64,000 nt of DNA from the NCBI RefSeq assembly GCF_002994745.2, contig NC_037089.1:85584347-85648346 (forward strand). Reading direction: 5' to 3'. The position numbers and the translations under genes are program-made. This DNA is from Rosa chinensis (lineage: Eukaryota > Streptophyta > Magnoliopsida > Rosales > Rosaceae). Positions 1-64,000 of this stretch are shown piece after piece; position 1 is the stretch's first letter, and each line of letters opens with the position of its first letter. The notes under the pieces were generated by a model. It saw only the letters and a list, made by a program, of their open reading frames with translations, did not search any database and was not told the origin of the DNA.

Positions 1-2279
1 TGAAGTGTTCATGTTTTGCCTAAAAATTCAAATAATATTCGGTGCCTCCACCATTATCTGATGGAACACTTGGACATTTTTGTATTACAATGGATTAGTT
101 GAGCAAGGAATGAAAAACCGTAATTTTGTTACAGGGCAATCAGGCAAAGTATACATGATGCTAGTGACTTGGTTGCTAAAAAGAAAGAAGTTCCCAAAAA
201 TGCCCATGCTGTTTGGAAAACTAATCGAGTTGGAAATCTTGCGCAGAATTTCTTGGAGCCATTGATATCTAGTGATTTAACTGTCATTTTTTTTTTGATA
301 CATTTACTGTCACTATTTCCTTTCTGGTTCATTAGTTATGAAACCATTCATAACTAGGGCTGTCAATTCCGACACGACCCGATAACACGACTCGAAACCC
401 GCACGAAATAAAGCGGGTTGAACCCGCACGATTAAAAAGCGGGTCAGCCGTGGGTCAACCCGCCATGACCCATTTAATAAATGGGTCGGCCACGGGTCAA
501 CCCGCCAGCACGAAGTGAACCCGTATAACCCGATTATGTTATACTTCTTCTTGAAATTTTGGACGTTGGGAGTATTTGATCATAGGATTAGACAATTTGA
601 AATATTTTGCTTTATAATTATTGGATTTAATTATTTATATTATTCGTCTTGTAGAGTTTTTAGTAAATTTAATCAATTTATGCATTTTTTTAATTAAATG
701 GGTCACATTGTTAACCCTTAAATGGGTCACATTGTTAACCCTTAAATGGGTCATTTTGTTTAACACGACATGACCTATTTGTTAAATGGGTTAAGCAGGT
801 TGGAAACGGGTAACCCGTTGAATAAATAGGTTGGGTTTGGGTTTAGATTTTTGACACGATTATTAAATGAGTTGGGTTTGGGTTTGTATCTTGCGACACG
901 ACAAATATCTTGACCCGACACGAACCCAACCCGACACGACCCATTGACAGCCCTATTCATAACCCTATTTCTGTGATTCTATTAGACGTTTCGCAAGAGC
1001 TTAGGTCCCTCTCATGCAAAAGGAAATTTAGGAAATTAAAGAGTACTCCCGAGAAGTTAGATTTGTTGGCCTGTTGAAGGACTGGTATATCAGAGCAAAT
1101 AGAGGTTGTAAATACGGAAACTGTTGAACCTACAGAAGACTTAGATGTGTTGGAATATCCATGCACTGTCCAGACACACCTGTTCTTCGCTCAAAATCAA
1201 TCAAATCATTTCATAGTCCAAGGAGTCCTGAAGTTGCTGATCTGAATGTAGTAAGACCTGAGACATCTGGAAGGATAGAAAAAGAACCGTCTATGGGAGC
1301 AGAGCAAACTTTCCCTTCTGGAAGCATGGAAGAAGTACAACCATCTCTAGATAGGGATGAAGAGCATGACTTCAATTTTTGAGCGAGGTAAAGTACTGAA
1401 TAGAGTTTCCTAACTTGAACTCTAAGATGACTCGGCCTTATTGGTGGACAAGTGAAGGTGTGCTAATATGAATAATATATATAGATGCTGCAATATGTTA
1501 TGCTGCTTAAGGCTCATTTACTTCTGGAATCAAATAGTTAACATTTTTTTTTTTTAATTTCTTTTATATGTATCAGGAAGCTGAATTTTGCGAAGGAGTT
1601 AATCCTGAACTCGGTAAGAACTCAAGGGTTTTTACTAGCTGACTTTTTTGTTTGATTTTTGTATTCTTTTATGCGTGAACTCTGGAACTTGTCTGTGTTG
1701 TAGATGGGTTTTCAGTGAGAACCAGGTACGGTGGATTCGCCTCCTGAGATTCTTTTGGCATATGTACATTGGTAAGTTTTTTCTTGAAAGCCCCATCTTC
1801 ATATAATTGTTAAACTTTTGTGCATACAGAAAGGTGGCGAGGTACTTGCACAGGCACTTTACAGTTTGCAACAGTTGTAGAGAGGAAGAAGTGAACTTGT
1901 TGGAGGTTGCAGAACGAAGAACCAAGAAAGAAAGTGCAATGCTATTCTATGAGACACTGGTATGATCTGTGAATCTCTCTGTACCTTTTTCTGCGCCCTT
2001 CTTAGTTATTTCAATATTGTCAAGCGAAACGCATCCGGCACCTTTTATCTAACCTTGCACTTCAAACATGTTTAACCGCAAAGTTTTGAGTGTCTTCACA
2101 ATAATACTTTTTTTTTTTTTCCCGGTTTGCAGGTGATGAAAACTAGAGGGTTTGTGGATGTGAAGCGAGCTGATCCCTACAGCGACATTCTATTCTGGAA
2201 ACGTCCCAAATGGGAGCAAATGTGGGGAGATGATACAGCCCATAGAGTCAATTCTGAAAATATGTCCCTATGGCGATAG
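1..2279 (+). pseudogene. SYN4: SCC1/RAD21 cohesin subunit (SYN4-like), 3' half, copy 1
   Basis: This is the 3' half of a plant sister-chromatid-cohesion (alpha-kleisin) gene; the 5' half lies left of the window. Seen: an exon from about 134 encoding QSIHDASDLVAKKKEVPKNA and ending in LEPLISSD; a block at about 979-1380; short exons near 1577 and 1703; and an exon at about 1826-1960 (KVARYLHRHF, then TKKESAMLFYETL), joined by a GT-AG intron to 2132-2279 (VMKTRGFVDVKRADPYSD, stop at 2277). The last two exons resemble the kleisin winged helix that binds the SMC1 head. In-frame stops, such as TGA after DLLAC near 1076, and a 601-bp transposon in an intron argue for a pseudogene. The family call is confident. 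SYN4 rather than SYN2 is a guess from the paired N-terminal exons. Confidence 0.75.
355..955. mobile_element. hAT-type non-autonomous DNA transposon (601 bp)
   Basis: The element starts TAGGGCTGTCAAT and ends with its inverted repeat. It is flanked by an 8-bp target duplication TTCATAAC (347-354 and 956-963). The paralogous site at about 34900 has a single TTCATAAC and no insert, which proves the boundaries. The interior is full of subterminal GGGT/ACCC and CGACACGACCCG-type repeats and holds direct copies of AAATGGGTCACATTGTTAAC near 708 and 722. There is no transposase ORF. It sits in an intron of the SCC1 pseudogene. Confidence 0.92.
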
Positions 2280-2317
2280 CTAGAATTAGAAATTGCACGA
2301 CTAATCTATGGGGGCAA

Positions 2318-2469
2318 CAGAGATGTTCCCCTGATCAGCAGCTGATCAGGGATTTTTGTTGACAACTCTCTAACTTTTTAAAAGATGAAAGCTGTCAACC
2401 GTCCGATTTCAATCGGACGGTGATTGACCATAAAACCCTGGTCAGCTGCTGACCAGGGGAACATGACTC
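2318..2469. mobile_element. Small Mutator-like MITE with palindromic termini
   Basis: A 152-bp insertion is absent from the paralogous site near 36250. It is flanked by ATGGGGGCAA (2308-2317 and 2470-2479), a 9-10 bp target duplication. The termini are inverted copies around ATGTTCCCCTG, and each terminus is itself nearly palindromic (CCTGATCAGC/AGCTGATCAGG). A further perfect inverted repeat, ACCGTCCGAT-TTCA-ATCGGACGGT, lies inside at 2399-2422. It is non-coding. Confidence 0.8.
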
Positions 2470-3504
2470 ATGGGGGCAATGTGTCATATTGTAGATTGGG
2501 AGTTGAGACAGAACAGATATATATGGTAGGACAGGTCTGAAATTTTGTGTAGCTTCTCTTGTTTCGAGAACTGGTATTATCATGTGAATTCAGATGAGTA
2601 CGTTAGGGCATTATGCTATTTTCATTGTGGGATTACTGGAATCAAAATGGTCTGTGGGTATTCTTGACAATTTATCTCAGTGAATGCAACTGGTAAGTGA
2701 CACGCAGTCAATTTGTTGTCCATACACGTGTCCATGATGACATCCAGCACATCAACAATTTTTGAGGTGGCATTTTTCACATGCGGTTACTTACCGAAGA
2801 AAAAAAATCTGGCAAGGCAACCCACAAATATACACAAGGAAAAGAGTTAAAATTGAACGAGACATTAATGGAAAGTTGGAAACTACCAAATACATCAGGA
2901 TTCACGTGATGTGGTAATGTTGATTGAGTGATCTAGTATGAAATTTTGATGCCTAGTGTTTGAGTTACAAATTTCACTAGTCTGCGGCCAATATATTTGA
3001 GGCGAGAAAAATTCAGTTACCGTCTCCAAACTATTTTGCCAATGCCAATTTGATACCTGAACTCTCAAAAGTATCAATGTGATACCCAAAGACCTAAATT
3101 GGTATCAACGTGATACTTCCGTCCAAAATTTCTGACGGCGCCGTCTGTTTGCTGACGTGGCAAGCACATGGGTCTAAAAAAAAAGTGAAATGACCAATTT
3201 ACCCTTTTTCTTTTTTGAGAAAAATTCATTTACCATCCCCAAACTATTTTGCCAAAGCCAATTTGATACCCGAACTCTCAAAAGTATCAATGTGATACCC
3301 AAATACCTAAATTGGTATCAACGTGATACTTCCATCCAAAATTCTGACGGCACTGTCTGTTTGCTGACGTGGCAAGCACATGGGTTCCAAAAAAAAGTGA
3401 AATGACCAATTTACCATTTTTTTTGTTAATTCATTTTTTCCCTTTTCTTTTCATTTCTTTTTCTTCCTTCTTCGTTCTTCTTCTTCTTCTTCTTCTTAGG
3501 GTTT

Positions 3505-3865
3505 CGCGGCGCCAAGCAGCTTGGGGCTGAAGCTTCCAATCGAACCCGATACCGGTCGAAGAACCTGTTGGTGCTGAGATGATCAACGACCCGTCGGCGT
3601 AAATTGGGGTCGCCGAGTTGTTGAGCGAGACGAGGCGTTCAGCTGGAAGGTACCGTGAGAGAGTGGCCGTCGAGCATGGTAGCGATCTTGGCGCCGAACG
3701 GGAGGGACTTGAGTGATCAGACAGGGAAAGCGATGGGAGGAGGTGGTTAAACCACACGAGTGCGAGGGAGATGGATTTGTAGCAGGAATTGGAGAGGATC
3801 TCGGCGGCGTTAGTGATGGTTTGGGCGGAGGAGAAGGAGAGGAGATAGAGAGAGGAGGAGAGAGA
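3505..3865 (-). pseudogene. Captured fasciclin-like arabinogalactan (FLA) gene fragment
   Basis: Read on the minus strand this gives NAAEILSNSCYKSISLAL, then SLPFGAKIATMLDGHSLTV, then after a frame break VSLNNSATPIYADGSLII. These match in order the start and middle of a FAS1 domain as in plant FLA19/20/21-type cell-surface proteins (recalled family pattern). It lacks a complete domain, a signal peptide region and an open frame, so it is a fragment carried by the Mutator-like element and not a gene. Another FAS1 family member is possible. Confidence 0.6.
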
Positions 3866-3898
3866 AGAAGAAGAAGAAGAAGAATAGCTAAAATGGCT

Positions 3899-4125
3899 TC
3901 CCTAGAACTGGACAGTCTTCCCTTCGGAGACCGTACGTACTCCGCCTCGACGACCACTCTCTCACGGTACCTTCCGGCTGAACGCCTCGTCTCGCTCAAC
4001 AACTCGGCGGCCCCAATTTACGCCGATGGGTCGTTGATCATCCCAGCACCAGCAGGTTCTTCGACCAGTATCGGGTTCGATTGGGAGCTTCAGCCCCAAG
4101 CTGCTTGGTGCCGCGAAACCCTAAG
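3899..4125 (+). pseudogene. Inverted second copy of the FLA fragment
   Basis: This is the reverse complement of about 3505-3720 at high identity, encoding LPFGDR, then RLVSLNNSAAPIYADGSLII. It forms the inner arms of the element's inverted repeat. An open frame of 160 codons runs through it from 3713, but that reading starts in antisense sequence and is probably not a real protein. Confidence 0.6.
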
Positions 4126-5054
4126 AAGAAGAATAAGAAAATCCCAGAAGAAGAAGAAGGAAGAAAAAGAAATGAAAATAAAAGGAAAAAAATGAATTAA
4201 CAAAAAAAGAGAGGGTAAATTGGTCATTTCACTTTTTTTGGGGACCCACGTGCTTGCCACGTCAGCAAACAGACGGCGCCGTCAGAATTTTGGACGGAAG
4301 TATCACGTTGATACCAATTTAGGTATTTGGGTATCACATTGATACTTTTGAGAGTTCAGGTATCAAATTGGCTTTGGAAAAATAGTTTGGGGATGGTAGA
4401 TGAATTTTTCTAAAAAAAAAAAAAGGGTAAATTGGTCATTTCACTTTTTTTTGGGACCCATGTGCTTGCCATGTCAGCAAACAGACGGCGCCGTCAGAAA
4501 TTTTGGACGAAAGTATCACGTTGATACCAATTTAGGTCTTTGGGTATCACATTGATACTTTTGAGAGTTCGGGTATCAAATTGGCCTTGGCAAAATAGTT
4601 TGGGGACAGTAGCTGAATTTTTCTCATTTGAGGCACACTTGAATTCGTGCGCCTGTGGTGTAGAATCAATCTAACTTTATTGAAATTCCTTAATGCAGGT
4701 CGACTCGAATATTAATTGAGTGGGTGTACTACGAATTCTAACTTAGTAACGTAATTGAAGTGATTTTGCCTCTCTCACGCGATAAAAAAGAATAAAAATA
4801 GAATATGTTACAAATCATTATCATATAGTAGGGTAATCCTTCAATAAATGGACTGGTAGAATTTGAATTTAAAAACACATTCCAAATTCCAAAATGAAAC
4901 CATAAATAGGTATATAATCCATCATTGACCTCTTGCAAAATTGTGGTGGGGGGGGGGCCATTTTTATTTTGTTAATAATATTTCATCCCAAATCTTTGTA
5001 CACTTTCTAAAATACCCTCAAAAGTCAGACTTTCTTTTTCTTCTTTTGGGTCTG

Positions 5055-5092
<38 letters not shown>

Positions 5093-5340
5093 GACAACGA
5101 TCCCCTTCGTCTCTCCAAAATCACGACAACCCCTTCGTCTTTCCAAACCAGGTCAAAATCCCAACTTTTCATTACATGACCTTAATTTAGCTCTCACCAT
5201 TACAGAGCGAGGGTTCAGAGTCTTCAGACCAAGATAAATCCCGGCAAGAAGAAGAAGCAAACCAGATCAGAAAATGACCTGAGATCTTTTTCTCTTCACC
5301 TCACCACAAGAAGCGGAGGAGCCTTCTCTCTCTCGCAACC

Positions 5341-5614
5341 ATGTCGAGCCCAAGACCCTCACCGACGCCGTCCACCGTCCAAGACTGGCCCTGGCCCACC
5401 CAGCCGCAACAACTTCGGATCCGCCGACGTCAGCCCCTCCGGCCTCCTCGCATTCCCCGCCGGCAGCTCCATCTCCGTCATCGACACCCGCTCAATGAAG
5501 CTCGTCGTCTCCCTCCACTGAGCCTTCCAGCTCCCATCTCCTCGCCGCCGGCGACCGCCAGGGCGGCATCGCCCTCCTCGACCTCCGCCTCAAGTCGCGG
5601 GTCCTATATTGAGT
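5341..5614 (+). pseudogene. Captured WDR11-like 5' gene fragment
   Basis: This contains an ATG with MSSPRPSPTPSTVQD, then in another frame GPPSRNNFGSADVSPSGLLA and SSISVIDTRSMKLVV, then a TGA, and finally SSHLLAAGDRQGGIALLDLR. This order matches the N-terminus of the plant WD-repeat protein related to WDR11, a Golgi-trafficking beta-propeller scaffold (recalled pattern). Upstream sequence (about 5110-5340) could be captured 5' UTR. Frameshifts and the stop make it non-functional. Confidence 0.65.
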
Positions 5615-5795
5615 AATGGGTTTGTGTAATGTGGGTTTTCAATGAATTGAGTTTTGAATAATTAGTGATTGAGTAATGGGTTTGCAATAGTTTTCCCCAA
5701 ATTGAAGTACTGCTGTTCTATATTGAACTGGATTTTCAGTTAATCAAGTTTTACCTAATTAGTAATTGAGTAATGGGTTTGTGTAATGTGACACG

Positions 5796-5998
5796 TACTG
5801 GGTAGGGGAGGCTGCAGATGGGTTTCCTTTTGAAATAGTAGACAATGCCGGAGAGCAGACCATAATGCTCAGAAGAGAATTTGATGGAGAAATCATCAAA
5901 GTGGCTGTCGATATTCCTAATATTCCTACCGCTGACGACAATGATGATGAGGAGGAGAATGAAGACACTGGGATTCCAATGGTTGTGAGTGTTTCAAT
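5796..5998 (+). pseudogene. Captured MAM33/p32-type mitochondrial glycoprotein fragment
   Basis: One open stretch encodes GFPFEIVDNAGEQTIMLRRE, then IIKVAVDIPNI, an acidic DDNDDEEENED segment and GIPMVVSVS. This is the central region of the plant MAM33 (p32/C1QBP-like) mitochondrial matrix protein family (recalled pattern). It runs into the right arm of the element, so an open frame of 96 codons (5865-6155) is a chimera of gene fragment and transposon arm. Confidence 0.65.
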
Positions 5999-6364
5999 GG
6001 AGAAGAGACTGTTGTTGTCTGGAGAAGAAAGAGAGAAGAGGAAGAGTTGTCGTGATAGAGAGAAGGAAGAACAGACCCAAAAAGAAGAAAAAGAAAATCT
6101 GACTTTTGAGGGTATTTTAGGTAGCGCAAAACGACTAGGGATGAAATATTATTAAAAAACTGAAAGGGGGTGTGGTTTGCAATTTTTCACCCCCTCGTTG
6201 ATTTATGTCTTTTGTCTCATATGGGGTTCCTGAAACTTACAGGGCATGCTAAAACCCACTTGACCGTTTCTTCTCCTCCCCAAACTCCGGTTTTCATTTC
6301 CTGCAATTCTCCAGTTTAGCAGTTTGCTTCAAACTTTGAAAGGTTGTAGTTGATAAACCAAAGC

Positions 6365-8960
6365 ATGTTTTACTCACTGTGCCTCTTATCAAGAAAAGGG
6401 CGTTTAGGCTCCATATGAGCTGCTGCTTATTGTTTCAAAAAGCTCAAGAAGGCCCAGGTCACTGAAACTGACATCTCAGCCTCTATTGGTTTGTTTTTTT
6501 CTCTCAAAGATGAAACCTTTTCCCTGTTTTCTCAACAAAAGCATAGATTTTTGACATGGGTTTTCTGTTTAGCTTATTTGAGAGCCTACTTGTTAAGTTT
6601 TCTGTGATTGTGTTCCCTAATCTGTTTGGATTACTCTGTGTGTTTCATTTTCTACTTTTATGAATCTAATGTGGGAATGTGATCACTTGCTTAGATGTTC
6701 CATATTTGGTGGGTTAATCACTTCATGTTTCATTTGAAGTAGTCTCATTTTTGTCACCTTGTTTTTGGGTTTGTCATATGCTACTGTGATCAATGATTTG
6801 GCTGGTTTCTTGTGTGTTCTGTGAATGGTATGATAGGAAATTAGTGGGAATAATTGGTTGTTTGCAGAATCTAGAGGTGTGTATAGTTGTGTTATTAAGA
6901 ATTTCTTTCATATGAAGATTTAGCAAGACGATATAAATTGGGGGGAAATGGTGTTCTTTTGGTGCTTATGGAGAATATTTTTGATTCTTGTAACTGTTCG
7001 CTTATGACCATTCACTTATACTGAAGAAAGGGTTCGCTTATTGGACTCTCAAAAATCCATATTGCTTAGCTAGCATATGCTACTGCTTTGCTGGGAAGTA
7101 GGAAAGTGGGAGACAAAACTTTGAAGTCTATAAAAATTCAATTGATGTTTTTAGCAGTAAGAATGTTTTGATATACTCTGTCAACTTGATAGGCTTTTTT
7201 TCCTGCTTTTATATCTAGAGTGGCACTTTTGGAATGCTGTCATTAATGTGTCTGAATCTTAAACATGACATCAATTATGTTTGGCTGATGACAATTACGC
7301 TGTTTCTATCGGCTTTTTAATATTGACAGTAACGCTTCATGCTATTTAGTACTGGCTAACGTTAAGCATCGTATATTCGTTTTCTGTTGTGCAGATAAAA
7401 TTTTGAAGGATGATTGGGATGTCATCGCATATAGGGTACTGGCCGGCCTACCTTCTTCTTGGTGTTGTTCGGATATACTCGAAAAAAGTTGAATACCTTT
7501 TTGATGTCTGCCATGAGGTGCTAACTGACATCAACAAGTTTGTCGTTAGCACAAAAGAGAAGGGAGACACAGATACGTTTCTTGCGCCTTAGGACTCTGT
7601 TACTCTACCAGAGAGGTTTGAACTTGATGCATTTGATTAGGGGATCCCTGAAGATGTCAGTGGGTAAGATATGTAGCTTAAAACCATGTAGTCAGTGATA
7701 TTCTGCGTCTAGTCATCATAATTAACATGTAATTTTCCCTTGCTTTTCAGGGGAAATGTAGTATCCTACGAAGCTATCACGCTTAAAGGTATTAGATTTG
7801 TGGTCTTGAATGTTCTTTTATATTATTCTATTTGAATATAATCTTAACAGTTCAGCATGATGTGAAACAGATTGTCCAAAGGGAAATGTAGTACAATTTT
7901 CCTCAGATATGGCAATTCGAATGCTCATTGACTATTTTGTTATTTTCCTTTAGCATGATATCTTTACCTCTTTAACTTGTCATGAGGGTCTCTTTTCTAC
8001 TTTTCAGTCCTCAGCAGCATTTCTTTTCAACTCATGCATTTTCTCATTACAAACAGTTCTTAATGATTTCCAAGTTACTTGTTCACGTGTTTATTGCTTT
8101 AATCAAGTTTCATCACGTTTAGTCCCCTGATATGTCAGCTTGTGTATGTGCGGTATGATTATGAGGAATTTGGTGTCTGCCATGGTATCTTTAATTTTTG
8201 CCACTTGCATTCCTGTTAGAGAGTGTTTCTGTGGAAAGCTTATAAATTCTATACATCCTATCTTCTTTTCAGTATTTCTGTATTTTCCATTGATGTAATT
8301 TAGCAAAGTATTTTTGTCTTCAGTGTACTTTCATTTGACGGGATGGAATTGGATATGGAGTTAAGGACGTTGAGGATTGGAGCTAACCCAGAAGTAAACA
8401 TGGAGATTCCTCAAGAGAGTAGGTTCTCTCAAGAAGAAACTAATGGAGAACAGATAAAGGTTCCGGATATAGCATTGTCTGAAGATGGGACTCTAATAGA
8501 AGCAAGGCAGGAAAAGAGGAAAAAGGTCTGAACCATTTGGTGAAGATCACGAAACCAATGGGGAGCAAATAAACGCTCCTGCTGTAGTCCAATCTGTTGA
8601 TGGAATTCAAGAAGAAGCAAGCATGGAACTTCCTGTCATGTTACATCATCTAGTGAAAGTCACCACATTATTCGAGAGGAGATTATCATGCAATCAGAAA
8701 ACCAGATGTGTCCAGTTACAAGAGAAGACCACAATCTAAGCAACTTGGAAGCCGACAGGGGAAACCTGACAAGTTGTACATACACCTGCTCAAGAAGAGA
8801 ACTGATAAGTCTTGTGACTTAAAGAAACCTCAAAAAACCTGTTTGTTCATATGAGGAAGAGAATCATAAGGATGGAGAGCCAACAAAGTTACAGGACACG
8901 ATTCCACCAGATAATGTGAAATGTCAAATTACTGCTGGAAAAGATTCAGAGGCTTTAGGT
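6365..8960 (+). pseudogene. SYN4: SCC1/RAD21 (SYN4-like) 5'-half pseudogene, copy 1
   Basis: Exon 1 (6365-6488) encodes MFYSLCLLSRKGRLGSI, then TGA where Trp is expected, then AAAYCFKKLKKAQVTETDI. Exon 2 (7395-7663) carries AYLLLGVVRIYSKKVEYLF, the kleisin N-terminal domain that contacts SMC3. It has an extra GGCC that shifts the frame near 7442 and in-frame TAG codons near 7590 and 7637. Weaker exon-like blocks continue (ITLKG at about 7780, then 8343-8960). No 3' half follows; the kelch-like gene comes next. All the stops are shared with 46741-49380, so it died before the duplication, while the GGCC insertion is private to this copy. Confidence 0.8.
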
Positions 8961-10160
8961 AAAAATATCTCATTTCCTAAATGATCTTACATATTCAATT
9001 GGTATAATAGTTCTTCAACCCATGGTGTTGCTTTAGCACACTAATATTCAGAGTTAATATTTTCTGCTTAGTAATACTGTTCTGTGTTTTATCATATGCT
9101 TTTAGTATGCTGAGTAATACTCTTGATGTGGTGTTGCTTTAGCACACTAATATTCAGAGTTGTTAATATTTTCTGCTCAGTAACACTCTTCTGTGTTTAA
9201 TCATATGCTTTTAATGTATATCTGAACTGAAACTTTCACTTGTATGACAATTTTGTTCTAACTAGACATGCCTAACATGACAGTGAATAGTAGGTGACCC
9301 GATGACCCAACGGGTGGACTTGATCTAAGGTTCCTCTTGTACATAATTTAATGCTTTATATGTAGTTCAATCACTTCAATAACAAGTACTTGCAAAAAAT
9401 GGTGCCCTTTTATGTCATTGACACTTTCTGAATGACGGATTAGCCTGTCTAACTAGCCAAACTGAAATAGAAATCAAGATACTGTTGAAACTTTCACTCC
9501 GTCTTTATATGAGATGGTCGGGTTAGTATATTAAACATGTTGGCCCATGGTTTTTGAAAATTTTACATTACAACCGGATTTATTCACACACTATGGTACA
9601 AGAAGCAGTTGTTTACCAATATAACATAACGCGCGCGCGCCAAAAAAAAAAAAAGTCTTGATGCTCTGGTTCATAAACTTCAACCATGCTAAAATAAATT
9701 TATTACAACAGTTCGACTTTGCTGAGCTCATAAATAAAGGAAATACATAATCTTTGCATGTAAGAAGCAGATCAAGAAAAATCATCAACCACGCTAAAAT
9801 CATGGGTTTTCAGTTTACTAACGATGACATTATGGATTCAAATTTGGTAGGAGAAGGTTGGGGGAAGAGAATCTAAATCGATTAATTATGGATATCAATC
9901 CTAATTCTTTTTCCAAAACAGATATCCCAATATTAAGGGGGTGAGATTATATTATACCAAATTGGAGCCCCTCCCTAAAGCAAGATAGATTTTTATACAA
10001 AGCAATATAGGCTGGATTTCTATACAGCCAATAAATGGATTCGGATCCTCCCTATATTGCTTTGCAACCATTAATATTAATGCTGAAGCAATAGATTTCT
10101 ATACAGCAATAAATGGATTTGGATCCTCGTCAGCAATAAGTATGCGCACTTCAGTGCCCT
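8961..10160. other. Intergenic, SCC1 relic to kelch-like gene
   Basis: AT-rich sequence contains the local repeat above, an alternating GC run near 9630 (shorter in copy 2), and a ~45-bp motif at 9834-9880 that recurs at 28203-28247 and about 49811-49858. I see no coding sequence. Confidence 0.6.
9024..9222 (+). repeat. Local direct repeat, period 106 bp
   Basis: Two copies begin GGTGTTGCTTTAGCACACTA at 9024 and 9130, at roughly 85-90% identity. The paralogous locus near 49430 has only one partial copy. Confidence 0.8.
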
Positions 10161-10167
10161 TATAAAA
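10161..10167 (+). promoter_or_regulatory. TATA box of kelch-like gene, copy 1
   Basis: TATAAAA lies 51 nt before the ATG at 10218 and is conserved in the duplicate (50068-50074). This predicts a leader of about 25-30 nt. Confidence 0.55.
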
Positions 10168-10217
10168 GTAAAACGTTGGGAGTTCTCTGTCGAAATTAGG
10201 GTTTAGAGGTATATGCC

Positions 10218-11666
10218 ATGGCGTGGTGTAGACGGCGGTGTATTGCGATATTAGGAGATTTTGCAACTAGAAAAACAGCGGCGGGGGCAACGTCAACGAT
10301 AGCAAGCAAGTGGGAGAAGGAGACGAAGAAAACTAGCATGTTTTCTGAATTAATCAGAAGAAATTCTGCTACTTTAGCACCACTTATGGTGGAGGAGAAA
10401 GACAAGAATAGAACCATGAAAGAAGAAAGATCGAAGAGTAAGTCTCTCTACTTATGTTTTGAGGAGCAGATAACTCGTTTTAATGTTGCTCACGTTATTC
10501 AATCTATAGAATTGAGCCACGTGTTGGCAGCACCAACTGATGGTGATCATGGATGCGATGAACTTAAGTTAGGTGAGGTTGCTTATAGATTCGGACCGGA
10601 CACTTATGTTCCCTGCAGGATGAGCAATAGTGTCATCGGCTCCAAAATTATTTTCTCCGGTGGCATGGTATTTAACAGAGAGGAAAGCAGTACTACTCCT
10701 CCTCCCAAGACGACTTTGAGTAAAGAAGTTTGTGTGTTTGAGACAGCTCCAAGAATAGATCCAAATCCGACATTGCAGCCCTCCCAAGTGTTTAAGACTA
10801 GTAGACCCGATCCCTTCCTAGCAGAGGTGGGTGGCGAACTATATTGTTTCGGTGGCCCATGTTACTCTGAGTCCTTCGAGGTATTTGACAAGACACATGA
10901 GAAATGGTTGCCTCTGGATGTGCCTCCTAAGAGATATCCCTACAGTGTCTGTCATGCAATTTTGGGAAACAAAATGTTACTCTGGGTAAAAAATCAGACC
11001 GGAGTAGTCGGGTTTGACGTCGCTCAACCGGAAAAAGGATGGACAGAGTTGGACTCTTGTTTGGGAAGCTGCATTCCCTATGTTAATGGTTATGATCAAC
11101 TATTTGTCAAGTTGAAGTCTCATCGTGGTGATGGTTTTCTAATGTTCTCTTGTAATTTAGAACAACCTCAGACTGTCAGAGTCTTTCACATTTCGCATGA
11201 ATGTGATTCTATGAAACCTATGGAACCTCTGCAGCTGCCAAAATTGCCTCATAAATTTCCTGTACCACAACGATGTCAGTTTTTTCATCTAGAAGATAAT
11301 AAAGTCGGCCTTGTTTTCTTCCATGACCGTCGTGAGTATTTTTATGAGGATTATGATTATTTTTCTCTTGGTGATGATGATGACGATGATGATGATGAGG
11401 ATGATGTGAACGAGGAAGAGCAGGGGGAGGGGGAGGAAGAGGAAGAGGAAGAGGAAGAGGAAGAGGAAGAGGAAGAGGAGGAGGAGGAGGAGGAGGATGT
11501 TAGCAGGGTGAGAACTCTTGTCATAATATTTGAATACGAAATTGCGGAGAAATCCATGGACATCAAGTACAAATTGCTCACCATTCGCTGCCTGGAATAC
11601 TCTACCCACCCTCCTGAAGAAGGTAGGATCACCGATTCAACCCTTATTGGCGCTTATGTGATCTAA
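10218..11666 (+). CDS. Kelch-like protein with acidic C-terminal tract, copy 1 (482 aa)
   Basis: A single-exon ORF of 482 codons. Residues 1-50 are basic and could be an organelle presequence (inference). Two kelch-like strands are visible, GSKIIFSGG (141-149) and GGELYCFGGPCYSESFEVFD (205-224), the latter followed by the blade-typical HEKWLPL. The rest (to ~380) looks like a degenerate beta-propeller as in plant galactose oxidase/kelch proteins; there is no F-box. Residues 386-396 are nearly all Asp and about 399-430 nearly all Glu. The reading frame is preserved in the duplicate despite substitutions, supporting a real protein. The start is the first ATG after a conserved TATA box. The function is unknown. 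Confidence 0.75.
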   Translation: MAWCRRRCIAILGDFATRKTAAGATSTIASKWEKETKKTSMFSELIRRNSATLAPLMVEEKDKNRTMKEERSKSKSLYLCFEEQITRFNVAHVIQSIELSHVLAAPTDGDHGCDELKLGEVAYRFGPDTYVPCRMSNSVIGSKIIFSGGMVFNREESSTTPPPKTTLSKEVCVFETAPRIDPNPTLQPSQVFKTSRPDPFLAEVGGELYCFGGPCYSESFEVFDKTHEKWLPLDVPPKRYPYSVCHAILGNKMLLWVKNQTGVVGFDVAQPEKGWTELDSCLGSCIPYVNGYDQLFVKLKSHRGDGFLMFSCNLEQPQTVRVFHISHECDSMKPMEPLQLPKLPHKFPVPQRCQFFHLEDNKVGLVFFHDRREYFYEDYDYFSLGDDDDDDDDEDDVNEEEQGEGEEEEEEEEEEEEEEEEEEEEEDVSRVRTLVIIFEYEIAEKSMDIKYKLLTIRCLEYSTHPPEEGRITDSTLIGAYVI

Positions 11667-12741
11667 CTATATATTGTTTGAGAGTTAATTATACGTGTTT
11701 ATGTTTTATATTCAAGATCATATTCTTGACTTCTAAATGGATTCATGATGCTTAGTTACTTTAATTTATTATTTGTTTACGTGGTCACGTAATGTTGAAC
11801 TTCATCATGATGATGATGATCTGCCAAACATCTCAAACTTATTGTTCCCTAAAGTCTGTCATTGTTTATTTGCAAGGCTCTTTAGTGTTGGCTTATTAGC
11901 CTTCGCAGAAGCCCAAGTTATCTTTGATAGCTACTCATGAATCATAATCTAAACCAAAAGCATAAAACAAACCATATGCTATGTGCTGTTTCGTATATAG
12001 AATGATGATACTCAATGACTATGAAAACAACAAAGTAATTAACCGTTACTTTCACTCTTTCTGTGATCTGCCGCGAGTTTTGGGGTTTTAATATCAGTAA
12101 ATGATTCAAGGATTCATTTATTTAAGCATAAAAACCAGTGTTAAATCACTAAGCAGAACCTTTCAATTGGGGATTGAGCCTTGAGTAAAACACTATGAGC
12201 ATTGAGCGGAATGATTGACCGAAAGATTAACAAATTTCGGGTCAAGTTGTGACAGTGATTTTCTAATAGCTACAAAAGAGAATTGCAATGGCTACTCATG
12301 GTTAGCGCCAGCACTGATTTATCATCGCCAATGGTTCAATATTTGCTTCGCAAAACATGCAGTGGCCAAAATTGTTTATGCAAAACTTGTCGGTCGCTAA
12401 TAGTTCAATATTTGTTTTGGAAAAAGGTGTCGTCGCTCAAAATTGCTTCAGCAATATAATGCCGTGCATTAATTTTGTCACCTTATCCTCCTTTACATAA
12501 ACACGAGCTCTAGACATTATATTTGATAAGAAAAAAATAGAAATCGATCAATTTGCTCAACTCTCGCGAGCCTCTCTTTCTGTTTCTCAATCTTGCCATC
12601 GACGCCAATACTCTTGAGATGCTACCATCATCCTCATCAGGATCTCACTCTTGAGGGTCAATAAAAAGAAATGGTGATTTCCGATTCAACCTGCTATTTA
12701 TCTTCATAATGCGAGTACTGTTGTTCATATTGACCCGATCA
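11667..12741. other. Intergenic, no gene recognised
   Basis: This is the 3' flank of the kelch-like gene. It contains ATGATG/ATCATC microsatellite near 11805 and is the site (about 12560) where copy 2 has acquired a Copia element. An open frame of 61 codons at 12215 is duplicated in copy 2 but resembles nothing. Confidence 0.6.
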
Positions 12742-13067
12742 GAACAAATGGTTGCCTCTTCATGTGCCTCCGAAGTATCCCAAATTCTTACATACAATTG
12801 TAGGCACCAAAATCATACTCCGGAGTTCTGAGTAGAAATCAGAACGTGACCCACCGGAAAAAATGATGGACAAATTTGCACCCTAGTTTGTCAAGCTTTG
12901 TTCCCTTTTGTTTAGATTTCAAGTTTATCCATGGTGGTGATTTCCATGGCCTAGTGTTCTTCTAGGATTTGCTATCTAAGAAAGTAAAAGTCTTCGTTAT
13001 ATCGAATGAATGTGATTCTTTAAAATCTATGGAACCACTGCAGCTGCCGGAGTTGCCTCCTAAGTTG
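12742..13067 (+). pseudogene. Relic of a second kelch-like gene, copy 1
   Basis: Scattered blocks match the upstream kelch-like gene in order: AAATGGTTGCCTCTTCATGT (compare 10902), the region ending in AATGAATGTGATTCTTTAAA (compare 11198), and ACCACTGCAGCTGCCGGAG. Stops and deletions are throughout, and the middle is shortened. It implies an old tandem gene pair that predates the segmental duplication. Confidence 0.7.
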
Positions 13068-13747
13068 TGTAATTTAGAAGGATATGGACATAGATTTGTT
13101 CATGTAGGATGTCAAAAGTTTCTGAACTAAAATATGAGCATCGTAAACTTTGATTGTCTCGTGCCTGCTTGAATTACGTACTGTGACTTCTGTTTTTTTC
13201 AATTGTTGTTTCAGCTCTTTTATTCGGTTCATCGACTTTAATAGTATATATGATGAATACCTAAAATTAAGACCTGATCGAAGCGAGCTAGAAACAAGAA
13301 GGATTTGGATGCCTTAATTGGTCTGTCTACATAACCCAATTCATGCGGGAATTATATATGTAATGTATAGGATTGGCATGAATCCAGAGCTCTAGCCACA
13401 TGACATCTTTGCAACATTTGATCAATCACCTCTAGGCTCTAAGCCATTTCCCTAGAGCTTCCAGTGCAGTACCGTAGCCACATCTTTGACCTATCACAAC
13501 AAAAGAAACAAAGAAGAAAATTGCAGTACTAGTATTGAAAGTATTTAATATGACTAGAATTTTATGTTTATTTATTTCAGACGTACGCAAGTTGTAATAC
13601 AAGGAGAGCCACACTGGTCTCCCTTATATTTATTGTCAAACTATGCACGTAACATGAGACTGAAAATAAAGAGTACATTTGCATATGAAAATTAAGATGA
13701 TAGAAACTTCGGATTGGAACCAGCTGTTATATATATGGATGTAGTGC

Positions 13748-16527
13748 TCATACGGAGAAGTCGGGAGAAAGACCAAAATCAACATCCCACAACTCAAAGT
13801 TTCCTTTGACAAAATCATAGTAGCCCCCCTTTAATCCGAGGGTCTTGTTCACCAACCCGTCTCTTACAAAAGGATAGCTCAGCAGATTTCCAATGGAAAC
13901 GTTCACAGCCTCCTGCAACATTTCATACAATCCACGCACACATTCACACTCCAAAATACATTCAAAGTTACTGCATAAAACTGCTCATACAACTAAGAAA
14001 GCACTTTTATTTGTTCCTATCAAACATTATATTGTGCTGTTAATCGTTTAGAAATGCTTTTGGCAGTTCTAGAAGCAGTGTCAAATGAATAAGTAGTAGC
14101 ACAGCAGAAAATTTATTAAGGAGTGAAAGAATCGAGCTTTGTTTATCTATAATTACGTACCTTTTCACAGTGAGTGCATAGTTCAGGGAAGGAAGCACCT
14201 TCATGTAGTGCCTTCACCTTGTTCTTGGCAGCTTGGCCAATTTTGACCCAGTCTTCTATGAAGTCACTGCATATATACATAAATGTCCATGCATCTCTCA
14301 GTCAAGAACAAGTTAATCCATGTTAAATGTTCAACAAGAAGTTGACTACGGCTTACGTGGAAGTTGGTCCATCATCTGGAAAAGACAGGAGTCCCTTAAT
14401 TCCACCACAAGCGCTGTGCCCGATCACCACAATGTATGAAACCTATATTTACATACATGATCTATAGCTTAATTATATAAGAACTGGAAAGTGTATGCAA
14501 AAGAAGAAGAAGAATAAGACCTTTAGATTAGATGAGTACCTTCAGATGCCAGACAGCATACTCAATGGCCGACCCAACTCCGGCGTACCTGACCTGTTTG
14601 GCTGTTTAAGCGACGTAATCCCAGATCAAGATTTAGATAAGAAATGGGAGAAATAAATTGGGTGATGAGACTGAATTTGTGGTGGATTTAAGGGTAGGTA
14701 CCTTATCAAATGGAGGGACCATATTTGCAACATTACGGACCACAAAAGCCTCACCAGGCTGCATATCCAAAGTGTGGGATGGGCAAACCCGGGAATCCGA
14801 GCATGCAAACAACATAAACTATAATAACAAAAGAAAATTATGTTATTGATTATTAAAATAATTACCCAGATGAATTAGGAAAAAGAAAAGAAAAAAAAGA
14901 CATATGATCGATCACAGCAGACATTTTGGGGGGCTTTATCCATACCTTGGGGGCTTGACCTTTGGCAAGTTCACCATATAGCGCTGGGTTTGTGCTGCGA
15001 ATTCGGGAGAAACAAACATCCTGATAAAAACAAAAGGCTTTGTCGTCCTAGTGACTTAGAATAAGAGATTGAAGGAGATGATGCATACTCATATTTCTCT
15101 TTCTTGAAGTTAATGAAGCCGCTTTTGATTCTCTCCACGGGATCAAAGGGTTTGGTGCCGGCGTCGGCTGTTGCCAACTGAGCAGTAATCTGCTCCACTT
15201 TCGAAGCTGCAACTGTTTTCAGGTCACCCTTCTCACTGCAACATTAATTTAACCCATTTGGATTAAGCTACTTACAACAAGGTTCATACATGTGCTTGAG
15301 AAGATGGATGTGCTTAATTTACAGAGATGGGAAAGACCTGAGTAGTTTCTGAAGAGCTGCAATGGCCTCCTCGTAGTTCTTCCCCATATCTTCAGCCTAG
15401 AAATGTTGCCAATTGTAACGTAGATTAATTAACAAAGAACTTAATTTTTCACCAAACAATATACAGCATGCTCATAACAATGTGATTCTGAAACATATAT
15501 GATATATGCTAGCCGTTACTAATCGATATATGACTATGCGAGAGGTTTAATATGGGACGAGAACGTTTCAAAATTAATTTGCATGCATAACATAACCTAC
15601 CTTTAATTTCTTTACCAAGCTAGCTAGTGGCTCCTTTCATGCATTAACTTAGCTCATCTATACTATTATTAAGAGAAGAGGTGTTATTAGTCAAAACTGA
15701 TTTTTTTTACCTTTATAACCCTCAAATATTAAAATATCATGGATTACATTTTAACATTAGGGATAAAAATGTAAAAAGTAAAATAAAACAATAAAAAAAT
15801 AAAATAAAAGAAAATAACTATTTTAAACTCTCCACTCTCAGAATTATAACTCCCCACTACTCTCACACTCATCGGGTGTGTGGACATTTTCTAGTATTTA
15901 TAAACCAAGCTATTGCTTTTCATTATACCACAATATTGAATATCGAGTAGATATTAATTAAGTGTTCATAGTTTGTACCATACAAGTGTAATTTGTATAT
16001 TGAATCCAAACCACACACGTGTGATCAACTCATGCGTAATGGTAGAGTCGTGAGGTAACAAATAGGGTCGTGAATTAATGTATAGCGGCCACGTGGTCCC
16101 ATGATTATAAACTAGCTGTGTGACAGTAATTCAACACAAAATGATCAAGCAGATGGTAATCAAACATGTGGAAAGCAAAATCATATCTGGAACACTTCAT
16201 TGATAACAACAGCTCTAATGCAGACCATATCTAGGGTTACGGTAGTAACACTTTTTTCATGTACGTTATATGCATGGTTCAAAATGTAAACCAGAGCGAG
16301 CAAGGAAGGGGAAGAGTGAAAACTACCGGAACAGGGGATGGAACGGTGAAAACGGGCTTGTTTTGAATGAGGTTTGGGGGGGATCTGGAAGACGTAACGC
16401 ACAACAATGTAGGTTTCCTGGGGTTGAATGAGTTAGGTTGAGAAGATGGAGAGAGGCCGGAAGAGGTGGAGGCGGAGGTGGTGAGGCGAACGGTGTTGAT
16501 AATCGAAGTCGCAGACATTGTGAGCAA
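13748..16527 (-). CDS. BCA1: Beta carbonic anhydrase, chloroplastic, copy 1 (9 exons, 327 aa)
   Basis: Interconverts CO2 and bicarbonate in the stroma. Exons, 5' to 3' on the minus strand: 16527-16327, 15396-15338, 15235-15089, 14994-14946, 14818-14702, 14593-14540, 14442-14357, 14266-14161 and 13912-13748. All have GT-AG borders, phases agree, and the total is 984 nt with a stop. Exon 1 encodes a Ser/Thr-rich transit peptide. Exon 5 has ACSDSR (zinc Cys, the Asp-Arg dyad) and exon 7 has GHSACGG (zinc His and Cys). The C-terminus GLSPDFSV is typical of plant beta-CAs. A TATAAAG at 16549-16555 on the minus strand is unusually close to the first ATG, so the second Met (16518) may be used. The length is normal, and I see no defect. 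Confidence 0.93.
15657..15894 (+). mobile_element. Mini-Helitron 1 (238 bp)
   Basis: It begins TCTATACTATTATTAAGAG, ends TTTTCTAG, has a short hairpin (ACAC-TCATCGG-GTGT) about 12 nt before the end, and sits precisely between A and T. The paralogous site near 62979 reads GCTCATATTTAT with no insert. There is no target duplication or terminal inverted repeat. These are Helitron hallmarks. It lies in the first intron of the carbonic anhydrase gene. Confidence 0.85.
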
Positions 16528-18370
16528 AGGACCTTGGTCGTGCCTTGGCTTTATACTACTGCAAACTTATCGAACCAATTCCCACATATATTGACTGACC
16601 ATCTCTGGATGAAAGTGAAAGCTCGGTGAATGAGAGCTTCTAACCTTCAAGGATGAGGTTTGGACGTTGTAGATCACTCAATATCTCCTCGATTGCCACT
16701 TCTATGGTCATAGATAATCGTCGTGTCATCCAACATCATCTTCGTAAATTGCTTGATCTACATGCAGAGGAAAATGAAACCAAATTAAAGGGGCAGTTTA
16801 CCACGTGGAGTTTCGGCATTGGCCACCTCGCAAGTTCATATATTTACCATGCGACTGTCATGCCACTGGTTCCTATGATGGATCCAAATTAATCGTGAAA
16901 TTATGTATAATGTAGTCACTCTTGAATGTAGTTTAGAGGAGTTAGATGCATTCCATTTTTGTTAATTCAATTGTGTGAGGTAGATACATTTCAATCTTCA
17001 TTAAACCTAGTCTCCATATTTGGTGACTGATTGATGAAGAAGACATACAATTATTATGAAACCAACCATTCTCAATCGTGGGGCTTCACTCTAAATTATA
17101 CCGACTCAAATTTTCTTCTTTACTTGGTGGTTGGTTTGAATCTTATCCATATTTCTGGAAGGATATGATGTATATTATAGATGGTAGATATTGCAAATGC
17201 AGGAGTCCACATATTCTTCAACTTTCATAGCTTACAATGTAGATAAAGTGAGCTTATGAGCTTTGCATGTACACCACAAGAGCCAAAACTTGAAGTTAGA
17301 AAGATCAAAACAAGACACTATGGGGAATAAATGGCTGACATGTGACAGTACAGACATAATGGGTGATGCATTTCAGAGATAAGGCCCTATCCTTATATAT
17401 GATTGATCTCGTGGATGGTAGCTAGCTACTGACTACAGTGATTCAACTTCGAATTCTCACTTCTCAAATGTGTGTGTGGTTTTCAGTTTCGAGTCATTGA
17501 GCGCCCTCTTGTCGGGGATGCGATGACTTTGTGGGTATCGCCTTCATAGTCCTCTAGATGTTTGAACTTCAAATTCTTGTTGTAAAGATAAACACTTTTA
17601 ACCATTGAAGTTATAATCACCACCATTTCTAACCTTTACGGCGTCATTGATCGATACATTTTGATTGCACAACTTGCCGAACAAACAAGGATAGAAAGTT
17701 GGAAACTGCAAGCCTCCAGTTCAATCGTTCAAGCTGGTGCGCCTTATGCATAGCTAAATAAAACATATGGAAATTGCAGGGAAATATGGTTATACCTGTT
17801 ATTTTGGTTTCCTGGTTCATGATGCATAATCGCTCTACGTTTCAATCACATCGAGTCAATGTAAGCTTTTAAGATGGATAGACGTAAGCCTGGGATTGGC
17901 AAGGGAGTATGAGGAGATTGGCCCTCGGATCTGGAAGCTATCAAATCCCAGAAAAATAGGATCCCTCTTTGGTCATTGCCTTGAACTGGAATTCAAGGAA
18001 TGAAGCTCGGGATGATTGTTAGGAGCAACCACAGTGAGCTAAAGAGAGTGAGGGGGTGTGTTCAGGTTCAGCACATATAAACTATTATAAGCTCTGCCAA
18101 GAAATAAAGTGATTGCTTAACATGTCGACATTTCTAACATAGTGTTGACATCCTCCTAACATCTGTCCTACCTGTTAAATGGCGTACATGGATATTCTGC
18201 AACAAACAACCTGTGTAATTTTATTGTACAGACCCATCAATGTCATCGACGGAACCTGAAGAAGTTACATTTATAGGAATGCCTTATTTTCAGGACTCGG
18301 CAGAAACTAATTGGCATGGAACTTTCTAGTCTCAAAAAATGTATAATCGTGGTGCCGAGGAAATGCCACC
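16528..18370. other. Intergenic between carbonic anhydrase and LSF1 relic
   Basis: The carbonic anhydrase promoter side (to about 16990) is duplicated at 63623-64000. A 79-codon open frame at 16653-16892 is kept in both copies with three changes but shows no recognisable domain. From 16990 to 18370 I see no gene or repeat. Confidence 0.5.
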
Positions 18371-19658
18371 TTACTTTGGAGCCAGTCTAATAGGGCATAT
18401 AGAAAATGCAACACAACGAGCTGCTTTTGCCAGCATGAAGCGCTCATTTTCTGTCAACGGTCTCTCAATCACCTTGATAATATTTGCATCCTGAAACAAT
18501 GAGATAGAGCCCGCCCCATAAGTGACAGGAATCATATATTGGAGATAAGAAAGAACAATATTCTCCAGAACAATATTCTCCCTATCATTATCTAAACAAA
18601 GATTTCATAAATGCTAAAACTTTGTTCTTCTGTCAAGTACAAACAGTAGACTATGTTGTAAATATTGGCATTATATATGGAGAAGTTCTTTCTGTTTGAG
18701 TCTTTTCAGTAAACTTGCCGAGGTAAAAGTATCTATTAGATTATGTGAAGAGTTCTTGTAAAAACTGAAAGCATCTAAAGTAGTCCAGTAACTATCTGTT
18801 AACTGAAAGAGAAAACAGGTCAACAAAGTCATGTACTCGTTCAAGTCTATATTAAAGGAAACCAAATGTGGAAAAAGATATACGTAAGATGCACTAACTT
18901 TTTGCTGTTGTTGAACAGAAGGTCTCACACTGGCTGTATCACCGATTACAATTACATTGTTGACATTCCCGCTGTCATCCCTTTCAGCTGGGGAGGATGT
19001 TGAATGTCGCCATTGCCCATTGACAATGAACTTGTAGTAATACCTGGAGAAAACAGGCATTAGATCTCCAAATTTGATCCTTATGACAATTAGGAGATAT
19101 GTGTTAAAACGCCTTTCACTTACTTTCCTTGTGAAAGTCTAACTTCCGCTTCCGATCGTGATCCACCTTTGTGATTTGCCCGAATTGGATCTTTCCAATT
19201 ATTCGTGAAATCTCCAACCAAATTTACATCCTCCCCCTGTTATAAAAACAAGGATACTGTAAGCACCAACAAAAACACAGAGAGATGCCTTAAAGAATAC
19301 TGAAGTTGTCAATTACCTCTTGTCCATTCCATACAAATGTGACAGCATGTGTTGCAGGTCCATCATGTTTACCTTTTTCCACCATGGCTATAAGATCCCA
19401 TGTTGCCCAAGCAATTGCCGGTCTGCAGTAAGATTTCAAGTATATTTTCACAATTCAAAATAATACTTCTAAGTAAACACTATCATAAAATCAAACAAGG
19501 TGGTTGGTGAGACGAACCTGTCAGGCCTACACAAATGCAACCCAGTAACAAAATTATACGCTGCATGAAGGGAAGTATCAGTCATCCAATGCAAGTATGC
19601 TATCACGCAAGTAGGAGATCGATCAAAACCACTGGTACAAGTGACATAAACAAGATGA

Positions 19659-19865
19659 TGTTTAAGTATATTGGTATTGAGAGAGATTGATGAGAGAAGT
19701 GTGTTTCATTATAGAGAATAGGAGCCCTATATATAGGGATTACAAAGTGCATAATCTAATGTTACAAGGAATACCAATCCGTGTAGGATTGGGAAATCTA
19801 GAACCTTCTCTCCTATTCCTATTCCTAGTTTGATAAGGCACACTAAACTTGATTTTCCTTCAACA
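19659..19865 (-). repeat. Copia 1 3' LTR
   Basis: 207 bp, TGTTTAAG...CTTCAACA on the plus strand. It contains the palindrome CCCTATATATAGGG, a possible TATA region. I see no difference from the other LTR. Confidence 0.93.
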
Positions 19866-20062
19866 CTCCCCCTTGTGCCGCTCAAACTTGGTGGTGACGC
19901 TTCATCCGTTGCCTCGTTAAAAACCTTGCCAGGTAACAAAAACCCTGTGGGACAAAAATAATCCTGGTCGAAGGACAAAAAGAGCACAACACGTCCTTCA
20001 CTCTTCGAGATCGAACATGTAGACATCATAACTCCCCCTGATGTCGATATCTCCCCTGATTG

Positions 20063-23000
20063 CTACAATCGTGGGAGTTCGGATAACTTTCTCAATCCGA
20101 TGCTCTTCACATGTTTCTCGAAGGTGGATTTAGGTAACGACTTAGTGAATAAGTCCGCTACATTATCCTCTGATCGGATTTGTTTCACTTCAATCTTTAG
20201 AAGTGATTGTTGTTGCTGATTATAAAAGAACTTAGGCGATATATGCTTGGTGTTGTCGCCCTTGATGAAACCTAACTTCATTTGTTCAATACAAGCTGCA
20301 TTATCCTCATAAATGCATGTAGGTTCATCTGTGGTAGACTTCAAACCACAACTTCCTTGAATGTGTCTAATTATAGACCTTAGCCATATACATTCACGTA
20401 CGGCTTCATGTAGAGCAATAATCTCTGCATGATTTGAGGAAGTAGCAACAAGGGTCTGTTTTGTAGACCTCCAAGATATCGCGATGCTTCCCATGGTAAA
20501 GACATAACCCGTTTGGGAGCGACCTTTGTGAGGGTCAGAGAGGTACCCTGCATCAGCAAAACCCATCAAGACATCATTGTCGTTTTGATGGAGGGGGGAT
20601 AGGGTGAGGCCGGCCACCCTTGATGGTGGTGGCGGCGTTGGCAGCAACATGGCCGGCCACTATGTTGTGGTGGACGGCGGCTTCATGCCTAATGGGGTCC
20701 GATCCCATTCTTTCGTCATTCCTTTTCTCTCTGTAGGGATAAAATAGGCCCATATCAATCGTACCTCCTGGGTATCGAAAGATTGTCTTTTCACCAATCC
20801 AATGGCGGCGTGTTGGCGCAGAGCTATGTCGAGCTAACAAGTTCACTGCGAATGAGATATCCGGTCTTGTGCATTGAGCTAAGTACAATAATGCGCCTAT
20901 TGCACTTAAATAGGGCACTTCGGCCTCTAGGGGTTCTTCGTCCTCATCCCTTGGACGAAACGGATCTTTTCCGGGCTCAAGATTACGGCCGATCATGGGA
21001 GTACTCGCAGGCTTTGCTTTATCTTCATTAAAGCGCCTTAGAATTTTCTGAGTATATGCAGACTGATGGATCAAAATCCCATCACTACGGTGCTCGAGTT
21101 CTAAACCGAGACAAAACCGTGTTTTCCCAAGATCTTTTATCTCAAATTCGGATTTCAAGTAATTAGCAGTTTCCTTTAACTCATCTAGAGTTCCAATTAG
21201 GTTCATGTCATCGACATAAACTGCTACGATTGCAAATCCGGAACTTGTTCTTTTAATGAACATGCATGGGCATATTTCATTGTTAATATATCCCTTCCCA
21301 ATCAAGTAGTCACTTAGACGGTTATACCACATCCGTCCAGATTGTTTTAATCCATATAGTGAGCGTTTTAATCTTATTGAAAACGCGCTCCGTGGTTTAG
21401 AGCCACTTGATTTGGGTAATTGAAGTCCATCTGGAACCTTCATATATATCTCTGAATCTAGATCCCCATAGAGATATGCTGTAACCACATCCATAAGCTG
21501 CATGTCAAGTTTTTCGGAAACTACCAAACTGACAAGGTAGCGGAACGTTATAACGTCCATTACGGGAGAATATGTCTCCTCGTAGTCGATTCCAGGGCGT
21601 TGTGAGAAACCTTGCGCCACAAGGCGGGCTTTATATCTTACCACCTCATTTTTCTCATTACGCTTTCTAACAAAGACCCATTTATGGCCAACAGGCTTTA
21701 CACTTGGGGGTGTCTGCGTTACAGGCCCAAATACCTGTCTCTTTGTTAGTGAATCCAATTCAACCTGGATCGCATCTTTCCATTTAGGCCAATCTGCTCT
21801 TCGTTGACATTCTTCAACAGAGCGAGGTTCGATATCATCATATTCTATAATCCCTTTCGCAATATGATATGCAAATGCATCATCAATTGCCATAGAATTT
21901 CTATCCATCATCTCATGTACACTAGTGTAATTTATGGAGATCTCTCTATTCTCTTGGAGTTGGTTCTGACATTGGAGCGTCCCCCAATGATGTCTCTTGG
22001 ACATAACCATAATCCTGAATATTCTCATGAGATGGATTATTTATATCGATGATTAATGGATTATTCTGTGCCAAACTCGCTTTCTTTCTTGGGCGAGAAT
22101 CCATCGAACCTATGGGCCTCCCGCGCTTCCTGGCAGGAGCCGTGGGCCTAGCCATAACTTCACTACCACTGTGGACGTTGGCGCCATGCTCAAGTGCCCT
22201 TGAGGTGGCGTCATGTCCTCTAATTTTAGGGACATCAATCCTTGCAGGCACGTTTGCAGCAGGTATGTGTGATCTCGTCACTTTTAGCGATATCAGAAAA
22301 CGCATCAGGATCGATTCTGCTACGTTCTGAAGATCGGGAATTCTCCGCATTTCAATTTCGGACTGTGCGGTTCGGGATCAAGATGAGACAGAGTGGGGAC
22401 AGACCACGACAATTCCGGTCATTCCTGTTGAACATTGATGTTCTTATCTCCCCCTAACGATGGGAAGACTGTCTCATCGAAGTGACAATCCGCAAATCTT
22501 GCGGTAAAGAGATCGCCTGTCAAGGGTTCTATGTAGCGGATAATCGTTGGAGAATCATAACCAACGTAAACGCTTAATCGTCGTTGAGGACCCATTTTGG
22601 TGCGCTGTGGAGGCGCAATTGGCACATAAACTGCGCACCCAAATATGCGTAAGTGTGAGACATTTGGCTCATACCCAGTCACCATCTGGGACGCAGAAAA
22701 GGGTTGAGTGGCAGTAGGCCTCAGACGAATAAGCACAGCTGCATGCAATATTGCATAGCCCCAAGCAGAAATAGGGAGATTGGTGCGCATTACCAATGCC
22801 CTAGCGACCATTTGTAGTCGTTTAATGGCGGCTTCTGCGAGATCATTTTGGGTGTGAACATGAGGAACAGGATGTTCAACATCAATCCCAATGGGTATGC
22901 AATAATCATCAAAAGTCTTTGATGTAAACTCTCCAGCATTGTCTAATCTTATAGACTTAATAGGATGAGCAGGGTGGTGAGCCCTTAACTTAATGATTCG

Positions 23001-23780
23001 TGCTAGGAGTTTAGCAAATGCAGCGTTCCTTGTGGACAATAGCATGACATGTGACCAGCGTGTCGATGCATCAACCAATACCATAAAATATCGAAATGGT
23101 CCGCATGATGGTTGAATAGGTCCACAAATATCACCTTGGATTCTTTGCAAGAATGGTATATTTTCTTTAGTGTCCTTTGCATAGGATGGTCTCGATCCTA
23201 ACTTTGCTAAAGAGCAGGCTTTGCAGAACGAATGATGGGCTTTATAAACAACCAATGAGGATTTTGGTTGAGCCACAAAGGCACAAGTGACTTTAGAAGT
23301 AAAAGTTGGAGACAAAGGAGCCTTGGTGGCGTCAATGCCATCCTGAGGCCGCAGGGGGAAGGCGGCGCCGGCCAAGGATGGCCGGATTTGGGGGTGAACG
23401 GCGCCGTGAGGTGCAGGGGCTCCTTCGGTGTCCAAAAACCGAGTTTTACTTCTTTTCGTTCTGAAAAAGGGATGTCCGTGTGAAGTCTTTAATATACGGA
23501 TCATCATGTCACGACCTGGGTGTCCCAAACGGTCGTGCCAAAGCCTATATGTGTCGGAATCCCATAAATCATCTCTCATGACATGGTTGGATTCAATGAC
23601 TCGAATAGTGGTTGCATACAACCCACTAGAGTGACACATAAGTTTCTCTAAGACTCGTTTATGTCCGTAGTCATTAGAGGTAATGCAAAGGAACTCTTGT
23701 CCATTCTCACAATGCGTTTCCGCATGAAAACCATTGGTTCTTACATCGTGTAAGTAATAAAGTTCGAGAAATATGTCCAT
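20063..23780 (-). pseudogene. Copia 1 pol, frameshifted and lacking protease
   Basis: Open pieces at 23780-22419, 22350-21946, 22028-20574 and 20650-20063. In order they encode the pre-integrase motif (LWHDRLGHPGRDMM), the integrase core (GDICGP, RLDNAGEF), reverse transcriptase (AVYVDDMNLIGT) and RNase H (SWRSTKQTLVATSSNHAEI). Compared with Copia 2 the protease domain with its DSG site is absent. Frames break near 22350, 22000 and 20600, and a spacer of about 50 residues replaces a ~10-residue segment before AHHSFCKAC. It cannot encode a complete polyprotein. Confidence 0.88.
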
Positions 23781-24199
23781 GACATGAGATAAAATAAATC
23801 GATACTTTATTAATAATAGCCAATGATTACATCAAAGTTTCTTGACCAAAATCTAATCCAATATAAAAATCAAACCGTAGACAAATCGTAGTCACTCAAT
23901 CGTTTCGGTAATTTCAATTTAGTTGTGACCAGGTAAGGTAAGGCGAGATTTTGGTGGAGCGTTGCTCACTTTTAAAACCGTTCTCTCAGATCCAACCTTG
24001 CCTAGACATCACAAGTACTCTTGAGTACGCCTAGAGGGAAATAGTTAATACAATAAGTCATTTTATTGATTTAAGGCATAATAGCCATTACATAATTCTT
24101 GGAAAAATAAAAGACTATAAATAAAAATCTGCGGCATTTTGTCTTCATTGCCAGATTTAAAGTCTTTGTGATCTCGAAGTCTTGATCACCATGATGCGA

Positions 24200-25126
24200 C
24201 TACCTTCGTAGGTACATTGCAAGTTCAGGTCCATTGATCAGACGTTCCATATCAGAAATAGACACCATAAAGAGGATTCTCCCTTGATTGAGGCGCATTG
24301 GCGCAATGTGCATAGTCCCTAGGACTGGTGGCGTTGGAAAGTGATATCCATGGCCAACGTTGGCTCCATGGTTTCCAACCCTATGTCCCTCAAAATCACG
24401 CCTCCTACGGTCGTGTGATTGTCGCCTTGAGCGATTACCTTCTTGAGCATTTCGATCGTATGGATCATGACGTCTATGGCGACTTTCTCTAGCCATAGGA
24501 TGATGCTCTTGATAGCTATCTTGAAGCCTATCAAATCTTCTTTGCACAAGTTCATTGCCATGTCTTTCAGCAGTGGCCATAGCTTCAATAAGCTGTTGGA
24601 AACTTGTGATCCGTCTTGCATTTACATGAGTCCGGAATAAGTCAGAGGACCTCATAGCATAGACGGGGAAGGTATTGAGGGTTTTCTCAATCAATTGGTC
24701 TTCTGTGATTGTTTTTCCACAGAGACGCATCATTGCTCTGATGCTGAGAGCTTCCGAATAAAATTGCATGACAGTGTCAAATTTAGAGAAGCGAAGATCT
24801 TTCCATTCTGCTTCTGTATTCGGAAGTATGGAGTCACGAACATTGCCATATCGTTCGTGAAGCGCATGCCAAAGCTTTATGGCGCTATCCTCATTTATGA
24901 ACTCAAACTGTAGGTCACTATCCATGTGACGTTTCATGAAGGCAAGTGCCTTGGAATTATCTTTCTCAGTTTGAGGGTCTGGAGCTGTTTCTATAGGACA
25001 AAGCTCTTGGATAATATGCAATAAATCACGGGCAATAAGGTGGATCTCGATATCAATGACCCAAATTAAGTACCTTTTGCCTGCATAATCCAATGGAACA
25101 AAATCGAGTTTGTTCATGTTTGACAT
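24200..25126 (-). CDS. Copia 1 gag-like protein without zinc knuckle (308 aa)
   Basis: It starts MSNMNKLDFVPLDYAGKRYL and aligns with Copia 2 gag through the capsid-like UBN2 region (MKRHMDSDLQFEF, LWHALHERYGN, LIEKTLNTFP). It has a basic Arg-rich stretch at about 215-250. The CX2CX4HX4C knuckle present in Copia 2 is absent. The frame is intact, so it may still be made; RNA binding would have to rely on the basic tract. It is separated from pol by about 420 nt of non-coding sequence. Confidence 0.75.
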   Translation of the reverse strand: MSNMNKLDFVPLDYAGKRYLIWVIDIEIHLIARDLLHIIQELCPIETAPDPQTEKDNSKALAFMKRHMDSDLQFEFINEDSAIKLWHALHERYGNVRDSILPNTEAEWKDLRFSKFDTVMQFYSEALSIRAMMRLCGKTITEDQLIEKTLNTFPVYAMRSSDLFRTHVNARRITSFQQLIEAMATAERHGNELVQRRFDRLQDSYQEHHPMARESRHRRHDPYDRNAQEGNRSRRQSHDRRRRDFEGHRVGNHGANVGHGYHFPTPPVLGTMHIAPMRLNQGRILFMVSISDMERLINGPELAMYLRR

Positions 25127-25285
25127 CCTGAAAGATGAAACAAGAACAAGTTAGTTTCGGAGTCAATGCTTCCACGAAAACTAATATAAATAAGATTTCC
25201 GAGCTATGCTACCAAGAAATCTATTTCCAAGAATAATTGGATTAGACCGAAACAATGATGTTTGTATGGTCAAAATAGATGCTCA

Positions 25286-25383
25286 CGAACGCTCTTAGTC
25301 CGTAGCATACGAACGCTCTTAGTTCGTTAAATCGATGCTTACGGACGCTCTTAGTCCGAAGTCTTACGAACGCTCTTAGTTCG
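25286..25383 (-). repeat. Four tandem short hairpins in Copia 1 leader
   Basis: 17-nt units at 25286-25302, 25310-25326, 25342-25358 and 25367-25383. Each has a 5-bp stem around the loop GCTCTTA (TAAGAGC in the RNA sense). Stems are CGAAC/GTTCG or CGGAC/GTCCG, plus one with a G-U pair in the RNA sense. They lie about 160-260 nt upstream of the gag ATG. The role is unknown. Confidence 0.8.
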
Positions 25384-25979
25384 TTAATTGCGTGAATCCC
25401 CACGATTCCGCTTTTCGAGAATCGAACCCACGTTATAAGAAAGGTGGGATGTAGAAGAAGGGAGGTTTTCAAGTCCCCGAGAAAAGAAGAAGAAATATAA
25501 ATTCCGAATTATAGGAACTTCAAAACTTACTCTTTTGAATACTTACTTGGTGAAAATTCGGAGCAGATTCTGTTCTGAACAGCTTGTACCTCGATTGGTG
25601 TACAGATCTCAATATGACTCCGATAAGGCTGAAATTCGGAGGTTAGATGGAAGAGACAGAGAAGAACAACTTTGATGAAGAAAGTTTTTCGATCTGAGCT
25701 TCCGAACTAGACGTTTCGAGGCTTGCAAGAAGACGGATGTGCACAGGAACGGGAAAAAGATGCAGTGGGTGTGCGTTGGCATGTTTGCGCAGCAGGGATG
25801 CTCCGGTGGCAGCAGGCTGGAACGCAGGGCTGCAGGAAGGGGGCAGCAGGGGCTGCTGTGCAAGGTTGCAAGCACACGGGCGCTCGGGCTGCAGCGAAGG
25901 CTCGGCTAGCTCGGGCTAGGGGCTGCTTTGTGAATGAGTTTTGGTTTTCTGTTTTGTGGTTAGAGTCGTGCTGATAACG

Positions 25980-26186
25980 TGTTTAAGTATATTGGTATTG
26001 AGAGAGATTGATGAGAGAAGTGTGTTTCATTATAGAGAATAGGAGCCCTATATATAGGGATTACAAAGTGCATAATCTAATGTTACAAGGAATACCAATC
26101 CGTGTAGGATTGGGAAATCTAGAACCTTCTCTCCTATTCCTATTCCTAGTTTGATAAGGCACACTAAACTTGATTTTCCTTCAACA
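25980..26186 (-). repeat. Copia 1 5' LTR
   Basis: 207 bp, matching 19659-19865 base for base as far as I can read. Directly inside it lies TCGTGCTGATAACG (25966-25979), the primer-binding position, which is shared with Copia 2. Confidence 0.93.
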
Positions 26187-27771
26187 GATGATTCTTTTTC
26201 AATAAACGTAATAATAGCCCCACGCAAAAAGGTAGTTTCTTCCTCAAATCAAAAGAATCTCCATCCCTGCAAAAAGAAGCAGACATTTTAAAACGTCGTA
26301 CTAGCAATCTTGTAACCAATTAAAGCATTACATTCTGAATCATTATAAGACAATAACATCTAGGATCTGTTCCCCCTCTAATGAAAAGTAAATGATATCA
26401 AAAGCACATTTCCACCAAAAATCCAGAAAAATGTGCCATACGTGAAATTTAACAAATGGGAAAAGAGCTGACATTTTTACTGTATACCATGTGATGCAAT
26501 GATAGTAGGGAAAAAAAAATGCAACAGATGTTGGGCAAGTGCTCCAAAGATAGAGATGACCTCAGAAACAAAAATGTGAATGTGTTTTAGCATAATTAGA
26601 ACACTGCATACAACCTTTTATTAATTTACCTTATTGGATAGTTGATCATCAGAATATCGAACTTCTGACATGACTCATTTATTGAATTGGAATTGATTCC
26701 CCAGTTTTGTGTCTCGGTTCCAGTTTGAAAATTTAGTATAGCAGTAATTCCCTGAATGAAAAAATTCATAGCAGTTAAAGAAAGAACTAAATAAATCAAT
26801 AAATACAATAAGTTGCAGAGACTCTAGAACATCTTCCTTTGCCACCATGAAAGACAGCATATTGACTGAAGCTGATAGTGTCTGGAATGTATATATGCAT
26901 ATTGTGTTGATTTCAAATTTCCCCTCACATTCATCACAGATATGTTGGTTTGCTTAAAAATACAAGGTATAGCAATACTCACTGCAGCATTTGACAATGC
27001 CTCCACATCATCTTCTGTTTGAATACATGACCCGACATATATTTGCTCTGTTATCTGACAATGAACAGCAGAAATAAACAGCAGTTTTATAAGAATTTGC
27101 ACGACTCGGATATAAACTATAACCTATCAAAAGAATAAAATACTATACATTTGCTAGTTTTTGGACAAGTAGCAAAGAAGAATTTGATGAAGATCACACC
27201 TTACTATAGCGCATACCAAGTGAGTGATCATAAGATAATTCGCCTTTTGAGCGATCCAGTGCTTTAATATAAAATTTCCGTAAGCCTATTCTCCATCTCC
27301 AGGCTCCTCTTCGGACAGAAAACAAACCAGTTGGCTTATGGGTTTGGCAGTAGTGTTCCTCTGCACTGTTGGTTGAACATGACCATTTCCATTCAAGGAA
27401 TTCCATCCTTGTGGTTTTAGAAACTTTGAGGAGAACATGACAAAACCAGAATTGCCACTGCTTCCAGCAGATGATTGCAAATTTGAAGCCAATACACGGT
27501 TGTTCCAAGTTGCAAAAGGAACTCGACCTCTATTGAATAGATTATCAAGATCATTCATAAGAAGCAGCTGTTGAATTGGAAAGGGAGAAAATGGCCTCTC
27601 AAGAACAAGACTATAAGATCCTGTCTTCTCCTTCAGCATCTTCCTGAAGAAACCAAAGACTGAAAAAATAAAAACAAAAACCACAATGAACAGACAATCT
27701 TTCGCAGTTAAATCACAAATTCAAAATTTTCAAGAGGCTAACGCAGACACTTTTTTTTTTTGGGATGAAAC

Positions 27772-28203
27772 TAACGCAGACACTTGATCGCATGCACAGT
27801 GAAGAGAAAATGTTTGCCTACTGCCATTAATTCATTTAGTAAACAATACTATGCTCCAAAACCAGCATTTAGTACACTCGACCTACTCCATAAACTCTAC
27901 CCTTCAGATCAATGGATACTAGTAGTCAAATCTACTTAACAGAACGCCAATACAGAACAAAAAGTTCCTACAGTCAAGTCAAATACAAGTTCATTGCAAT
28001 AGCAAGATAATCCAGGAAGGCGAATGTGAGTATAAAGAAGAGTAATTCAAAAACTTGGAAAGGCAAATGCAGACACTTGATCACATGCACAGCGAAGAAC
28101 AAAATGTTTGTCAACTGCCAATAATTCCCTTCAATAACCAATACTATGCTCCGAAGCCAGCATTTAGTACACTCAACCTACCAATACCTCTTCATAAACT
28201 CAT
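27772..28203 (+). repeat. Diverged direct repeat, about 130 bp
   Basis: 27772-27899 and 28066-28203 share CAGACACTTGAT, AATACTATGCTCC and CAGCATTTAGTACACTC in the same order, at perhaps 80% identity. It lies upstream of the LSF1 relic where its first exons would be expected. The intervening bases look non-coding. Confidence 0.7.
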
Positions 28204-28247
28204 GGATTCAAATTTGGTAGGATAAGGTTGGGGGGAAGAGAATCTAA

Positions 28248-31200
28248 GGGGGGTGTATTGTATTTGGATTTGTGCAGACTTTTTTTAAATGACAGACTTT
28301 TTGAAAAGTCCACAGACTTTTTAAAAAGTTGATAGACTGTTATGGATTTCTTAAAACCATTGATTTTAGCAACAGACTTTTATTGATTCATGAAAATCTA
28401 TATACTTTATTATGAATGACTTCTATAGATTTCTTAGGATGTACAAAATATTAAAAAAAAAATGCAGCCCAAACACAAAACAAAATAATAACTTGTTGTC
28501 TCTTCAATGCTCCAGTATCTTCTAATAGAAATTGACTCAAATAAATGATTATTAGTCTGTCTAGCGAGTTTGTTCTCATTCCTAATCTCCCAACAACATA
28601 AATATACAATATAGATCACTTGATGTTTATGGTTAATTATTCTCATCAATTTTGTTTTCGCCGATTAACGTATATTGTAGCAATATTGGTCAATCTATAA
28701 TCAATCAATTGAAATTCAATTGTTCAACCTTTTTTTGAACCATAATATAAATTCAAATTAATGAGAATAATGAATTAATAAGATAAAATTTAGTATGGTT
28801 CAAGGTCTTAGGGTTAGACCACAATATTTGAGTTTTAGGGTTTCATAAATTATTTTTATTGCTATTAGGGTTTAAAGTATCACAATTGAAAAAAAAAAAA
28901 AAAAACAAAACAAAAATCGCATTCAACAACTACAATGAACATGTTGGGTATCAAAAAAGGTTGATATCATAAAAGATTAGAAAAAAGGCAAAAAATTAAG
29001 AAAGAGAGATGATGAAGGACAAACTTCTTCGTGCGTAGAGAGAAGAACTTTGATAGACTTTTTTTTTTTTTTTTAAGAGGAAACTTTGATGGACTTTTTG
29101 AAATCTTTGGTCTGGAGGCTGGAAAATTATTGGAGTTTGGTATATATAGTTAACACTACAAAGTCCATGATTATCCATGATTTTCTAATTCCATAAGTAT
29201 GAATGATATTTTGAATACCTCTGTACTTTTATTCATTTTTTAAAATCCTAATTGAATACCTCTAGATTTTGGTGGAATTCATGAAGTCTTTAAAAATCCT
29301 AATTGAATACCTCAAGACTTTCATGGACTGTTAAAAGTCTATATTGAATACACTCAGACTTTTAGGGGGGTGTATTGTATTTGGATTTGTGCAGACTTTT
29401 TTTAAATGACAGACTTTTTGAAAAGTCCACAGACTTTTTAAAAAGTTGATAGACTGTTATGGATTTCTTAAAACCATTGATTTTAGCAACAGACTTTTAT
29501 TGATTCATGAAAATCTATATACTTTATTATGAATGACTTCTATAGATTTCTTAGGATGTACAAAATATTTAAAAAAAAAAATGCAGCCCAAACACAAAAC
29601 AAAATAATAACTTGTTGTCTCTTCAATGCTCCAGTATCTTCTAATAGAAATTGACTCAAATAAATGATTGTTAGTCTGTCTAGCGAGTTTGTTCTCATTC
29701 CTAATCTCCCAACAACATAAATATACAATATAGATCACTTGATGTTTATGGTTAATTATTCTCATCAATTTTGTTTTCGCCGATTAACGTATATTGTAGC
29801 AATATTGGTCAATCTATAATCAATCAATTGAAATTCAATTGTTCAACCTTTTTTTGAACCATAATATAAATTCAAATTAATGAGAATAATGAATTAATAA
29901 GATAAAATTTAGTATGGTTCAAGGTCTTAGGGTTAGACCACAATATTTGAGTTTTAGGGTTTCATAAATTATTTTTATTGCTATTAGGGTTTAAAGTATC
30001 ACAATTGAAAAAAAAAAAAAAAAACAAAACAAAAATCGCATTCAACAACTACAATGAACATGTTGGGTATCAAAAAAGGTTGATATCATAAAAGATTAGA
30101 AAAAAGGCAAAAAATTAAGAAAGAGAGATGATGAAGGACAAACTTCTTCGTGCGTAGAGAGAAGAACTTTGATAGACTTTTTTTTTTTTTTAAGAGGAAA
30201 CTTTGATGGACTTTTTGAAATCTTTGGTCTGGAGGCTGGAAAATTATTGGAGTTTGGTATATATAGTTAACACTACAAAGTCCATGATTATCCATGATTT
30301 TCTAATTCCATAAGTATGAATGATATTTTGAATACCTCTGTACTTTTATTCATTTTTAAAAATCCTAATTGAATACCTCTAGATTTTGGTGGAATTCATG
30401 AAGTCTTTAAAAATCCTAATTGAATACCTCAAGACTTTCATGGACTGTTAAAAGTCTATATTGAATACACTCAGACTTTTAGGGGGGTGTATTGTATTTG
30501 GATTTGTGCAGACTTTTTTTAAATGACAGACTTTTTGAAAAGTCCACAGACTTTTTAAAAAGTTGATAGACTGTTATGGATTTCTTAAAACCATTGATTT
30601 TAGCAACAGACTTTTATTGATTCATGAAAATCTATATACTTTATTATGAATGACTTCTATAGATTTCTTAGGATGTACAAAATATTAAAAAAAAAAATGC
30701 AGCCCAAACACAAAACAAAATAATAACTTGTTGTCTCTTCAATGCTCCAGTATCTTCTAATAGAAATTGACTCAAATAAATGATTGTTAGTCTGTCTAGC
30801 GAGTTTGTTCTCATTCCTAATCTCCCAACAACATAAATATACAATATGGATCACTTGATGTTTATGGTTAATTATTCTCATCAATTTTGTTTTCGCCGAT
30901 TAACGTATATTGTAGCAATATTGGTCAATCTATAATCAATCAATTGAAATTCAATTGTTCAACCTTTTTTTGAACCATAATATAAATTCAAATTAATGAG
31001 AATAATGAATTAATAAGATAAAATTTAGTATGGTTCAAGGTCTTAGGGTTAGACCACAATATTTGAGTTTTAGGGTTTCATAAATTATTTTTATTGCTAT
31101 TAGGGTTTAAAGTATCACAATTGAAAAAAAAAAAAAAAAAAAAAAAAACAAAAATCGCATTCAACAACTACAATGAACATGTTGGGTATCAAAAAGGTTG

Positions 31201-31712
31201 ATATCATAAAAGATTAGAAAAAAGGCAAAAAATTAAGAAAGAGAGATGATGAAGGACAAACTTCTTCGTGCGTAGAGAGAAGAACTTTGATAGACTTTTT
31301 TTTTTTTTTTTAAGAGGAAACTTTGATGGACTTTTTGAAATCTTTGGTCTGGAGGCTGGAAAATTATTGGAGTTTGGTATATATAGTTAACACTACAAAG
31401 TCCATGATTATCCATGATTTTCTAATTCCATAAGTATGAATGATATTTTGAATACCTCTGTACTTTTATTCATTTTTTAAAATCCTAATTGAATACCTCT
31501 AGATTTTGGTGGAATTCATGAAGTCTTTAACAATCCTAATTGAATACCTCAAGACTTTCATGGACTGTTAAAAGTCTATATTGAATACACTCAGACTTTT
31601 AAATTCCATAGATTTCTTTAAAAGTTCCACTAATTCCATATACAATACACCCCCCTTAAATTCCATAGATTTCTTTAAAAGTTCCACTAATTCCATATAC
31701 AATACACCCCCC
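28248..31712. mobile_element. PIF/Harbinger-like element, self-nested tandem triplet
   Basis: Three near-identical 1117-bp units start GGGGGGTGTATTGTATTTGG at 28248, 29365 and 30482. Two right termini end at 31655 and 31712 (ATACAATACACCCCCC). The outer target duplication is TAA (28245-28247 and 31713-31715). At the internal joints TTA precedes each unit and TTA follows the first right terminus, as if one copy had inserted into another. Short minus-strand ORFs of 60-87 codons repeat with the units, but none looks like transposase. Units differ mainly in poly-A/T lengths. Confidence 0.85.
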
Positions 31713-32154
31713 TAAAATGAAGTGTAGACAGGTGTATCAGTTCATAGACCTAATGCACTTGCTCCCGCCAATCCCTACAGGTTGAACCAGGTATCTTTGC
31801 ATTTAGATACTGTGTCGTGCAACCTAGTACTTGATAATCCAAATACTAGTTTGAGGGGGATGCTAAGAGTATAGGTTAAAGTCAACACAATATCAAGTTA
31901 GTATAAATTGGGAGACTTACCTTTACTGTATGTTAATTAGTCATCTTTGTAAACATACCTTGAAAAATACCAATATCAGTTGTTCTTCTACTTTCTTCTT
32001 CTCAGTTGCCTCCGTAGCTTTTCTTTTAGTTCTATTTACCTTTCATCAACCTTATCGTGAATTTTAGCAGACTACAGTACATCAAATTTGTTGATCTCCA
32101 CAGAGCCTACTGCCCCATGTCTCACATATATTTGAAATGAAGGGGTGAGAGTTT
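31713..32154. other. Intergenic with possible old LTR remnant
   Basis: TTTGAGGGGGATGCTAAGAG near 31852 looks like a Copia polypurine tract joined to an LTR start, and sequence to about 32065 has an LTR-end flavour (CTTCTTCTCAG ... TTCATCAACC). No second LTR or coding region is visible, so this is tentative. Confidence 0.3.
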
Positions 32155-32289
32155 GTGGGTTTTACGCAGGATGTGTTTACTTTGGACGTGTTTGAGGTGC
32201 TGCAGGGGTCTGGGTCGGGGTTTGTGTAGGATGATGACGGCAAAATTGTCACCAATTACGATGTGATTCAGGGCACTTCTGATCTCAGG
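32155..32289 (+). pseudogene. DEG1: DEG1 (chloroplast Deg/HtrA protease) fragment
   Basis: One frame reads TQDVFTLDVFEVLQGSGSGF, then V, stop, then DDDGKIVTNYDVIQGTSDLR. This matches the start of the trypsin-like domain of plant thylakoid-lumen Deg1, around GSGSGFVWD and the segment holding the catalytic His (here Asp: NYDVI instead of NYHVI). The Trp codon is TAG and nothing recognisable follows. Only about 45 codons remain, immediately upstream of the SCC1 relic. Confidence 0.75.
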
Positions 32290-32654
32290 TTCGTTGGACT
32301 GGAATTCTTGTTCCATTGAAATGGCTATATATAGTGTTCTGCTGCTACAGAATTTTGCAATCCGATGCTTTAATGTATGACTGGTTTAGCTAAGGATGAC
32401 ATGTATGTGTTGGTAAGTGGTAAAAAGGTGTGCTAAAGATGTTTGAGTTAGCTGGCCTTAAGTTTGTTGCAATCTGTAGCCTACAGGTTAGCTAGGATTG
32501 TAATTTGTAGGAATGTAGTTCATATTATAATGAAACGTACACTTCATTTCAGTATAGTTACAGGGACTGGACTATAAAAGATTTTCTTGTAAGACTCAGA
32601 TATATGGTTATTTTGTTATTGCTTTTGCCATCTATGGGATCTTGTTAAATGCAG

Positions 32655-35600
32655 ATAAAATTTTAAAGGATGAATGGGATGGTGTCGCGTATAGAGTACA
32701 AGCCTACCTCCTTCTGGGTGTTGTTCGAATATACTCGAGAAAAGTTGAATATCTTTTTGATGACTGCAATGAAGTGCTACTAGGCATCAAGAAATTTGTG
32801 TTTAGCGCAAAAGAAATGCACCTGCAGAAATGCTGTGTGCCGCTTATCACTCTATTACCATACCGGATAGGTTTGAACTTGATGCTTTTGATGTGGGGAG
32901 CCTTGAAGATGTCAGTGGATAAGTTGCATATCTCACGTGTAATCAGCAGTTTCCCCATATGTTGTAATCATACTTAACATATATGTTTAATTACATTTCA
33001 GTGAACATTTGGTGCCTCACAAAGAAATCACGCTTAAAGGTATTAAATTTGTGGTCCTTGATGTTTCATTACTTTGTTTTAGCTTGTACAATTTCACACA
33101 ATTTCAGCATGATATGGAACAGATTGTGCACAGTGGAATGGAATAGAACGACTTTCATCAGAAATTGTAAGTCATATGCTCATGTTTTTGGTTAACTCAG
33201 CTCCTTTAAGCCTATTATACTTTCATTCTACTTCTATTTCACTTGTCATGAAGTCTTTCCATATAGTTTACTTTTCTCCTTTTGAGGGCTGAAGAGACAC
33301 TAGTTGTCAATAATATCCAAAGTTCCTTATTAGCATTTTTATTGTTATGATTAAGTTTTATCAGTGATATGCCTGAGATGTCAGTTTGTGTTTATGCAGT
33401 ATGATCATATGGAATTTGGTGCCTGCCACAGTATTTTCTCGACTTTTTACTTCCCAGTCAAAAGATATATAAAACCATTTGATTATGCTTCAAGTTTAAT
33501 GAATTTTTGACATCATGTATTCTTTTTGCAATATCTTTAATCTTTTTTGACAAGTAATTTTTATCTCCAGTGTACTTTCTTCTCACCTGATGGACTTTGG
33601 TATGGAGTTAATAACATCGAGTAAGGGAGCTGACTCAAAAGAAATCGTAGAGCAGCTTCAATGGAATAGATTCTCTCAAGAAGAATATGCTGACATTGAT
33701 ACATTTATTGGCATTGAGAAAGGACCTCAAAACCAAGTTAAGCAATATGGTGAAGATAATGAAACCACTGGAGAGCAGATACAGACTCCAGATATACCAC
33801 TGCCTGAAGATGGAATTCAGGAAGATGGTCAGAAGACTCAGAACCATGAGATCTTTATGGGAATAATAGAGAACCTTCCTGCCATGTGATAACTGGTGAG
33901 GATCATCAAAGTGAATGAGAGGAGACAATGGAAATAGACTCGGTGCAACCAGAAAGTCAGAGTTTTCAGATTACAAGAGAAGAGCGTAGTCTAGGAAACT
34001 TAGAAGCTGACATGGAGAATCAGAAAAATGTTACATTTTCTCAAGAAGAATCCTTGGGCTTGATGTGCTTTGTGGAGCCAAGAAACCTCAAGAACTTTTT
34101 TGTTCATATGGAGAAGAGAATCATAATGATGAAGAGCCGACTAAGTTACAGGACATGATTGCACCAGATACCATAAAAAGTATTCTGGAAGAAGATCCAG
34201 ATCCCCTCTCAGTTGCATATGATGGCAGTCCTGATGCCAAGCAGCCATATACTCTAGGTCAAAATTTCTCAATAATGGCTTTTATTTAACCTCTTAGTCT
34301 TTCAATTCCTATTATTGTTTCTGTTTTAGGCTTTGTTATTCATATCTGATCTCAGACCTTCGCTTGTAATTTTTCCTAATTTTTTTCTCCTAATGCAGGT
34401 GTTACTACACCAAAATTGACGTCTGTTCCCAGACCAGCTTCCAAGAAGTCGGCTCGGATTTCTAGGAAAAGAAACTGTGTCTTTGATGATATAGTAGTGC
34501 TGCCTAATGAGTAAGTGATGATTTACTGCTTCTTTAGATATGTTAAGTTGAAGTGTTCATGTTTTGCCTAAAAATTCAAATAATATTCGGTGCCTCCACC
34601 ATTATCTGATGGAACACTTGGACATTTTTGTATTACAATGGATTAGTTGAGCAAGGAATGAAAAACCGTAATTTTGTTACAGGGCAATCAGGCAAAGTAT
34701 ACATGATGCTAGTGACTTGGTTGCTAAAAAGAAAGAAGTTCCCAAAAATGCCCATGCTGTTTGGAAAACTAATCGAATTGGAAATCTTGCGCAGAATTTC
34801 TTGGAGCCATTGATATCTAGTGATTTAACTGTCATTTTTTTTTTGATACATTTACTGTCACTATTTCCTTTCTGGTTCATTAGTTGTGAAACCATTCATA
34901 ACCCTATTTCTGTGATTCTATTAGACGTTTCGCAAGAGCTTAGGTCCCTCTCATGCAAAAGGAAATTTAGGAAATTAAGGAGTACTCCCGAGAAGTTAGA
35001 TTTGTTGGCCTGTTGAAGGACTCGTATATCAGAGCAAATAGAGGTTGTAAATACGGAAACTGTTGAACCTACAGAAGACTTAGATGTGTTGGAATATCCA
35101 TGCACTGTCCAGACACACCTGTTCTTCGCTCAAAATCAATCAAATCATTTCATAGTCCAAGGAGTCCTGAAGTTGCTGATCTGAATGTAGTAAGACCTGA
35201 GACATCTGGAAGGATAGAAAAAGAACCGTCTATGGGAGCAGAGAAAACTTTCCCTTCTGGAAGCATGGAAGAAGTACAACCATCTCTAGATAGGGATGAA
35301 GAGCATGACTTCAATTTGTGAGCGAGGTAAAGTACTGAATAGAGTTTCCTAACTTGAACTCTAAGATGACTTGGCCTTATTGGTGGACAAGTGAAGGTGT
35401 GCTAATATGAATAATATATAATTATATATAGATGCTGCAATATGTTATGCTGCTTAAGGCTCATTTACTTCTGGAATCAAATAGTTAACATTTTTTTTTT
35501 TTAATTTCTTTTATATGTATCAGGAAGCTGAATTTTGCGAAGGAGTTAATCCTGAACTCGGTAAGAACTCAAGGGTTTTTACTAGCTGACTTTTTTGTTT

Positions 35601-36216
35601 GATTTTTGTATTCTTTTATGCGTGAACTCTGGAACTTGTCTGTGTTGTAGATGGGTTTTCAGTGAGAACCAGGTACGGTGGATTCGCCTCCTGAGATTCT
35701 TTTGGCATATGTACATTGGTAAGTTTTTTCTTGAAAGCCCCATCTTCATCTAATTGTTAAACTTTTGTGCATACAGAAAGGTGGCGAGGTACTTGCACAG
35801 GCACTTTACAGTTTGCAACAGTTGTAGAGAGGAAGAAGTGAACTTGTTGGAGGTTGCAGAACGAAGAACCAAGAAAGAAAGTGCAATGCTATTCTATGAG
35901 ACACTGGTATGATCTGTGAATCTCTCTGTACCTTTTTCTGCGCCCTTCTTAGTTATTTCAATATTGTCAAGCGAAACGCATCCGGCACCTTTTATCTAAC
36001 CTTGCACTTCAAACATGTTTAACCGCAAGGTTTTGAGTGTCTTCACAATATTACTTTTTTTTTTTCTCGGTTTGCAGGTGATGAAAACTAGAGGGTTTGT
36101 GGATGTGAAGCGAGCTGATCGCTATTCTATTCTGGAAACGTCCCAAATGGGAGCAAATGTGGGGAGATGATACAGCCCGTAGAGTCAATTCTGAAAATAT
36201 GTCCCTATGGCGATAG
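32655..36216 (+). pseudogene. SYN4: SCC1/RAD21 (SYN4-like), both halves, lacking exon 1
   Basis: The most complete copy. The exon from 32655 encodes DKILKDEWDGVAYRV, then LLLGVVRIYSRKVEYLFDDC and, after a frame change, RFELDAFDVGSLEDVSG. Further blocks are EHLVPHKEITLK (~33003), an acidic middle (33590-34250), KRNCVFDDIVVLPNE (~34466-34511) and, after an intron, QSIHDASDLVAKKKEVPKNA (~34687). C-terminal winged-helix exons lie at ~35783-35907 and 36078-36216. Defects: no exon 1 with MFYS is found upstream, the donor after VSG reads AT instead of GT, there is a TGA after DLLAC, and an 8-bp deletion near 36121 shifts the final exon. Probably dead. Confidence 0.75.
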
Positions 36217-36666
36217 CTGCTAGAATTAGAAATTGCACGAGTAATCTATGGTGGCAATGTGGCATATCAGTCGCGCAGCGACAGGGGCTGTAGTGTTTAT
36301 AGCTGTTCGCTAAACCCCAGCTTCGACTTAACTAGCTTTGGTCATATTGTAGATTGGGAGTTGAGACTGGTAGGACACTTCTGAAAATTTTTGTAGCTTC
36401 TCTTGTTTGGAGAACTGGTATTATCATGACATCATGTGAATTAAGATGAGTACGTTAGGGCATTATGCTATTTTCATTGTGGGATTATGGTCTGTGGGTA
36501 TTCTTGACAATTTATCTCATTGAATGCAACTGGTAAGTGACACGCTGTCAATTTGTTGTCCATACACGTGTCCATGATGACATCCAGCACATCAACAATT
36601 TTTGAGGTGGCACTTTTCACATGCGGTTACTTACCGAAGAAAAAATCTGGCAAGGCAACCCACAAA

Positions 36667-36953
36667 TCTATACTATTATTAAGAGAAGAGGGTTTGTTAA
36701 TCAAAATCTAAAATTTTGACAGAATTGATCTTAGAATATTAATAAACTTTGAGAATTAATTAAATCACAATGATAATTAAGACATTTACAAAATGTATTT
36801 TTCTTTAAAAAATTTGAAAAAAATTATCCACAACCCACTTTTCTCTCTCCCACTTTCTTTTCTCTGCAATAACCAATTTTTTTCTTCTTTTTTTTTTTCT
36901 GAAAAAAAAAATTAATAGATTGCACATGTAGAACATGTGTGGAAAAATGCTAA
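36667..36953 (+). mobile_element. Mini-Helitron 2 (287 bp)
   Basis: It shares its first ~25 bp (TCTATACTATTATTAAGAG...) with Helitron 1, ends CTAA, has the hairpin ACATGT-AGA-ACATGT shortly before the end, and sits between A and T of ACAAATATACAC, which is intact at 2823-2835. It lies just downstream of the SCC1 pseudogene. Confidence 0.83.
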
Positions 36954-37207
36954 TATACACTAGGAAAAGAGTTAAAATTGAACAAGACATTAATGGAAAG
37001 TTGGAAACTACCAAATACATCAGGATTCACGTGATCATCGAGTGATCTAGCATTAAATCATCGAGTGTTTGAGTTACAAATTTCACTAGTCTGCAGCCAA
37101 CATATTTGAGGCATATTTGAATTTGTGCGCCTGTGGTGGAGAATCGATCTCACTTTATTGGAATTCCTTAATGTAGCTCGACTAGAATATTAATTGAGTG
37201 AGTGGGT

Positions 37208-39165
37208 TGATGTCGCTCAAAGCAAGCGCGCAATTTAACCCTGAAATATCGTTAGTAGTATAAGCAAATAGGGATCGTTCTATCCGGGGATTGAGGGTAC
37301 ACTTGTAATTGTGAAACAAATAAAGAAAAGTATTATTTACAAAAATAAAATAAAGAATAAATATATACAAGTAAACACAAATAAGGGGGGATTAGGATTC
37401 TTAAAATTAAAATTAAAATAAATAAAATAAAGAAAACGTAAAAACATATATACAAGAGTGGAACGCAAGGAACAAAGATCAAAATCAATTCCATGTAATC
37501 AAATTCGATTCAAACCCTATAATTGTTCTTCCAAGTCATGAGAGAGGAGTTGATCATGTGAAACATTCGAAAGCAAATGATTTCCCATATTTTACTTTTC
37601 AATGCTAATTAACCTAAGCGAAAGCACCTAGATTAATCCTATCAAACATGCAATCAAGCCCCAGAAAGCTAGTCAATCATGACATGTTCAACGCATTAGA
37701 CATAGAGAAAGGCTATCAACTCAAGTGTACAACTTAGTTATGGAAAAGTCCACCTAATTGCAATCCTCTTCAATTAAATTCGATTCTTGTCCAGAACCTT
37801 TACTACTTTTGATTCAAGTTACACAAAACGAAAAGTCGATTTCATGTTCTTAAACCTAGCACCAATTACATGCAAATCCTATAAGTGTCGACCCAAATAA
37901 GATAAACATATAAAAGTTTTCTGTAAAGCAAATTTAATCGAACAAACTCACATAAGCAACTTAGAATCACAATTATAAAATTCGAAAACTTTATTTAAAC
38001 ATAGAAATTGGGCTTAAACTTTGCCCTAAACATTATTGTTAACTAGAAACAAGTTCATATGAATTCAAACAAGGAAAACAAAAGATCATTACAAGGAAAA
38101 AGAATGAATTACACCGTGAGGGGAGATGGAGATGGAGAGCTAGATGGTTGGATCTTGAATCTTGGAAGCAAGCCTTCAAGGTGGATGATGGAGGATATGA
38201 TCTTCACGGCTCCTTCTTCTTCTTCCTCTCCTTGCTTGAAACGTTGAATGCACTAGAGGATGGAGAGAAAAATGGAAAGGAAATGGAGAGACAAAGAAGA
38301 TGAGATGGATGAAGGAATTGGTGATTGAGAGTGAGAGGAGAAGGTGTTTAAATAGGGAAGAAAAAGAAGAGTGAAATGATGAGATGAAGAAAAATAATGA
38401 AAGTGGAGTATGAGAGTGGTTTGTAAAATATGTAAAAGATGAGGTAATGATGAAAGCAAAGCATGAAGGTGAAGAAATGTGGAAGTGATGATGATCTTTT
38501 AGGGTAGAAAAATTGTATCCAAGGAAAAAGAAATGCTTTCTTCATATGGGTGGGAAACATGAATATGTGGTGTTGAGCTGTTTTCAGGTCAGTTTCTTCC
38601 CCTTTATTCCTTCAATTATTTCTCCATCAAAACTTCAGAATGAGCCTTCGACTTCTTCATAAAAAATGTTCCACTATGAGTGTATATCATCCTCACAAAT
38701 TTTCAGAGCTTTATTCCATGTGGTTGGGCCGGAAATGCTGCTGGACCTCTTACAGGTCCAGTTTTCCGGTTTTGCTTCTGTAGAAAATTGGGCTGATTGT
38801 TTGAAGGCCTTCCACTCATATTTTTCTCTGGCACTCTTCATAAGAAATGATCCTTTGGGTGTCTAGAATGGATCTGGAGAGTTTCAGCTCATTTCGAGTT
38901 CATTTGGTCAGGTGGCCGCTCCTTCTTCCTTGCTTGGCTCTGATTCTCCTAGCCGGAGTAAGAAAATATTCAAGGTTGACTTTTTAGTGCATTTTCATTC
39001 TTCTCCATCATTTCTAGGTAATTATGGACGTAACACTCATTTCTTCTTCATCTACTCCAATGTACCTAAAAATAGAAATTAAGTTAAAAATCGATTCGTT
39101 AAGGAATAACTAAGCAAAATGTGAGGAATTAACATTTAAAATATCACATTAAAATGCGCCTATCA
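37208..39165 (-). repeat. LARD 3' LTR (1958 bp)
   Basis: TGATGTCGCT...CGCCTATCA. As far as I can read it matches the other LTR throughout except for the outer ~25 bp (37218-37240). A GA-rich purine segment at 38230-38460 is included. Open frames inside it are duplicated in both LTRs and resemble nothing. Confidence 0.93.
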
Positions 39166-39180
39166 AATTCCCCCACACTT
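39166..39180 (-). other. Polypurine tract of the LARD
   Basis: The minus strand reads AAGTGTGGGGGAATT directly before the 3' LTR. It would prime plus-strand synthesis. Similar tracts recur at about 40955 and 43155. Confidence 0.8.
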
Positions 39181-40950
39181 AGCTTTTGCTAGTCCCTTAG
39201 CAAAACAAAACAAAAAAATCCAAAACAGAACAAAGACTTGACAAAAAAGCAAGTAAATGACTCTATTGCTCCTAACTGTTGTCTCAGAGACTCCAAACTC
39301 ATGGCTTTCACGTTAAACACTTAATCAAAATCACAAAGATAATTCCATGGTTAATAAACCTGTGACATTCATATGACTAAGCAAGATATGGAGAACTTAA
39401 GTTATACAGTGAATGATAGCATGTTTCGAACAAGTCCAATCCAAACTTACAGGGCATACTCTCGATTTTTCTCTCAGAAATGGCTATGCTTAAAAGCTTC
39501 ACACTCAAGTATATGCAAGAGAACAAATTGTAAGGCAACAAACAGCTTGCATATTTCATCAATAAACACATTTTGTGAAGAATTTTTAAAGACCTCATGA
39601 AATGACTAAGTGCACAAATGGACCTAAACCATAAGCTCGACTGCGTAACTGACTCCACTAACCAAAGACTGCCCATCTCAAGGATCAAGTCAGCACTTAA
39701 AACAGGTTGTAATGGGGCTAAGCTAGGGTTTTCGAAATGAAGATTAAGGATACAAAAAAAATCCTAAGGAGCTAGCAGAGCATATAAGGACCACCTTATG
39801 TCATCATTTTTGTAGACCAAATATCATTGTTTTGGGCCAAACCTTCACTCTAACCAACATGGGGAATGGACAAAGGCATAATTTTCAACTTTGAGCCTTC
39901 TACAAATTTGCAAGTCCAAAACCACACTTCAACATTTTCCCAAGAGTTTTCTTTTCAATTTTTCTTCTCTTTTGCCGCTTTTCTTTCTTTCTTTCTTTTT
40001 TTTTTTTTTTTTCAAGGCAAATTTTTTTTTTTTTTCTTCTTCTTTTCTTGGATTTTCCCCACCCCACACTTGTCTTTCATCGTCACCCCTACATACTATG
40101 TCATGCTCTACTAAGTCCTTAAGACAAGGGTAGAGATATCCTGTACTAAGCTCATGGTAGGGTAGTGAGGGTGATGAAAAAAAAGTTTTCAACGTAGGCT
40201 CAAAGGGGTTCATTCTAAGGAGTCCCACGACGGGCACAATTGGGGACACATACTTGTTTGGCTTTGGTGGTTACCCTAATGCCTTCTATCCTATCCAGGA
40301 TCAGTGCATATTATGGCATACAAGTTTTGACAGTCACAACAGCCGAGTTCTAGTACTCTCTAGTCCATTAAAATCTATGGCACATAATCATTGGATTTTC
40401 AAAGAATGATGAGGTTTTGCAAATACAGCCACGAAATTCTGAAATTATCAATAAGCACTCAAAAAGAAAGTATTTTAGCTCAACAGCTCACTTGGGTCAA
40501 ATGAATCAGACTTAATCCTAGCATGCTTAATGAATCAAGTTACAATCCTATCTCAAATCTTCATACAAGCATCACAATGTCGATTAACCACAGAATTCAA
40601 TTAAGTTCTATTTTGATTATGAAAACCTTCGGCCATGAATTCAGAGACATGTTCATCCTAGACGTTTAGAAGCATCCTAAGACTCAAACAAACAAAAACA
40701 CTCTAAAACCAACATTTTTTTTTTTTTTTTTTTACAATTTAATTTAATTTCAACACTTAGGTACGGGAACAGGGAGTCTCGATGTGCAATGGGACTGAAA
40801 CAGCTACCCTTTTTCAAGACTATGTTTAATCCAATATACCTTAGTGTATCACAACATCAATTAAAAACACAATAAAAACACAATCCAACAACAACTATTT
40901 TTTTTTTTTTTTTTTTTATACTAACTACTAAAAACACAATAAAGCAATAA

Positions 40951-41204
40951 TCCTTCCCCCATACTTAATTCATGCATTGTCCTCAATGTATAACAAATAT
41001 AAAGCATGCAAAGCATAAATCAAGCATAGAAGAGAAAGTGAACACTACGAAACCTAAAACAACTTAAAATTCAAGAAAATAAAATAGAAGGAAGAGTTCA
41101 AGAAAGCAAATCTGCGTTTGATGTCTCCTCCACAGATACGGTTGAAATGGGTTGCCTCCCATGCAGCGCTTAATGTTTAAAGTCTCTCAGCCTAGACTTG
41201 TATC
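40951..41204 (-). repeat. Cassette-flanking direct repeat, copy A
   Basis: It runs from a polypurine-like CTTCCCCCATACTTA through GAAAGCAAATCTG to GGGTTGCCTCCCATGCAGCG. The same order recurs at 43151-43392. A poly-T run precedes both copies. Confidence 0.8.
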
Positions 41205-41209
41205 TCAAT

Positions 41210-41740
41210 TTACTCCTTTGGAGGAGCGGTGTGCGGGCGAGTGGCAGCCCTCTTGCTGGTTTCAGCCTTCGGAGGTGGGTCCTCATGTTGTGATGCAGTA
41301 GCGTCCTTGCGAGGAAACCCAGGAGGATAACTCTGCAAGTTATTGACTTCCTGAGCAAGCTTGTTTATTGCAGTGTGACAGCGGATCAAAGAGCAGTTCA
41401 TCTCAGAGATGTAATCGATCATGCAATTGACTCTCCAATCTGTCACCATAATACCATCGCGGAGAGAGGAACGCAAATCATCAATCGAATCCGACAAGCT
41501 TTCCAGGGTGGCCATAGGCCGAGGAGCATGAGCAGCTGGTGAGGAAGAAGACTCTCCGGGATGCAGTCTGGGAGAGCGACGAGGCAGAGGAGGGGGACTG
41601 CGGGTACGCTCACGGATAGGACGATGGTCCCATGGACGAGTAAGCCCAGCTCTAGTGGCCGCTTGACGACCTTCTTCCTCCAAAGAGAGAACACGGCGTT
41701 GATTGACACCCCTGCGAGGGGTTACCTTGGTTCGAGCCAT
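41210..41740 (-). CDS. LARD sense ORF, unknown protein (176 aa)
   Basis: It lies on the element's sense strand. I start it at 41740 (MARTKVTPRRGVNQRR), which follows CTTCCTC and gives the compact protein; the frame is open to 41857. It is rich in Arg, Pro and Ser (RSPPPLPRRSPRLHPGESSS) to residue ~75, with a helical-looking middle (LESLSDSIDDLRSSLRDGI) and a basic tail. It resembles none of the retroelement proteins. The first residues ARTK match the histone H3 tail, which may be chance. It is divergent to the WUS-like gene, about 600 bp apart. It could be an extra ORF as found in Ty3/Tat elements, or captured plant sequence. Confidence 0.5.
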   Translation of the reverse strand: MARTKVTPRRGVNQRRVLSLEEEGRQAATRAGLTRPWDHRPIRERTRSPPPLPRRSPRLHPGESSSSPAAHAPRPMATLESLSDSIDDLRSSLRDGIMVTDWRVNCMIDYISEMNCSLIRCHTAINKLAQEVNNLQSYPPGFPRKDATASQHEDPPPKAETSKRAATRPHTAPPKE

Positions 41741-41920
41741 GAGGAAGTAGAAGGAATTTGAAACTGCACGCTTTAGACAAACTTTAGTAATATCTGGAGG
41801 AGACAAAAAAGGATGTATATGTAAAGCACAAAATAGGGTAGAAATCTCAACAGGCACACGGTTTTAACAAAGCTTCTCCGGGAAGGAGAAGAGTTATGAT
41901 AGTTCACGGCCCAAGAAACT

Positions 41921-42118
41921 CCCCCACGTGTAAATATTCCTTTCTTTTCCTGGATTTATGGCATGCTTTCGGCTATAGCTTGTCTGTCACGGATCCTCGA
42001 GATTCGTTTGATTCCCCCACGCGTCCTTTCTTTTCCTTGATTCACGGCAATTAAACCTGCTTTCGGCTGTAGCTTATCTGTCACAGCTCCTCGAGATCAG
42101 TTTGGTTCCCCCACGTGT
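41921..42118 (+). promoter_or_regulatory. 93-bp tandem repeat with G-box-like motifs upstream of WUS-like gene
   Basis: CCCCCACGTGT at 41921-41931, CCCCCACGCGT at 42014-42024 and CCCCCACGTGT at 42108-42118, spaced 93-94 bp. Each of the first two is followed by TTTCTTTTCCT, CTTTCGGCT(A/G)TAGCTT and TCCTCGAGAT. CACGTG is the plant G-box for bZIP/bHLH factors. The repeats lie between the two divergent ORFs. Confidence 0.7.
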
Positions 42119-42225
42119 CCTTCACGAGCCAACAGCTTTTCCGTGTTTTCGGGTGACTTTAATCCAACGCGTAGATTTAATCTCAGAGATCGTCGATCCA
42201 ATGGTGGAGATATGCTTACTCGTTC

Positions 42226-42234
42226 TATAAATAG
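42226..42234 (+). promoter_or_regulatory. TATA box of WUS-like gene
   Basis: TATAAATAG, 114 nt upstream of the ATG at 42348. It predicts transcription from about 42258 and a leader of ~90 nt with CT-rich sequence. Confidence 0.6.
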
Positions 42235-42347
42235 GTGCATTCTGAGGGAGCGACTGTACACTCCAACAGAAAATTCTTCCGAGTTCCAGCATTTCTCTCT
42301 CAATCCTTCAGCCTTTCTTTCAAAACTCAATTCCTTTCTTCATCAAC

Positions 42348-42935
42348 ATGGAACCACAAACTCTGCAACTAATGGAGCAACAGACCCAGCAACAAATCGA
42401 GGATGGAGGAAACAACCAAGCAGCCGGGACTAATAACCGGTGGGCTCCCACACCGCCTCAACTAAGAATCCTCAAGGGCCTTTATTATGATAAGGGTTTT
42501 AAGTACCCAACTCCAGAGCAGATTCAAGAGATCTGCCTCCATCTGAAACAGTATGGGCAGATCGAGGACAAAAACGTCTTCTTTTGGTTCCAGAACCTCA
42601 AGGCTCGTGAGAGGCAGAAGTTGAAGGAATTTCGGAACGTTCCGGTTGGTGGATCTCTCGATCTCAATTTTGGATCCACTAGTTCCACTGATGATGGTAG
42701 ATCCATTGATCTAAACTTTGGGTCACGTGTCGGCTATGGTGTTGATGGATCGATCATGGAACAACGAGGAGAATATCACCAGGAGATTGAAACCCTTCCA
42801 CTATTCCCCATGCATGGTGAGGACATCTTGGGCAACATGAAGACTACTTCCGAGGGAGGTGGCGGTTATGGCGGTGGCTCTCACATTTCCCTTGAGCTCA
42901 GCCTCAACTCCTACGGAGATGCAGACATGGCTTAG
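42348..42935 (+). CDS. WUS: WUSCHEL-like homeodomain protein inside the LARD (195 aa)
   Basis: WUS-type proteins are nuclear transcription factors controlling stem-cell fate. Visible: a WOX homeodomain at about 31-95 ([18 protein letters not shown] ... [16 protein letters not shown]), two DLNFGS motifs (105-110, 121-126), a WUS box TLPLFPMH (149-156) and a C-terminal EAR-like LELSL (182-186). WUS box plus EAR places it in the WUS clade. The frame is intact and intronless, although plant WUS genes have introns, so it may derive from spliced RNA; no poly(A) tail follows (the 3' side is T-rich). It is shorter than typical WUS (~290 aa), and helix 3 has QNLKARE where WOX proteins usually have QNHKARE. 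It is antisense to the element, with its own TATA box. Expression is unknown. Confidence 0.88.
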
Positions 42936-43150
42936 TATAGTGTATAAAGTTTTTTTTGTTTTTTTTTTGTTTTTTTTGTTTTTTTTTTTTGTTTTTTGTT
43001 TTTTTGTTTTTAGTTTTTTTTTTTTTTGTAAATAGCTGACTTTAATAAGACAGAATGAATGCAGTTTTTTTTTTTTTTTTTAATATAATGGACTCAAAAA
43101 TAAAAGACAAATATATATATAGGACTCAAAATGAAAGACAAAAATATAAA

Positions 43151-43392
43151 TCTCTTCCCCCACACTTAAATATTGCATTATCTTCAATGTAATCAATTAA
43201 AAGCGTGCAATGAAATAAGTAAGCATAGATAGAAGACATTTACGAAAACAAATCCTAAAATAAAAACAATAGAGAAAAAATGAAAAATAAAAAGAAATAG
43301 GGAAAGAGAAAGCAAATCTGATTATATTCTGAATTGGGTTGCCTCCCAAGTAGCGCTTGGATTTTACGTCTTGCAGCCAGACGATACCTACA
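43151..43392 (-). repeat. Cassette-flanking direct repeat, copy B
   Basis: CTTCCCCCACACTTA ... GAAAGCAAATCTG ... GGGTTGCCTCCCAAGTAGCG, diverged from copy A. Together they bracket the ORF/WUS cassette at 41205-43150. Confidence 0.8.
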
Positions 43393-44153
43393 TTAAATAA
43401 AGTTAGTAACTATAATTAACAAAGAAATACAAAATAAAAACAAGTATAACTATTAATTACAAACTACAAGTAAAATTAACAAGTATATTGTACATAAGAC
43501 ACAAGTTAAGTATACAAGTGACTATAAAACGTGAAAAGTATTTTTACAAGTTTAAAGTGTGAAACAACAAAATAATTTACACGTATAGAGTATTCACAAG
43601 TATTTCTTTTATTATAAACATTATTGATATCGAATCAAATTCCAAGCGGTAAATCAAGTGGACGTGCGGCCCAAGTATAGTCGCCTAGACACAAACTCCC
43701 TTTCAAATCGTTTGGGCAACCTTACTGAAATGGCCAGGTGGGGGAGGACGAACACGAGAGGAAAAATCCATTTTGGCATGAGCTACTCCCACATTGTGGT
43801 TTATGCCCATTTGCAAGCACTTCTGGATTCAAAAACCCGTCATGAACGTTGTCCCCTTCCTAGACACCATTCCACATAGGCTATGCTTACTAAGATGAAA
43901 AAGTTCATAAGTGTGAAGACAGTTCAACAAGTGTTAATAAAGGCCGCCCTCAACCTTAAGGGACCTGAGCTAGGTACCAATAAGGGGTTTAGGCCAATAT
44001 TAACAAAAGAGACTTCACCTATTCCTCTCAATTTACAACCTACAATTAAAATTCATGTTCAATAATATAAATAAAATTTAAACTAAGTTTTAAACAATTT
44101 ATATACAACAAATATATACAATAAATGATACAATTTAGCAAGTGATTTTTCAA

Positions 44154-44171
44154 TCCCCGGCAACGGCGCCA
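44154..44171 (-). other. Primer-binding site, tRNA-Asp type
   Basis: TCCCCGGCAACGGCGCCA on the plus strand is identical to the 3' end of plant tRNA-Asp including CCA, so the element RNA can pair with that tRNA. It is 5 nt from the 5' LTR. Confidence 0.9.
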
Positions 44172-44176
44172 AAAAT

Positions 44177-46133
44177 TGATGTCGCTTTTGGGAGCGCATA
44201 ATTTAACCCTGAAATATCGTTAGTAGTATAAGCAAATAGGGATCGTTCTATCCGGGGATTGAGGGTACACTTGTAATTGTGAAACAAATAAAGAAAAGTA
44301 TTATTTACAAAAATAAAATAAAGAATAAATATATACAAGTAAACACAAATAAGGGGGGATTAGGATTCTTAAAATTAAAATTAAAATAAATAAAATAAAG
44401 AAAACGTAAAAACATATATACAAGAGTGGAACGCAAGGAACAAAGATCAAAATCAATTCCATGTAATCAAATTCGATTCAAACCCTATAATTGTTCTTCC
44501 AAGTCATGAGAGAGGAGTTGATCATGTGAAACATTCGAAAGCAAATGATTTCCCATATTTTACTTTTCAATGCTAATTAACCTAAGCGAAAGCACCTAGA
44601 TTAATCCTATCAAACATGCAATCAAGCCCCAGAAAGCTAGTCAATCATGACATGTTCAACGCATTAGACATAGAGAAAGGCTATCAACTCAAGTGTACAA
44701 CTTAGTTATGGAAAAGTCCACCTAATTGCAATCCTCTTCAATTAAATTCGATTCTTGTCCAGAACCTTTACTACTTTTGATTCAAGTTACACAAAACGAA
44801 AAGTCGATTTCATGTTCTTAAACCTAGCACCAATTACATGCAAATCCTATAAGTGTCGACCCAAATAAGATAAACATATAAAAGTTTTCTGTAAAGCAAA
44901 TTTAATCGAACAAACTCACATAAGCAACTTAGAATCACAATTATAAAATTCGAAAACTTTATTTAAACATAGAAATTGGGCTTAAACTTTGCCCTAAACA
45001 TTATTGTTAACTAGAAACAAGTTCATATGAATTCAAACAAGGAAAACAAAAGATCATTACAAGGAAAAAGAATGAATTACACCGTGAGGGGAGATGGAGA
45101 TGGAGAGCTAGATGGTTGGATCTTGAATCTTGGAAGCAAGCCTTCAAGGTGGATGATGGAGGATATGATCTTCACGGCTCCTTCTTCTTCTTCCTCTCCT
45201 TGCTTGAAACGTTGAATGCACTAGAGGATGGAGAGAAAAATGGAAAGGAAATGGAGAGACAAAGAAGATGAGATGGATGAAGGAATTGGTGATTGAGAGT
45301 GAGAGGAGAAGGTGTTTAAATAGGGAAGAAAAAGAAGAGTGAAATGATGAGATGAAGAAAAATAATGAAAGTGGAGTATGAGAGTGGTTTGTAAAATATG
45401 TAAAAGATGAGGTAATGATGAAAGCAAAGCATGAAGGTGAAGAAATGTGGAAGTGATGATGATCTTTTAGGGTAGAAAAATTGTATCCAAGGAAAAAGAA
45501 ATGCTTTCTTCATATGGGTGGGAAACATGAATATGTGGTGTTGAGCTGTTTTCAGGTCAGTTTCTTCCCCTTTATTCCTTCAATTATTTCTCCATCAAAA
45601 CTTCAGAATGAGCCTTCGACTTCTTCATAAAAAATGTTCCACTATGAGTGTATATCATCCTCACAAATTTTCAGAGCTTTATTCCATGTGGTTGGGCCGG
45701 AAATGCTGCTGGACCTCTTACAGGTCCAGTTTTCCGGTTTTGCTTCTGTAGAAAATTGGGCTGATTGTTTGAAGGCCTTCCACTCATATTTTTCTCTGGC
45801 ACTCTTCATAAGAAATGATCCTTTGGGTGTCTAGAATGGATCTGGAGAGTTTCAGCTCATTTCGAGTTCATTTGGTCAGGTGGCCGCTCCTTCTTCCTTG
45901 CTTGGCTCTGATTCTCCTAGCCGGAGTAAGAAAATATTCAAGGTTGACTTTTTAGTGCATTTTCATTCTTCTCCATCATTTCTAGGTAATTATGGACGTA
46001 ACACTCATTTCTTCTTCATCTACTCCAATGTACCTAAAAATAGAAATTAAGTTAAAAATCGATTCGTTAAGGAATAACTAAGCAAAATGTGAGGAATTAA
46101 CATTTAAAATATCACATTAAAATGCGCCTATCA
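44177..46133 (-). repeat. LARD 5' LTR (1957 bp)
   Basis: The partner of 37208-39165, next to the tRNA-Asp primer-binding site. Its inner end reads TGATGTCGCTTTTGGGAGCG, where the other LTR has TGATGTCGCTCAAAGCAAGC. Confidence 0.93.
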
Positions 46134-46740
46134 TGGGTGTACTTCGAATTCTAACTTAGTAACGTAATTGAAGTAGTTTGCCTCTCTCAAGCGATAAAAA
46201 GAATAAAAATAGAATATGTTACAAATCATTATCATATAATATAGTAGGGTAATCCTTCAATAAATGGAATGGTAGAATTTGAATTTAAAATCACATTCCA
46301 AATTCCAAAATGAAACCATAAATAGGTATATAATCCATCTTTTGATCTCCGAGAGAATCTTGCGTAGGGCACCCGCACGGGACATTTGGTGGGGAGGACC
46401 AATTACTGTCTAGTAAGGGGGTGTTTTGGATATTGCAGGGCAGTTTCAGAAAAGATGAAAAATTTGCTTGCTTCTGATTGGATGGCCGTAAGGCCACGTG
46501 GCGGGAAACCCCACCTAAGTATTTTTCTTGATCTCCTGGCTTTTGCAAAATTGGGTTTGTTTATTTATGTCTCTTGTCTCATATGGGGTTCGTGAAACTT
46601 ACAGGGCATGCTAAAACCCACTTGACCGTTTCTTCTCCTCCCCAAACTCCGGTTTTCATTTCCTGCAATTCTCCAGTTTCGCAGTTTGCTTCTAAAACAG
46701 ACTCAAAGTTTGTGAAAGGTTTTAGTTGATAAACCAAAGC
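46134..46740. other. Spacer and promoter region of SCC1 5'-half, copy 2
   Basis: This matches 4725-4935 and then 6190-6364 of copy 1. The part at about 46345-46540 is absent from copy 1, apparently by recombination between TTGATCTCC repeats (46343 and 46528). No gene is seen. Confidence 0.55.
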
Positions 46741-49380
46741 ATGTTTTACTCACTGTGCCTCTTATCAAGAAAAGGGCGTTTAGGCTCCATATGAGCTGCT
46801 GCTTATTGTTTCAAAAAGCTCAAGAAGGCCCAGGTCACTGAAACTGACATCTCAGCCTCTATTGGTTTGTTTTTTCTCTCAAAGATGAAACCTTTTCCCT
46901 GTTTTCTCAACAAAAGCATAGATTTTTGACATGGGTTTTCTGTTTAGCTTATTTGAGAGCCTACTTGTTAAGTTTTCTGTGATTGTCTTCGCTAATCTGT
47001 TTGGATTACTCTGTGTGTTTCATTTTCTACTTTTATGAATCTAATGTGGGAATGTGATCACTTGCTTAGATGTTCCATATTTGGTGAATTGGTGGTTTAA
47101 TCACTTCATGTTTCATTTGAAGTAGTCTCATTTTTGTCACCTTGTTTTTGGGTTTGTCAAATGCTACTGTGATCAATGATTTGGCTGGTTTCTTGTGTGT
47201 TCTGTGAATGGTAGGATAGGACATTAGTGGGAATAATTGGTTGTTTGCAGAATCTAGAGGTGTGTTTAGTTGTGTTATTAAGAATTTTTTTCATATGAAG
47301 ATTTAGCAAGACGATATAAATTGGGGGGAAATGGTGTTCTTTTGGTGCTTATGGAGAATATTTTTTATTCTTGTAAGTTTTCGCTTATGACCATTCACTT
47401 ATACTGAAGAAATGGTTCGCTTATTGGACTCTCAAAAACCCATATTGCTTAGCTAGCATATGCTCCTGCTTTGCTGGAAAGTAGGAAAGTGGGAGACAAA
47501 ACTTTGAAGTCTATAAAAATTCAATTGATGTTTTTAGCAGTAAGAATGTTTTGATATACTCTGTCAACTTGATAGGCTTTTTTTCCTGCTTTTTTATCTA
47601 GAGTGGCACTTTTGGAATGCTGTCATTAATGTGTCTGTATCTTAAACATGACATCAATTATGTTTGGCTGATGACAATTACGCTGTTTCTATCGGCTTTT
47701 TAATATTGACAGTAACGCTTCATGCTATTTAGTACTGGCTAACGTTAAGCATCGTATATTTGTTTTCTGTTGTGCAGATAAAATTTTGAAGGATGATTGG
47801 GATGTCATCGCATATAGGGTACTGGCCTACCTTCTTCTTGGTGTTGTTCGGATATACTCCAAAAAAGTTGAATACCTTTTTGATGTCTGCCATGAGGTGC
47901 TAACTGAAATCAACAAGTTTGTCGTTAGCACAAAAGAGAAGGGAGACACAGATACGTTTCTTGCACCTTAGGACTCTGTTACTCTACCGGAGAGGTTTGA
48001 ACTTGATGCATTTGATTAGGGGATCCCTGAAGATGTCAGTGGGTAAGAAATGTAGCTTAAAACCATGTAGTCAGTGATATTCTGCGTCTAGTCATCATAA
48101 TTAACATGTAATTTTCCCTTGCTTTTCAGGGGAAATGTAGTATCCTACGAAGCTATCACGCTTAAAGGTATTAGATTTGTGGTCTTGAATGTTCTTTTAT
48201 ATGATTCTATTTGAATATAATCTTAACAGTTCAGCATGATGTGAAACAGATTGTCCAAAGGGAAATGTAGTACAATTTTCCTCAGATATGGCAAGTCGAA
48301 TGCTCATTGACTATTTTGTCATTTTCCTTTAGCATGATATCTTTACCTCTTTAACTTGTCATGAGGGTCTCTTTTCTCCTTTTCAGTCCTCAGCAGCATT
48401 TCTTTTCAACTCATTCATTTTCTCATTACAAACAGTTCTTAATGATTTCCAAGTTGCTTGTTCACGTGTTTATTGCTTTAATCAAGTTTCATCACGTTTA
48501 TTCCCCTGATATGTCAGCTTGTGTATGTGCGGTATGATTATGAGGAATTTGGTGTCTGCCATGGTATCTTTAATTTTTGCCACTTGCATTCCAGTTAGAG
48601 AGTGTTTCTGTGGAAAGCTTATAAATTCTATACATCCTATCTTCTTTTCAGTATTTCTGTATTTTCCATGGATGTAATTTAACAAAGTATTTTTGTCTTC
48701 AGTGTACTTTCATTTGACGGGATGGAATTGGATATGGAGTTAAGGACGTCGAGGATTGGAGCTAACCCAGAAGTAAACATGGAGAATCCTCAAGAGAGTA
48801 GGTTCTCTCAAGAAGAAAGTAATGGAGAACAGATAAAGGTTCCGGATATAGCATTGTCTGAAGATGGGACTCTAATAGAAGCAAGGCAGGAAAAGAGGAA
48901 AAAGGTCTGAACCATTTGGTGAAGATCACGAAACCAATGGGGAGCAAATAAACGCTCCTGCTGTAGTCCAATCTGTTGATGGAATTCAAGAAGAAGCAAG
49001 CATGGAACTTCCTGTCATGTTACATCATCTAGTGAAAGTCACCACATTATTCGAGAGGAGATTATCATGCAATCAGAAAACCAGATGTGTCCAGTTACAA
49101 GAGAAGACCACAATCTAAGCAACTTGAAAGCCGACAGGGGAAACCTGACAAGTTGTACATACACCTGCTCAAGAAGAGAACTGATAAGTCTTGTGACTTA
49201 AAGAAACCTCAAAAAACCTGTTTGTTCATATGAGGAAGAGACAACAAAGTTACAGGACACGATTGTTTGTTCATAAGGATGGAGAGCCAACAAAGTTACA
49301 GGACACGATTCCACCAGATAATGTGAAATGTCAAATTACTGCTGGATGGAGATTCAGAGGCTTTACGTAAAAATATATCA
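46741..49380 (+). pseudogene. SYN4: SCC1/RAD21 (SYN4-like) 5'-half pseudogene, copy 2
   Basis: Exon 1 (46741-46864) carries the same TGA in place of Trp after LGSI as copy 1. Exon 2 (47778-48042) reads DKILKDDWDVIAYRVLAYLL and onward without the GGCC insertion of copy 1, but shares both in-frame TAG codons (after TFLAP and after LDAFD). The middle region (48722-48910, then to 49380) matches copy 1, with a small local duplication near 49245. It stops before the kelch-like gene, with no 3' half. Confidence 0.8.
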
Positions 49381-50067
49381 TTTCCTAAATGATCTTACAT
49401 ATTCAATTGGTATGAAGAACCCATGGTGTTGCTTTAGCACACAAATATTCAGGGTTAGTATTTTCTGCTTAGTAATACTGAAATAGAAATCAAGATACTG
49501 TTGAAACTATGGTCGGGTTAGTATATTAAACATGTTGGCCCATGGTTTTTGAAACTTTTACATTACAACCGGATTTGTTCACACACTATGGTACAAGAAG
49601 CAGTTGTTTACCAATGTAACATAAAGCGCGCGCAAAAAAAAAAGTCTTGATGCTCTGGTTCTTAAACTTCAACCATGCTAAAATAAATTTATTACAACAG
49701 TTCGACTTTGCTGAGCTCATTGGAAATACATAATCTTTGAATGTAAGAAGCAGATCAAGAAAAATCATCAACCACGCTAAAATCATGGGTTTTCAGTTTA
49801 CTAACGATGACATCATGGATTCAAATTTGGTAGGATAAGGTTGGGGGAAGAGAATCTAAACCGAATAATTATGGATATTCAATCCTAATTCTTCTTCCAA
49901 AACAGATATCCCAATATTAAGGGGGTGAGATTCTGTTATACCAAATTGGAGCCCTCCCTGAAAAGCAAGATATCCCACATTCAATAGCTATAGATTTCTA
50001 GCTGTACAGGCAATAAATGGATTTGGATCCTCGTCAGCATAAGTATATATGCGCACTGCATTGCCCT

Positions 50068-50074
50068 TATAAAA
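50068..50074 (+). promoter_or_regulatory. TATA box of kelch-like gene, copy 2
   Basis: TATAAAA, 64 nt upstream of the ATG and equivalent to 10161-10167. Confidence 0.55.
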
Positions 50075-50137
50075 GTAAAACGTTGGGAATCGTAACCCTA
50101 GGTTCTCTGTCGAAATTAGGGTTTAGGGGTATATGCA

Positions 50138-51559
50138 ATGGCGTGGTGTAGACGGCGGTGTATTGCGATGTTGGGAGATTTTGCAACTAGAAAAACAGCG
50201 GCGGCAGCAACGTCAATGATAGCAAGCAACTGGGAGAAGGAGACGAAGAAAATTAGCATGTTTTCTGAATTAATCAGAAGAAATTCTACTACTTTATCAC
50301 CACTTATGGCAGAGGAGAAAGACAAGAAAGGAACCATGAAAGAAGAAATATTGAAGAGTAAGTCTCTCTACTTATGTTTTGAGGAGCAGATAACTTGTTG
50401 TAACATTGCTCACGTTATTCAATCTATCGAATTGAGCCACGTGTTGGCAGCACCAACTGATGGTGATCATTGCCGCGATGAACTTAAGTTAGTTGAAGTT
50501 GCTTATAGATTCGGACCGGACACTTATGTTCCCCGCATGATGAGCAATAGTGTCATCGGCTCCAAAATTATTTTCTCCGGTGGCGTGGTTTTTAACAGAA
50601 ATGAAAGCGATAGTAATGGAATGCCCGAGATGATTTTAAGTAAAGAAGTTTGTGCGTTTGAGACAGATCCAAGTGTAGATCTGAACCCGACATTGCAGCC
50701 CTCCCAAGCATTTAAGACTAGTAGACCCGATCCCTTCCTAGTAGAGGTAGCCGGCGAACTATATTGTTTCGGCGGCCCATGTTACTCCGGGTCCTTCGAG
50801 GTATTTGACAAGACACATGAAAAATGGTTGCCTCTGGATGTGCCTCCTCAGAGATATCCCTACAGGGACATCTGTCATGCAATTTTAGGAAACAAAATGT
50901 TACTTTGGGTAAAAAATCAGACCGGAGTATTCGGGTTTGACGTCACTCAACCTGGAAAAGGATGGACAGAGTTGGCCTCTTGTTTGGGAAGCTGCATTCC
51001 CTGTTTTAATGGTTATGATCAACTATTTGTCAAGTTGAAGTCTCATCGTGGTGATGGTTTTCTAATGTTCTCCTGTAATTTAGAACAACCTCAGACTGTT
51101 AGAGTCTTTCAAATTTCACATGAATGTGATTCTATGAAACCTATGGAATCTCTGCAGCTGCCAAAATTGCCTCATCAATTTCCTGTACCAACACGATGTC
51201 AGTTTTTTCATCTAGAAGATAATAAAGTCGGCCTTGTTTTCTTCCGTGACCGTCGTGAGTATTTTTATGAGGATTATGATTATTTTTCTCCTGGTGATGA
51301 TGATGACGATGATGATGATGAGGATGATGTGAACCAGGAAGAGCAGGGGGAGGAAGAGGAAGAGGAGGAGGAGGAGGAGGAGGAGGAGGATGTTAGCAGG
51401 GTGAGAACTCTTGTCATAATATTCGAATACGAAATTGCGGAGAAATCCATGGACATCAAGTACAAGCTGCTCACCACTCGCTGCCTGGAATACTCTACCC
51501 ACCCTCCTGAAGAAGGTACGATCACGAGTTCAACCCTTATTGGCGCTTATGTGATCTAA
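50138..51559 (+). CDS. Kelch-like protein with acidic C-terminal tract, copy 2 (473 aa)
   Basis: The duplicate of the kelch-like gene at 10218, with the same single-exon frame and termini (MAWCRRRCIA ... TLIGAYVI). Kelch-like segments GSKIIFSGGVVFN and ELYCFGGPCYSGSFEVFDKT are kept. Differences include a replaced segment after FNRNES (SNGMPEMILSKE against TPPPKTTLSKE), an added residue in PYRDICHAI and an acidic Glu run about ten residues shorter. Many substitutions but no stop suggest selection on the protein. The function is unknown. Confidence 0.75.
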   Translation: MAWCRRRCIAMLGDFATRKTAAAATSMIASNWEKETKKISMFSELIRRNSTTLSPLMAEEKDKKGTMKEEILKSKSLYLCFEEQITCCNIAHVIQSIELSHVLAAPTDGDHCRDELKLVEVAYRFGPDTYVPRMMSNSVIGSKIIFSGGVVFNRNESDSNGMPEMILSKEVCAFETDPSVDLNPTLQPSQAFKTSRPDPFLVEVAGELYCFGGPCYSGSFEVFDKTHEKWLPLDVPPQRYPYRDICHAILGNKMLLWVKNQTGVFGFDVTQPGKGWTELASCLGSCIPCFNGYDQLFVKLKSHRGDGFLMFSCNLEQPQTVRVFQISHECDSMKPMESLQLPKLPHQFPVPTRCQFFHLEDNKVGLVFFRDRREYFYEDYDYFSPGDDDDDDDDEDDVNQEEQGEEEEEEEEEEEEEDVSRVRTLVIIFEYEIAEKSMDIKYKLLTTRCLEYSTHPPEEGTITSSTLIGAYVI

Positions 51560-52456
51560 CTATTTATTGTTTGAGAGTTAATTATACGTGTTTATGTTTT
51601 ATATTCAAGATCATATTCTTGACTTCTAAATGGATGCATGCTTCTTAGTTACTTTAATTTATTAATTTTTTTACGTGGTCACGTAATGTTGAACTTCATC
51701 ATCATCATGATGATCTGCCAAACATCTCAAACTTGAAAATTGTTCCCTAAAGTCTGTCATTGTTTATTTGCAAGGCTCTTTAGTGTTGGCTTATTAGCCT
51801 TCGCAGAAGCCCAAGTTATCTTTGATAGCTACTCATCATGAATCATAATCTAAACCAAAAGCATAAAACAAACCATATACTATGTGCTGTTTCGTATATA
51901 GAATGATGATTCTCAATGACTATGAAAACAACAAAGTAATTAACCGTTACTTTCACTCTTTCTGTGATCTGCCGCGAGTTTTGGGGTTTTAATATTAGTA
52001 AATGATTCAAGGATTCATTTATTTAAGCATAAACCAATGTTAAATCACTAAGCAGAACCTTTCAATTGGGGATTGAGCCTTGAGTAAAACACTATGAGCA
52101 TTGAGCGGAATGATTGAACGAAAGATTAACAAATTTCGGGTCAAGTTGTGACAGTGATTTTCTAATAACTACAAAAGAGAATTGCAATGGCTACTCATGG
52201 TTAGCGCCAGCACTGATTTATCATCGCCAATGGTTCAATATTTGCTTCGCAAAACATGCAGTGGCCAAAATTGTTTATGCAAAACTTGTCAGTCGCTAAT
52301 AGTTCAATATTTGTTTTGGAAAAAGTCGTCGCTCAAAATTGCTTCAGCAATATAATGCCGTGCAGTAATTTTGTCACCTTATCCTCCTTTACATAAGCAC
52401 GAGCTCTAGACGTTATATTTGATAAGAAAAAAATAGTAATCGAACAATTTGCTCAA
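51560..52456. other. Intergenic, no gene recognised, copy 2
   Basis: Matches 11667-12560 with small indels. It ends at the Copia 2 target site CTCAA (52452-52456). Confidence 0.6.
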
Positions 52457-52782
52457 TGTTTAAGGATAAGTAAATTGACAGAGAGAGAGAGAGATAATAG
52501 AGATTAAGTGTGTCTTTCATTTCATTCAAAGGAGGTATTTATAGGGATACATTTTGAAGTAAATAATGATACAACTTGATGGCATCTTCAATTGTAGCCT
52601 CTCCTTGTGGCTTCTTCATTTGCAGCTTCACATTGTGGTTGTGATGATGATGATTGCCACACTTGTTCCCCATTGGCATAAAGATTGACTCACAAATCAT
52701 TATACCTAAAATACCTATCTTATACATGACATAGACATTTTATACTATGAACAATACAACATGTTTCATATATACTACAACA
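52457..52782 (-). repeat. Copia 2 3' LTR
   Basis: 326 bp. TATTTATA at 52536-52543 (TATAAATA in the element sense) is a probable TATA box. A GA microsatellite lies near 52480. Confidence 0.93.
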
Positions 52783-52977
52783 CTCCCCCTTGGATATTTC
52801 ATGTTGATAGTATTTGTCTAAGCCGTGCGCTTCGAAATTGCCTCGTTAAAAACCTTGCCAAGTAATAAAACCCTGTGGGAAAAAACAACCTTGGTCGAAG
52901 GAGAAAAAGAGTGCAATGCGCATTGAGTGTGGAGTTTGTTTCTAGATACTCCCCCTGATTTAGACTCCCCCTGAAGA

Positions 52978-55900
52978 TCATGAGAGTTCGGATAATCTTC
53001 TTAATCCGATACTCTTCACATGTTTCTCGAAAGGGGTTTTTGGTAACGACTTAGTAAATAAGTCCGCTACATTATCCTCTGATCGGATTTGATTTACTTC
53101 AATGTTTAGAAGTGTTTGCTGTTGCTGATTGTAGAAGAATTTCGGTGATATATGTTTAGTATTGTCACCCTTGATAAAACCTAATTTCATTTGCTCAATA
53201 CAAGCTGCATTATCTTCGTAAATGCATGTAGGTTTATCTGTGGTTAACTTCAAACCACAAGTTCCTCGAATGTGTCTATTTATAGACCTTAGCCATATGC
53301 ATTCACGCACAGCTTCATGTAGAGCAATAATCTCTGCATGATTTGAGGAAGTAGCGACAAGTGTCTGTTTTGTAGATCTCCAAGATATCGCCGTGCTTCC
53401 CATGGTAAAGACATAACCTGTTTGGGAGCGACCTTTATGAGGGTCAGAGAGATACCCTGCATCAGCAAAGCCCATCAAAACATTATTTTTATTTTGATGG
53501 AGGGGAGGAGGAGAACGTCGGTCACCATGGATGGTGTTGCCGACGTCTGTATTACGGAAGGTGGCTTTTTGCCTCATAGGGTCTGATCCCAATCTTCCGT
53601 CTTTTATTTTCTCTCTGTAGGGATAAAACAAGCCCATATCAATCGTACCTTTTAAGTATCGAAAGATTGTCTTTATGCCAATCCAATGGCGGCGTGTTGG
53701 CGCAGAACTATGTCGAGCTAACAAGTTCACTGCGAATGAGATATCTGGTCTTGTGCATTGTGCTAAATACAATAATGCGCCTATCGCACTTAGATAGGGT
53801 ACTTCAGCCTCTAATAATTCTTCGTCCTCATCCTTTGGACGAAACGGATCTTTTGTGGGCTCAAGACTTCGGCCGATCATGGGAGTACTTACAGGCTTTG
53901 CTTTATCTTCATTAAAGCGCCTTAGTAATTTTTGAGTATATGCTGACTGATGGATCATAATCCCATCACTACGGTGCTCGAGTTCTATTCCGAGGCAAAA
54001 CCGTGTTTTCCCAAGATCTTTCATCTCAAACTCGGATTCCAAATATTTAGCAGTTTCCTTTAACTCATCTAGAGTTCCAATTAGGTTCATGTCATCGACA
54101 TAAACTGCTACAATTGCAAATCCGGAACTTGTTCTTTTAATGAACACGCAAGGGCATATTTCATTGTTAATATATCCCTTTCCAATCAAGTAGTCACTTA
54201 GACGGTTATACCACATCCGTCCGGATTGTTTCAATCCATATAGTGAGCGTCTTAATTTTATTGAAAACGCGCTCCGTGGTTTAGAGCCACTTGATTTTGG
54301 TAATTGAAGTCCATCAGGAACCTTCATATATATCTCTGAATCTAGATCCCCATAGAGATATGCTGTAATTACATCCATAAGCTGCATGTCAAGTTTTTCG
54401 GAAACTACCAAACTGACAAGGTAGCGGAACGTTATAATGTCCATTACGGGAGAGTATGTCTCCTCGTAGTCGATTCCAGGGCGTTGTGAGAAACCTTGCG
54501 CCACGAGGCGGGCTTTATATCTCATCACCTCATTTTTCTCATTACGTTTTCTAACAAAGACCCATTTATGGCCAACAGGCTTTATATTTGGTGGTGTCAG
54601 CATTATAGGCCCAAATACCTGTCTCTTTGTTAGTGAATCCAATTCAGTCTGGATCGCATTTTTCCATTTAGGCCAATCCGCTCTTCGTTGACATTCTTCA
54701 ACAGAGCGAGGTTCGATATCATCATATTCTATGATTCCTTTTGCAACATGATATGCAAACGCATCATCAATTGCCATAGAATTTCTATCCATCATCTCAT
54801 ATACATTATTGTAATTTATGGAGATTTCTCTATTCTCTGGAGTTGGTTCTGACATTGGAGCGTCCCCCAATGGTGTCTCTTGGACATAACCATAATCCGG
54901 AATATTCTCGTGGGATGGATTATTCATATCTATGATTAATGGATTATTATTTTGTGCCAAATTCGCCTTCTTTCTTGGGCGAGAATCCATCGAACCTATA
55001 GGTCTCCCGCGCTTCCTGGCAGGAGCCGTGGGCCTAGCCAATGTGTCACCCATAGAGGGAACGTTGGCGCCATTCTCATGTATTTTTGAGACGGCATTAT
55101 GTCTTTTAGGGACATCAATCCTTGCAGGTGTATTTGCAGCAGGTATGTGTGATCTTGTCACTTTAGCGATATCAGAAAACGCATCAGGCATCGATTCTGC
55201 TACGTTCTGAAGATCGAGAATTCTCTGCACTTCTTTTTCAGATTGTGCAGTTCGGGGATCAAGATGAGACAAAGTGGGGACAAACCACGACAATTCTTGT
55301 CCTTTTTGTTGAACATTAGTTATGTTCATGTCTCCCCCTAAAGACGGGAAGACTGTCTCATCAAAGTGACAATCCGCAAATCTAGCGGTAAATAGATCAC
55401 CTGTCAAGGGTTCTATGTAGCGGATTATGGTTGGAGAGTCATAGCCAACATAAAGGCCTAATCGTCTTTGAGGACCCATTTTAGTGCGCTGTGGTGGCGC
55501 AATTGGCACATAGACTGCACACCCAAATATGCGTAAATGTGAGACATTAGGCTCATACCCAGTCACCATCTGGGATGCAGAAAAAGGTTGGGTGGCAGTG
55601 GGCCTTAGACGAATAAGCACAGCTGCATGTAATATTGCATAGCCCCAAGCAGAAATAGGGAGATTGGTGCGCATAACCAATGCCCTAGCAACCATTTGAA
55701 GTCTTTTAATGGCAGCTTCTGCGAGACCATTTTGGGTATGTACATGAGGGACAGGGTGTTCAACCTCGATCCCAATGGACATGCAATAATCATCAAAAGT
55801 TTTTGATGTAAACTCCCCAGCATTGTCAAGACGAATTGACTTAATAGGATGATCAGGGTGGTGAGCCCTTAACTTAATGATTTGTGCTAGGAGTTTAGCA

Positions 55901-56730
55901 AATGCAGCATTTCTTGTGGATAAGAGCACGACATGTGACCAACGTGTCGATGCATCAACCAACACCATAAAATATCTAAATGGTCCGCAAGTTGGATGGA
56001 TAGGTCCACAGATATCACCTTGTATTCTTTGCAAGAATGGTATATTTTCTTTAATGTCTTTTGCATAGGATGGTCTCGATCCTACTTTTGCTAAAGAGCA
56101 AGCTTTGCAAAACGAATGATATGCTTTAGAAGTAATTCTTTGAACCTCTTTTTGGTTCGTATTCCTCTTTGTTTTAAAGAATGGATGTCCGTGTGAAGTT
56201 TTTAATATACGGATCATCATATCACGACCTGGGTGTCCCAAACGGTCGTGCCAAAGCCTGTATGTGTCGGAATCCCATAAATTTTCATTCATGACATGGT
56301 TGGATTCAATGACTCTAATAGTGGTTGCGTACAATCCACTAGAGCGACACATGAGTTTCTCTAATACTCGTGTATTTCCGTAGTTATTAGAGGTGATGTA
56401 AAGGAACTCTTGTCCATTCTCACAATGTGTTTTCACATGAAGATCATTGGCTCTTATATCTTTAAAACTTAATAGGGTTCTTCCAGCCCTTGGAGCATAT
56501 AAAGCTTCGGCGACATTAATATTTGTGCCATTCGGCAATAGAAATTGAGCTGGTCCACGACCATGAATCAATTTAGATGGTCCTGCCATCGTGGTCACTG
56601 AAGATTGACTAGGCGTCATCCATAAGAATAATTGCCTATGTCGTAATATAGTATGTGTGGTGCCACTATCTAGAAGGCATTCCAATTCTCCCGGAGACAT
56701 ACTGAAAAATAAAGTTCGGAATATTAACAC
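52978..56730 (-). CDS. Copia 2 pol polyprotein (1250 aa)
   Basis: One open frame with the Copia domain order. The aspartic protease site is CLLDSGTTHTIL (residue ~18-29). The GAG pre-integrase zinc-binding region follows (WHDRLGHPG ... SFCKACSLAK). Integrase shows GDICGP, RLDNAGEF and NGLAEAAI, carrying the D, D and E residues. Reverse transcriptase has KARLVAQGFSQRPGIDYEET and AVYVDDMNLIGT with the YVDD core. RNase H has GFADAGYLSD, SNHAEIIALHEA and CIYEDNAA. Integrase before reverse transcriptase defines Ty1/Copia. A splice-acceptor-like TTATTTTTCAG precedes ATGTCTCCGGGAG, so the true start may be at 56700 or be spliced. Confidence 0.93.
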   Translation of the reverse strand: MLIFRTLFFSMSPGELECLLDSGTTHTILRHRQLFLWMTPSQSSVTTMAGPSKLIHGRGPAQFLLPNGTNINVAEALYAPRAGRTLLSFKDIRANDLHVKTHCENGQEFLYITSNNYGNTRVLEKLMCRSSGLYATTIRVIESNHVMNENLWDSDTYRLWHDRLGHPGRDMMIRILKTSHGHPFFKTKRNTNQKEVQRITSKAYHSFCKACSLAKVGSRPSYAKDIKENIPFLQRIQGDICGPIHPTCGPFRYFMVLVDASTRWSHVVLLSTRNAAFAKLLAQIIKLRAHHPDHPIKSIRLDNAGEFTSKTFDDYCMSIGIEVEHPVPHVHTQNGLAEAAIKRLQMVARALVMRTNLPISAWGYAILHAAVLIRLRPTATQPFSASQMVTGYEPNVSHLRIFGCAVYVPIAPPQRTKMGPQRRLGLYVGYDSPTIIRYIEPLTGDLFTARFADCHFDETVFPSLGGDMNITNVQQKGQELSWFVPTLSHLDPRTAQSEKEVQRILDLQNVAESMPDAFSDIAKVTRSHIPAANTPARIDVPKRHNAVSKIHENGANVPSMGDTLARPTAPARKRGRPIGSMDSRPRKKANLAQNNNPLIIDMNNPSHENIPDYGYVQETPLGDAPMSEPTPENREISINYNNVYEMMDRNSMAIDDAFAYHVAKGIIEYDDIEPRSVEECQRRADWPKWKNAIQTELDSLTKRQVFGPIMLTPPNIKPVGHKWVFVRKRNEKNEVMRYKARLVAQGFSQRPGIDYEETYSPVMDIITFRYLVSLVVSEKLDMQLMDVITAYLYGDLDSEIYMKVPDGLQLPKSSGSKPRSAFSIKLRRSLYGLKQSGRMWYNRLSDYLIGKGYINNEICPCVFIKRTSSGFAIVAVYVDDMNLIGTLDELKETAKYLESEFEMKDLGKTRFCLGIELEHRSDGIMIHQSAYTQKLLRRFNEDKAKPVSTPMIGRSLEPTKDPFRPKDEDEELLEAEVPYLSAIGALLYLAQCTRPDISFAVNLLARHSSAPTRRHWIGIKTIFRYLKGTIDMGLFYPYREKIKDGRLGSDPMRQKATFRNTDVGNTIHGDRRSPPPLHQNKNNVLMGFADAGYLSDPHKGRSQTGYVFTMGSTAISWRSTKQTLVATSSNHAEIIALHEAVRECIWLRSINRHIRGTCGLKLTTDKPTCIYEDNAACIEQMKLGFIKGDNTKHISPKFFYNQQQQTLLNIEVNQIRSEDNVADLFTKSLPKTPFEKHVKSIGLRRLSELS

Positions 56731-57049
56731 ATGTCAATGACATTGATAATGCGATACTTTATTAATAGGGAAAATAGTCAATGATTACATCAAAGTTTCC
56801 AAAGTTTATTCCAATATAAAATCAAACTTTATACAAATTGTAATTGCTCAATCCGTTTGGTAATTTCAATAAAATATGACCAGGTAAGTATAGAGATGTT
56901 GGTGGAGCGAGGCTCGCTTAAGTACCATGATCTCAATTACTTGCCTAGACATCATACTTCATTGAGTACGCCACATAAGAAAGAGTCAATACAATTGTTA
57001 TTTGACTAAGGCACATTTGCCGTTTTATTGGAAAACAGAAAAGACTATT

Positions 57050-58240
57050 TTAATCAAAGTCTGCGGCATCCTCGTGCTCTTCATTTCCAGCTTTGAAGTC
57101 TTTTATGGTGAGAATTACATCTTCACCATCATCTTTTTCAGCAAGGTGAGCTTCTTGCTCCCTCATTTCCCTGTACTCCTTGTAGCTTGCAGCTAGTTGT
57201 GTACTTGCTTGGCATTGCTTAAACCAATGCTCGATTGATCCACACCTATGACACACGTCATTGTGGTTGACTTTCTTTATTTGAGGTGCACGTTGTGGAT
57301 ATTCCCTAGGCGGGTTGTTGCTGCTACTACCACGGCGTATTATGCGACTTCCACGGCCCATAGTGTTACGGCCCATGGTGTTGTTATATTCTCCTCTCCC
57401 ACGTGTGGATTTGCCACCACGTGTGCCCGCTCCAAAGTTGCGGTTTCCTTCCTTATTGGGGCGGTTGTATGGACCCATGCGTCCGTCATGTCCCTTGTTA
57501 GGGTATACATGCCCCTTATTAGTAGGGTACCGCTCCTTGCGCCCTTTCTTGGTTGCATTATAATTCGCCTCACGAACGCTTTTGGTTCCTACGGGCCTTG
57601 AATTATAATTCTTTACAAGGATATTGTCGTGCTTCTCATCTACCGACAAAATATTGATAAGTTCATTGAACTTAGTAAGTCGTCCAGCATTATATTCAGT
57701 GCGATATTGCTTTGATAGTATAATTGCTGCGACGGGGAAGGTGGAGAGAGTCTTCTCAATCAGTTCTTCTTCTGTGAGAGGTTTTTCACAGAACTTCAGC
57801 ATGGCTCTTAGCCGAAGAGCTTCTGAATTGTATTCAGCAACAGACTTGAAGTCGGAGAAGCGTAAATTGTTCCATTGAATCTTCAAGTCAGGGAGGAGGG
57901 AATCTTGGATATTATCAAAGCGCTCTTCTAGCGCTACCCATAGTTCCCTTGCATCTTTGATGGACATATACTCCAATCTGAGTGCTTTGTCCATATGGCG
58001 TCGCATCAAGATAATTGCTTGTGCATGCTTTATGGGTGTTCGTTGGAACACAAGGCCCGCGTTTGGTGCCTGGATTATGGGCAATATCCCTTTTGATGTG
58101 AGATGGTTCTCAACGTCGGTTCTCCAACTGTGGTAATCCGAACCAGTTGAGTCAAGGATTTGAAAATCGAGTCTAGGTTCATTCGACATCCTTGAAATAT
58201 AAGAAAAAGATGTATTAGTTTCGGAGTTTAAAACTTCCAC
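57050..58240 (-). CDS. Copia 2 gag (396 aa)
   Basis: A capsid-like UBN2 region is visible (MRRHMDKALRLEYMSIKDAR, LWVALEERFDNIQDSLLP, LIEKTLSTFP), then a long Gly/Arg/Asn-rich linker and one zinc knuckle CHRCGSIEHWFKQC (CX2CX4HX4C) near residue 330, then an acidic tail. By analogy with Copia 1 the start may be the internal MSNEPRLDF at residue 18. It ends in a stop about 320 nt before the pol frame. Confidence 0.9.
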   Translation of the reverse strand: MEVLNSETNTSFSYISRMSNEPRLDFQILDSTGSDYHSWRTDVENHLTSKGILPIIQAPNAGLVFQRTPIKHAQAIILMRRHMDKALRLEYMSIKDARELWVALEERFDNIQDSLLPDLKIQWNNLRFSDFKSVAEYNSEALRLRAMLKFCEKPLTEEELIEKTLSTFPVAAIILSKQYRTEYNAGRLTKFNELINILSVDEKHDNILVKNYNSRPVGTKSVREANYNATKKGRKERYPTNKGHVYPNKGHDGRMGPYNRPNKEGNRNFGAGTRGGKSTRGRGEYNNTMGRNTMGRGSRIIRRGSSSNNPPREYPQRAPQIKKVNHNDVCHRCGSIEHWFKQCQASTQLAASYKEYREMREQEAHLAEKDDGEDVILTIKDFKAGNEEHEDAADFD

Positions 58241-58334
58241 GAAATAATAAGATTTCCGAGCTATGCTACCAAGAAATCAATATTTGGATTAGACCGAAAC
58301 AATGATGTTTAATAGGGTCATAAATCGATGCTTG

Positions 58335-58399
58335 CGGACGCTCTTAGTCCGAATATTATGAACACTCTTAGTTCATTGACTACGAACGCTCTTAGTTCG
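58335..58399 (-). repeat. Three tandem short hairpins in Copia 2 leader
   Basis: Units at 58335-58351 (CGGAC/GTCCG), 58359-58375 (TGAAC/GTTCA) and 58383-58399 (CGAAC/GTTCG) around the loop GCTCTTA, or ACTCTTA in the second. Position relative to gag matches the Copia 1 array. Confidence 0.8.
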
Positions 58400-58544
58400 T
58401 TTAGCGTGAATTTCTATAATTCCGCTTTTTAATTGTAAGTTCCCAAAAAGAAAAAGGAGGAGAAAAAATAAATAAATAAGACTCAAAAGCGGGAACTTTT
58501 AGTAAAGAATACCTTGAAATAGTGTTGTCGGAAATGACCGAAAA

Positions 58545-58780
58545 AGTTGCCCAAGAATAGCCGGAAAAGTCACCGGAAGTGGCCGGAAAAGTCGCCGGAA
58601 AAGTGTCGGAAAGTTGCCGGAAAAATTGTCCGAAAGTCGCCGGAAAAGTGTCCGGAAGTCGCCGGAAAAGTCGCCGGAAAAGTGTCCGAAAAGTCGCCGG
58701 AAAAGTGTCCGGAAGTCGCCGGAAAAGTTGCCGGAAAAGTGTCCGAAAAGTCGCCGGAAAAGTTGTCGGAAAGTCGTGTC
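58545..58780 (-). repeat. CCGGAAAAGT tandem repeats in Copia 2 leader
   Basis: About ten imperfect units built from GTCGCCGGAAAA and GTGTCCGGAA. Because all three frames stay open, spurious ORFs of up to 192 codons appear on the plus strand. It has no counterpart in Copia 1. Confidence 0.85.
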
Positions 58781-58794
58781 GACAGATGCTCGGC

Positions 58795-59095
58795 AGCAAC
58801 TCGGCAGCTGCTAGGCAGCAGCTCGGCAGGTGCTGTGCAGGGTGGCTCGGCAGCTGCTCGGCAGCTTCTCGGCAGGAGCTAGGCAGGGGCTCGGCAGGCC
58901 TTCGGCAGCAGCTCGGCAGGTCCCTTCGACAGGTATCGACAGCTGCTCGGCAGGTCTTCGGCAGCAGCTCGGCAGATCCTCGGCAGGTGCTAGGCAGGCC
59001 TTCTGCGCAGCTGCTCGGCAGGACTCGGCAGCAGCTCGGCAGGACTCGACAGCGGTTCGGCAGCGGTTCAGATCTTCCGGCAGCCGGTTCGAGCG
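58795..59095 (-). repeat. CTCGGCAG tandem repeats in Copia 2 leader
   Basis: More than 20 short units of CTCGGCAGCAG, CTCGGCAGG and CTTCGGCAG, GC-rich against an AT-rich background. The Copia 1 leader has GCAGG/GCTGC-rich sequence at the same position (25795-25920) without clear units. Confidence 0.85.
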
Positions 59096-59277
59096 GTTTC
59101 CGGCCGGTTCTGGGGGTTCTGAAACCGGTTCTGGGCTTCTGGAATCAAGGGCTTTGATATGAGCTAGGGTTTGGAGGTTTTTTGTAAGTTTGAGAAAATG
59201 GCTTCGATTGGATTATGAACTACCTCTTCTCTTCTCAACTTCGATCCTAATTCTAGAGCAATTTCGTGCTGATAACG

Positions 59278-59603
59278 TGTTTAAGGATAAGTAAATTGAC
59301 AGAGAGAGAGAGAGATAATAGAGATTAAGTGTGTCTTTCATTTCATTCAAAGGAGGTATTTATAGGGATACATTTTGAAGTAAATAATGATACAACTTGA
59401 TGGCATCTTCAATTGTAGCCTCTCCTTGTGGCTTCTTCATTTGCAGCTTCACATTGTGGTTGTGATGATGATGATTGCCACACTTGTTCCCCATTGGCAT
59501 AAAGATTGACTCACAAATCATTATACCTAAAATACCTATCTTATACATGACATAGACATTTTATACTATGAACAATACAACATGTTTCATATATACTACA
59601 ACA
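59278..59603 (-). repeat. Copia 2 5' LTR
   Basis: 326 bp, matching 52457-52782. The TATA-like site is at 59357-59364. Confidence 0.93.
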
Positions 59604-59764
59604 CTCAACTCTCGCGAGCCTCTCTTTCTGTTTCTCAATCTTGCCATCGACGCCAATACTCTTGAGATGCTACCATCATCCTCATCAGGATCTCTCTCAC
59701 TATGATATCGCAGCTGGTTTCGGGATGTAATCTCCGCCATATATATATCGTCGCATTGCGTTCT

Positions 59765-59846
59765 CTTTGAGATCTAAATACTTTTCTATTTAGCTTGTCA
59801 TTGTTGTCTTTGAGATCTAAATACTTTTCTATTTAGCTTGTCATTG
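59765..59846 (+). repeat. 40-bp tandem duplication
   Basis: TCTTTGAGATCTAAATACTT and the following bases to GTCATTG occur twice in a row. The segment is missing from copy 1 near 12645. Confidence 0.75.
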
Positions 59847-60090
59847 ACAACAGTACTCTTGAGAAGCTGCCATCGCCAGCACCAGGATCTCTCTCCCTAT
59901 CGCCGCGGGTCTTGGGATGTACTGCCATCGTCGCTTTGATAGAAACTCAACAAATTTTTTTTATTGAGGGTCAATAAAAAGAAATGGTGATTTCCGATTC
60001 TAAATTGGTTTTGAGCATTTGATTTTCATGCATTCAACCTGCTATTTATCTTCATAATGCGAGTACTGTTGTTCATATTGACCTGATCAG

Positions 60091-60411
60091 AACAAATGGT
60101 TGCATCTTCATGTGCCTCCGAAGTATCCCAAATTATTACATACAATTGTAGGCACCAAAATCTTACTCCGGAGTTCTGAGTAGACATCAGAACGTGACCC
60201 ACAGGAAAAAATGATGGACAAATTTGCACCCTAGTTTGTCAAGCTTTGTTCCCTTTTGTTAGATTTCAAGTTTATCCATGGTGGTGATTTCCATGGCCTA
60301 GTGTTCTAGGATTTGCTATCTAAGAAAGTAAAAGTCTTCGTTATATCGAATGAATGTGATTCTTTAAAATCTATGGAACCACTGCAGCTGCCGGAGTTGC
60401 CTCCTAAGTTG
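60091..60411 (+). pseudogene. Relic of a second kelch-like gene, copy 2
   Basis: Matches 12742-13067 with a few indels and retains the same blocks (AAATGGTTGCATCTTCATGT, ATGAATGTGATTCTTTAAAA, ACCACTGCAGCTGCCGGAG). Non-coding. Confidence 0.7.
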
Positions 60412-61089
60412 TGTAATTTAGAAGGATATGGACATAGATTTGTTCATGTAAGATGTCAAAAGTTTCTGAACTAAAATATGAGCATCGTAAACTTTGATTG
60501 TCTCGTGCCTGCTTGAATTACGTACTGTGACTGTTTTTTTCAATTGTTGTTTCAGCTCTTTTATTAAGTTCATCGACGTTAATAGTATATATGATGAATA
60601 CCTAAAATTAAGACCTGATCGAAGCGAGCTAGAAACAAGAACGATTTGGATGCCTTAATTGGTCTGTCTACATAACCCAATTCATGCGGGAATTATATAT
60701 GTAATGTATAGGATTGGCATGAATCGAGAGCTCTAGCCACATGACATCTTTGCAACATTTGATCGATCAATCACCTCTAGGCTCTAAGCCATTTCCCTAG
60801 AGCTTCCAGTGCAGTACCGTAGCCACATCTTTGACCTATCACAACAAAAGAAACAAAGAAGAAAATTGCAGTACTAGTATTGAAAGTATTTAATATGACT
60901 AGAATTTTATGTTTATTTATTTCAGACGTACGCAAGTTGTAATACAAGGAGAGCCACATTGGTCTCCCTTATATTTATTGTCAAACTATGCACGTAACAT
61001 GAGACTGAAAATAAAGAGTACATTTGCAGATGAAAATTAAGATGATAGAAACTTCGGATTGGAACCAGTTATATATATGGATGTAGTGC

Positions 61090-63622
61090 TCATACGGAGA
61101 AGTCGGGAGAAAGGCCAAAATCAACATCCCACAACTCAAAGTTTCCTTTGACAAAATCATAGTAGCCCCCCTTTAATCCGAGGGTCTTGTTCACCAACCC
61201 GTCTCTTACAAAAGGATAGCTCAGCAGATTTCCAATGGAAACGTTCACAGCCTCCTGCAACATTTCATACAATCCACGCACACATTCACACTCCAAAATA
61301 CATTCAAAGTTACTGCATAAAACTGCTCATACAACTAAGAGAGCACTTTTATTTGTTCCTATCAAACATTATATTGTGCTGTTAATCGTTTAGAAATGCT
61401 TTTGGCAGTTCTAGAAGCAGTGTCAAATGAATAAGTAGTAGCACAGCAGAAAATTTATTAAGGAGTGAAATAATCGAGCTTTGTTTATCTATAATTACGT
61501 ACCTTTTCACAGTGAGTGCATAGTTCAGGGAAGGAAGCACCTTCATGTAGTGCCTTCACCTTGTTCTTGGCAGCTTGGCCAATTTTGACCCAGTCTTCTA
61601 TGAAGTCACTGCATATATACATAAATGTCCATGCATCTCTCAGTCAAGAACAAGTTAATCCATGTTAAATGTTCAACAAGAAGTTGACTACGGCTTACGT
61701 GGAAGTTGGTCCATCATCTGGAAAAGACAGGAGTCCCTTAATTCCACCACAAGCGCTGTGCCCGATCACCACAATGTATGAAACCTGTATTTACATACAT
61801 GATCTCTAGCTTAATTATATAAGAACTGAAAAGTTTAAAGCAAAAGAAGAAGAAGAATAAGACCTTTAGATTAGAGTACCTTCAGATGCAAGACAGCATA
61901 CTCAATGGCCGACCCAACACCGGCGTACCTGACCTGTTTAAGCGACGTAATCCCAGATCAAGATTTAGATAAGAAATGGGAGAAAGAAGTTGGGTGATGA
62001 GATTGAGTTTGTGGTGGATTTAAGGGTAGGTACCTTATCAAATGGAGGGACCATATTTGCAACATTACGGACCACAAAAGCCTCACCAGGCTGCATATCC
62101 AAAGTGTGGGATGGGCAAACCCGGGAATCCGAGCATGCAAACAACATAAACTACAATAACAAAAGAAAAATTATGTTATTGATTATGAAAATAATTACCC
62201 AGATGAATTAGGAAAAAAATATAGACAATTGATCGATCACAGCAGACATTTTGGGGGGCTTTATCCATACCTTGGGGGCTTGACCTTTGGCAAGTTCACC
62301 ATATAGTGCTGGGTTTGTGCTGTGAATTAGGGAAAAACAAACATGCATCTTGATCAAAACAAAAGGCTTTGTCGTCCTAGTGACTTAGAATAAGAGATTG
62401 AAGGAGATGATGCATACTCATATTTCTCTTTCTTGAAGTGAATGAAGCCGCTTTTGATTCTCTCCACGGGATCAAAGGGCTTGGTGCCGGCATCGGCTGT
62501 TGCCAACTGAGCAGTAATCTGCTCCACTTTCGAAGCTGCAACTGTTTTCAGGTCACCCTTCTCACTGCAACATTAATTTAACCCATTTGGATTAAGCTAC
62601 TTGCAATCACAAGGTTCATACATGTGCTGGATAAGATGGATGTGCTTAATTTACAGAGATGGGAAAGACCTGAGTAGTTTCTGAAGAGCTGCAATGGCCT
62701 CCTCGTAGTTCTTCCCCATATCTTCAGCCTAGAAATGTTGCCAATTGTAACGTAGATTAATTAACAAAGAACTTAATTTTTCACCAAACAATAGACAGCA
62801 TGCTCATAACAATGTGATTCTGAAACATATATGATATATGCTAGCCGTTACTAATCGATATATGACTATGCGAGAGGTCCGAGAACATTTCAAAATTAAT
62901 TTGCATGCATAACGTAACCTACCTTTAATTTCTTTACCAAGCTAGCTAGTGGCTCCTTTCATGCATTAAGCTTAGCTCATATTTATAAACCAAGCTATTG
63001 TTTTTCATTATACCACAATTGTATTAGCTCAATATCGAGTAGATATTAATCAAGTGTTCATAGTTTGTACCATACAAGTGTAATTTGTATATTGAACCCA
63101 AACCACACACGTGTGATCAACTCATGTGTAATGGTAGAGTCGTGAGGTAACAAATAGGGTCGTGAATTAATGTATAGCGGCCACGTGGTCCCATGATTAT
63201 AAACTAGCTGTGTGGGGACAGTAATTCAACACAAAATGATCAAGCAGATGGTAATCAAACATGTGGAAAGCAAAATCATATCTGGAACACCTCATTGATA
63301 ACAACAGCTCTAATGCAGACCATATCTAGGGTTACGGTAGTAACACTTTTTTCATGTACATTATATGCATGGTTCAAAATGTAAACCAGAGCGAGCAAGG
63401 AAGGGGAAGAGTGAAAACTACCGGAACAGGGGACGGAACGGTGAAAACGGGCTTGTTTTGAATGAGGTTTGGGGGGGATCTGGAAGAGGCAACGCGCAAC
63501 AATGTAGGTTTCCTGGGGTTGAATGAGTTAGGTTGAGAAGATGGAGAGAGGCCGGAAGAGGTGGAGGCGGAGGTGGTGAGGCGAACGCTGTTGATAATCG
63601 AAGTCGCAGACATTGTGAGCAA
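61090..63622 (-). CDS. BCA1: Beta carbonic anhydrase, chloroplastic, copy 2 (9 exons)
   Basis: Same nine-exon structure as copy 1, with exon 1 at 63622-63422 and the stop at 61090. Zinc and dyad residues (ACSDSR, GHSACGG) and the C-terminus GLSPDFSV are unchanged, and splice sites are kept. Substitutions include SATSIINSV and LLRVASSRS in the transit peptide, FIHF for FINF in exon 3, and Leu for Trp in YAVLHLK of exon 6. It lacks the intronic Helitron of copy 1. I see no disabling change, so the plant may have two working tandem genes. Confidence 0.92.
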
Positions 63623-64000
63623 ATGACCTTGGTCGTGCCTTGGCTTTATACTACTGCAAACTTATCGAACCAATTCCCACATATATCGACTGACCATCTC
63701 TGGATGAAAGTGAAAGCTCGGTGAATGAGAGCTTCTAACCTTCAAGGATGAGGTTTGGACGTTGTAGATCACTCAATGTCTCCTCGATTGCCACTTCTAT
63801 GGATATAGATAATCGTCGTGTCATCCAACATCATCTTCGTAAATTGCTTGATCTACATGCAAAGGAAAATGAAACCAAATTAAAGGGGCAGTTTACCACG
63901 TGGAGTTTCGGCATTGGACACCTCGCAAGTTCATATATTTACCATGCGACTGTCATGCCACTGGTTCCTATGATGGATCCAAATTAATCGTGAATTATGT

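What the first reader, a model, noticed from the sequence alone, without database searches (positions are those of the whole stretch)
37208..46133. A WUSCHEL-like regulator riding in a protein-less LTR retrotransposon
Seen: both LTRs, target duplication, primer site and polypurine tract are present; there is no gag or pol, but an open 195-codon WUS-like gene with homeodomain, WUS box and EAR motif is intact. Known: WUS-clade factors specify stem cells, and non-autonomous LTR elements can carry gene fragments. Inference: a mobile element that spreads a developmental repressor could have regulatory effects and may be kept by selection. Near-identical LTRs imply recent movement with the cargo.
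Basis: partly seen in the sequence, partly recalled or inferred. Interest (0 to 1): 0.92.

Follow-up and report, generated by a model that had tools for sequence, protein, structure and literature searches.

The report
Stem-cell gene inside rose jumping elements
In the rose genome a plant stem-cell control gene, WUSCHEL, sits backwards inside a mobile element that has spread to many places, often with the gene intact and showing signs of being kept working, which probably explains why roses appear to have hundreds of extra WUSCHEL-type genes.

Summary
Window 37208-46133 is a complete LTR element (two ~1957-bp LTRs, 5-bp target duplication, PBS, PPT) without recognisable gag-pol. PBS and PPT put the element on the MINUS strand, so the 195-codon WUS gene (42348-42935 +) is antisense, with its own conserved TATA box. 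A sense ORF of 176 codons is also present, so it is not protein-less. The host is Rosa chinensis. The WUS frame gave 165 matches from 150 scored of 690 candidates; leader and LTR gave 2424 and 5815 candidates. Of 21 long copies, 15 have exact target duplications and nearly identical LTRs. Of 14 elements chosen without regard to WUS, 9 hold a complete WUS frame. Codon-level constraint is frame-specific and strongest in the homeodomain, but weaker in the WUS-blind sample. The cargo descends from Rosoideae WUS. It probably accounts for most of the 364 rose-only 'WOX genes' published in 2024, whose authors mention no transposon; nearly all were silent during rooting. No mobilising partner was found. 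Best reading: an antisense accessory gene of known host origin in a non-autonomous gypsy-type element, probably serving the element. Effects on rose development are unproven.

The parts
37203..37207 (.). target site duplication TGGGT, left copy
   Evidence: right copy 46134-46138 read
37208..39165 (-). LTR at the element's 3' end (left in the window), 1958 bp
   Evidence: 2 mismatches in 1941 aligned bases to the other LTR
39166..39178 (-). polypurine tract GTGTGGGGGAATT on the minus strand, next to the left LTR
   Evidence: read; sets the element's direction
41143..41171 (-). motif AAGCGCTGCATGGGAGGCAACCC..., second copy at 43330-43358; by recall it resembles the end-of-pol motif of Athila/Tat elements
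   Evidence: family D6; the link to pol is recall only
41210..41740 (-). ORF1, sense to the element, 176 aa, no recognised domain
   Evidence: intact 18 of 21; no Pfam match above threshold; 6 relatives; the two that name an organism are Rosa chinensis; low-confidence model
41880..42347 (+). promoter and 5' leader of the WUS gene: repeats at 86-bp spacing with CCCCCACG(T/C)G; TATA box TTCTATAAATAG with TATA at 42226, present in all 19 aligned copies
42348..42935 (+). retro-WUS ORF, 195 aa, antisense to the element
42435..42617 (+). WUS-type homeodomain (residues 30-90)
   Evidence: Pfam PF00046; 6ry3
42792..42815 (+). WUS box TLPLFPMH
   Evidence: present in 13 of 13 WUS-blind complete frames
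42888..42908 (+). EAR-type motif SLELSLN
   Evidence: present in 13 of 13 WUS-blind complete frames
43340..44152 (-). conserved leader between PBS and the WUS 3' end, diversity 0.014-0.024
   Evidence: 2424 first-look candidates in the genome
44153..44171 (-). primer binding site TGGCGCCGTTGCCGGGGAT on the minus strand; complementary to the 3' end of tRNA-Asp by recall
   Evidence: read; tRNA identity recalled, not tested
44177..46133 (-). LTR at the element's 5' end (right in the window), 1957 bp

Best explanation
This is a recently active, non-autonomous LTR retrotransposon of roses, probably of the Ty3/gypsy Athila/Tat type. It lacks gag-pol and carries a copy of the host stem-cell gene WUSCHEL in antisense orientation with its own promoter. 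Shown: complete element anatomy, antisense gene, second sense ORF, many copies, WUS descent, and frame-specific constraint on both ORFs. Inferred: capture through RNA; movement in trans by an autonomous relative; transcription of the WUS gene from its own TATA promoter, as for gene23 of maize Grande; DNA binding through the homeodomain and recruitment of a TOPLESS-type corepressor through the WUS box and EAR motif (known for WUS, recalled); and better spread of lineages that kept the protein.
For: Anatomy and recency. Copies: (165 matches from 150 scored of 690 candidates). Antisense gene plus, in 18 of 21, an intact sense ORF; no gag-pol-size ORF. WUS frame complete in 9 of 14 leader-chosen elements and in 4 of the 7 WUS-bearing places among 18 LTR-chosen ones. 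Constraint in 19 aligned copies: event dN/dS 0.40 for WUS, 0.07 for the homeodomain, 0.53 for ORF1, against 0.84-1.46 in six wrong-frame, wrong-strand or leader controls; codon model omega 0.53 (40 copies), 0.22 and 0.66 (2dlnL about 16, 10 and 4). Diversity is low in ORF1, the WUS N-terminus/homeodomain and the leader, high in the 3' region. EAR core and most WUS-box columns invariant in 20 chosen proteins; both motifs in 13 of 13 WUS-blind complete frames and, by loose pattern, in 54 of 67 Rosa-type database proteins. The 30 Rosa proteins placed form one clade within Rosoideae WUS, R. rugosa and R. chinensis interleaved. The likely host WUS locus is interrupted where six longer copies elsewhere are continuous. 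TATA box in 19 of 19 copies. Precedent for antisense nuclear accessory genes: PMC7264820, PMC11963269.
Against: The 40 copies behind the strongest numbers were picked by me from a list ranked by similarity to this protein, nearly always rows shown without stops. In the 13 WUS-blind complete frames omega is 0.71 (2dlnL 3.25, not significant) and the homeodomain 0.43 (2dlnL 4.39); event counts still favour constraint (P 0.004 and 0.033). In the 40 copies, shared variants are no less nonsynonymous than singletons over the whole gene (0.48 against 0.49); only the homeodomain shows that. The C-terminal half of WUS is as variable as non-coding stretches nearby. Insertions are very young, so intact frames alone prove little. 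359 of 364 rose-specific WOX genes were nearly silent in a rooting series. Two of 14 leader-chosen elements showed no WUS in the stretch read and two only fragments. WUS binding motifs are not enriched in the LTR. No autonomous partner was found.
Confidence: 0.68

Rival explanations
1. Neutral passenger: a WUS retrocopy was trapped in a successful non-autonomous element and is intact only because the copies are young descendants of a few source elements.
For: LTR ages near zero; WUS-blind whole-gene omega 0.71 not significantly below 1; 359 of 364 such genes nearly silent in rooting; WUS-less and truncated copies exist.
Against: Source lineages are old relative to insertions (3' region diversity up to 0.157; dS 0.17 between window and L059), yet frames stay open with in-frame length changes. 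Only the true frames show constraint. Both motifs persist in 13 of 13 WUS-blind complete frames.
Confidence: 0.22
2. The antisense unit matters as RNA: transcription from the WUS promoter makes double-stranded RNA or interference that tunes the element, and the protein is incidental.
For: Conserved TATA and a repeated G-box-like motif; antisense RNA roles are proposed for such elements in PMC7264820.
Against: Constraint follows codon positions in the WUS frame, which an RNA role does not predict.
Confidence: 0.06
3. Ordinary host gene-family growth (whole-genome or segmental duplication) of WOX genes, as suggested for these rose genes in print.
For: PMC11405225 section 4.1 suggests whole-genome duplication.
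Against: In 15 of 21 long copies the gene sits between near-identical LTRs with target duplications; the paper itself reports zero collinear genes within rose.
Confidence: 0.01
4. The WUS copies act as a dispersed dominant-negative or dosage layer on the host WUS pathway and some have been domesticated.
For: Homeodomain, WUS box and EAR are retained while much of the central region is lost; five clade I-V genes had counts above 10 in three or more stages of rooting (PMC11405225), though it was not checked which of them are element copies.
Against: No phenotype or target data; most copies nearly silent in that series.
Confidence: 0.08

Closest known systems
Antisense accessory ORFs (aORF-3R) of Tat-lineage elements: maize Grande gene23, rice RIRE2, Silene Retand (PMC7264820, parts 1-2 read; PMC11963269, passages)
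   Same: An antisense gene in the internal region of a gypsy-type element, in most copies, with its own promoter (shown for Grande); nuclear or DNA-binding function suspected
   Different: Those proteins have no clear host relative and often a TRP28 domain; here the gene is a recognisable WUS homologue, and the copies read have no gag-pol
Extra host-like domains fixed in LTR families: Phalaenopsis Gypsy elements with an AlkB m6A demethylase; B3 transcription-factor domain in Aegilops tauschii and LONELY GUY-type domain in Citrus elements (PMC9289625, abstract and section 12); maize Bs1
   Same: A host-like functional domain, in one case a transcription-factor DNA-binding domain, in an LTR family
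   Different: Those were found from reverse transcriptase outward; here the cargo is a near-complete developmental regulator in a 9-kb element without RT, which such a screen would miss
Large retrotransposon derivatives (LARDs) and other non-autonomous LTR elements (recalled)
   Same: Long non-autonomous element with LTRs, PBS and PPT and no gag-pol
   Different: Carries two ORFs with codon-level constraint
Rose-specific WOX clades I-V (PMC11405225)
   Same: The published clade V motifs match this ORF by eye; 226 of 381 genes lie on chromosome 2, and most rows lie on C2
   Different: Reported there as a gene-family expansion of unknown cause; LTR, retrotransposon and 'transpos' give no hits in that text

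Membership tests
LTR retrotransposon | Two LTRs with TG...CA ends and target site duplication | tested here: met
   window and 14 of 20 fetched copies with exact 5-bp duplications
LTR retrotransposon | PBS next to the 5' LTR and PPT next to the 3' LTR | tested here: met
   read, both on the minus strand
Ty3/gypsy OTA (Athila/Tat) lineage | Reverse transcriptase/integrase phylogeny | not testable with these tools
   no RT or integrase ORF in any of 21 copies; no autonomous partner found
Ty3/gypsy OTA (Athila/Tat) lineage | PBS type and extra ORFs | tested here: inconclusive
   extra ORFs present; the tRNA-Asp match is recalled; PMC6317226 passages list tRNA-Asp PBS in 6% of plant elements
Antisense accessory ORF (aORF-3R) | ORF antisense to the element in most copies | tested here: met
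   12 of 14 leader-chosen elements hold WUS sequence, 9 a complete frame; 21 of 21, but these were picked for WUS
Antisense accessory ORF (aORF-3R) | Lies between pol and the 3' LTR | tested here: inconclusive
   no pol present to define the position
Antisense accessory ORF (aORF-3R) | Transcribed from its own promoter | not testable with these tools
   conserved TATA only; no RNA data here
WUS clade of WOX proteins | WUS-type homeodomain | tested here: met
WUS clade of WOX proteins | WUS box and EAR motif | tested here: met
WUS clade of WOX proteins | Phylogenetic placement with WUS | tested here: met
   inside Rosoideae WUS, 100/100 and 100/99; the R. chinensis host WUS protein itself was not in the trees
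WUS clade of WOX proteins | Stem-cell function | not testable with these tools
   needs plants

The most novel reading that the evidence does not exclude
A retrotransposon that carries and preserves a stem-cell master regulator because the protein helps the element: by holding or expanding the WUS-type stem-cell state that feeds the plant germ line, or by repressing silencing genes or its own antisense promoter in those cells. It would be a selfish developmental regulator, the plant counterpart of a transforming retrovirus, active in roses in recent times.
Probability: 0.15. Interest if true: 0.96.

Novelty: new variant of a known kind. Interest (0 to 1): 0.8.

Why it matters
Antisense accessory genes of plant retrotransposons have had no clear origin and no known function (PMC7264820). 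Here the origin is clear and the ancestor is one of the best-studied plant regulators, so function becomes testable with existing WUS assays. It also offers an answer to a published puzzle: the 364 rose-only WOX genes are probably, for the most part, mobile-element cargo, so gene counts, promoter surveys and expression studies of rose WOX genes would need correction. If the protein acts, roses hold many movable stem-cell repressors.

Tried and rejected
WUS-site enrichment in the LTR: TTAATGG, TTAATSS, TGAATGA and TAAT are not enriched (motifs recalled); only CACGTG and CCCCCACG are, in the WUS promoter. ORF1 structure: low confidence (pLDDT 60, pTM 0.27), not searched further. Autonomous partner: the longest-spaced LTR pair seen (C1:60764117-60781760) held two non-autonomous copies in opposite orientation in the 9.5 kb read. 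Ten LTRs judged to be right-hand ends had no internal sequence or PBS beside them (10 of 10), which fits solo LTRs, though the side was inferred from where the match ended. Host duplication as the cause: rejected for the copies examined. A first codon-model run timed out.

Corrected on re-check: I first noted 16 target-duplication copies; the count is 15 of 21. The query was window 42258-42842, in frame but 30 codons upstream of the ORF at its start and 30 codons short at its end. L006 gave no hit on the strand searched and L007 duplicates L029; both were left out of the counts.

Full report
WHAT IS THERE. The element spans 37208-46133 exactly. It has LTRs of 1958 and 1957 bp, a TGGGT target duplication on both sides, and 2 mismatches in 1941 aligned LTR bases; the first ~17 bases of the LTRs differ in addition. 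The primer binding site lies at 44153-44171 and the polypurine tract at 39166-39178, both on the minus strand. The gene has a homeodomain (Pfam E=6.8e-11; WUSCHEL 6ry3 E=4.6e-22), the WUS box TLPLFPMH and the EAR-type SLELSLN. A second ORF of 176 codons (41210-41740, sense to the element) has no Pfam match above threshold and six relatives in the protein database; the two that name an organism are Rosa chinensis. It was intact in 18 of 21 copies. None of these 21 copies has an ORF of gag-pol size (ORFs of 130 codons or more). Ten stop-free frames of the window's internal region gave no Pfam match above threshold; the other copies were not scanned for degraded gag-pol.

WHOSE GENOME. The best protein relatives are named Rosa chinensis, and a contig length of 88,556,329 appears both there and for the window's contig C2. 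The host is Rosa chinensis; by recall the assembly size fits the 'Old Blush' reference.

COPY NUMBER AND ACTIVITY. In the host genome the WUS frame (queried as window 42258-42842) gave 690 first-look candidates, of which 150 were scored, with 165 matches; 11 of the rows listed carry a stop, and the list ends before the matches do. The LTR gave 5815 candidates (40 scored) and the leader 2424 (40 scored). Candidates are not validated copies. I read 20 long stretches besides the window: 15 of these 21 copies have exact 5-bp duplications. LTR divergence for those 15 is 0 to 0.43%, with 6 of 15 at zero mismatches, gaps not counted; at assumed rates of 1.3e-8 and 7e-9 per site per year this is 0 to about 0.3 My. 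On C7 three copies lie in tandem at about 7.0 kb spacing.

IS THE CARGO KEPT? The copies fetched were picked from the list, nearly always rows without a stop, so their intact frames prove nothing. I therefore drew two WUS-blind samples. Of 18 places chosen from the 40 scored LTR hits, 7 held WUS sequence: 4 complete frames, 1 open but cut by the fetched stretch, 1 early stop, 1 fragment; 11 held none, and 10 of those 11 were checked and look like solo LTRs. Of the 14, 9 had a complete frame, 1 an early stop, 2 fragments, and 2 none within the 1-kb stretch read.

SELECTION. In 19 aligned long copies (L020 and L021 left out) event-based dN/dS was 0.40 for WUS (P=0.005 by simulation), 0.07 for the homeodomain (P=0.002) and 0.53 for ORF1 (P=0.012). 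Six controls (other frames, other strand, leader) gave 0.84-1.46. A codon model on 40 picked copies gave omega 0.53 for WUS (2dlnL about 16.3 against omega 1), 0.22 for the homeodomain (16 distinct rows, about 9.9) and, on 19 copies, 0.66 for ORF1 (about 4.2); kappa was tried at three values under omega 1, not optimised. In those 40 copies shared variants are no less nonsynonymous than singletons over the whole gene (0.48 and 0.49), against simple expectation; in the homeodomain all 6 nonsynonymous variants are singletons while 4 of 9 synonymous ones are shared. In the 13 complete WUS-blind frames the effect is weaker: omega 0.71 (2dlnL 3.25, not significant), homeodomain 0.43 (4.39), event counts P=0.004 overall and 0.033 in the homeodomain. 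Diversity along the element is 0.014-0.037 in ORF1, the WUS N-terminus and homeodomain, and the leader; 0.045-0.075 in the C-terminal half of WUS; and up to 0.157 in the 3' region. The source lineages are thus older than the insertions: L059 against the window has dS 0.168 and dN 0.070. In 20 chosen proteins from R. chinensis, R. rugosa, Fragaria, Argentina, Prunus and Malus the EAR core and most WUS-box columns are invariant while the linker is scrambled. Both motifs are present in 13 of 13 WUS-blind complete frames; of 67 Rosa-type rows, 54 match loose patterns for both and 13 lack one or both. Copies are mosaics of a few N-terminal, middle and C-terminal types, which suggests recombination and weakens tree-based tests.

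ORIGIN. In a tree of 49 proteins all 30 Rosa sequences placed form one clade (100/97) inside Rosoideae WUS (100/100), with R. rugosa and R. chinensis sequences interleaved; a second tree of 24 agrees (96/99 and 100/99). Which of these database proteins lie in LTR elements is known only for those like the window copy. Searching the genome with Fragaria WUS finds one locus that looks like the host gene (C2:11711808-11713110, 91% and 80% identity in two blocks, about 420 bases more between them than the missing residues need) and six longer copies that are continuous over the same stretch, five of them with stops. This points to capture through RNA, before the two rose lineages split. Residues 132-167 of host WUS, where the interruption lies, are largely missing from the window's shorter protein, so that protein alone does not prove loss of an intron.

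PROMOTER. A TATA box (42226) is identical in 19 of 19 aligned copies. Upstream lie repeats at 86-bp spacing carrying CCCCCACG(T/C)G; CCCCCACG occurs three times in the 603-bp stretch against 0.00 in 300 shuffles. WUS target motifs as recalled are not enriched in the LTR, so self-regulation through the LTR has no support here.

PRIOR WORK. Duan et al. 2024 (PMC11405225; sections 3.2, 3.3, 4.1, 4.2 and passages seen) count 381 rose WOX genes, 364 of them in rose-only clades I-V and 226 on chromosome 2, with clade V motifs matching this ORF. They find no collinearity within rose, suggest genome duplication and ask for more evidence; retrotransposon, 'transpos' and LTR have no hit in the main text. 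They report 170 WOX genes in R. multiflora and 105 in R. rugosa. They saw almost no expression for 359 of the 364. That most of the 364 are copies of this element is my inference; coordinates were not compared. Papers on antisense accessory ORFs (PMC7264820, parts 1-2 of 3; PMC11963269, passages) describe Grande, RIRE2 and Retand genes without clear host relatives. A domain screen of plant LTR elements (PMC9289625, abstract and section 12) started from reverse transcriptase; its text names a B3 transcription-factor domain in Aegilops and no homeobox. A 2026 review of gene capture (PMC13317346, passages) has no hit for homeobox, Rosa or WUSCHEL. My ten literature searches found no description of this element; most subscription papers are outside that library.

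VERDICT. A real and unusual element: an antisense accessory gene of known host origin, a stem-cell regulator, in a recently active non-autonomous LTR family. The mobile-element nature is certain for the 15 copies with target duplications. Protein-level constraint is likely but not settled by the WUS-blind sample. A developmental effect on roses is open.

Noticed in passing
G000 C7:15790549, 15797557, 15804567: Three WUS copies at 7008 and 7010 bp spacing, suggesting an LTR-internal-LTR-internal tandem array formed by recombination.
   Followed up: partly
window 42348-42935 and P0026/P0029/P0009: The linker between homeodomain and WUS box carries varying numbers of a [12 protein letters not shown] unit that resembles GGSIxxNFGS in Argentina WUS; copy number differs among subfamilies.
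   Followed up: partly
window 41143-41171 and 43330-43358: Two copies of AAGCGCT..TGGGAGGCAACCC flank the WUS + ORF1 block; a minus-strand frame there reads KRYLGGNP. By recall this resembles the end of pol in Athila/Tat elements, hinting at a fused or internally deleted ancestor.
   Followed up: no
G000 C2:65617194-65618057, C3:26487936, C5:87694367, C7:66187991: Long continuous WUS copies, three with stops and one (C7) without, more like full-length WUS than the window family; their LTR context is unknown.
   Followed up: partly
window 20577-25126 and 52981-58240 (-): Two copia-type elements: the first has gag, integrase and RVT_2 in separate ORFs, the second a 1250-aa pol frame and a gag-like ORF just below the Pfam cut-off.
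   Followed up: partly
window 10218-11666 (+) and 50138-51559 (+): ORFs of 482 and 473 aa without a Pfam match at E 0.001.
   Followed up: no
window 37208-37231 and 44177-44199: The first bases of the two LTRs differ although the rest is 99.9% identical; perhaps a local rearrangement or gene conversion at the LTR end.
   Followed up: no
P0158 (Fragaria vesca, 174 aa): A truncated WUSCHEL-like protein in strawberry placed outside the Rosa clade, so WUS duplicates are not confined to Rosa.
   Followed up: partly
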